The position numbers and the translations under genes were made by a program. The notes beneath the pieces are model-generated. The model had not been told where the DNA came from and ran no database searches. It was given only the letters and a program-made list of their open reading frames with translations. Of a stretch of 35,596 bases of DNA, positions 1 to 35,596 are shown in pieces; the stretch's first letter is position 1; the number at the start of each line of letters is the position of its first letter. Source of the stretch: a bacterium (GTDB lineage: Bacteria; Orphanbacterota; Orphanbacteria; Orphanbacterales; Orphanbacteraceae); the NCBI GenBank assembly GCA_025782575.1, contig JALGYY010000011.1, positions 1 to 35,596 of the forward strand, read 5' to 3'.

Positions 1-125
1 CGAACCGCGCAACACTCGGTTCCGGCTGCTGGCCGAGCTTTACCGGGTGGGATTGCTTACCCACTGGGTTCCTATGAAAGGTTTCCGCGTTCGCTTCCTC
101 CTTCCCCAAGCTTTTCCTGGCGCAC

Positions 126-289
126 GAGACCCAGAGACCCGCTGTTAACCGCTGGGGCAAAAGTTCGTAAATGTTTCTCCGGTGTGTTTTACGCTTGGCC
201 GGAGCAAGCCCGTAACCCCTTGAATCCAAAGAAAAACCCGCCATCGCTGACGGGTTTCTCTCGCACTCGTTAGCCCAAAGGATATGACT
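126..289 (-). repeat. dispersed ~165-bp structured repeat, copy A
   Basis: This stretch resembles 3191-3357 in the same orientation. Shared blocks, in order on the plus strand, are GAGAC, CTGTTRACC, CAAAAG, CTCCGGTGTGTTT, CCGTAACCCCTTGAA, CAAAGAAAAACCCGCC, ACGGGT, CTCTC and TATGACT. Between the blocks the copies diverge. Copy A holds a hairpin CTCCGG (177-182) / CCGGAG (199-204) and a terminator-like stem at 234-257. Read on the minus strand the unit lies directly behind the beta-helix gene. I do not know a named family for it. Confidence 0.6.
230..258 (-). terminator. Rho-independent terminator of the beta-helix gene
   Basis: On the minus strand AAACCCG pairs with CGGGTTT across a short loop and is followed by a T run (plus-strand A run 232-236). 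It lies about 35 bases beyond the stop codon at 292-294, where the mRNA of the beta-helix gene should end. Confidence 0.7.
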
Positions 290-291
290 TT

Positions 292-1500
292 CTAGCGGAA
301 CATCCCCTTCACCTCGCCCCAACTCGTCTGCTCGACGGCTGTTGTAGCCCCACACGCCACATCAAGTGCGCCAATAAGTGCGCAGAGAGCGCCGTCAGGG
401 TGATTGCCAGGAACACAGGGTGAGTCGCTGTGAAGGGTGAAGTCGTCGCCACCCGCGTCACAGAATTCGGAATCGAGTGAGAAGTTGCCCGCAGACCCCT
501 CTAGTCCTGCCAGACAGTCGACGTAGTCACCCCCCTGATTACCGAAGACATTCGAACAGGATAGAGAGACGATTCCGCTAGTGACACAGTGAACCGCATC
601 AGCAATTCGACCGGAGGCAATAATGGTGTTCTCGATCGAAACAGATGATCCCTGGCGAGTGTGTACTCCGGAACCGAATTGACCGGCTTCGTTGTCGTAC
701 ATAGTGCACGATATAATGGAGGGCGCATTCGCCGATTGAAAATGAAAAGCACCCCCGTTCACTACGGCCGTATTGCGGATGAAAAGGCAGTACCGAAACT
801 CCGGCGATGATGATGCCACGTAAGCTGCTCCTCCATCTCTCGCATTGTTGTCAAAAAATTCACAGCTTTCAACTATCGAACTACTGGAGCCGGAAAAAGA
901 TATCCCTCCACCTCGCGGAAACCCATCATTGCTAAGAAAGCGGCAATTCCGAACTGTCACGCCTCCACCACCCCCACTAACGCTGATGCCGGCACCACTT
1001 TCGCTAGTATTGGACTCAAATAAGCAGTCCTCAATGAGGGAACTGGAGCCCGTCGTGAAAACGCCACCCCCTATTGTCGCGTCGTTGTTGCGAAACACAC
1101 AACCGCGAATAGTCGGACTTGTGTTCGTGATATTGATGGCGCCTCCATTATTTCCAGAACCATTGATAAACATGATTCCTTCTATAACGGTGCCTGGACT
1201 TTCTCCATTAAAAAGGAGGAATCCTTGATAAGAATTTTGAAGATCCACCGTACAATTAGCGGGACCATTCAGACTGGCAATACCGATCGGGAGACCTAAT
1301 GTTGTAATTTCGCGATTGCCGACTCCGGTATATATGCCATCCTCCAAGAGCAAGACATCATTCGCTACCATGTTCAGGATGGCATCCTGGATAGTTGCGA
1401 AATCCCCCGTTCCGGAAGAATTGATAGTGTACGTAGCCGCTGAGGCGCTCAACACGCAAAAAGCGAGGAGCAGCACGAATGCGGGAACCAGTGTCTTCAT
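292..1500 (-). CDS. secreted right-handed parallel beta-helix protein
   Basis: 402 aa. Residues 1-21 form a signal peptide ending ASA. The mature N-terminus has the GTGDFATIQDAI pattern that opens many DUF1565/pectate-lyase-like beta-helix domains. Then follow repeated rungs of the type GGAI, SPTIRGC.F..N, SSSLIEDCLFESN, each about 22-26 residues, with stacked Cys and Asn positions. The last residues, SWGEVKGMFR, form a short Trp-Gly-x-x-Lys-x-x-Phe-Arg tag after the solenoid; I believe similar tails occur on secreted proteins of Eisenbacteria/Krumholzibacteriota. The start has AGGAGA upstream. The gene is divergent from the glycosyltransferase gene, 75 bp away. The substrate is unknown; such proteins may be adhesins, surface-layer proteins or polysaccharide-binding proteins. 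No lyase active site can be assigned by eye. Confidence 0.8.
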   Translation of the reverse strand: MKTLVPAFVLLLAFCVLSASAATYTINSSGTGDFATIQDAILNMVANDVLLLEDGIYTGVGNREITTLGLPIGIASLNGPANCTVDLQNSYQGFLLFNGESPGTVIEGIMFINGSGNNGGAINITNTSPTIRGCVFRNNDATIGGGVFTTGSSSLIEDCLFESNTSESGAGISVSGGGGGVTVRNCRFLSNDGFPRGGGISFSGSSSSIVESCEFFDNNARDGGAAYVASSSPEFRYCLFIRNTAVVNGGAFHFQSANAPSIISCTMYDNEAGQFGSGVHTRQGSSVSIENTIIASGRIADAVHCVTSGIVSLSCSNVFGNQGGDYVDCLAGLEGSAGNFSLDSEFCDAGGDDFTLHSDSPCVPGNHPDGALCALIGALDVACGATTAVEQTSWGEVKGMFR

Positions 1501-1548
1501 AGTTGTCTCTCTCCTGCCGGGCTGTTAGGCTGGTAAACTGTTGGCATA

Positions 1549-1559
1549 GCTAGTCTAGC
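1549..1559. promoter_or_regulatory. small palindrome in the divergent intergenic region
   Basis: GCTAG-T-CTAGC is a perfect 11-bp dyad in the 75-bp gap between the divergent beta-helix and glycosyltransferase genes. Its place suggests an operator for one or both genes, but no regulator is encoded beside it and the match is short enough to be chance. Confidence 0.25.
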
Positions 1560-1575
1560 ACAAGATAGGTGCTTT

Positions 1576-3090
1576 GTGAACCGCCCACTCAACCAAATGA
1601 TCCGCCCCAGGATATTGATTCTTGTAGCAATGCTCGCATTTCTCGGGCTAGCGCTACAGTTCCAATCCTTTTTCATTGACGACAGCTACATTACGTACCG
1701 CTATGCGGACGTGTGGAACCGCTCTGGAAATCTCAGTTTCAATGTTGAAGACACAGATCCCGTAGATGGCTTCACCAGCTTTCTATGGGTATGCTTGAGC
1801 GCGGTTTTCCTCAAGGCCAACTTGAACCCACTGCTGGGAACCAAAGTGATGGGGGTCCTCAGCGGATTCATAGCACTCTTGTTGCTCTACGCAGTGGGCA
1901 CGCGCCTAGGGTATCGGAAGTGGCTTGTGGCTGGTGGCGTGCTCCTCGTCGCCCTTTCCTCGGAAACGGCCATGTGGGCAAACTCTGGAATGGAGACCGC
2001 CTCTTTCTCCTTTTTGCTTCTTGCAGGTATCTACTTGCTCCTGCGCGATCTTGACCGTGAACAGAATCCGATAAGTTGGATCGTGTTCGCCATCCTATGC
2101 CTTACCCGTCCCGAAGGGATGGCGTTCTCGGGGCTTGCTTGGATTAGCTATTCAGCTTTCTTGGTCCATCGCCACGGACCGGGTGCCGCGCTCACACGAT
2201 CTCTGGTCTGGTTGTTTGGCTTTGTCCTCACATTCGGATCCTACTTCCTTTGGCACTGGTCCTACTACGGCTACCCATTTTCGAATAGTTACTATGCCAA
2301 GGCGATTCCGGGAGGGGGAATTCTATACCTCAAGATGTTCATAACCGCATTCGCTCCTCTACATTTGCTCATGCTGGTTTCGACCGCAGTGGTAATTCTT
2401 GAACGCAATGCTAAACGAATCACGATTGCACTGTTTATCCTCGGGGTTGTGCTTGCAAACCTAACGGCCATTGGGGGAATAAACCCCGCCATGGCATGGG
2501 ACCACCGCCTCTTGCTCCACTTGGTTCCTCTTCTAATGCTGGCCTCATACCCTGTTTTCGACCGATTCATGATAACTGGGAGGAGGGCCCTTATTGGGGT
2601 AAGCATTGCATTGCTCGCCGGGACCATCGTCTACACGACTCGCCCTGATAAGTATGCGATTAGAATCGAGAGCGCGCGGGTGTCCTCCTCTCAAATCAGA
2701 AAGACCCATTTCGGCCTTGGGGAGTGGATGCTAGACAACATCCCGACTGGTACTGTAATGGCAACGATTGATACCGGGGTTATCCCATATTTGTCGCGAG
2801 GTCATTTTGTGGACATCGCCAATGTTCCACTGAACAACAAGAGCTTCGTTCATGGGACCGAGAGTCTCGAAGCGATTTGGGATCTCAAGCCCAAAGCGTT
2901 TGTTCTCGCCGGAATCAACCCGAATTCAATTCAATATGACCGAGTAAGGGCACCACTCGTTAGCGAGGCATCTGACCGTGGATGGAAGATCGTCACGCGA
3001 CTCCAACACCGCGAAGATTACTACCTGCTGGTATACATGGATCCGTCACTAGCCCAGAGCATTGCCGATAAGCGTTCGGCTTCGCAATGA
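1576..3090 (+). CDS. GT-C type polytopic glycosyltransferase (membrane)
   Basis: 504 aa with about ten hydrophobic segments. The first luminal loop carries DDSYITYRYADVW at residues 35-47 followed by VDGFTSFLW. This is the signature of a GT-C family (DDSYITxRYA...EGYTxFLW) that transfers sugars from polyprenyl-phosphate donors; the acidic pair D35-D36 is the expected catalytic or metal site. A second motif, RPEG, lies near residue 178. The C-terminal third is soluble and presumably periplasmic. The start is GTG at 1576 with ATAGG eight bases upstream; ATG at 1597 is an alternative. The likely role is adding a sugar to a cell-surface glycan or glycoprotein; donor and acceptor cannot be read from the sequence. 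Like its divergent neighbour it is more AT-rich than the iron operon to the right. Confidence 0.75.
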   Translation: MNRPLNQMIRPRILILVAMLAFLGLALQFQSFFIDDSYITYRYADVWNRSGNLSFNVEDTDPVDGFTSFLWVCLSAVFLKANLNPLLGTKVMGVLSGFIALLLLYAVGTRLGYRKWLVAGGVLLVALSSETAMWANSGMETASFSFLLLAGIYLLLRDLDREQNPISWIVFAILCLTRPEGMAFSGLAWISYSAFLVHRHGPGAALTRSLVWLFGFVLTFGSYFLWHWSYYGYPFSNSYYAKAIPGGGILYLKMFITAFAPLHLLMLVSTAVVILERNAKRITIALFILGVVLANLTAIGGINPAMAWDHRLLLHLVPLLMLASYPVFDRFMITGRRALIGVSIALLAGTIVYTTRPDKYAIRIESARVSSSQIRKTHFGLGEWMLDNIPTGTVMATIDTGVIPYLSRGHFVDIANVPLNNKSFVHGTESLEAIWDLKPKAFVLAGINPNSIQYDRVRAPLVSEASDRGWKIVTRLQHREDYYLLVYMDPSLAQSIADKRSASQ

Positions 3091-3190
3091 TCGTGGGGAA
3101 GCTGACGTCCTAGAAATTCCACAGAAATTTCCTGGCAACAAGGAGACCCAAGGGGACAAATGCCCGGGGGAAGAGGTAGTGTGATTGCAA

Positions 3191-3357
3191 GAGACTCGAG
3201 ACCTCTGTTGACCAAACGCACAAAAGCTCACTTTCATTCCTCCGGTGTGTTTCGCACCTCGCCACACCGACGCCGTAACCCCTTGAAAGCAAAGAAAAAC
3301 CCGCCCTGGCCTCTCGGCCCTCCACGGGTCTCTCTCACTGGCTCCCCGGGTATGACT
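3191..3357 (-). repeat. dispersed ~165-bp structured repeat, copy B
   Basis: Second copy of the unit at 126-289, same orientation and same order of conserved blocks. Its hairpin uses different bases at the same place: CGGTGTG (3243-3249) with CACACCG (3263-3269). The terminator stem is longer than in copy A. It lies beyond the stop of the PiT gene on the minus strand. Confidence 0.6.
3291..3330 (-). terminator. terminator inside repeat copy B, downstream of the PiT gene
   Basis: On the minus strand ACCCG and CGGGT close a stem with an inner GGCC/GGCC pairing, followed by a T run. It is about 190 bases past the stop codon of the phosphate transporter gene and may end the metal operon transcript. 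Confidence 0.5.
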
Positions 3358-3361
3358 CAAA

Positions 3362-3384
3362 CTCTTGCCCCAGCAGTTAACAAC
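3362..3384. repeat. inverted repeat partner of 141-163
   Basis: The core TTGCCCCAGCAGTTAACA matches the reverse complement of 141-163, with three differences over 23 bases. The pair brackets a 3.2-kb segment holding the beta-helix and GT-C genes. A weaker direct-orientation relative of the 141-163 sequence is inside copy B at 3205-3225. Confidence 0.55.
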
Positions 3385-3518
3385 CAACTACGCTATATCA
3401 CTGAAATCGTTCTTCGAGGCGGTATGCGAGTTTCTTTCGGGAGGTGTCCAGACATGGGACTAGATCCGTTCCCAGTCCGGGACGAGATCCGCAGCCGCGA
3501 ACCCCCACCAACCCTTCG

Positions 3519-4631
3519 CTAACCACCCGCCGTGCGGGCGATCGCAAATGCAATCGCAGCTCCGATCGGGAGTGTGGCGATCCAGGCTAAGACGATGCCG
3601 GCGATCAGTTTTTTGGAGGACCGCCCGCTCCAGAGGGAAATACCGAAGAGGGCGCCGTTGGAGACGTGGGTCGTTGATACGGGCGAGCCCATGAGGGAAG
3701 CTCCGATTACGAGTGTGCTGGAGACGGCGTTCGCGACGAAACCCTGACCCTGATTCATGGCGGTGATGTTCTTGCCCATGGTCTGGGCCAGTCTTCGGGA
3801 GTGGAGCACGCCGCCGAGGGCCATGGCTCCTGCGAGCGCGATGAGAGATGGGCCGGTACCGAGGCCGGTCCAGGTAGCGGCGACGAGAAGAGCGAGGACT
3901 TTGGGCGTGTCGTTCAGTCCTCGGGCGAAACCGAGAGCAAAAGCGGAGCTCTTGTGGAGCGATGCCAGAAGACTTTGAGCGGACAGACCGAATACCGATC
4001 CCATGTACCGGCGCTCACACGTACCCGCCCGGGAAACTTCTATGGTCAGGCCGGTCGCCTTCGATAGATAGGCTCCTTCGGGCGTGACCATCACGGGCTC
4101 GTATGTTTCCCCGACACAGAGACAGGTGGTCTCCTCCACTCGGAGGACTTTTCGAAACAGCCGGGCGATCGGGTAGATAACGGCCGCGCCCCCGAGAGCA
4201 AGAAGGGGGCTTGTGAGAAGAGGAACGAAGTATTTTTTTCCGAGAACCGATGTGTTCAACTCGCCGGGCGCAAGCGCGTAGCCGGCACCGACGAGGCCGC
4301 CGATAAGAGCGTGTGTTGTCGAAATCGGTATGCCCGCCCTGGTCGCGATCAGAACGGTACCGGCCGCGCCAATTCCGACAGCCACAAGAAAGTGAGGGTT
4401 AGCGACGACCGCATCGGGTACGAGACCTTTGCCGCCGAATGTTTTTACCAGGGACCAGGCGACGAGGACCGAAACAACGGAACCGGTGATTTGCGCCACG
4501 GTAGCGAGAGAGAGCGATCCCCGATAGGAGAGCGTATCAGATCCATAGACGGTAGCAGTTGCTTTGAAGTTATCATTCGCGCCGTTGGCGTAAGCGAGTA
4601 CGAGGGCGGTCAGAAAAAGAATGATAATCAA
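3519..4631 (-). CDS. pit: PiT-family inorganic phosphate transporter
   Basis: About 370 aa, low-affinity phosphate:cation symporter of the inner membrane. The two inverted family signatures are present: ANGANDNFK near the N-terminus and GFARGLNDTPK in the second half, with STTHALIGG and GSPVSTTHVSN as the paired P-S-T-T-H loops. About ten hydrophobic segments are visible, and a central cytosolic loop contains CLCVG. The frame stays open to a GTG at 4685 (388 aa), but I prefer the TTG at 4631-4629: GGAGG (plus-strand CCTCC, 4641-4645) lies nine bases upstream and the protein then starts directly at the first membrane helix. It is the last gene of the metal operon, separated from feoB by a nested palindrome, so its expression may be partly uncoupled. 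PiT proteins often carry metal-phosphate complexes, which would fit the context. Confidence 0.9.
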   Translation of the reverse strand: MIIILFLTALVLAYANGANDNFKATATVYGSDTLSYRGSLSLATVAQITGSVVSVLVAWSLVKTFGGKGLVPDAVVANPHFLVAVGIGAAGTVLIATRAGIPISTTHALIGGLVGAGYALAPGELNTSVLGKKYFVPLLTSPLLALGGAAVIYPIARLFRKVLRVEETTCLCVGETYEPVMVTPEGAYLSKATGLTIEVSRAGTCERRYMGSVFGLSAQSLLASLHKSSAFALGFARGLNDTPKVLALLVAATWTGLGTGPSLIALAGAMALGGVLHSRRLAQTMGKNITAMNQGQGFVANAVSSTLVIGASLMGSPVSTTHVSNGALFGISLWSGRSSKKLIAGIVLAWIATLPIGAAIAFAIARTAGG

Positions 4632-4640
4632 GTGGCCAGT

Positions 4641-4645
4641 CCTCC
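4641..4645 (-). promoter_or_regulatory. ribosome binding site that favours a TTG start for PiT
   Basis: GGAGG on the minus strand, nine bases before TTG 4631-4629. The upstream GTG at 4685 has no comparable site. Confidence 0.6.
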
Positions 4646-4730
4646 AGGTAAATCGGCGCTCGAGGATGAGTGGGGAACCAGCCACGGATATTACAAGGAG
4701 GATGCGAAAGATGCGAGCAGTAGCCGAGAG

Positions 4731-4795
4731 TAGCCGGAAGTAGCGAGGCGCCGCCGGGGGAGGGAAGGCGCCCCGCCTTGCTCAGCTTCCGGCTA
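4731..4795 (-). promoter_or_regulatory. nested palindrome between feoB membrane subunit and PiT
   Basis: TAGCCGGAAG (4731-4740) is a perfect inverted match to CTTCCGGCTA (4786-4795). Inside, GGCGCC occurs at 4747-4752 and 4767-4772 and can pair. The outer right arm lies within the last codons of the FeoB gene. There is no T run after the stem in the minus direction, so it looks more like an mRNA-stabilising or attenuating structure than a standard terminator. Confidence 0.55.
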
Positions 4796-6245
4796 CAAGC
4801 CGCCAGACCTGGGCGACGACGAACGTAACGCCGAGCCCCATGGCGACAGGGAGAAGGGCAGCGACCGTAGTCCACTTTGCGCTGCCGGTCTCTTTGTAGA
4901 TCGTGTAGATCGTCGTGCTGCACGGGTTATGGAGCAGGCTGAAGAGCATCAGGTTGACGGCGGTGAGCAGCGTCCAGCCACCCGCCTGGAAGATCCTGAG
5001 CGTGTCGCCCGCCGAGTCGAGTTCGAACATCACGCCCGCCCCCTCACCGACACCTGACATACGGCCGGCAAGCACGGTGAGCATCAGGATCGTGGGGACG
5101 ACGATCTCGTTCGCCGGAATCGCTACGATGTAGGCGAGCAGAATTACGCCGTTCAGACCGAGCAGCAGGCCGAATGGATTCATCCAGTCGATCAGATGGC
5201 CGGCGACGCTTACATCGCCGATCATTATATTGGCGGACAGCCAGATCACGGCGCCCGCCGGAAGGGCGAATACGATCGCCCGCCAGAGAACGAATATCGT
5301 CCGGTCGATGATGGATGTATAGATGGTCTGCAGAATACGCGGCGGTCGATAGGGGGGGAGCTCCAGGCTGAAGACGGAAACCTCACCTCGAAGCCAGGTC
5401 TTCGACAGGAACCAGGAGACGACCAGACTGAGAGCGACACCGAGAAGAGCGATCGAGACGACCGCCATGGCCGAGATGAATCCGGCGAGATGAGCCGGTG
5501 CGAGAGCGCCGATAAAGATCGTCGCCAGTATGATCTGTGTCGGCCACCTGCCGTTACAGAGTGCGAAATTGTTCGTAATGATCGCGATCAACCGTTCTCG
5601 CGGACTGTCGATGATTCGGGTTGAAATAATTCCGGCGGCGTTACAACCGAACCCCATCATCATGCTGAGAGATTGCTTGCCGTGGGCGCCTGACTTTCTG
5701 AACAAGTTATCCAGGTTGAACGCGACCCGCGGAAGATAGCCGAAGTCTTCCAGCAATGTGAACATGGGGAAGAAGATCATCATGGGGGGAAGCATGACGC
5801 TGATTACCCATGCGACAGCTAGATAGATGCCGTCCAGTAACAGTCCGTCGATCCACCAGGGAAGACCGATCGTCGCGGACAGTCCCTTCAGAAACGGGTG
5901 GCCGTTCTCGACCAGAAGAACGGCAAGCATACGGGAAGGGACATTCGCACCCGCAATCGTAATCCAGAATACAAGACTGAAGAGAAGCAGCATGAGGGGG
6001 AAGCCCCAGATGCGACTCGATGCTATACGGTCGAACAACAGATCGAAGTCGCGCCGCGGTTTTTCTCCCGATCGAGTGACGGCCCGCTCGGCGATCCGGG
6101 CGGCGTCGGTGTAAATCGATTCCATCAGCGTCTTATGAAAGTCCTGGCCGATCTCCCACCTGAGTGCATCGGCGGTCTGCAGGATGTTTTCTCTCGCGCC
6201 TCCCGCTATCCCGGCGCCGTAATTCGCTGCTCTCGCCTTTCTCAT
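4782..6245 (-). CDS. feoB: ferrous iron transporter FeoB, membrane subunit (split FeoB)
   Basis: 487 aa containing the transport core of FeoB without the G domain. Residues 1-75 are a soluble lead-in. Then come several helices with the FeoB signatures [38 protein letters not shown] and the [12 protein letters not shown] loop, the two Gate motifs with conserved cysteines, and near the end [17 protein letters not shown]. It moves Fe(II) across the inner membrane. The ATG overlaps the stop of the GTPase gene (ATGA, 6242-6245), so the two subunits should be translationally coupled. The break falls at the border between the helical GDI region and the membrane domain, as in other organisms where a small FeoB GTPase and a nucleoside-recognition (Gate) domain protein are adjacent genes. 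I see a natural split rather than a frameshift. Confidence 0.9.
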
Positions 6246-7075
6246 CCCGCGCTCCTTCGAGCTGCTTCCGCCATCGTCTCAGGACCGACCTGTGTGAGGT
6301 CGCCCAGTTCACCCTTCCGTACCGCTTCCACAATCCGCGAATCACCGTCGAGCAGGCGAAGAGCGACCCATCTGGCATTCGGCAGTCCGGGGAACTCCTC
6401 TGCGATCTGTTCCGCCAATTGAGATACCGCGTCCGACAACTCGCTGGAATCGCTCTGGATTCGATGGGGGGAGAGGACCGCTTTCCCGGTCGCTACCGAT
6501 TGGATTTCGGAAGTGAGTCGCTCCAGTCCGTCTCCATAACGCGCCGATGTCGGCACGACGGGCACGCCGAGATCCCTTGCAAGGGCTCTCTCGTCGATGG
6601 TCAGATTGTGTCGTTTCGCTTCATCGATCAGATTCAGGCAGACCACTACGCGATCGGTGATCTCGAGAACTTGTAAAAGAAGATTGAGATTGCGTTCGAG
6701 TCGGGTGGCGTCGACAACGACAACGGTCACGTCGGGCTGGCCGAACAGAATGAAGTCCCGCGCCACTTCTTCGTCCATGCTGGTAGCGAGGAGAGAGTAG
6801 GTGCCCGGAAGGTCGACAATCTTGTATCGATTGCCGCCGTAGACGAAGCCCCCTTCGGCGCGCGTCACGGTTTTGCCCGGCCAGTTTCCGGTATGTTGAC
6901 GGAGGCCGGTAAGCGCGTTGAAGACTGTGCTTTTTCCAGTGTTCGGATTACCGGCGAGGGCGACCACGTAGTCCCAGTTTTCCATATCCACGCCGAGCTT
7001 TTTCAGATTGGCGGCATGATGGGCCGGGCAGGTTTCGCAGCCGGCATGGAGAGCCGATTTCCGTTCCTCGCTCAT
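6242..7075 (-). CDS. feoB: FeoB small GTPase subunit (split FeoB)
   Basis: 277 aa, cytosolic G domain plus helical GDI-like tail. G1 is GNPNTGKS (residues 42-49), G3 is DLPG (88-91), G4 is NLID (138-141), and a G5 SAR lies near residue 172. The [11 protein letters not shown] stretch is typical of NFeoB switch I. An N-terminal extension has CETCPAHH (C13, C16), a Cys/His-rich patch that could bind metal. GTP binding and hydrolysis by this domain gate Fe(II) passage through the partner subunit. Start ATG 7075 overlaps the stop of the upstream DtxR-FeoA gene by four bases. Normal FeoB carries this domain and the membrane core in one chain of 700 or more residues; here the chain ends at the GDI boundary. 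Confidence 0.9.
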
Positions 7076-8106
7076 GACGCGGCCTTCCTTCTCTCTTTGA
7101 TTTGAATGCGATCCGCCTGGCTGTTCCGAAGCGCGATCATCGCGCCGCGAATGCGATACGCCGTCAATCCGCCTGACGGACTCGCCATTTCGGCGCGAAT
7201 CACAGTGCCGGGTAAAACACCTAGATCCATGAGGCGGCGTAGTTCAGGCCCTAAGCATGCGCGGGAGATCCCCACTACTTCCGCTTCTTCTCCAGGATTG
7301 AGGCTGCTCAGTTTCTTGTCGGACGACGGCTCCAGTTGTTCTTCACTCTCGAGCGGCACTACGGAAAGATTGGCCGCGACGATCGAAGCGAGGACATGCT
7401 CTTCCCCATCCGCCCAGATGCGGACGCGATCGGGGGACACTTCCGTGATCATTGCGGTCATGCCCGATCGAAGTCCGAGCGCGACGAGCTGGGCATACAC
7501 GGCATCCGGTTCGTCTTCCACATGTACGATGCGGATCGGACAAGGCTCTTCGATCGATGTAAGCGGTACGCCTGCATGCGACCGGAGTCCTCGCTGCGAA
7601 GAAGGAATCGGATCGCCGTGCGGATCGTATTTGGGGTTCCCGAGACGGGCGGCCAGACGTTCGGCATCATCAGGGGAAAGATCGTGCTCCTGCTGGTCGG
7701 CGAGATCATGCCATTCGAGTTCGGTATAGCCGGTCTCCTCGGCGAGATACCGTTCCCAGAGACGGTGGGCGCGAATGATGTTGATGCCGTAACGTCGCCC
7801 TTCGCCGGTGAGAGGATACTGTTCCCCTTTTATCTCCACCAGTCCACGGGAATCGAGCCGTTCCAGAATCTCAGCGGCTCGACTGGTTGATACCTGGAGA
7901 ACACCGGCAATGCTTTCGAGCGTAGGAATCCGGCCGAGGAGCTCGTTTTTTGAAAGATGCTTGAGGGTGTCTTCGCTCAGCACACGTTCGGTCATCCGGC
8001 CTTCCCGGCGCCACTTGTGGACGAGTCCGATTCCGGGCCAGAAGAGAACATAACTGAGTGCCACGGATGCGCCCGCGAGCAGCAGATAAAGTAGAGGTTC
8101 AGGCAT
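7072..8106 (-). CDS. membrane-anchored DtxR-type regulator fused to FeoA
   Basis: 344 aa from ATG 8106. Residues 4-29 form one hydrophobic helix, followed by basic HKWRREGR. Residues about 50-105 are a DtxR winged helix ([28 protein letters not shown]), and 110-168 the metal-binding dimerisation domain with H114, E118, H133, D137, E140 and H141 in DtxR ligand spacing; D137 replaces the DtxR Cys102. Residues 185-252 look like the SH3-like domain and 265-340 are a FeoA domain ([15 protein letters not shown] ... GAMIALR). No separate feoA exists in the operon, so this may supply FeoA to FeoB. The frame is open to 8232, but the earlier start would overlap the upstream gene by more than 130 bases and add a non-conserved extension. 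Start and upstream stop overlap by eight bases. Confidence 0.8.
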
Positions 8107-8833
8107 TGCTGTCCCCCGCGTCAGAATTTGTGTTGTCATGATTCGGCATCGCTGCCATTTCCGTGGCGCTATCGAGCATGACATGAACCTGGGAGGCGAC
8201 CCGCCTTCCGAGCGCCTGTACACGATCGCCATCCATGATTCGAACGAGTATGGGGCCGTCGAACGGGGATTTCTCCACGATCTCGATCCGCGCGTTCAAT
8301 ACCAATCCGAGGCCACCCAGATAGCGAAGCATTTCCGTGTCATGATCGGCTACGCGGGAGATGCGTGCCGGTGTAGCGGCGGGCAGGTCGATCAGCCGTT
8401 TCTCATGGCGTACCGGCATGCGGCCGTCCTTCGTCGGGATCGGGTGACCATGCGGATCGACCACGGGATCGCCGAGCTGTCTGGCGATCCGGTCTTCCAG
8501 CTCCTCAGAAATGACATGCTCCAACTTCTCGGCCTGATCGTGCACCTCGTCCCAGCCGAATCCGAGCGTCTCGTGCAGGAAGAGCTCGACCAACCTGTGA
8601 TGGCGGAGGATTTCGAGCGCTTTCCCCAATCCCTCGTCGGTCAGTCTCGCGCCCCTGTGTTTCTTATAGTGAACGAGAGGCGCATCGGAGGCGGCCAGTT
8701 TCTGGAGCATGCTGGTTACCGAGGCGGGCGTGACGGCGAGCCGGGCCGCAACCGCCCCGGTCCCGATCATTTCCGACTCTCCCCCCATTTCATAGAGGGC
8801 CTTCAGATAGTCCTGGACGCTGTTTGAGAGCAA
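8099..8833 (-). CDS. DtxR/MntR-family metal-dependent repressor
   Basis: 244 aa, first gene of the operon. The N-terminal winged helix begins SNSVQDYLKALYEM. Ligand positions match DtxR numbering: H79, E83, H98, E105, H106, with E102 in place of the DtxR cysteine as in MntR; D8 is present as in MntR, but the MntR Glu11 is Lys. DPHGHPIP closes the dimerisation domain, and residues about 145-225 form the C-terminal SH3/FeoA-like domain. The start is TTG 8833, supported by AGAGGT eight bases upstream. A palindrome matching DtxR/IdeR boxes overlaps its own promoter, so it probably represses the whole operon when metal is plentiful. The ligand set does not decide between Mn and Fe; the feo context argues for iron. 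Confidence 0.9.
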   Translation of the reverse strand: MLSNSVQDYLKALYEMGGESEMIGTGAVAARLAVTPASVTSMLQKLAASDAPLVHYKKHRGARLTDEGLGKALEILRHHRLVELFLHETLGFGWDEVHDQAEKLEHVISEELEDRIARQLGDPVVDPHGHPIPTKDGRMPVRHEKRLIDLPAATPARISRVADHDTEMLRYLGGLGLVLNARIEIVEKSPFDGPILVRIMDGDRVQALGRRVASQVHVMLDSATEMAAMPNHDNTNSDAGDSNA

Positions 8834-8840
8834 TTGTCTG

Positions 8841-8847
8841 TACCTCT
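8841..8847 (-). promoter_or_regulatory. ribosome binding site fixing the TTG start of the DtxR gene
   Basis: AGAGGTA on the minus strand with AGAGGT eight bases before TTG 8833. The same AGAGGT-to-TTG arrangement is seen at the M43 protease gene (14518-14533). Confidence 0.6.
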
Positions 8848-8850
8848 GTT

Positions 8851-8866
8851 TTTAGCCTTGCCTAAA
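8851..8866. promoter_or_regulatory. DtxR/IdeR-type operator palindrome
   Basis: TTTAGCCTTGCCTAAA has perfect outer arms TTTAG / CTAAA. Read on the minus strand, TTAGGCAAGGCTAA resembles the known DtxR/IdeR box pattern TTAGGTTAGSCTAACCTAA. It touches the -10 hexamer of the metal-operon promoter and covers the expected transcription start, the usual arrangement for repression. Confidence 0.75.
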
Positions 8867-8894
8867 TCATAAATTAGATCTGTGAGAAAATCAA
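8866..8894 (-). promoter_or_regulatory. sigma70-type promoter of the metal operon
   Basis: Minus strand: -35 TTGATT (8889-8894), 17-bp spacer, -10 TATGAT (8866-8871). The predicted start falls inside the adjoining palindrome at 8851-8866, about 25 bases before the TTG start codon. Confidence 0.75.
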
Positions 8895-8925
8895 GAGGGA
8901 TCCTGCGGTCCTGGATTCGGTTCCA

Positions 8926-8934
8926 TGTTATATA
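8926..8934 (+). promoter_or_regulatory. extended -10 promoter for the 8985 gene
   Basis: TG-T-TATATA fits an extended -10 element about 50 bases before the ATG at 8985. No good -35 is seen 17 bp upstream. It lies close enough to the metal-operon operator that the two divergent units could share control. Confidence 0.35.
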
Positions 8935-8984
8935 GTGAAGGGGACGGCCCCGGTTTCATCCAATTGGGAAAGGAATCACAGATT

Positions 8985-9599
8985 ATGAGTAGATCAGGAT
9001 CGGCGTTTTGCGCTATAGCGGCATGTCTCATGCTGTTATTTATCACGCCGGCCGCCTGGGCGGGGGCCCGATTCGAGCTGGGGGGCGGCTATTTTCTCCC
9101 CTTTGATGAAGACCATCGTGAAGCGTTCGGGGCAGGTGGGGGGCTGCAGGTCGGGATTTCCGCTTCCCCCGTCGACTCGAGAGCGGAGATCTTTCTAGAC
9201 GTCGGGTACCTGCAATCAACAGGCCAGGATTTTCCCGAGGACCCTACGTTTGAATTGGACGACTCGAAATACCGGTTGATTCCCGTCGCGTTCGGCGTTC
9301 GTGCCGACCTTCTTCAAGCCAGGGAAACGCAGCCGCTGGCACTTCTCTTCGGCGTCTCATTCCACTCGATCTTCACCGAGTGGGATAGCCCCTTCGGCGA
9401 AAAGGAAAGCACTCCGGTAGCCGGCGTGGCGGTCGAGCTTCGGCCCGAGTTTGCGCTCTCTGATGTGTGGACGGTCTGGGTCAGCCAGCGCCTGACGCTG
9501 ATGGGAGATGCTTCCTACAGAATCCGAAACGGCGACATCGACTTCAGTATGAGCGCCCTCACCGCGGGTGTGGCGTTTCAATTCAAGGGGGATCGCTGA
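8985..9599 (+). CDS. small outer-membrane beta-barrel protein
   Basis: 204 aa from ATG 8985. A signal peptide ends TPAAWA at about residue 26. The mature protein has alternating amphipathic strands from the start (ARFELGGGYFLPF, SRAEIFLDVGYLQS, YRLIPVAFGVRADL, ALLFGVSFHSIF, GVAVELRPEFAL) and ends with a strand close to FQFKGDR, as in eight-stranded OmpW/OmpA-like barrels. The longer frame from 8925 would put non-signal residues ahead of the signal peptide, and AAAGGA lies upstream of 8985, so the shorter start is used. It precedes the DUF2330 gene by two bases and is probably co-transcribed with it and the activator gene. The function is unknown. Confidence 0.6.
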   Translation: MSRSGSAFCAIAACLMLLFITPAAWAGARFELGGGYFLPFDEDHREAFGAGGGLQVGISASPVDSRAEIFLDVGYLQSTGQDFPEDPTFELDDSKYRLIPVAFGVRADLLQARETQPLALLFGVSFHSIFTEWDSPFGEKESTPVAGVAVELRPEFALSDVWTVWVSQRLTLMGDASYRIRNGDIDFSMSALTAGVAFQFKGDR

Positions 9600-9601
9600 T
9601 C

Positions 9602-10657
9602 ATGATGCTTAAAACAGCGGCGCTTCGTGTTCTTCCCGCAATTCTGGTGCTCTTCCATGCCGGGCCCGCCTGGTCGACCTGTGCTCCCTTCCCCTGTCCG
9701 GATTGTTTTATTGAATCCCAGGGCCAGTTGAACTTCGTCATCATGGATCGCACTTCTGACCGCATCCAGATGATTCCCAACATGCGTTTCACCGGTGATG
9801 CTGCGGACTTTGCCGTGATTGTTCCGACATCCGGGCTTCCGGAGCTCTCTCCAGCTGACAGTCAGATCTGGACTGACGCCCGGAGTCTTACAGCACCCAT
9901 GAGAACGACCGGTAGCATGGATTGCGATAACGAGAGGTCCCTCACCCTTTCCCCTGGAGGAGGAGGCTTCGAGGGGGACGCTACCGACGACTCCGGGGTA
10001 ATCATTCATGGTGAGCATAGTGTGGGTGCGTTTATTGCGACCATTCTCTCTTCCGACAGCCCTTCCGCGCTCGTCGACTGGTTGAACGAAAACAATTACG
10101 CGATTACCGAAGATCAGGCGGTGCTCTTCGAACCTTACGTCGAAGCGGGCTGGTTCTTTACCGCCATGCGACTCGACACGAGCAAGGTGGGTAGCCAGAT
10201 TCCGCCCCAGGGATGGAATACCGATCTCGACCCCGTGGTCTTCGAATATGACGGCGAGGGATTCGAGCTGGCACTTCCCATAATCAGCATCAATCGGGCT
10301 CCGAACATGCCGGTGGTCTTCTATGTGGTCGACGATAACAGGGCCGCCCTTGACGGCTTCGTGACAACTTACGCAAACAGGATCACCCGAAGCGAGCTGG
10401 GCGCCATCGCTGTCAGCTTCCCCTCGCTCGCCGACCTTGTCGCACCGGGCCGGTTTCTAACCAAGCTCGAGAGAACCTTTACCCCTCAAAGTGCGATGAA
10501 CAAATCGATCCACTTGAAGAAATCCTCGACAGACAGCGAGTTCCGGCGCACAGGTGGATGGTGGGCCGGGAGCATCCCGCCCGAGCTGGCGCTGCTCGCT
10601 CTTCCGTTTCTCTATTTCAAGTTGCGGTACCGCAGGAGAACGGGTGTCTCGCTGTAA
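9602..10657 (+). CDS. secreted, C-terminally anchored DUF2330-like protein
   Basis: 351 aa from the tandem ATG at 9602/9605. A signal peptide ends PAWS. Next comes a Cys cluster CAPFPCPDC (residues 26-34), then a long mixed alpha/beta region with ADFAVIVPTSGLPELS, which fits the DUF2330 pattern of the form FAWVLPVP.. seen in proteins anchored by a C-terminal helix. Residues about 325-343 (IPPELALLALPFLYFK) are a membrane helix followed by KLRYRRR, a cytosolic positive stop. The upstream in-frame extension to 9467 lies within the previous gene and is not used. The gene starts two bases after the barrel gene's stop, and its end overlaps the activator gene by 14 bases. The role is unknown. Confidence 0.65.
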   Translation: MMLKTAALRVLPAILVLFHAGPAWSTCAPFPCPDCFIESQGQLNFVIMDRTSDRIQMIPNMRFTGDAADFAVIVPTSGLPELSPADSQIWTDARSLTAPMRTTGSMDCDNERSLTLSPGGGGFEGDATDDSGVIIHGEHSVGAFIATILSSDSPSALVDWLNENNYAITEDQAVLFEPYVEAGWFFTAMRLDTSKVGSQIPPQGWNTDLDPVVFEYDGEGFELALPIISINRAPNMPVVFYVVDDNRAALDGFVTTYANRITRSELGAIAVSFPSLADLVAPGRFLTKLERTFTPQSAMNKSIHLKKSSTDSEFRRTGGWWAGSIPPELALLALPFLYFKLRYRRRTGVSL

Positions 10658-12476
10658 GCTCACGATTCAGGATGAAGAGCAGCGCCGGGTCGTGCTCCTC
10701 AATCAATGGGTCGTTGAAATCGGCCGTGTTGTTCCGTGTGACCTGATTCTCTCCGCTTCCGGTGTGGATGACCATCACTGCCGATTGCTCCGTACCCATG
10801 CCGGTTATGTTCTCCAGGATCTGGGCGGCGACAGCGGCACCAAAGTGAACGGGGAACGTGTCAGGCTCCACACGCTCGTCACCGGCGATGAAATCAGCAT
10901 CGGCAGCGCCACGATTCAGTACGACTCCGCGATCGATGACCACCGCGCTCTCGCCGTTACCGATGAACAGAACCCTTCTCTTACCTATCAGCTCGACTTC
11001 GTCGGTCAGTCATCGGTCGTGGAGAGCGTGTTTACTCCTGCTGATCAGGAAGAGGGGGGGCGGAGCGCCGGCCTCAAAATCGATCTCCTCTACAACTGGA
11101 TTCGAAGATGCTCGGAGCTCGGGGAGGAAGATGAACTGCTCGATATGTCGGCCCGCATTCTCTGCGAGCTTCCGTCAGTACATCGGGCGGAAGTCCTGTT
11201 CTACAACGAGAAGACCGGAACGGTTCAGTGCGAAGCGAGCGTGACACCGGCAGGATCCGAACCCCGTCCGGCGGCGGACGTCCCTTCGGAGATCGTGCGC
11301 CGGGTGCTGCAGAAAGGGGAGGCCGTCCTTTCAGATCATCAGATCAGCGCACCCATGCGGAATAACACCGCCGTTTTTGCGATGATCAGCGTCGAGTCGG
11401 CGGGGGGGAGCCGGCCATTCAACAAAGAGGACCTTCAGTTCCTGGTTTCATTCGCGAGGCTTCTGGAGCGGGAGATCGAACGCCAGCGAAACCATCGCCG
11501 GGTGATGGATGAAAACCGCCTCCTCCGTGAAACGGTAAGCGGAGAGCTTTCGGTCATCGGTGAATCGCCGCCGATGAAAATACTGTTCGACCAGATCGAG
11601 AGAGCCGCCTCGTCGAACACGACGATCCTGATCCAAGGGGAGAGCGGGACCGGCAAGGAACTGGTAGCACGCGCGCTCCATCGACTCAGTCCTCGGAAGA
11701 GCGAGGCGTTCATCAGCGTGAACTGCGCCGTTCTTCAGGAAGATCTTCTGGCGAGCGATCTCTTCGGTCATTTGAAAGGCGCTTTTACAGGGGCGACGGC
11801 GGACAGGGCGGGCAAGTTCGAGATGGCCGACGGCGGCACACTCTTCTTCGATGAAATCGGCGAGCTCCCCATGCCGTTGCAGGCGAAACTGTTGCGCGCC
11901 CTGCAAGAGGGGGAGATCGAGAGAGTAGGGGGCGGAGAAGCTCACATCGTGGATGTCCGCGTGATCGCGGCCACCAATCGAAAACTGGAGGATGATGTAC
12001 GGACCGGCACGTTTCGTAAGGACCTCTACTTCCGGCTGCAGGTAGTGGAGCTGGTCGTACCACCTCTTCGTGAGCGGGAGGGAGATGTCTCCCGGTTGCT
12101 TGACTACTTTCTGGAACTGTTCGCGCGACAGGAGGGGCGGGCCAGGCTCCGGTTGACCGCCGAAATCCGGGAGGCTCTCGAAGGATATGAATGGCCTGGC
12201 AATGTCCGGGAGCTTCGGAATCTCGTGGAACGGTGGGTGGTGATGAATCGGGAAGGTCGCGTGATGGGGGACGATCTCCCGGGCGCCATCCGCGATTCGA
12301 TTGCAACTATAGGAAAACCCGGCAGTTCAGTCCTCTCGCTGAAGGAGGTGGAAGAGGCTCATATTCGAGCAGTCCTGAAAATATCTAAGGGCAACAAAAG
12401 CAAGGCCTCCCGGCTTCTCGGCATCGATCGGTCCACGCTCTACGATAGGATCGACCGTTACAATATCGACGTCTGA
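10644..12476 (+). CDS. FHA-GAF-sigma54 enhancer-binding activator
   Basis: 610 aa from GTG 10644, which has AGGAG at 10633-10637. Residues 20-93 are an FHA domain (IGR, then VDDHH, then KVNGERV), which binds phosphothreonine. Residues 145-290 are GAF-like. Residues 305-545 are the AAA+ domain with Walker A GESGTGKE (332-339), GAFTGA (379-384) for sigma54 contact, Walker B GGTLFFDE (397-404) and the WPGNVREL sensor II motif. Residues 575-608 are a Fis-type helix-turn-helix (GNKSKASRLLGIDRSTLYDRI). It hydrolyses ATP to open sigma54-RNA polymerase complexes. The FHA domain in place of a receiver suggests control by Ser/Thr phosphorylation; a Ser/Thr kinase is encoded at 25307. Palindromes just downstream may be its own sites. 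The longer frame from 10554 is rejected because it overlaps the previous gene. Confidence 0.92.
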   Translation: MSRCKLTIQDEEQRRVVLLNQWVVEIGRVVPCDLILSASGVDDHHCRLLRTHAGYVLQDLGGDSGTKVNGERVRLHTLVTGDEISIGSATIQYDSAIDDHRALAVTDEQNPSLTYQLDFVGQSSVVESVFTPADQEEGGRSAGLKIDLLYNWIRRCSELGEEDELLDMSARILCELPSVHRAEVLFYNEKTGTVQCEASVTPAGSEPRPAADVPSEIVRRVLQKGEAVLSDHQISAPMRNNTAVFAMISVESAGGSRPFNKEDLQFLVSFARLLEREIERQRNHRRVMDENRLLRETVSGELSVIGESPPMKILFDQIERAASSNTTILIQGESGTGKELVARALHRLSPRKSEAFISVNCAVLQEDLLASDLFGHLKGAFTGATADRAGKFEMADGGTLFFDEIGELPMPLQAKLLRALQEGEIERVGGGEAHIVDVRVIAATNRKLEDDVRTGTFRKDLYFRLQVVELVVPPLREREGDVSRLLDYFLELFARQEGRARLRLTAEIREALEGYEWPGNVRELRNLVERWVVMNREGRVMGDDLPGAIRDSIATIGKPGSSVLSLKEVEEAHIRAVLKISKGNKSKASRLLGIDRSTLYDRIDRYNIDV

Positions 12477-12508
12477 TCCGGTCGGGGAAGCTCCGCCCAC
12501 GCCACTAT

Positions 12509-12527
12509 ATGTAGCAAATTCCTACAT
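12509..12527. promoter_or_regulatory. candidate upstream activator site 1
   Basis: ATGTAG-N7-CTACAT is a perfect 6+6 dyad. The centre includes AAATTCCTACA, which recurs inverted at 12602-12612. Its spacing to the -24/-12-like element (about 240 bp) fits an enhancer site for the adjacent activator. Confidence 0.45.
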
Positions 12528-12601
12528 TGTTTCTATCTCGTTGATAAATAACATGGTTAAATCGCCTTTTCCTCTCTATTTCGGTCAGTTTTCAAGCAAA
12601 G

Positions 12602-12618
12602 TGTAGGAATTTCAAACA
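12602..12618. promoter_or_regulatory. candidate upstream activator site 2
   Basis: TGTAGGAATTTCAAACA aligns with the reverse complement of site 1 through TGTAGGAATTT (11 identical bases) and keeps the distal ACA, so it is a degenerate second copy. Confidence 0.4.
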
Positions 12619-12760
12619 GTTTCGCCCTGCCTAGGATCGGCTGGTGGCGATCAGCGGGGAATGATTGTATGCAGGCCCCGTTTTTCTTCCTGTCCTAACT
12701 CCTTCTCCGTCAACAGATAACTCTTGGCCGGCGCCTGATCCGGACGGCTCCCGGTCGGCC

Positions 12761-12776
12761 CGGCACCATCCTTGAT
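12761..12776 (+). promoter_or_regulatory. -24/-12-like (sigma54) element
   Basis: CGGCACCATCCTTGAT matches TGGCAC-N5-TTGCW in spacing: GG at -24 and TTG at -12, with A where the second strong base is usually C. It lies 54 bases ahead of the first peptide gene's ATG. Confidence 0.4.
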
Positions 12777-12830
12777 ATGCCAAAGCACCAGACGGGATTT
12801 CAACAGTTCACGAAAGGAAGGAGAAGTCAG

Positions 12831-13091
12831 ATGAAACGCCTCACCGCCAGCATTCTGTTCGCATTGCTTCTTCTCACACCGGCAACCCAGTCGTGGGGTG
12901 CAGGCGAAGATGACGCTCGTCCGGTACCACGAATCGCCGTGCAGGAAACCCAGGGGCATGGCGGTCAGGATGGCGATGGGGATATCACTGAGGCGGTGGG
13001 TGTGTTGAGCAGCCAGGCGGCTTGGGGTGACGATCCCAACAATTGTAGCGGGTTCCTTTGCTTCCCCCGCTACATCCTGGCTCTCTTCTAG
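12831..13091 (+). CDS. small secreted peptide 1
   Basis: 86 aa from ATG 12831 with AAGGAG 8 bases upstream. MKRLTASILFALLLLTPATQ is a signal peptide, probably cut after WGA near residue 24. The mature ~62-residue part is Gly/Asp-rich (HGGQDGDGD), has two cysteines (CSGFLC) and ends in hydrophobic YILALF. I do not recognise a family. The 28 bases 12818-12845, covering the ribosome binding site and the first codons, are identical to those of the next gene (13146-13173), although the rest of the proteins is unrelated by eye. A 9-bp inverted repeat sits in the last codons. Both lie directly downstream of the sigma54 activator gene and its putative sites, so the pair may be its targets. Confidence 0.6.
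   Translation: MKRLTASILFALLLLTPATQSWGAGEDDARPVPRIAVQETQGHGGQDGDGDITEAVGVLSSQAAWGDDPNNCSGFLCFPRYILALF
13044..13074 (+). promoter_or_regulatory. hairpin in the 3' end of peptide gene 1
   Basis: TGTAGCGGG (13044-13052) and CCCGCTACA (13066-13074) are perfect 9-bp arms with a 13-base loop. The structure overlaps the last codons and could protect or attenuate the transcript between the two peptide genes; there is no T run. Confidence 0.5.
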
Positions 13092-13158
13092 GAGGGGGTC
13101 GATGACCGGGCGCCGAAGCGGAATCAGTTATCCGGAATGATCGGAAAGGAGAAGTCAG

Positions 13159-13395
13159 ATGAAACGCCTCACCATCGCACTCGCACTGATGATCGCCCTC
13201 ACAGGAACCGCCTTCGCTGAGATCGAAAACCCGGCGAGCCCCTACAATCGTGAGACCGGAATGCACGGCCCAGCCAGTGACTACAGTACCCTCGAACTGT
13301 ACCCAGCCGCACCGGTCGCGGAAAGAGAGATCGACTCCAAGCTCCCCACGATCTCGAGTGCCTTTTTCGCAAAGGCCTGGATGCTGGTCTGGTAG
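13159..13395 (+). CDS. small secreted peptide 2
   Basis: 78 aa from ATG 13159. MKRLTIALALMIALTGTAFA is a clean signal peptide (cleavage after AFA). The mature 58 residues are Pro/Ser/Tyr-rich (NPASPYNRETG, LELYPAAPVAER) without cysteine and end in aromatic AKAWMLVW. No family is recognised. The leader region is duplicated from peptide gene 1, and the gap from that gene's stop is 67 bases, so they may form one transcript. Both C-termini are hydrophobic and aromatic, which might be an export or membrane-insertion feature. Shadow frames on both strands here are longer but have no signal peptide or ribosome binding site. Confidence 0.6.
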   Translation: MKRLTIALALMIALTGTAFAEIENPASPYNRETGMHGPASDYSTLELYPAAPVAEREIDSKLPTISSAFFAKAWMLVW

Positions 13396-13559
13396 CAAAA
13401 GGCGCCCCGGAACTAAATGGGCCGGCCGAACGAGCCAGCGAGGGTCGAACAGGTGGGGGGCGCGAATCTCGAGAGAAACGCATACGGTGGCGACGACGGA
13501 AAGTCGTTGTCGCAGCCCGTTATTCGAGGCCGCAGCAAAATGCTGGTGAGAAATCCGGA

Positions 13560-14069
13560 CTAAACGTCTTTCGCCTCGTAGAACCGCCTCCCCGCACCTT
13601 CTTTTCCTCGCTGGCTGACGAAATCATAGACCGGGACGCCGTGACCGCAACTTGTCTGGGTTCGCTCCACATTTATGACGACGATCTGCCGCAGACGCCC
13701 TCCTTTTTCCGCTTCTTCGAGATCCATCCGATCCTTGATCGGTGAGTCTTCGATCGATTCAATTCGCGCCCGGCCATAGAGGCGTACGATGGCCGAGTCA
13801 TTCGGGCCCATGGACATCACCATGATAGTGCAGGGGCCATCTTCCCCGGAGTGACGGGAGGTTTCGTTCCCGCTCCCCGGATAGTCGACGTAGGCGACTG
13901 TTTTGTCGTCGATAATATGGAGAGGGACGCCCCCTTTGGGGGATAGATTGACAGGCCCTTCGCCCGATGGCCCGTCGGAGAGAGAGGGGGCGACACTGGA
14001 TATGAAAAAGACCTGCGATTCCAGGATCAGCTCTTTCTGGGCCGGCGTGATTCGCTCATACATCGGCAT
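13560..14069 (-). CDS. pyridoxamine 5'-phosphate oxidase-family (PPOX) flavin protein
   Basis: 169 aa, cytosolic split-barrel fold. Diagnostic stretches are the N-terminal LILESQVFFISSVAP, then GEGPVNLSPKGG, TVAYVDYPGSGNETSRHS and SAIVRLYGRARI. VNLSPKG and DYxGSGNET are characteristic of a PPOX subfamily that binds FMN (or F420) and acts as an oxidoreductase of unknown substrate rather than in pyridoxal synthesis. CGHGVPVYDF near the C-terminus is also typical. The start is ATG 14069 with AGGAGG seven bases upstream. The gene stands alone on the minus strand, convergent with peptide gene 2 and divergent from the M43 protease gene. A strong hairpin at 14088-14120 lies right ahead of the ribosome binding site. 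Confidence 0.85.
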   Translation of the reverse strand: MPMYERITPAQKELILESQVFFISSVAPSLSDGPSGEGPVNLSPKGGVPLHIIDDKTVAYVDYPGSGNETSRHSGEDGPCTIMVMSMGPNDSAIVRLYGRARIESIEDSPIKDRMDLEEAEKGGRLRQIVVINVERTQTSCGHGVPVYDFVSQRGKEGAGRRFYEAKDV

Positions 14070-14087
14070 GACGGATCCTCCTCTGGA

Positions 14088-14120
14088 AAACGGCTCCGCC
14101 CGCTAGGGGCGAAGCCGTTT
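14088..14120. promoter_or_regulatory. strong hairpin upstream of the PPOX gene
   Basis: AAACGGCTCCGCCC (14088-14101) pairs with GGGCGAAGCCGTTT (14107-14120) with one mismatch. It has A/T runs at both ends like a bidirectional terminator, yet sits in a divergent intergenic region, just before the PPOX ribosome binding site in the minus direction. Confidence 0.55.
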
Positions 14121-14530
14121 AAGGTCAGTATCGGTGGCGTTGGGTTCCCCGTCTCGGGGTCTCCCGTTCAATGCCACGATCATGGAAGGCACCCTTACGG
14201 GGACGCCACCTCCACTAAGCCACAACTATCTGATTTCAACGGACCACACCTCCTCTCGGGGCGTACGTCGATCGGCGAGACCCACCTCGCCCGGCACCCT
14301 TCTCCGCCCTGGGCCAGGGTGCCGCCGCAGAATTCACCGCGGACGATACACTTCGAAAGTAATCACGCCAAATGGACTTGTAAAGAGAAAATATGGCGAA
14401 TTGATTGTGGCGTCCGAAGCCCCGGTCAGAGACGGAATGTGGTATAATCAAAGTACTTCGCTCGCCCATGATGTCGGCTGTACTCCCCGAGCGAAGCGGT
14501 CGAATCCCATCAGCACTAGAGGTCTGTCAA
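14121..14530. other. divergent intergenic region with two further hairpins and a promoter
   Basis: No gene is supported. 14134-14177 folds as GTGGCGTTG / CAATGCCAC outside CCCCG / CGGGG. 14292-14324 is CGGCACCCT / AGGGTGCCG. On the minus strand a possible TTGGCG-N17-TATCGT promoter lies upstream of all hairpins (around 14345-14375). On the plus strand an extended -10 is at 14440-14448. The hairpins could form a structured leader for the PPOX mRNA or a small RNA. Confidence 0.4.
14440..14448 (+). promoter_or_regulatory. extended -10 promoter of the M43 protease gene
   Basis: TGGTATAAT is a consensus extended -10 (TG-N-TATAAT), about 80 bases before the TTG start at 14531. No good -35 is present, which is usual for extended -10 promoters. 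Confidence 0.6.
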
Positions 14531-15865
14531 TTGAGCAAGGTGAAACTCTACGCATGCGCCCTGATGGTTCTGGTCGGCGCATGCTGGTCGCCCGCGCTTC
14601 GGGCCGGCGACGGTCCGATCGAAATCAACGGTCTCAAGTTTGAGTCCTGGTCGGAATACACGCAGTCTGACTACTTCCGGAGCAATGGGAAGCGTTGCGG
14701 GTTCAACGCTCCTGAAGAGGAGAAAGATCCTTTTCAGGAATCCGGCGACTGCCCTCTCTATTCTACTAATCCGACAGCAGAGTATGACCCAGGTGACATC
14801 CTGACTCTTCAAGTTGTCGTTCATGTACTCGCCAGGAAAACCGGCGAAGGGGCTGTCCCCGATTCGCTCATTCACAGTCAGATCGATATTCTGAACGAAG
14901 ATTTCCTCGCGATCGCAGGGTCGAACGGAGAGGACGGAACGTACGGCGGGATCCAGTTCGTACTCGCCTCGGACGATCCCGACGGGAACCCGACCAACGG
15001 AATCACGCGTCACAGCAAGTATCTTTGGTTTCTGGACGCGGAGAATTACTGGGACCCACTCGCCTGGGATCCGAATCGTTACATTAATATCTATACCAAC
15101 CTGGCGAGCGGGTACCTGGGCTATGTTCCCTGGCTTCCACAGAACAGTCCGGTAGGGAGCAATGAAGATCGTATTGTAGTGCTTCACTCGGCGTTCGGCC
15201 GGAACGCGCCGATCGGCCCTCCATACGATCAAGGACGAACATTGACCCACGAAATGGGTCACTATTTAGGTCTCTGGCATACGTTCGACTTCGGCTGCGG
15301 GTCTGATAGCCTGCCTACCTGCTACACATCGGGCGATCGGATCTGTGATACGGAGAGCGAAGCGTCAAATCACTTCGGTTGCCCGGTTTCTTCTGCTACC
15401 TGCGATACACCGGACCCGATCCGGAACTACATGAACTACACCGATGATCTCTGCATGTGGGAATTCACGACCGAGCAGGTCCGCCGCATGCGCTGCACGA
15501 CCGAAGAGTACAGAGGGGACCTGGTTGACGTCGCGACTTCCGTCTCGGGCGGCTCTTCAGGCTCATCGGCCGGCGTCTTTCCGGTCCGTGCGGCGCTTCA
15601 TCTCGAGAACCTGCCGAACCCCTTCAATCCGGTCACAGAGATTCGGTACAGGATTCCGGAAGCGGGTCCGGTCCGGCTCGATCTCTTCAGTCCGTCCGGC
15701 AGGCTCGTTCGCACTCTTGTGAATGGTGTCCGGAACGGGGGGGATCACGCGATTCGCTGGGACGGCTCCGATAATGCTGGATTGCCCGTCGCCTCCGGCG
15801 TCTACTTCTCCCGGCTCCAGGCGGGTGGCGAGACGATTACGAAGCGCATGGCGCTGGTGAGGTAG
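14531..15865 (+). CDS. secreted M43 (pappalysin-like) zinc metalloprotease with sorting domain
   Basis: 444 aa. Start TTG 14531 follows AGAGGT (14518-14523); it gives signal peptide MSKVKLYACALMVLVGACWS..RA. The catalytic motif HEMGHYLGLWH spans residues 240-250 (HExxHxxGxxH, zinc ligands H240, H244, H250, catalytic E241). The downstream Met-turn is NYMNYTDD. Cys-rich segments (CGSDSLPTCY, CDTESEASNHFGC) match the M43B arrangement. Residues about 360-444 form an FlgD-like Ig domain with NLPNPFNPVTEIRY and SGVYFSRLQ...KRMALV, the type A C-terminal sorting pattern used by the type IX secretion system in FCB bacteria. It is probably a surface or secreted endopeptidase. The longer frame from 14405 adds a non-signal extension and includes the promoter, so it is not used. 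Confidence 0.9.
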   Translation: MSKVKLYACALMVLVGACWSPALRAGDGPIEINGLKFESWSEYTQSDYFRSNGKRCGFNAPEEEKDPFQESGDCPLYSTNPTAEYDPGDILTLQVVVHVLARKTGEGAVPDSLIHSQIDILNEDFLAIAGSNGEDGTYGGIQFVLASDDPDGNPTNGITRHSKYLWFLDAENYWDPLAWDPNRYINIYTNLASGYLGYVPWLPQNSPVGSNEDRIVVLHSAFGRNAPIGPPYDQGRTLTHEMGHYLGLWHTFDFGCGSDSLPTCYTSGDRICDTESEASNHFGCPVSSATCDTPDPIRNYMNYTDDLCMWEFTTEQVRRMRCTTEEYRGDLVDVATSVSGGSSGSSAGVFPVRAALHLENLPNPFNPVTEIRYRIPEAGPVRLDLFSPSGRLVRTLVNGVRNGGDHAIRWDGSDNAGLPVASGVYFSRLQAGGETITKRMALVR

Positions 15866-15874
15866 GGGGTTGGG

Positions 15875-17407
15875 TCAGAAAGTGTGGGTCAGCGAGAAAC
15901 CTACTTGCGTGCCGTCAAACAGAGCGAGATCACTGGAACCATCTGTATTACCCTCGCCCGTCGATCCTTGTCCTGCCCCGCCCTTTTGATCTGGCTTGTC
16001 ATTCAATGAGACGAAGACCACCTGCTGCAACTGAACGGCTGCTTTTAGTTTTCCGATATCAGCACTGATTCCGGCGGATAGAATTCCGAGCCTGATGCGA
16101 GATAGAGAAAGCACTTCTGTCTGCTTGTCCGCTGCTCCAAAAACAAGGAATGAGGGGCGCCAGGATTCGAGGCGGCCTTGCGGCGCAATATCATACCCGT
16201 TCAAGCCCAGCTCTCCGCTCCACTTCCGGCCGAAGCTCTTTTCGGCGCCGATGTGATAGCGACTCCACTCGGCAGAAGCAGTTCCCTTGAACGTTCGTCG
16301 GGGCCCGAGGAGATCGACCGTTGTTGGTGTGAATGGCCAGAACTCGACCCGGAGACGAACACGGCCCGCAGCGGAAACATCCTCATAGTCAGCGACGATT
16401 CTCCCCCCCGATTCAAAGCGCCACTCGATGCCGAGGAGGAATGATTCGACTACTCCTTCTGCGTAGGAGAGCAGTCCGAAGCGCTGCCCCCCCCAGTGGG
16501 CTTCTCCTTCGGCATTCAACTCATTTCGTGTCCAACGAGTGAGGAGCGCGAGGCCGCTGTCTCTGCGCCACAGGATGTCGAACTCTTGAGATTCGGCATC
16601 TCCATCCGGCTCCAACTGATAGGTAAAATCTTTATTAATGTCACGGATGGTCCCGTAGGAGCGCTGAGTGATGAATCCCGATATACGAAATCCGAAGGGC
16701 GCAGTGACGCGGGTACCGAGATGAACCGACTCCCTCCAGAGGTTGACCGAGGTGCTACTGACATCCTGCTCGACACGGAAACTGAAGTCCTGGGGTAATG
16801 CGTCGTGGCCCCAGTCACCCTGTAACTCGACCTGAGGTAGAAACCGGAACCGGAAGCCGAAACGTCCTGCCGCCAACGGCGGAATGTCTTCCCCCAGCCA
16901 TACTGGTCCGCTCGCCTGGAGCGTCAATCTTTCAGCCAGATCAGGAATGCGGACGGCAAGGTCGATGCGTGACAGATCCTCCTCAAAATCGAGAGCGAAA
17001 GATTCGAGTTCAACCGAACCGGTAATGCCTGGCCGGAGAAATCGGCCGGTGGATCGAATCGGTTGGTCTCCCCAGCTTATCTGCTCGGAGTATGCCCAGG
17101 AGAGCTGACGGCGGGATGCGCTGCCTCGAGAATCGGTCACGCTCTTCGACACTGGTTCGCCGAGGAAACCGCCCATGGTGAACTGCCGCCTGTCCGTGCC
17201 GGCGAAACGTCCCCACCAGCCGGTGTTGTCGTCGAAGACAGACTGAAATGGATCGCCCCCCATGCCGATCGAAGGGCGACTGCCCGGTTGAAGCAGATCC
17301 CATGTCGAGCCCTCGGATGCTGAGACTGGTGACAGGCTGAAAGCGAGACACAGAAACGCGAGGGCGGCCTGGCGATGGGATCGACTATGCTCGAAAACTC
17401 TCATCAT
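15875..17407 (-). CDS. large outer-membrane beta-barrel protein
   Basis: About 510 aa from the tandem ATG at 17407/17404. A signal peptide ends SPVSA. The rest is a long series of amphipathic strands (RFGFRFRFLPQVELQGDWG, RVRLRVEFWPF, IRLGILSAGISADI, LKAAVQLQQVVFVSL), and the chain ends GFSLTHTF with the C-terminal Phe that outer-membrane assembly (Bam) recognises. A Gly/Ser-rich loop (GGAGQGSTGEGNTDGSS) sits before the last strand. The frame opens at 17482, but a perfect 9-bp hairpin at 17432-17460 and lack of signal character argue against the long start. It follows the lipoprotein gene on the same strand 68 bases away and is convergent with the M43 gene (9-base gap). The substrate is unknown. 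Confidence 0.65.
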   Translation of the reverse strand: MMRVFEHSRSHRQAALAFLCLAFSLSPVSASEGSTWDLLQPGSRPSIGMGGDPFQSVFDDNTGWWGRFAGTDRRQFTMGGFLGEPVSKSVTDSRGSASRRQLSWAYSEQISWGDQPIRSTGRFLRPGITGSVELESFALDFEEDLSRIDLAVRIPDLAERLTLQASGPVWLGEDIPPLAAGRFGFRFRFLPQVELQGDWGHDALPQDFSFRVEQDVSSTSVNLWRESVHLGTRVTAPFGFRISGFITQRSYGTIRDINKDFTYQLEPDGDAESQEFDILWRRDSGLALLTRWTRNELNAEGEAHWGGQRFGLLSYAEGVVESFLLGIEWRFESGGRIVADYEDVSAAGRVRLRVEFWPFTPTTVDLLGPRRTFKGTASAEWSRYHIGAEKSFGRKWSGELGLNGYDIAPQGRLESWRPSFLVFGAADKQTEVLSLSRIRLGILSAGISADIGKLKAAVQLQQVVFVSLNDKPDQKGGAGQGSTGEGNTDGSSDLALFDGTQVGFSLTHTF

Positions 17408-17431
17408 GTACTCGCAATTAAGTGGGCCTAC

Positions 17432-17460
17432 GGCGCGGGGCGTATGGCCCACCCCGCGCC
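17432..17460 (-). terminator. strong hairpin between lipoprotein and barrel genes
   Basis: GGCGCGGGG (17432-17440) and CCCCGCGCC (17452-17460) pair perfectly across an 11-base loop. No T run follows in the minus direction, so it is either a weak terminator or a stabilising structure between two co-directional genes. Confidence 0.5.
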
Positions 17461-17475
17461 ACATTGAGCAAAGTG

Positions 17476-20388
17476 CTACCAAATCCCTCCGCCTGGCGGG
17501 GGTGCTCCACCGTTGCTAGGGGTTTCAGAAGAATCCGAGCAGGGATGAAATCCTTCCAGGCACCAATTACCCGCCTCGTTCCATGGAATCACGAATCGTT
17601 TCTCCCAGTCGTCTGCGTCAATCCCGAACGTTGTCAGGAATTCTTCTGTCGTCGTGATCTCCGGGAAGAAGCCGTTCAATGTCGGGTCAGGCCAGATCCA
17701 GCTTTCTACATCATCCGCTTCCCAGACGAGAACGGGATTGTAGACGGGACAGTTAATGATGAGGACGACACCATCTACGGAAATTGTTTCCGGGATGCAG
17801 GGGGAATCGCCAAAGTACCTCTTGTTTTCGTCCAGCGTAAAGAATCCGTCAAACTCGATCGCGATCTGCTGGAAACCGGAGTCCAGATTCTCAGAGAACC
17901 GGGAATGTGCTTCGTACACCCCGACCCAATCGGGCATTTGGGAGATGCTGTCGTAGTGCATGGCGACGTACCCCTCCATGAGATTGAGGATCAGTGTGTC
18001 GCCCGTAGCCGAGGTTTCGATGCTGTCACCAAAAGCAGTGGCCAGGAATTCATAGGTTCCGGAGTAGGTCCGCTGTTCCGAAACGGTTATATCGAAGAAT
18101 TCGACAATGCCGAAGTTAGACTCCGTCTCTGGGGTGGTCGGATCTTCCTCACTCTCACCTCCCCACGGCTCAATCTCGAACTCTACGCTATACGCAGGGA
18201 GGAGCGCTTTCCAGTCCTCGACGGGATCGGTGAATATGCGGTTTGCATTTACCATAAGCAGTGTGTGGGCGGTCGAATCTTTACCGTCCCAATTGTCCCA
18301 GCGAGAGGCCCCGACTGTGAGGGCTTCGCGTACCGGTTGCAGGTTGGCGCGGACAGAATCCAGATCAGCCTGGGAAAGAGAGTCGGGACCGATCTTGATC
18401 AGGTCGTCGTCCTGATTATCAATTTCCCGATCAAGTGATGTGATCGCCGAATCGACGAAGTCGATCGCATCGAGCGCAAGTGTTTGAGAGAGGAGCAGGT
18501 GATCCGCACCACCCGGTCTGAGCGTGAGCCAGTCACTTCCCGGTTTGAGTGCGTTATACAGGCTCAAACTATCATAGGCCGGGAAGGCGATTTCGTAGGA
18601 AACGGCGGCGTGAATCGCGGAAGCCAGGAGCGCAGAGGCGGCGCGAAGAGCACGAACATCGGTCTGGTCGATTTCGACCGGCTCTTCTTCGGGATCGCCC
18701 TGCATTCGGGGCGTTACAATATTCGTATAGTCATGAGCATCCACGAGCTTATCGAGGAAACCCATAGCAGCTTCGAGACGGGGCAGCCCGATCTCTTCCA
18801 GAACATCCTGGACTACGATGAGACTGGGGTCGACCCGCCGGAAAGACTGCTTGGAAGCGGCGATTAGTGTCATTGGCACGATGTCGAACGGAAGCTTGAA
18901 CGCTCCGGCACCGCCGGAGAACGAGAGAGGAATGCCGAGTGGTTTTTTGCCGGAAGACTGCACTGCGAACGGAACATTATCCTCCAGATACGTCTGCCAC
19001 TGATCGACAGCGTTCATCACTTCACTGTCGGTAGTGAACGCCAGGAGCACGGTGACGGCCGCCCCTAGGTTGGCGTCAAGGTGGTCCGGGTCACAGGCGA
19101 GCGCCTCGAAGTAGAGGTCGTAAGCGTCTTCAATGTCGGCGAGGTTGTAGTTCTCCTCGAAATTGTCAAAACCAGCCATGACAATCTCTTCCAGCCGCGC
19201 GTCTGCGAGAGCAACCAGGCTGTCGGCGCAGTCGAGCACGATATTCGACCAGAAAGCGGTTTCTCCAGCGCCATTCCGATTAATGGTCACAGGTTGCGTG
19301 CCGCCTGGTGCCGATGTCGTGTTGGAGCTGAACCACTCGGACATGGTGAGAGGCTCGCCGAGAGTCGTGTCCGACATTTCCTTGAAGAAATCGATCGTCC
19401 AGTCGGCCTCCTGCTGCCCTGAAACAATCCAGTCGTAGGCGACTGTTGCCGCAGCTCCTCCGGTAGAGATGATGGCGTCGGGCCAGTTGCCAAGGTCGCT
19501 GTAGTTGAATCCGAGGGAAACAAAAGTCTTGTTGGCTGAGAATGAGTTGTGAGACCCAACGAAATCCGAGCTCACATAATAGTAGGTCTTGCCGTTTCTC
19601 ACGGTCCAGGCGAGATCGCCGGAGAAGAGATCGTCCCTATATACAATGTCGGTAGCCTCGCTCCGCTCTTCACCTGTGGGAGTGTAGACCCTCTGGGGTG
19701 ACTGATTGGACGGCCAGGGGTTCCCGTGAGAATGGATGCGAACGATTCCGTACTCATCGAGTTCCGCGAATCGAGCTACTTTGCATTCACCATCCGTCAG
19801 AACATCAAACGGCTGGTATTTTGCAGCGGTCAGTGCAGACTCCGACTGCTGGATGACATCGTCGACTACGCCGGGTATGACGCTTTGCAGTTCTGAATAG
19901 ACCGGCGACATGTAGAGCGTCTTCTTGGACGATGGTATGTTGCCGGTCTTGCTCGATTGCCAAATGGGAGCAACTGGCAGTGCGGTCTTGCTCAAGACGG
20001 AGCTGTCATAGAATTCAGGATCTACAATGATCCCGCCGGTTACCAGCTTATCGTCACCGATCTTGTAGCGAATCCATATTCCCTGGCTTGATTTTCCCGC
20101 ACTTTCAATGAGTGGATCGCTCTGGGCGATGGTCAGAATGCTGTCGAGAGCATCTTCTGTGCCGAGACTGTCGATAAGTTCTGCCAGATCCATTCCAAGC
20201 GTGTCGAGGTCAGCGCTCCGTTCATTGCGTTGCCGGATCTCTGTTGTATCAGGCGGGGTAGTGTCATCATCATCGTCATCGCCAGGTGGATCGGTCGGGC
20301 CATCATCACCGCAACCAAAGACGAGGAGGCCGAGGGTTACGAGTGCAATGAAAGAGATGAGAAAGGCAAGGCGGAAGCGGGAAGCCAT
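17476..20388 (-). CDS. lipoprotein with C25/caspase-like pseudoprotease domain (long paralog)
   Basis: 970 aa. Lipoprotein signal with lipobox LVFGC (C26), then an acidic DDDDDDTTPPDTT spacer. Residues 95-345 resemble a gingipain/C25-type caspase-fold domain: KTLYMSPVYSE, then DEYGIVRIHSHG with H219/H221, YTPTGE, YYYVSSDFVGS, and TFVSLGFNYS followed by GGAAATVAYDW. In active relatives the LGxC position carries the nucleophile; here it is Asn295, so the domain is probably inactive. Residues 400-640 look helical and TPR-like; the remainder is beta-rich with a Pro/Gly tail (APPPGGGIW). AGGA precedes ATG 20388. It is divergent from a paralog at 20667. It may be an envelope binding or scaffold protein; the ligand is unknown. 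Confidence 0.7.
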   Translation of the reverse strand: MASRFRLAFLISFIALVTLGLLVFGCGDDGPTDPPGDDDDDDTTPPDTTEIRQRNERSADLDTLGMDLAELIDSLGTEDALDSILTIAQSDPLIESAGKSSQGIWIRYKIGDDKLVTGGIIVDPEFYDSSVLSKTALPVAPIWQSSKTGNIPSSKKTLYMSPVYSELQSVIPGVVDDVIQQSESALTAAKYQPFDVLTDGECKVARFAELDEYGIVRIHSHGNPWPSNQSPQRVYTPTGEERSEATDIVYRDDLFSGDLAWTVRNGKTYYYVSSDFVGSHNSFSANKTFVSLGFNYSDLGNWPDAIISTGGAAATVAYDWIVSGQQEADWTIDFFKEMSDTTLGEPLTMSEWFSSNTTSAPGGTQPVTINRNGAGETAFWSNIVLDCADSLVALADARLEEIVMAGFDNFEENYNLADIEDAYDLYFEALACDPDHLDANLGAAVTVLLAFTTDSEVMNAVDQWQTYLEDNVPFAVQSSGKKPLGIPLSFSGGAGAFKLPFDIVPMTLIAASKQSFRRVDPSLIVVQDVLEEIGLPRLEAAMGFLDKLVDAHDYTNIVTPRMQGDPEEEPVEIDQTDVRALRAASALLASAIHAAVSYEIAFPAYDSLSLYNALKPGSDWLTLRPGGADHLLLSQTLALDAIDFVDSAITSLDREIDNQDDDLIKIGPDSLSQADLDSVRANLQPVREALTVGASRWDNWDGKDSTAHTLLMVNANRIFTDPVEDWKALLPAYSVEFEIEPWGGESEEDPTTPETESNFGIVEFFDITVSEQRTYSGTYEFLATAFGDSIETSATGDTLILNLMEGYVAMHYDSISQMPDWVGVYEAHSRFSENLDSGFQQIAIEFDGFFTLDENKRYFGDSPCIPETISVDGVVLIINCPVYNPVLVWEADDVESWIWPDPTLNGFFPEITTTEEFLTTFGIDADDWEKRFVIPWNEAGNWCLEGFHPCSDSSETPSNGGAPPPGGGIW

Positions 20389-20666
20389 TCGGAATTCCTC
20401 CTGTTGCTGATGTGAATCAAAATCTGTCAGATAGCAGAAAATCAGCTTGCGAGCTTTCCGGGGACGTTCGTGAGGGTGGTTCCTTTCTCCGGGGAAGGGC
20501 GCGACTTTCTCATGATTGACCGGCCCAAAAGGGTCTAGTAACCTTTTATTACGGATCCAAAGTCTATATTATCCAAGACAACCTGGCAAACGTTATCGGA
20601 TCAAGATGCTCTATTGTTGCAGTCTGTGCTCGCTCTTCTCGACAATCCAAGAAGGAGACTCCTCCC
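20389..20666. other. shared intergenic region of the divergent lipoprotein pair
   Basis: 278 bases with no gene. A plus-strand TTGACC-N17-TAACCT promoter-like pair is at 20516-20544. The AT-rich 20540-20575 section could hold other -10 elements. Minus-strand signals for the long paralog are not clear beyond its ribosome binding site. Confidence 0.4.
20516..20544 (+). promoter_or_regulatory. candidate promoter of the short pseudoprotease paralog
   Basis: TTGACC (20516-20521), 17-bp spacer, TAACCT (20539-20544). The -35 is good and the -10 is weak. The resulting leader would be about 115 bases. Confidence 0.4.
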
Positions 20667-22781
20667 ATGGCTCCTCGATCCTGGCTCGATCGTGTCATGC
20701 CCCTGTTATTTCTCGCTGTTTTTGGAATGCTCATCGCTGGTTGCGGAGATGATGATGCTGATTCTCCTACTTCCACCCCGGTTGTGGATATCGAAGAGCT
20801 CGAGGGGCTCTCCACGCAACTGGCTGACCTGAACAATCAGTTGGACGGACTTCTCAATTCGTTGAGCTCGGAAGTGGCCGTAGACAGTCTGCTGACAATC
20901 CTATCCTCAAATCCAGCAATCGAGAGTGCCGGGAAGTCGAGTCAGGGGCTTTGGGTCAGATATCATGTCAGCAAGAATCGAACGGTAGCGGGAGCAATCA
21001 TCCTCGATCCTGAATTCTTTAGCAGCGACTCCCTCGGGAAGGGGAATCCGGTTTTCTCGACCGGCACCGCCCCTACAAAGGCACTGTCTCAGCCCACGTC
21101 CGTGAAGACGCTGTATATCGCTCCTGTTTACTCCGAGATGCAGGAGGTCATCGCCGGCGTAGTTGACAACGTTGTCGCGCAGGTGAATCCTGCGTTGCAG
21201 AATGCGGGCTATCAACCCTTCGAGTTATTGACAGACGACGATTGTACGGTTGATCTATTCGCGGAACTCGATACGTACGGAATTGTTCGCATCCATTCCC
21301 ACGGAAGTCCGTGGCCATCGAATGAGAGTACGCAAAGAGTGTATACCCCGACAGGGGAGGTTCGGAGCACTGGAACAGACGAGAAGTACTTCAATGATCT
21401 GATGTCGGGCAATCTTGCCTGGACGGTGCGAAACGGCCAGACCTACTACTATGTCAGTGCCGGGTTTGTAGGCTCCAGAAATAATTTCTCGGACGAAAAC
21501 ACGTTTGTCTCCCTCGGTTTCAGTTATGGCAGCGAAGGTGGCTGGCCCGATGCGGTCACCGTCCAAGGGGAATCCTCTGCAAGCACCGGTTTCGACTGGG
21601 TCGTTTCCGGGGATCAGGAGCGGGACTGGGCGATCGACTTCTTTACTTCGATGTGCAATACGGCGCTGGAAACCCCGATGACGATCGCCGATTGGTTCGG
21701 TTTGGACACCTATACCGCCCCCGGCGGAAGCCAGGTAGTGACCATGGCGTCTCACGGAGATGGAGCTACTACGTTCTGGTCAGTCGAGCTTGAAAGCGAC
21801 CTTGACGGCTCGTGGGCCGCGACCGTTATCGAGGGCTCACTCGATCCCCAGGGAAATCCACTCGATGTTGACGGCTCGGTCAGCACGATCGAATTCCGGT
21901 CGGACCAGACCTATACATGGTTTCTTCATGCCCCCCCATGGTTCGATGTGGACGGCAATGGAACCTACACTCACGATGGAAATACGATACAGCTCACAGG
22001 AATCATCAATGAGCTTGGTGTCTCCTCCATAGCCTATTCCGGAGGGGACAGTTTTACGTTTCTTGATGATGACGGCGATCGCTGGACCTATGAGCAGGCC
22101 GCAACAGGCGGCAGCACTGCATCTCCCATCAGTTCGATCGTGGTTGAGCCGGCCAGTCCCGTAGCGGATGTGGGGGATACGATTCAGTTTTCAGCGATGG
22201 CTTCGTTTGTCGATGGGAGTCAAGGTGATGTGACGGATCTTGTGGATTGGAGTGGTCCACCGGATGTCGTAGAGGTGGGAAATGGAGAGAGCGAGAAGGG
22301 CAGAGTCGTTGTTCTGATCCGGGCGACGGCTCCGGTTACTGCGCGAGACCCGGAGACCAAAGTACTAGCCAACGCAGTGTTTCGCCACACGGACCTCTAC
22401 TATCTGAGGATGGATAACATTCGGCTGAATAACAGAGGCTCGTCGGTTGAGGTATCTCCAGGTGAATTTGTTGAGGTTGTGGCGGATCACACACTCTGGA
22501 GCCGTGTCGGATGCTCTAGCTGTGTTGACTATATCGTAGTCGGCATTGAAGGCGACGCTCAAAGGGCGGTTGATCTCGGCCTTCCCGGCAATTTTCCAGG
22601 CGCAAGCGGAAGTGCAAGCTATCTGTTAACAGCACCGGAGGCGGCGGGGACCTATACGATCTATGCTCGCCTCGCGCCCGTCCTTTCGACGTCGGCAGCA
22701 ATTGGTGATTATGAATCTTTCTTTCCCGGGAGCAACGGCGATCGACCCTATATACCGTTGGGTACTATCGTGGTGGAGTGA
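20667..22781 (+). CDS. lipoprotein with C25/caspase-like pseudoprotease domain (short paralog)
   Basis: 704 aa; ATG 20667 with AAGGAGA upstream. Lipobox LIAGC (C26). Residues 90-345 match the long paralog closely over the caspase-like domain: KTLYIAPVYSE, DTYGIVRIHSHG (H210, H212), YTPTGE, AWTVRNGQTYYYVS, TFVSLGFSYG. The nucleophile position is Ser286, not Cys. After the domain the paralogs diverge: here a lipocalin-like strand-rich region (SWAATVIEGSLDPQG..., residues 375-480), a bacterial Ig-like (BIG2-type) segment starting ISSIVVEPASPVADVGDTIQFSA, and a C-terminal beta domain with CSSC. Divergent paralogs with the same front and different back domains suggest a shared binding module attached to different effectors or matrices. 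Likely anchored in the envelope; partner unknown. Confidence 0.7.
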   Translation: MAPRSWLDRVMPLLFLAVFGMLIAGCGDDDADSPTSTPVVDIEELEGLSTQLADLNNQLDGLLNSLSSEVAVDSLLTILSSNPAIESAGKSSQGLWVRYHVSKNRTVAGAIILDPEFFSSDSLGKGNPVFSTGTAPTKALSQPTSVKTLYIAPVYSEMQEVIAGVVDNVVAQVNPALQNAGYQPFELLTDDDCTVDLFAELDTYGIVRIHSHGSPWPSNESTQRVYTPTGEVRSTGTDEKYFNDLMSGNLAWTVRNGQTYYYVSAGFVGSRNNFSDENTFVSLGFSYGSEGGWPDAVTVQGESSASTGFDWVVSGDQERDWAIDFFTSMCNTALETPMTIADWFGLDTYTAPGGSQVVTMASHGDGATTFWSVELESDLDGSWAATVIEGSLDPQGNPLDVDGSVSTIEFRSDQTYTWFLHAPPWFDVDGNGTYTHDGNTIQLTGIINELGVSSIAYSGGDSFTFLDDDGDRWTYEQAATGGSTASPISSIVVEPASPVADVGDTIQFSAMASFVDGSQGDVTDLVDWSGPPDVVEVGNGESEKGRVVVLIRATAPVTARDPETKVLANAVFRHTDLYYLRMDNIRLNNRGSSVEVSPGEFVEVVADHTLWSRVGCSSCVDYIVVGIEGDAQRAVDLGLPGNFPGASGSASYLLTAPEAAGTYTIYARLAPVLSTSAAIGDYESFFPGSNGDRPYIPLGTIVVE

Positions 22782-22787
22782 TTCCTG

Positions 22788-22816
22788 TTGTTGAGTCGGT
22801 CCGTTCCTGATAGAAT
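22788..22816 (+). promoter_or_regulatory. promoter of the kinase/CsgG-like operon
   Basis: TTGTTG (22788-22793), 17-bp spacer, TAGAAT (22811-22816). It begins 7 bases after the stop of the short pseudoprotease gene and leaves a leader of about 125 bases before ATG 22952. Confidence 0.6.
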
Positions 22817-22860
22817 CAAGTGTGAACAAACGGGGGGCTCAAAATACCTGATCCCTCGCT

Positions 22861-22891
22861 CCCCGGGTGTCGGGGATGCGATAAGACCCCG
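22861..22891 (+). promoter_or_regulatory. alternative stems in the operon leader
   Basis: CGGGG at 22871-22875 can pair with CCCCG at 22861-22865 or with CCCCG at 22887-22891 but not both, the simplest form of a mutually exclusive leader fold. No T run follows, and no known riboswitch is recognised. Confidence 0.3.
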
Positions 22892-22951
22892 CCGCAAAAG
22901 TTAGTCCGGGATCGGGCTTGGCCGTTGCTTGTCGGAAAGATTGCACGGATC

Positions 22952-24220
22952 ATGCTTCCCTTCAGTTTTCCCCGAATTCTCATCGCAGTCACATTGATAC
23001 CCACATTCCTCGGATGCGCGTCGAATCTTCACGACCAGAATACGGACAGCCCGAACGAGGACAATCCCGTTGCCGCACGAGAAGCCGGCCTGGCCTGTCT
23101 CGATGCTCAGGACTTCGACTGCGCGATCGAGAATCTCAAACGTGCCGATGCGGCTGGGGTTGCCGGTGGTGCGGGTCTTGTTGCGCTAGGCACTGCTTAC
23201 GAAGCCAAAGGTCTTCGAGAGAAAGCTCTCGAGACATATTCCCGCTATCCGGAGCTTGGGTTTCTATCCCGGCACCGCAGAAAAATGGCGAGAAGAGTAA
23301 GGTCCATCGTTCGGGAAGACATACTGTCGCAAGTTGACTCACTGGGGGGCCGAAGTGCACGGCCAGGTGCAATTGCGGTACTTCCACTCCAGATGAACAC
23401 AAACGATGACCGGCTAAGGCCTCTCGCTGCTGGCCTGTCCGAGTGGCTTGTTACGGATCTATATCATGTTCGCGACCTCGATATTTTGGAACGGATCCGT
23501 GCCGAGGCTGTCTTGAAAGAGCTCGAGTATGGCGACCTCTCTCTCGTTGATGCGACTTCAGCTCCCCGTGTGGGGCACATGCTCGGCGCAAGCAGAATAG
23601 TGAGTGGAAGTGTGATCGATCTCGGGAGCGAGCGGCTCCGAATCGATCTCTTCTCGTGGGATGTCGAGGTGGGGCGACAAGAAGTCGCTGTGAGTGCTGA
23701 GGGAAAGAGCGCGGCATTCTTCGAGCTCGAAAAGAATCTTGTTTTCGGTCTCATTGACGGACTCGGAATTGAGCTGACCGATAGAGAAAGGGCGGAAATC
23801 GAGAGAGTACCAACCCGCTCCCTCGCGGCTTTTCTTGCCCACGCGGCGGGGCTCGAGGCGGATCGGAGAGAAGAATACGAGCTGGCCGATCAGCTCTACG
23901 AAGAGGCGGCGGAACTGGATCCCGTTGCGGCAGAGAATTCAGAGGTGCCCCTGGCCAAACAGCCGGAAGCAGAATCAGACGGACAAGATGACGGGCAGGA
24001 AGATCTGGCTGAGGAATCTACGGCCGATCCGGAGAGTGAGGTGGCGGACATCGGGCTGGACGACGGCTTCGGGGCGATTCTGGATGAAACGATGAATGCG
24101 TTGAGCGGTGAATCCTGGGGCGAAAACATCATCGACAGCCGACCCGACCGGCCGGAGGAGATCGAGCTCGTTCCGGATCCCCCACCCCCGCCTCCACCAC
24201 CGAAGTCAGGGGGAAGGTAG
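22952..24220 (+). CDS. TPR and CsgG-like lipoprotein, first gene of the kinase operon
   Basis: 422 aa from ATG 22952 (or 431 from TTG 22925; neither has a strong ribosome binding site). Lipobox FLGC, cysteine at residue 22. Residues 40-110 form one or two TPR-like helical repeats (EAGLACLDAQDFDCAIENLKRA). Residues about 130-290 resemble the CsgG/FlgO-type domain: GAIAVLPLQ, LAAGLSEWLVTDL, DLDILERIRAEAVLKEL, GHMLGASRIVSGSV. It is followed by another TPR-like stretch, an acidic linker and a tail of eight prolines. CsgG-like lipoproteins work at the outer membrane, in secretion or assembly of surface structures. Its stop is one base from the barrel gene's ATG. A second CsgG-like protein is encoded three genes later in the same operon. 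Confidence 0.7.
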   Translation: MLPFSFPRILIAVTLIPTFLGCASNLHDQNTDSPNEDNPVAAREAGLACLDAQDFDCAIENLKRADAAGVAGGAGLVALGTAYEAKGLREKALETYSRYPELGFLSRHRRKMARRVRSIVREDILSQVDSLGGRSARPGAIAVLPLQMNTNDDRLRPLAAGLSEWLVTDLYHVRDLDILERIRAEAVLKELEYGDLSLVDATSAPRVGHMLGASRIVSGSVIDLGSERLRIDLFSWDVEVGRQEVAVSAEGKSAAFFELEKNLVFGLIDGLGIELTDRERAEIERVPTRSLAAFLAHAAGLEADRREEYELADQLYEEAAELDPVAAENSEVPLAKQPEAESDGQDDGQEDLAEESTADPESEVADIGLDDGFGAILDETMNALSGESWGENIIDSRPDRPEEIELVPDPPPPPPPPKSGGR

Positions 24221-24221
24221 A

Positions 24222-25310
24222 ATGAGAGCATTACGCCCGTTCCATCTCCTCGTCCTGTGCCTTCTTGTTTGGCAGACCGGGATCGCCGGTGCTGCTCCGG
24301 CGCCTCGGATCAGTCTGAAAACCTACTACGAAGATTGGGATCTTGGTACCGGGTCACTCAGCGAAACATCGACATTTCTTGCGGCCACGTTTCACAGGGG
24401 GCGTGCCACCCGTCTGGATCTGCAGGTGGGCCATGTTTCCGCGGACCTGGAAAACGGGGGCGATCTGTCTGGTTTGACGAATCTCCGGTCCAGGGTATCG
24501 CACCGGTTGAATGATCGCCTGGCAGTTCGAATCGGTTTGAGTCTTCCCACCGGCAAGACAGGGCATAGCGGTGACGAAAGAGAGGTTCTCCGGCAATTGT
24601 CCGATCGCCTGCTCGGCTTTCGCGGATATCGTCTGGGTGAGGGGATGGATTTCGAATTCGGCACGGCCTACTCGGCGCCGGCCGGGCCGGTCACCATCGG
24701 GGGTGGGATCGGATACCATTATAAGGGGGAGTATGAGCTTCTGGAGGATGACGACCAATACTCTCCCGGCAGCCAGCTCCTTGCAACGCTCGGATTCGAC
24801 ATGGGAAACGATATCTGGACTTACCGAATCAGTTACGTGCGAGCACTCTACGGAACCGACAAGCTTAGCGATGTTGAGCTGTTTCGAGTCGGTCCCCGTA
24901 ACGACCTGCGGGGAACAGTCGAGTATCGAGCGGGACGTTGGACTACGCATGGCTCTCTTCAATACATCCAGCATGGAAATGACAAACTTCGAGTGGTTGA
25001 TGGATTGATCGAAGAAAATGAGAACAGCAACCGTGCGGAATTCTACATCAGCTCGAATACGGAATTCATGCTGACCAGAAGAGTGTGGCTCAGGGCAACG
25101 ATCGGAGGGCGGGTCTTTTCGGAAAGTGAAAACGGTCTGGCGAGCGCCCGCCGATTTGATTTAGGAGCAGGCTCGCGGATCAGGCTGAGCCGGACGTACT
25201 GGCTTCAAGTCGGTGGTCGCTATTCCCATGCGGAGCTCGACGTTTCGGGTGAAGCCAGTCAGGATCTGAATGGTCTGATGGCCTCCCTGGGAATCGAAGT
25301 GAGGCTGTGA
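24222..25310 (+). CDS. outer-membrane beta-barrel protein of the kinase operon
   Basis: 362 aa from ATG 24222, with GGGGGAAGG just upstream (the longer frame from 24108 lies within the previous gene). A signal peptide ends GIAGA. Alternating strands run through the whole chain (LSETSTFLAATFHRGRATRL, LAVRIGLSLPTGKTG, VTIGGGIGYHYKG, RVWLRATIGGRVF, YWLQVGGRYSHAEL) and the end is LMASLGIEVRL. The SLPTGKTG turn resembles barrels of the outer-membrane transporter group related to phenol-degradation meta-pathway proteins. Its stop overlaps the kinase start by four bases. It may provide the outer-membrane channel for the operon's assembly; the cargo is unknown. Confidence 0.7.
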   Translation: MRALRPFHLLVLCLLVWQTGIAGAAPAPRISLKTYYEDWDLGTGSLSETSTFLAATFHRGRATRLDLQVGHVSADLENGGDLSGLTNLRSRVSHRLNDRLAVRIGLSLPTGKTGHSGDEREVLRQLSDRLLGFRGYRLGEGMDFEFGTAYSAPAGPVTIGGGIGYHYKGEYELLEDDDQYSPGSQLLATLGFDMGNDIWTYRISYVRALYGTDKLSDVELFRVGPRNDLRGTVEYRAGRWTTHGSLQYIQHGNDKLRVVDGLIEENENSNRAEFYISSNTEFMLTRRVWLRATIGGRVFSESENGLASARRFDLGAGSRIRLSRTYWLQVGGRYSHAELDVSGEASQDLNGLMASLGIEVRL

Positions 25311-26731
25311 GTATGTCCAATAGACACAACGTCGATCGAATCATGCCGAAACTGCTTCAGCTTCTCGGAAGCGATTACAAGAATGTTGAAGTGCTGAGCC
25401 TTGCGGGTGGAATGAACCCGGTTTTCTCGGCTCACCATCCGTCGTTGGGCCGTCATGTGGCTATCAAGGTGCATGATCATGGCGAAAACCCGAGCGAGAG
25501 AGACTATGGCCGGTTCCGCCGCGGGGCGGAAGCTCTCGGAAGCCTCGAGAGCCACCCCAATATCTGTCCGGTTTTCGACTGGAAATCCGATCCTGAACTG
25601 GGAATCAGCTGCCTCATCATGATGCTGGTAAGAGGACGCTCGTTGTCGGAGCGGTTGAAAGAAGGCCCTCTTTCAATCGATGAGACGGTCACCCTCGCCG
25701 AACAGATGTTGAGCGCACTCAAACACACCCACGGACACGGAATAATCCACCGGGATATCAAGCCCGGAAATATTCTGCTCCCGGTGTCCGGTCCTGCGCA
25801 GCTCACCGACTTCGGTCTCGCTAAGGGCGAGGAAGGGATGGATATCACAAGATCAGGGGCCGGGGCCGGCACGCCGGCATATATGAGCCCCGAACAGGCC
25901 TGGTTCAAGAAACCTGACAGGAGAACAGACATCTACTCGTTGGGCCTGGTGCTGGCCGAGTGTCTGACGGCTCAGAGGCTCTTCGTGGAAACGGATTTTG
26001 TTGAACTCTTGCGGAAGAAGCGGGAAGAACCCACACCGAATCTCGATCTTCCAAGCAGTTGTCCCTCTGGCCTCGTCTCGATGCTTGAGATTATGAGCAG
26101 GGCTGAGCCGGACGATCGACCGGCTGATGCGAGTGGCGTTTTGACGATGCTTACCAAGCGTGATGCGTCTCTCGGAGCGTCCAGGCAAGCGGGCGTCGTC
26201 GTCGATATTTCTGAGCTCCCTACAGTGAAGATCAAGAGGTACAGGAGCTGGTGGGTTGGAGGAGCAATTCTGGCGATATGGGCCTTCCTGGCGTTTGCCC
26301 TGGACCCGTTGGTCGGTGCCATCTCTCAGAAGGGGAACCGTAATGGGACACCGGAGGAATCAATTTTCGCAAGAGTTTCGGACCAGGAAGGGGAGGGGCA
26401 CAAACCTGAGAAGGTAGTACAGGAATCCCCCCTGGATGGTCAGTCGGACCCGGAACCCCGCGCCGCATTTCGCAACAAATCGGATCCTCCGCCTCCGCAG
26501 ATGGGCTATATGACGCTGAAAATCAGTCTCGATGGGGGGATCGCCGTGCATCCTCAGATCCTGATCGATGGCAAGCCCACAGGGGAAACGGCCCCAGCCA
26601 ATTTGCGATGGAAAGTCAAGAGAGGAGATTCTCTTCGAGTTGAAGTCCGGCACCGTGACTATCAATTTGTTCAGGGATCTCATGTCATTGTCGGGGGTGT
26701 GGATAGTACCGCCTCAATCGTCTTCCGATAG
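25307..26731 (+). CDS. transmembrane Ser/Thr protein kinase with PEGA-like tail
   Basis: 474 aa; GTG 25307 (GTGA overlap with the barrel gene) or ATG 25313. The kinase domain, about residues 25-290, has all key parts: VAIK with K54, HRDIKPGN with catalytic D150, DFG with D168, and GTPAYMSPE. The Gly loop is LAGGMNPVFSA, shorter in glycine than usual. A membrane helix spans about 315-337. The outer part (338-474) has a Pro-rich linker and a PEGA-like beta domain (GYMTLKISLDGGIAV... ILIDGKPTGETAP). Topology should be kinase in the cytoplasm and PEGA in the periplasm, so it could sense envelope or cargo status. Possible substrates include the FHA-domain activator at 10644, which would read phosphothreonine; that link is inference. 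Confidence 0.92.
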   Translation: MSMSNRHNVDRIMPKLLQLLGSDYKNVEVLSLAGGMNPVFSAHHPSLGRHVAIKVHDHGENPSERDYGRFRRGAEALGSLESHPNICPVFDWKSDPELGISCLIMMLVRGRSLSERLKEGPLSIDETVTLAEQMLSALKHTHGHGIIHRDIKPGNILLPVSGPAQLTDFGLAKGEEGMDITRSGAGAGTPAYMSPEQAWFKKPDRRTDIYSLGLVLAECLTAQRLFVETDFVELLRKKREEPTPNLDLPSSCPSGLVSMLEIMSRAEPDDRPADASGVLTMLTKRDASLGASRQAGVVVDISELPTVKIKRYRSWWVGGAILAIWAFLAFALDPLVGAISQKGNRNGTPEESIFARVSDQEGEGHKPEKVVQESPLDGQSDPEPRAAFRNKSDPPPPQMGYMTLKISLDGGIAVHPQILIDGKPTGETAPANLRWKVKRGDSLRVEVRHRDYQFVQGSHVIVGGVDSTASIVFR

Positions 26732-26754
26732 CCTATTCCGATGAGGAGGCTCCC

Positions 26755-27768
26755 ATGATTCGTAATGTCCCGCACATCGTCGCGATCACCCTCGTGTTCC
26801 TCAGTTTCACGCCGGCATCGGCACAAACGGATCGAAACGATCCCCTCTCAAAGAGTCCCACACCAACGACTTTGAGAACGGCCACCGAGGCCTATTACGG
26901 GGCAGATTTCGCGGATGCACTTCGCATGACGGATTTATTGCTGGACGATGCAGAACTCGGTCGAGATCAGCGCATTGAGTGCTTTCTCCTTCAGGCGTTC
27001 AGCTACCTGGCCAGGGGTAACGATCAGTCGGCTCGCGAATCGATTCGGAAGGCGTGGGCTGTGAATCGAGAGCTGGAAGTCGATCCGGAGGAAGTCCCCC
27101 CCCGCTTCATGCACGCCTACTACGATGTGATGCAGGAGATAGAAAAGTCTATCGTTACAAACACGCTCGCGGTACTCATGTTTCGGAACAACTCGGTTAC
27201 CCAGCATGATGAGCTCGACCCTCTGTCGCAGGGAATTGCCGACATGTTTCTGACTCAGCTCCGCTCTAACTCGACAATGCAGATCGTCGAGCGAGAGCGA
27301 ATCGGCTATATCCGGCGTGAGATGCAGCTTCAGGATTCGGACATGTTCGATAAGGGATCGGCTGTCCGGTTCGGCCGGCAACTGGGAGTTCACTACCTGA
27401 TCATGGGGAGCTTTGCCAGGATCGGGAAGGATGTCCGGCTCGACTGCCGTCTCGTTCGGACGGAAACGAGCCTTGTGGTTGATGCAGAGAGTCGGAAGGG
27501 GAAAATGGACGATCTCATGGAGCTGATCGACGAGCTTGCCAAGTCGGTTGCCGACAACCTGGGCAAGAGTAAAAAGGGTGCTGAGGCTTCGAAGATTAAT
27601 TATGAGGCACTTCTATTCTATTCCGAGGGTCTCGCCCATCTCGATCTTGGGGAGTATCACGAAGCATTTATCGATTTCGATCGGGCCACCAAGGCCTCGC
27701 CGGACTACGCCAAAGCCGAACGCCGGCTGAAACAGCTGGCCCCATTGGTTGCCAATCGCGCCGACTGA
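26755..27768 (+). CDS. second TPR and CsgG-like secreted protein
   Basis: 337 aa; ATG 26755 with GAGGAGG upstream and 23 bases after the kinase stop. A signal peptide ends PASA, with no lipobox, so periplasmic. Residues 40-115 are TPR-like (TEAYYGADFADALRMTDLLL). Residues 130-265 match the CsgG/FlgO-type fold: TNTLAVLMFRNN, LSQGIADMFLTQL, MQIVERERIGYIRREMQL, LGVHYLIMGSFARIG. Residues 280-330 are a final TPR unit (LLFYSEGLAHLDLGEYHEAFIDFDRATKASPDYAKAE, written here only to identify it as TPR; key residues are Gly, Tyr and Ala at repeat spacing). Domain order mirrors the first CsgG-like protein, so the two may form a lipidated and a soluble partner in one envelope complex. Confidence 0.75.
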   Translation: MIRNVPHIVAITLVFLSFTPASAQTDRNDPLSKSPTPTTLRTATEAYYGADFADALRMTDLLLDDAELGRDQRIECFLLQAFSYLARGNDQSARESIRKAWAVNRELEVDPEEVPPRFMHAYYDVMQEIEKSIVTNTLAVLMFRNNSVTQHDELDPLSQGIADMFLTQLRSNSTMQIVERERIGYIRREMQLQDSDMFDKGSAVRFGRQLGVHYLIMGSFARIGKDVRLDCRLVRTETSLVVDAESRKGKMDDLMELIDELAKSVADNLGKSKKGAEASKINYEALLFYSEGLAHLDLGEYHEAFIDFDRATKASPDYAKAERRLKQLAPLVANRAD

Positions 27769-27792
27769 TCGGCCTGGCAAGGGAGACACGAT

Positions 27793-30216
27793 ATGGTTCG
27801 CAGTTTCTGCCCCCGCGTCCGGATAGTCGCGCTTAGAGTGGTGGCCGTGACCCTCGGGATATGTTTGCTCCCTGCGGGTGCGAGTGCTCGATTCGCACGA
27901 GAGACGGTAGCCGTGGAAGTTGCAGTGAGCGGATTCATTGCTGCATCGAAGGACGGAAATCTGCACGTCGTATGGGAATCCGGTGGGGCGGAGAGCCTGG
28001 TTCGCTATGCCTCTAATCCGGGAGGCACATGGAGCGGCGAGACCGTAGCGATTGCAACGGCCGGCCGTCAGGTGGGTGTGTCCGTCGACTCATTCGGTGC
28101 GCCCCAGATTGTGTTTGCCCGGGACGGGCTCTCGAGTATCCACCATGCGACCGGTGGGGGAGGTCTCTGGATCGCACCCGTTATTGATGCTGGTGAATTT
28201 ACCGGAAATCAGCGTATCGCCCTCGATGGTGTGGGCGTCCCTCATGTGGCTTACTCGACGACATCGGATGCTCGATACGCCACGTTGAGTGCCGGCAATT
28301 GGCTGATTGATACGTTGAGTAGTGAGTCGGGCGACGTGGGGTGGATCGCTGTGGCTGTCGAGATGGATGGCACTCCTCACGTTGCTTTCGGCACTGACAT
28401 GTTGAGGTACGGAAAAAAGACGAACGGCACATGGGATTTTGAAACAGTTGATTCCAGTCTGGTCCAAGGAGGAGGGCCGTCGCTCGCCTTATCTGCAGAT
28501 GGTGCCGCGCACATTTCATACTGGCGGAATTCATCCGAAGATCCAGAGATCCGAATACTCAAGTACGCGGACAATTCGACAGGGGCGTGGGACCTGGAGA
28601 CTGTACTCGAGTCATCCGCTCTAGTCATGCCGTCATCGGGGAGTCCCGGGTTTGATCTTGATACGTTCGGCGATCCTCAGATTGCCTTCGTGGACAGTTT
28701 GAACGGCCGGATTCTCTATGCCGGCAGGATAGCCGGAGAGTGGCGGTGCGAAACCGCCATCGATCTTGAAGGCCAACAATCGGTACTTTTCGGTTTGGCC
28801 GTCGGAACAGACAGTCGGCCTCATATTGTTTTTTTCGACACGTCACTAGGTGAGATCGTACATGCATTCGGTGATGAGATCGGCGCCCCTAAAACATTCT
28901 CTCTATCCGGGTCCATTCCGGACCGTCGTTACTTCATGCTTTCGCTGCCGGTGGCTTTCCCGGATAGAACCAGGCTCTCATCGGCCCTGGCATCGCTCGG
29001 TCCATACGGACTTCAGACTTGGCGTGGCTTCGGGTTTTCCGCCGACACACTTACGGAAGATCCCTTTGTGGAAGTGGGAAGAGGGTATCTGGTCGCAAGT
29101 GCGACTACGCAGAGCGCGGTCGATCTGACAGGTCTTCCACTCCCCAAGACAGCACGAGTTGATCTGGCGGTGGGCTGGAACATGGTAGGAGTTCCATCTC
29201 ACACAATCGAATTCGACTGGGCGGATGTGCTGGTCCAGTCAGACACGGGCATGGTACCGATAGCCGATTCTGCATCAACCAGTGAAATTCTGGATCGTTC
29301 GATCTGGTGGTATCAAGATGATACGAACGATTGGCAAAATGATGATGCGTATGAAGTCCGTTCACTCGCCACGGCTACTTCGCTCGAGAACCGGTGGGGC
29401 GGGTATTACCTGTTTGCCAAAAAAGCTACATCGATCGAATTTCCTGCAGGCAGCACAATTTCAGGAAAGAGGTCCTTAGCTCCTGCTCTTTCGTCTTCCA
29501 TGACCGGGGACTGGCAATTCCACATCAGTGCTAGAGGAGATGGAGTACGCTCGGGAGATGTGATTCTTGGCGTTCAGTCGGGGAGCTCTCACGGTGCTGA
29601 TCCGGGTGATGTCATGAAGCCCCCATCGGTTGCTGCGAGTTTGTCACTCTCGATCAGGCAGGAAGAGGCCCACTGGCCCGACTATATGCACGCTTTCGCC
29701 CCCCCTGATGCATCTGAGTACAGATGGAGGCTCAGGCTGACTGGAATCGCGGGCACTGCCCGGATTGTCTGGACGGATGTGCAGTCGATTCCCCTCGATT
29801 ACAATGTCTACCTGGTTGACAGCGACCGCGCGGTCGCCATCGATCTTCGATTGTCCGAAAGCCACAGCATGGTTCTTTCGAATTCCGAGAGGCACTTTGA
29901 GGTTCAGGTTTCGAGACGGAAGTTCGAAGGAACCATTATCACCGCCCCCGCGGCGTGGTTGGAGCTGGACGGGGCTCATCCGGTGAGAGAATCTTTCGGT
30001 CTTCGTTTTGAAACGCCGGTAGCAGGACTCGTGGAGGTCATCCTCTATAACATCGTGGGGCGGGAGATATCCACACTCTACAGAGATCGGCTTGATCGAG
30101 GGATCCATGGACCGATCCAGGCCCCGAATAAGGGAGATCTCGCCTCCGGGATCTACTTCGTGCAGCTCAGGTATCCGGGAGGGAGTGTCTCGAAGAAAGC
30201 AGTGATCATGCCTTGA
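27793..30216 (+). CDS. large secreted beta-propeller protein with type A sorting domain
   Basis: 807 aa; ATG 27793 after GGGAG, 24 bases behind the previous stop. A signal peptide ends AGASA. Residues 35-385 contain about six or seven repeats of the type G-x-W-x-x-E-T ... D-G-x-P-H-V-A-Y ... L-R-Y-A, as in beta-propeller blades. Residues 390-700 are beta-rich with WNMVGVPSHTIEF and GYYLFAKK, a pattern common in secreted FCB proteins. The C-terminal ~85 residues (FGLRFETPVAGLVEVILYNI...SGIYFVQLRY...KKAVI) are an FlgD-like type A sorting domain. It is probably the cargo or surface subunit of the operon. Reading order and spacing show it is co-transcribed with the kinase and CsgG-like genes. Confidence 0.8.
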   Translation: MVRSFCPRVRIVALRVVAVTLGICLLPAGASARFARETVAVEVAVSGFIAASKDGNLHVVWESGGAESLVRYASNPGGTWSGETVAIATAGRQVGVSVDSFGAPQIVFARDGLSSIHHATGGGGLWIAPVIDAGEFTGNQRIALDGVGVPHVAYSTTSDARYATLSAGNWLIDTLSSESGDVGWIAVAVEMDGTPHVAFGTDMLRYGKKTNGTWDFETVDSSLVQGGGPSLALSADGAAHISYWRNSSEDPEIRILKYADNSTGAWDLETVLESSALVMPSSGSPGFDLDTFGDPQIAFVDSLNGRILYAGRIAGEWRCETAIDLEGQQSVLFGLAVGTDSRPHIVFFDTSLGEIVHAFGDEIGAPKTFSLSGSIPDRRYFMLSLPVAFPDRTRLSSALASLGPYGLQTWRGFGFSADTLTEDPFVEVGRGYLVASATTQSAVDLTGLPLPKTARVDLAVGWNMVGVPSHTIEFDWADVLVQSDTGMVPIADSASTSEILDRSIWWYQDDTNDWQNDDAYEVRSLATATSLENRWGGYYLFAKKATSIEFPAGSTISGKRSLAPALSSSMTGDWQFHISARGDGVRSGDVILGVQSGSSHGADPGDVMKPPSVAASLSLSIRQEEAHWPDYMHAFAPPDASEYRWRLRLTGIAGTARIVWTDVQSIPLDYNVYLVDSDRAVAIDLRLSESHSMVLSNSERHFEVQVSRRKFEGTIITAPAAWLELDGAHPVRESFGLRFETPVAGLVEVILYNIVGREISTLYRDRLDRGIHGPIQAPNKGDLASGIYFVQLRYPGGSVSKKAVIMP

Positions 30217-30272
30217 CCCTCTACAGGCCCGGCCCACCAGGCCAGAACCCCCAAATACCTGCCTTATCTCTA

Positions 30273-30301
30273 TTGCACCCTTCGCTCCCCCAGTTTATAG
30301 T
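30273..30301 (+). promoter_or_regulatory. promoter of the desaturase gene, apparently leaderless
   Basis: TTGCAC (30273-30278), 17-bp spacer, TATAGT (30296-30301). The ATG at 30309 lies 7 bases after the -10, where transcription should start, and no ribosome binding site is present. Confidence 0.65.
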
Positions 30302-30308
30302 TCCTCTT

Positions 30309-31184
30309 ATGGAAGCTCACGCAAAAGAGAAAGAGACCGTAAAGCCCATCGCCCCGGCACCCGTATTCCGCTTCGATGAGATCAAGTGGACCCATATGAC
30401 TGCTGTCGGGATTCTTCACATCGGGTGCCTGTTTGCACCGTTCTTCTTCTCGTGGAGTGCCGTCATTGTAGCGGCTGTTCTCTACTGGGTGGTCGGTGGG
30501 CTGGGGGTCACCCTCGGATATCATCGGTTGCTCACCCACAGGAGCTTCGAGACTCACCCTGTGATTCGTTATGCGCTGACGATCTTCGCGACCATGGCCT
30601 ATCAGGGAGGACCGATTCAGTGGGTCGGAAACCATCGGATGCATCACAAGCATTCCGATACCAATGAAGATCCTCATTCGCCGAAGCACGGCTTCGCCTG
30701 GGGCCACATGTTGTGGGTCGTCACCAAGGATCATCTGCGGCGGGACGCCAAGGTATTTGCAAAGGACCTCAAGAGAGAACCGGGCATGGTATTTATCAAT
30801 AAGTATTTCTATATGCCTCAGGTGATTCTCGGTGTCATTCTCTTTTTGATCGGCGGGTGGTCGTGGGCCATCTGGGGGATCGCGGTGCGCACCGTTGTGG
30901 CTTACCATGGCACGTGGCTGGTCAATTCCGCCTCTCACACATGGGGCTACCGGAATTTCGAGACCAACGAAGGTTCAACGAATAACTGGTGGGTGGCCAT
31001 GGTCTCATGGGGAGAAGGATGGCATAACAACCATCATGCTCATCAGAGGTCGGCCCGCCATGGCATGCGCTGGTTCGAGTTCGACGTGACATGGCTCACA
31101 ATCCGATTCATGAAGATGGTCGGCCTCGCCCGAAAAGTATATGTTCCGGACGTCGACTTCAATTCCAGGCCCCCGGCGAAGTAG
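30309..31184 (+). CDS. acyl-lipid / acyl-CoA fatty acid desaturase
   Basis: 291 aa from ATG 30309, a membrane di-iron enzyme that introduces a double bond (delta-9 type) into fatty acyl chains using O2 and an electron donor. The three histidine boxes are HRLLTH, HRMHH and HNNHH; four membrane helices are arranged in two pairs. WGEGWHNNHH and the following WFEFDVTW are typical of this family. No cytochrome b5 domain is fused. The ORF is open to 30213, but that start overlaps the previous gene and has no signal. The sulfatase gene overlaps the end by up to 94 bases. Use of O2 indicates at least occasional oxic conditions. No fatty-acid regulator is adjacent. Confidence 0.9.
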   Translation: MEAHAKEKETVKPIAPAPVFRFDEIKWTHMTAVGILHIGCLFAPFFFSWSAVIVAAVLYWVVGGLGVTLGYHRLLTHRSFETHPVIRYALTIFATMAYQGGPIQWVGNHRMHHKHSDTNEDPHSPKHGFAWGHMLWVVTKDHLRRDAKVFAKDLKREPGMVFINKYFYMPQVILGVILFLIGGWSWAIWGIAVRTVVAYHGTWLVNSASHTWGYRNFETNEGSTNNWWVAMVSWGEGWHNNHHAHQRSARHGMRWFEFDVTWLTIRFMKMVGLARKVYVPDVDFNSRPPAK

Positions 31185-32578
31185 CCATCGGCATCCGGCG
31201 ATTCGCCAGGCTGTGGCTGCTGGCTGTCACTATTATTCCGACCCTCTCGTGTTCTCCCGCATCTACTGATCATCCGAATATCATACTGGTTGTGCTCGAT
31301 ACCGTTCGCCGTGACCATACGGGGATCGGACCGCGTGAGCCGGCGGTCCCCGGCCTGACACCCAACCTCGACCGATTGGCCCGGGAGGGGACGGCATTTG
31401 TGAACGCATGGTCGACGGCGCCGTGGACCGTGCCTGCCCACGCCTCCCTGTTTACAGGTGAACTACCATCGGTTCATGGGTGTACGAGCCGATCCATCCG
31501 GTTCCGGACGTCACTCCCCACGCTGGCGGAGATTGCGGTCGAAGCCGGATATGAAACGGCGGCGTTTTACAGTAACCCCTGGCTGACTGACGGCCTCACC
31601 GGACTTCTGCGGGGTTACGAAACGCAGTACTCCTCTCCATTCGATCAGCCGGAGGTCCGGGGGAACGATCAGGGGGGGCGACAGACAGTGGAGTCACTCC
31701 GGAACTGGCTCGCGGGTCGCGACGACGATCGTCCGTTCTTCGCGTTTGTCAGCTTTCTCGAGGCTCACCTTCCCTACAATCCCGAGGGGGATTACCCGCC
31801 GGATGCTGTGATCCCGTCGGACTGGGTGAATGAGTACAATGCCGGCCTTCACCGACCCGAAGAGCAGGATTGGAGTAAGCTGCGTTCGCTCTATGGCGGT
31901 GATGTCCGATTTGCCGACCGGTTTCTGGGCGACATGATTGATCTGCTGATAGAGAAAAGTCTGCTTGAAGACTGCATCGTGATCGTCACATCGGACCACG
32001 GGGAGAATCTCGGCGAGTACCGTTTTCTGGAACATCAGTTCGGCCTGCAGGAGACCTTGCTCGCCATTCCGCTTCTGATCCGCGCGCCCCATGACGGTTT
32101 TCCCCCGGGCCGGGATAAACGCCCGGTGATAATCACCGATCTTTTCCCGACGATTCTGGAGTGGTTCGGGCGGGCGAATGAGGGGCGTGCTTCTGCAAGC
32201 CGTTCCTTGCTCGACGATGCCGGGTCATCCATGAGGCCGGTCATGGCGGAGTATGGCGGGCCACCCCGGTCGTTGTTGAATCTTCTTCGGCGGATGAACC
32301 CCGATCTTGATGATAGAGAACGTGAAGTGGCGTTCGTTTCGGTTCGCGAGGGAAGTTGGAGGCTCACTGCCGGGAGCGATGGCTCGATAGCTCTGCATGA
32401 TCTCGATTCCGATCCTCTTCAGCGGGAGAACCGGGCGGAGATGGAGCCGGATCAGGTGAATAGACTGACGCAGTATCTGCTGAGGCCTGGCGGACAGCAA
32501 AATCTTTCGGAAGAAGAGGTCGTCGAAGTTGATGAAGAAACGAAGCAGAGGCTTCGCTCACTCGGCTACGCCGACTGA
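31091..32578 (+). CDS. sulfatase-superfamily lipoprotein hydrolase
   Basis: 495 aa if started at ATG 31091. The core starts NIILVVLDTVRRDHTG, holds the active-site loop TAPWTVPAHASLFTG, SDHGENLGEYRFLEHQFG for metal binding, and ends with RLRSLGYAD, a common tail in this family. The loop has Thr at the nucleophile position rather than Cys/Ser of formylglycine sulfatases, as in phospho-transferring relatives, so it may cleave or transfer phosphoryl groups. A lipobox TLSC with basic IRRFARLW before it lies about residue 54. Between ATG 31091 and that signal there is no other ATG, GTG or TTG, so the true start is either the ATG inside the desaturase gene, giving a 34-residue extension, or a rare codon such as ATC near 31187. 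Probably co-expressed with the desaturase. Confidence 0.8.
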   Translation: MAHNPIHEDGRPRPKSICSGRRLQFQAPGEVAIGIRRFARLWLLAVTIIPTLSCSPASTDHPNIILVVLDTVRRDHTGIGPREPAVPGLTPNLDRLAREGTAFVNAWSTAPWTVPAHASLFTGELPSVHGCTSRSIRFRTSLPTLAEIAVEAGYETAAFYSNPWLTDGLTGLLRGYETQYSSPFDQPEVRGNDQGGRQTVESLRNWLAGRDDDRPFFAFVSFLEAHLPYNPEGDYPPDAVIPSDWVNEYNAGLHRPEEQDWSKLRSLYGGDVRFADRFLGDMIDLLIEKSLLEDCIVIVTSDHGENLGEYRFLEHQFGLQETLLAIPLLIRAPHDGFPPGRDKRPVIITDLFPTILEWFGRANEGRASASRSLLDDAGSSMRPVMAEYGGPPRSLLNLLRRMNPDLDDREREVAFVSVREGSWRLTAGSDGSIALHDLDSDPLQRENRAEMEPDQVNRLTQYLLRPGGQQNLSEEEVVEVDEETKQRLRSLGYAD

Positions 32579-32583
32579 TTTAG

Positions 32584-32606
32584 TTCTGTGGACACAATAC
32601 GGAACT
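32584..32606 (+). repeat. degenerate half-copy of the palindrome arm
   Basis: TTCTGTGGACACAATACGG resembles the arm TTCTGGGGACACAATACTT that starts at 32625, 41 bases further on. It suggests a decayed neighbour of the 66-bp palindrome. Confidence 0.5.
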
Positions 32607-32616
32607 CGGTAGTTAT

Positions 32617-32682
32617 GACGTCTATTCTGGGGACACAATACTTAATTAAATAATTAAGTATTGTGTCCCCAGAATAGACGTC
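32617..32682. repeat. 66-bp perfect palindrome (REP/MITE-like)
   Basis: Two 32-base arms (beginning GACGTCTATTCTGGGGACAC on each strand) separated by AA, without a mismatch. The motif GGGGACACAATAC is of the type found around REP-associated tyrosine transposases (IS200/IS605-like Y1 family). No transposase is in the window. It lies between the convergent sulfatase and PAP2 genes and could also act as a bidirectional terminator. Confidence 0.85.
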
Positions 32683-32697
32683 CCCAGGGGGGAGATA

Positions 32698-33492
32698 TCA
32701 CCAATCGACCCGAAACGCGATCCGATTCGGTCCTAGTTCGATGTGCTGGGCCAGGCGGCCCTGATCCTCCCGATGGGCGATCGTGTGGCCGACGATCAGG
32801 CCGATCGTCGTGCCGGCCACGACATCGGACATATAATGGAAACGATCCTCCATCCGGCCCATCCCGGTCAGAATGGCGAATGAGTAGGCGAGAAATCCCG
32901 CCGTGTTCCCCAGGTGCTTATGGACTACCGGTGCAATTGTGAAGGTGGTGGCGGCATGGCCTGAGGGGAAGGAATAGCGGTCGCCGTTCGGGCGCTCCCG
33001 GTCGACCCCGAACTTGACTGCTCCGACGATGGCGAGCGAGACGCCGATCGCCTCGAACGCATCACGCCCGGCAAGGGCAAAGCGATCACTTCCCACCTGT
33101 CTTCCCGTGACCCAGCTTACGATCGAAAGGGGTACGAGGAAACGAACGTCACCGTAAACATTTCCCACATCAGAAATCGGATCGAGCGCCCCTCTCTGAA
33201 GGAAGTCGGCGGCTTCATCGGGATCTTCAATCTGCCTGGCACCTGCGGTGAGTGCCGCTCCCGAAAGAAGCAGAAGCCCCGATCGACCTGAAAAAAGCCG
33301 GGGCAGATCAGAGATGACCTGCCGGGGGAAACCACGAAAAGAAGCGACCCTCGACCCCGTCTCTTGGCCGGGATCGGGGAGGGCTGAGGCAGCCAGATCG
33401 ACCGGTGCTCCGAGGCCGAGAAGTAGAATTGCTGTCAGATACGAGGCCACTCGGGCGCCCGGCCTGAACCTGATGCGGATAGATCGACTCAT
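32698..33492 (-). CDS. PAP2-family phosphatase, membrane or periplasmic
   Basis: 264 aa. A signal-like helix (YLTAILLLGLGAPVDLAASA) is followed by a soluble segment, and then the three PAP2 motifs: KFGVDRERP, FPSGHA and GMGRMEDRFHYMSDVVAG (the conserved R...H...D set). It dephosphorylates lipid phosphates such as phosphatidic acid or undecaprenyl pyrophosphate. ATG 33492 has GGAGGGAG upstream. It is convergent with the sulfatase gene and divergent from the aminotransferase gene. PAP2 chemistry could recycle the polyprenyl carrier used by GT-C enzymes, but no operon link is seen. Confidence 0.88.
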   Translation of the reverse strand: MSRSIRIRFRPGARVASYLTAILLLGLGAPVDLAASALPDPGQETGSRVASFRGFPRQVISDLPRLFSGRSGLLLLSGAALTAGARQIEDPDEAADFLQRGALDPISDVGNVYGDVRFLVPLSIVSWVTGRQVGSDRFALAGRDAFEAIGVSLAIVGAVKFGVDRERPNGDRYSFPSGHAATTFTIAPVVHKHLGNTAGFLAYSFAILTGMGRMEDRFHYMSDVVAGTTIGLIVGHTIAHREDQGRLAQHIELGPNRIAFRVDW

Positions 33493-33564
33493 GATGACTC
33501 CCTCCAGCCCGCGATCCTAGCACGGCTGTTGCTGCTGTCCTACCGCCAGTCCCATCTGAGTTCA

Positions 33565-33594
33565 TTGACGGCCCCGGGTCGGGACGGGTACTTT
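33565..33594 (+). promoter_or_regulatory. candidate promoter of the aminotransferase gene
   Basis: TTGACG (33565-33570), 18-bp spacer, TACTTT (33589-33594). The -35 is strong and the -10 weak. The leader would be about 25 bases and includes the AGGAG before ATG 33626. Confidence 0.35.
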
Positions 33595-33625
33595 TCGAGC
33601 ATCACTATAGAAGAGGAGATCATCC

Positions 33626-34804
33626 ATGCCGTCACTGGCCGCTCACGTTCAGGAAAGTCCGATCGAATATATTACGACGATGCGAAATCGCGCGTTGGAA
33701 ATGGAAGAGCGGGGCGAGCGGATCATCCGGCTCGAATCGGGCGACACGGAAGCGGGAGTCCCCCGAGCGATCCGCCTGGAAATCGAAAGGGCGCTCGAAA
33801 ACGGAGAGACCCGCTACGCCAACCAAGTCGGGATTCCATCACTCCGGGAACGAATCCGTGAAGAGATCAAACGGGATCGAGGAGTCGATCTGTCGCTTGG
33901 GGAAATCTGCGTGACCAACGGGGGGACGGGGGCTCTCTTTACCGCGTTTTTCGGAGCCCTGAACAATGGCGACGAAGTCATTCTGCCGGCCCCCTACTGG
34001 CCGGTCGTGTTCAACCAGATCAAGCATGTCGGCGGAGTCCCGGTGGAAGTGCCTGTCGCCCCCGATTTCGATCTCGATCCGGAATCGATCCGCGCGGCGA
34101 TTACCGATCGAACGAAACTCATATATGTCAACTCACCGAACAATCCGACTGGTGCGACGTTCTCGATCGGGAGCCTCGAACGAGTAGCAGAGATCGCCAA
34201 TGAACACGACCTCTGGATTGTGACGGACGAAACCTACAAGACCATCGTGTTCGATGGTGAGCACAAGAGCCTCTTTTCCCTTTCCGGAATGGCGGAGCGC
34301 ACGATTCTCACCGACTCATTCTCCAAAGAGTATCTCTGCACGGGGCTTCGGGTCGGGTATGCGGCGACGAAGCATCCGGGAATGAGTAAAACTTTCAAGG
34401 ACATCGCCCGCAGTCTGACGAGCGGAATCAGCACGCCCACACAGTACGCTTTCGCCAGGGCGGAAATCGACGAGGATGTGCGGGCCGGGATTACTTCGAA
34501 GCTGAAAGAAAAGAGGGACACCCTCGTCGCCGGTCTTCGTGGAATCCGCGGAATCGACTTCGCCGCGCCGAAGGCGGCGTTTTATCTCTTTATTGATATG
34601 AGCGCCCACATACCCACCGAGTCGAAGGACGATCCGCTCTACATCGCCAGACTGCTCCTCCAAGACGGCGTCGCGGTCTGCCCGGGTCGCGCGTTCGGCT
34701 CGGCGTTTAACAGCTATATCCGACTCGCCTACTCCACCCCCACGATCCCCGAACTGCAGGATGCCTGCGTTCGCATAAGGAACCGTTTCGGCGCGAGCGA
34801 ATAA
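33626..34804 (+). CDS. PLP-dependent class I/II aminotransferase
   Basis: 392 aa, fold type I. ATG 33626 with GAGGAG upstream. GTRYA-type start helix (ETRYANQVGIPSLRERI), NGGTGALFTAF for cofactor phosphate, NSPNNPTG (171-176) with the Asn that contacts PLP, TDETY (D201, Y204), and SFSKEYLCTGLRVGY with the Schiff-base Lys234. It converts amino acids and 2-oxo acids; the sequence resembles aspartate/alanine-type aminotransferases, but the substrate cannot be set by eye. It stands alone, divergent from the PAP2 gene. Confidence 0.9.
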   Translation: MPSLAAHVQESPIEYITTMRNRALEMEERGERIIRLESGDTEAGVPRAIRLEIERALENGETRYANQVGIPSLRERIREEIKRDRGVDLSLGEICVTNGGTGALFTAFFGALNNGDEVILPAPYWPVVFNQIKHVGGVPVEVPVAPDFDLDPESIRAAITDRTKLIYVNSPNNPTGATFSIGSLERVAEIANEHDLWIVTDETYKTIVFDGEHKSLFSLSGMAERTILTDSFSKEYLCTGLRVGYAATKHPGMSKTFKDIARSLTSGISTPTQYAFARAEIDEDVRAGITSKLKEKRDTLVAGLRGIRGIDFAAPKAAFYLFIDMSAHIPTESKDDPLYIARLLLQDGVAVCPGRAFGSAFNSYIRLAYSTPTIPELQDACVRIRNRFGASE

Positions 34805-34905
34805 CTCGGTCTGCCGGGATCAGGGTGTCCCAGAAAGCAAGAGTGTATATCACCAGTGCCGGTACGTTCTCGAGGATGAACAGGCGGCTGATGCCTGCGA
34901 ATTCA

Positions 34906-35482
34906 TCATCGTTTCGTCAGTGACATCTCACGAGCCGCCAATCGGTTGTGTTTCCCGCACAGAAGACGGAGATTCTCTATAGAGTGCTTGCCTCCCCGGC
35001 AATACGGCGTGATGTGATCGATCTGCAGGTGAGCGGTTGAGTCGCATCGGATGCCGAGGGAACTGGTGTAGGTGCAGCGCCCTATGTCGCGGGCAAATAC
35101 CGCTTCTCGCAATTGGGCCGGAATGTGTCGCGAACGAACGGGGGATGACCGCGGTCCTTTGCCGAAGGACTTCATCTCGATTGTTGCCTTTACCCCGATC
35201 ACGGTTGCCGGTTTGTTCGGCGATTGGCTTCGTAACTTGCCTTGCGACTTGCTCTGCTTCCTGGCTTCTCTCTTTTTCCGTCGCGCCTCTTTCCGCTCGG
35301 GGTCACGCTTCTCCAGAAGGTCCTTGATCGCTCTCGCCATGATCGCCTCCAGACTCCAACTCCGGGAACAGATAGTTTTGGCCCGTTCCAGATCCCGGCA
35401 GAACTCCTCGCTCACCGAGAATCGGATTTCATAGCGCTGTTCCGGCTCTTGTTGCAGTTCCTGTTGCGGACCACGCCCAACA
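34906..35482 (-). pseudogene. HNH endonuclease, 5' part removed by an insertion sequence
   Basis: The remaining host-coded part is about 190 aa. EQRYEIRFSVSEEF begins the conserved middle region seen before the HNH domain in this family; then a basic Lys/Arg-rich stretch and the nuclease core RHIPAQLREAVFARDIGRC ... LQIDHITPYCRGGKHSIENLRLLC..HN. The catalytic His-Asp-His... set (DH, N, H) is intact. Homologs usually carry another N-terminal region of 100 or more residues. Here the frame runs into the terminal inverted repeat of an insertion sequence at 35483, so its first ~30 codons (to ATG 35574 or 35514) are antisense IS DNA. The original gene is therefore broken, though a hybrid protein might still be made. 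Confidence 0.75.
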
Positions 35483-35596
35483 GAGGCTGTCCAAAAAGTC
35501 TGATTCGCTGGCATATTTTCGTTATTCTGGGCAGAAGTGAAGGAGGGCCAGGATGAGCAAGTTCCGCACGCCACGAGATCGGCACCAGGCGATGCT
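35483..35596 (+). mobile_element. insertion sequence, left end (IS1182-like), cut by the window edge
   Basis: GAGGCTGTCCAAAAAGTC (35483-35500) has the form of an IS terminal inverted repeat. 70 bases on, ATG 35553 follows GAAGGAGG. The right end of the element and the target duplication are outside the window. Confidence 0.65.
35553..35596 (+). CDS. transposase, N-terminal fragment (IS1182-like)
   Basis: The first 14 complete codons read MSKFRTPRDRHQAM and continue beyond the window. FRxxDRxQxxLLPPS is how many IS1182-family DDE transposases begin. GGAGG lies shortly before the ATG. Only the start is visible, so the family call rests on this short motif and the nearby inverted repeat. Confidence 0.6.
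   Translation, partial: MSKFRTPRDRHQAM

Follow-up and report, generated by a model that had tools for sequence, protein, structure and literature searches.

We describe here an unannotated outer-membrane gene pair, A and B, which codes for a TPR-containing lipoprotein with a CsgG-fold domain and for a predicted 16-stranded beta-barrel, and which recurs in several little-studied phyla. It is an ancient pair and forms the core of the gene set, usually together with a large secreted protein, while a second CsgG-like protein (D) and a membrane Ser/Thr kinase (K) are add-ons, since most A-B loci have neither. We favour, tentatively and on comparative grounds, the suggestion that A-B is a module of the outer membrane which anchors or exports a large surface protein and is monitored by D and K.

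The analysed stretch of 35,596 nucleotides (the window) corresponds to contig C22 in a 95% complete genome of 4.88 Mb, which was grouped with Candidatus Eisenbacteria (same-family genomes JAJCZU01 and JAJRWB01). The first-pass annotation had pointed to five tightly spaced co-directional genes behind a single promoter, and its observations were largely right, the promoter excepted. The list of open reading frames confirms A, B, K, D and a large exported protein, E, all on the plus strand, with junctions of +1, -4, +23 and +24 bases. At the place proposed for the promoter (22788-22816) nothing was recovered by a consensus scan, which gave no plus-strand sigma-70-like site in 22600-31400, where such sites are scarcer than in shuffled sequences (2 versus 4.1). 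The operon may continue past E into a desaturase gene (ORF from 30213, with an internal ATG at about 30309). Although the folds of the proteins are known, neither a family for B nor a described system with this gene set turned up in the libraries and open papers that were searched; a published description of the set was not found among open-licence papers.

Predicted products of the operon

A (22952..24220) is an outer-membrane lipoprotein with the lipobox FLGC, whose Cys22 is nearly invariant among 25 homologues. According to its AlphaFold2 model (pLDDT 77), an alpha/beta domain is enclosed between two TPR regions and is followed by a proline-rich disordered tail. D (26755..27768) also carries TPRs and has a signal peptide without lipobox, so that it is probably a soluble periplasmic protein, unlike its lipoprotein counterparts in related Eisenbacteria. 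Both had been called CsgG-like, and both pass the Pfam CsgG threshold of 20.8 bits, A with 23.7 bits (3.5e-5) and D with 40.4 bits (2.7e-10). In a tree of the CsgG domain the A proteins are split from the D proteins (support of the D clade 0.97); D of the window belongs to this clade, and A of the window groups with the other A proteins.

The CsgG curli channel possesses two transmembrane beta-hairpins that form a 36-stranded pore. In every CsgG-like member tested the Pfam match ends at about position 97-111 of 210, leaving the hairpin half of the profile unmatched, and the A model contains no CsgG-type transmembrane hairpins; we therefore reject A as a curli pore, and the halfway-ending match argues, at the level of sequence, against such a role for D too. 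The resemblance thus holds for the domain and not for a curli-type pore. CsgG and HfaB, the curli and holdfast anchor (PMC6707917), are alike to our loci in placing a CsgG-fold lipoprotein beside a surface protein, and differ from them in these hairpins and in that a separate barrel is present here.

Foldseek neighbours of the A model are TolB-N, GNA1162, LpoB, FlgT, CsgG and PelC. With the LpoB, TolB-N and FlgT group A shares the alpha/beta fold, but A and D stay below the cut-offs of the curated LpoB and TolB models, and the TPR context and the gene neighbours are different. D also gives an LpoB match of 1.5e-6 and a FlgO match just under the cut-off (2.8e-4). NCBIfam T9SS_PorE does not match window A, and relatives reach 15 and 11 bits against a cut-off of 600, in the TPR part only; against PDB sequences the A profile draws mostly TPR proteins, an uninformative outcome. 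Two A relatives (L086 and L088) have a PG_binding_1 domain inserted within the CsgG domain, which supports a possible link of A to the cell wall.

The barrel announced for B (24222..25310) is borne out by its AlphaFold2 model (pLDDT 89, pTM 0.82), built from an alignment of 23 homologues, which predicts 16 long strands of 8-16 residues, joined by short turns on the periplasmic side and by longer loops outside. Loop 3 (residues 108-142), which in the model includes a short helix, contains four of the seven positions that are invariant across phyla (P109, G111, G139 and G141) and is therefore probably the functional part of B. B belongs to no Pfam or NCBIfam family, gives nothing significant in a PDB sequence search, and has no match to TIGR03519 or Pfam PorP_SprF at E<=1; its identification with a known T9SS barrel was accordingly rejected. 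The best 50 Foldseek matches of the B model are generic porins and FadL only. In the second A-B copy of the window genome (L082:12609-13836, contig G000:C17) B is split by a frameshift, either a sequencing error or a pseudogene.

The main structural rival to the anchoring module comes from the PelB-PelC exporter, which combines a 16-stranded barrel bearing TPRs with a twelve-membered lipoprotein ring (PMC12141448). A matches PelC by fold and B has the same number of strands, and A-B might be imagined as an exporter in which a CsgG-fold lipoprotein ring with TPRs feeds the barrel with a polysaccharide or another polymer. In our loci, however, the TPRs are on the lipoprotein rather than on the barrel, the gene set also comprises a kinase and another CsgG-like protein, and PelB-type barrels do not appear among the 50 top-ranking Foldseek hits of B. 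Neither polymer synthesis genes nor a recurrent synthase or glycosyltransferase were recognised among the A-B neighbours examined, part of which were run through Pfam, and those neighbours that recur are proteins, which leaves polymer export improbable.

K (25307..26731) is a Ser/Thr protein kinase (Pfam Pkinase, 1.4e-34) with one transmembrane helix at about 321-339 by hydropathy and a tail beyond the membrane, as had been annotated. The PEGA-like nature ascribed to this extracytoplasmic tail was not recovered in Pfam even at E<=10, and HHalign aligns it weakly, with a probability of 30%, to the genuine PEGA repeats that related kinases possess; in the related Eisenbacteria K-D cassette each kinase shows three clear matches to PEGA. 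Of the marks of a PASTA/PEGA-type sensor kinase, K has the catalytic domain and the single helix, while PEGA is under the threshold and the PASTA kinase equivalog scores 185 bits against a cut-off of 450. PADLOC yielded only generic kinase similarity, and a defence system was rejected on this ground.

Linkage of A-B and recurrence of the larger set

A and B are immediate neighbours at 55 of the 57 loci whose surroundings are intact, two loci cut by contig ends being left out, from Eisenbacteria, KSB1, Poribacteria and Gemmatimonadota (13/13 loci in Eisenbacteria, 12/13 elsewhere with A as the query, and 30/31 further ones with B as the query). The two genes usually overlap by 4 bases, and in the two loci where they are parted (L096 and L241) one large secreted protein stands in between. 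Such a linkage, broken only by a large secreted protein, supports the anchor or export model. Gemmatimonadota hold B in 45 of 121 genomes.

The first-pass annotation had regarded the five genes as one candidate system. The exact order A-B-K-D-E was found in the window genome only, and A-B-K-D in one other Eisenbacteria genus (G001, locus L081), where the K-D cassette follows directly after A-B. In Gemmatimonadaceae, nonetheless, the five kinds of components occur together a separate time, at 16 loci, as a block of A, B, a large lipoprotein and D with the kinase gene oriented divergently from D; the kinase is present in 16/16 and the lipoprotein family in 15/16, with median identities of about 50% for kinase and barrel and 31% for the lipoprotein. 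These loci represent one family and one lineage and not 16 independent events, and the outer flanking genes vary among many of them. The persistence of the block supports the anchoring model. What stands of the one-system view is thus the A-B linkage and the recurrence of the block, whereas the kinase and D are missing from most A-B loci. The outcomes named beforehand as fatal to that view, a set conserved in no relative or genes placed solely in kinase-free operons, were not observed.

It could be argued that an A-B pair, a pair of kinase and CsgG-like genes and the gene of a tailed protein became neighbours in the window by chance, as the exact order is confined to one genome, and about 37 kinase matches and at least 148 genes with T9SS tails make such neighbours common there. 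The 16 Gemmatimonadaceae loci largely refute chance, A-B-K-D recurs in L081, both pairs lie within about 10 kb in G002, and D, otherwise rare, stands beside A in several phyla; we consider this explanation very improbable. A and D occur together in Desulfobacteria, KSB1, SB10, L097 and Gemmatimonadaceae. Within Eisenbacteria the K-D cassette is also found apart from A-B (G000:C35, G002 and G005).

Window K has no special affinity with the Gemmatimonadaceae kinases, as unrelated ones give equal or better scores, and a shared origin of the two is therefore not supported. Consequently, the kinase link to A-B may, judging from these scores, be convergent and due to repeated recruitment, and this weighs against the proposed module.

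Some related arrangements should be mentioned. Cassettes L077, L078, L079 and L081 consist of a PEGA kinase followed by a CsgG-like lipoprotein; small proteins starting with KIGGTPPPG come after K-D in three of the four, and a caspase-like C14 peptidase adjoins that of L079. In Desulfobacteria (L113:3645-6771 and other loci) an A-D pair is followed by an exported protein of 375 aa with weak DUF6175/DUF3313 similarity and no B-type barrel is found at these loci, which are a relative of the system, differently built.

The main functional rival of the anchoring model gives A-B a general role in the outer membrane, as a maintenance or porin pair in which an LpoB/TolB-like coupling of wall and outer membrane goes together with a channel; its surface-protein and kinase neighbours would then reflect local operon history and be neither substrates nor regulators. 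This rival owes its place to one branch of Gemmatimonadota, which keeps A-B alone, with no cargo gene, in the housekeeping context of yebC, ruvC and ruvA; this likewise weakens the anchoring model. A-B pairs adjoining yebC, in many cases with ruvC and ruvA as well, were recorded in Gemmatimonadota at L229, L230, L233-L236, L238, L239 and L248. The TolB-N and LpoB matches of the A model, and Eisenbacteria loci of the C11 type, which have no tailed neighbour, speak for the same explanation. Against it are the five-component block, intact in 16 loci despite changing flanks, and the presence of several A-B copies within one genome, each beside its own large secreted protein, and we hold the maintenance function to be rather unlikely.

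Neighbouring surface proteins and a possible anchoring module

E (27793..30216) is a large exported repeat protein, and its annotated sorting tail (about 30001-30207) was confirmed as a borderline case: TIGR04183 gives 23.0 bits against a cut-off of 23 in the genome scan and 18.7 bits in the protein scan, the Pfam cut-off not being reached either, and the tail resembles the C-termini of many proteins. It may be a beta-propeller with seven blades, judging from seven sequence repeats that can be read by eye and from its resemblance to other repeat proteins. Since T9SS tails occur about once per 30 kb in the window genome, the position of E beside A-B is by itself weak evidence.

Surface proteins, either T9SS-tailed or of repeat type, adjoin A-B in three of four Eisenbacteria locus types, namely T9SS-tailed proteins that carry fn3 repeats (C7, G003 and G004, and G002:C1 by position and size) or ASH/HYDIN-type Ig repeats (C17, G001 and G002:C10), and E in the window. 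By our own estimate, the chance of a tailed neighbour at three of four A-B loci in the window genome is about 0.03. Tails being so common, we grade this as moderate support for a cargo role. It is strengthened by L096, from another lineage, where the protein between A and B is a tailed Vps10/BNR-propeller protein, and by the Gemmatimonadaceae lipoprotein, which carries InlB-type and Ig-like repeats. Both the surface neighbours and the L096 propeller support the anchor or export model. It is supported further by the presence of SprA, the T9SS translocon component, over its cut-off in 7/7 genomes, the window genome included, while none of the seven has a PorP/SprF barrel over cut-off and the sole TIGR03519 trace in the window genome (contig C21) is below it.

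We propose that A would lie under the B barrel at its periplasmic side and tie it to the cell wall, and that the pair would take up, anchor or gate a single large protein that is exposed at the surface and encoded alongside. In the window this cargo would be E, routed through the type IX translocon by means of its tail, and in Gemmatimonadaceae the Ig/InlB-repeat lipoprotein. D may act as a second CsgG-fold periplasmic subunit and, together with the bitopic K, may have joined as a sensor in some lineages; the extracytoplasmic tail of K would then sense the state of the A-B-D complex or of the cargo and give a phosphorylation signal inside the cell. The earlier suggestion that the set could assemble and monitor a surface structure is in part supported by these data and belongs to the same conditional level. 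Its widest form, a so far undescribed trans-envelope system spanning phyla, in which cargo is displayed by a dedicated 16-stranded barrel together with two CsgG-fold proteins and the kinase reads the complex from the periplasm, we find doubtful; if true, it would mean outer-membrane-to-cytoplasm signalling by a eukaryotic-like kinase.

Type A T9SS signals in Bacteroidota use PorV and no dedicated barrel. The tail of E is type A-like, which weakens the anchoring model. The nearest comparison is with the PorE-PorP-cargo complex and operons of Bacteroidota type IX secretion (PMC9143113, PMC12618676), five of which, with neighbouring cargo, are present in F. johnsoniae (PMC12618676). Similar to these PorE-PorP/SprF-type operons for type B CTD cargo, our loci bring together a TPR-containing, outer-membrane-associated periplasmic protein, a dedicated barrel and a T9SS cargo, and a cell-wall link is again suggested, here by the PG_binding domain in two A relatives. 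They are unlike in several respects: no PorP/SprF model recovers B, A contains a CsgG-fold domain and stays below the PorE cut-off, the tail of E resembles type A signals, D and the kinase are extra components, and in some sets a lipoprotein replaces the tailed protein. The set is a candidate answer to two questions: by what means bacteria devoid of PorP/SprF barrels keep T9SS or lipoprotein adhesins at the surface, and which periplasmic signal is read by the numerous orphan membrane Ser/Thr kinases found in these phyla.

Other genes of the window

Upstream of A lie two divergently oriented genes for paralogous exported proteins, 970 and 704 aa long (17476-20388 on the minus and 20667-22781 on the plus strand; phmmer 2e-123); neither protein has a significant Pfam family, and the gene of the shorter one ends 170 bases before A. 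A sigma-54 activator with an FHA domain (10554-12476, plus strand) might possibly be a reader of kinase-phosphorylated proteins, its link to K being conjectural. A ferrous iron transport locus on the minus strand (4782-8232) codes for a FeoB-type Gate/FeoB_C protein and a DtxR-type repressor fused to FeoA domains, and the plus-strand gene at 14405-15865 for an M43-type metallopeptidase that bears a FlgD_ig/T9SS tail.
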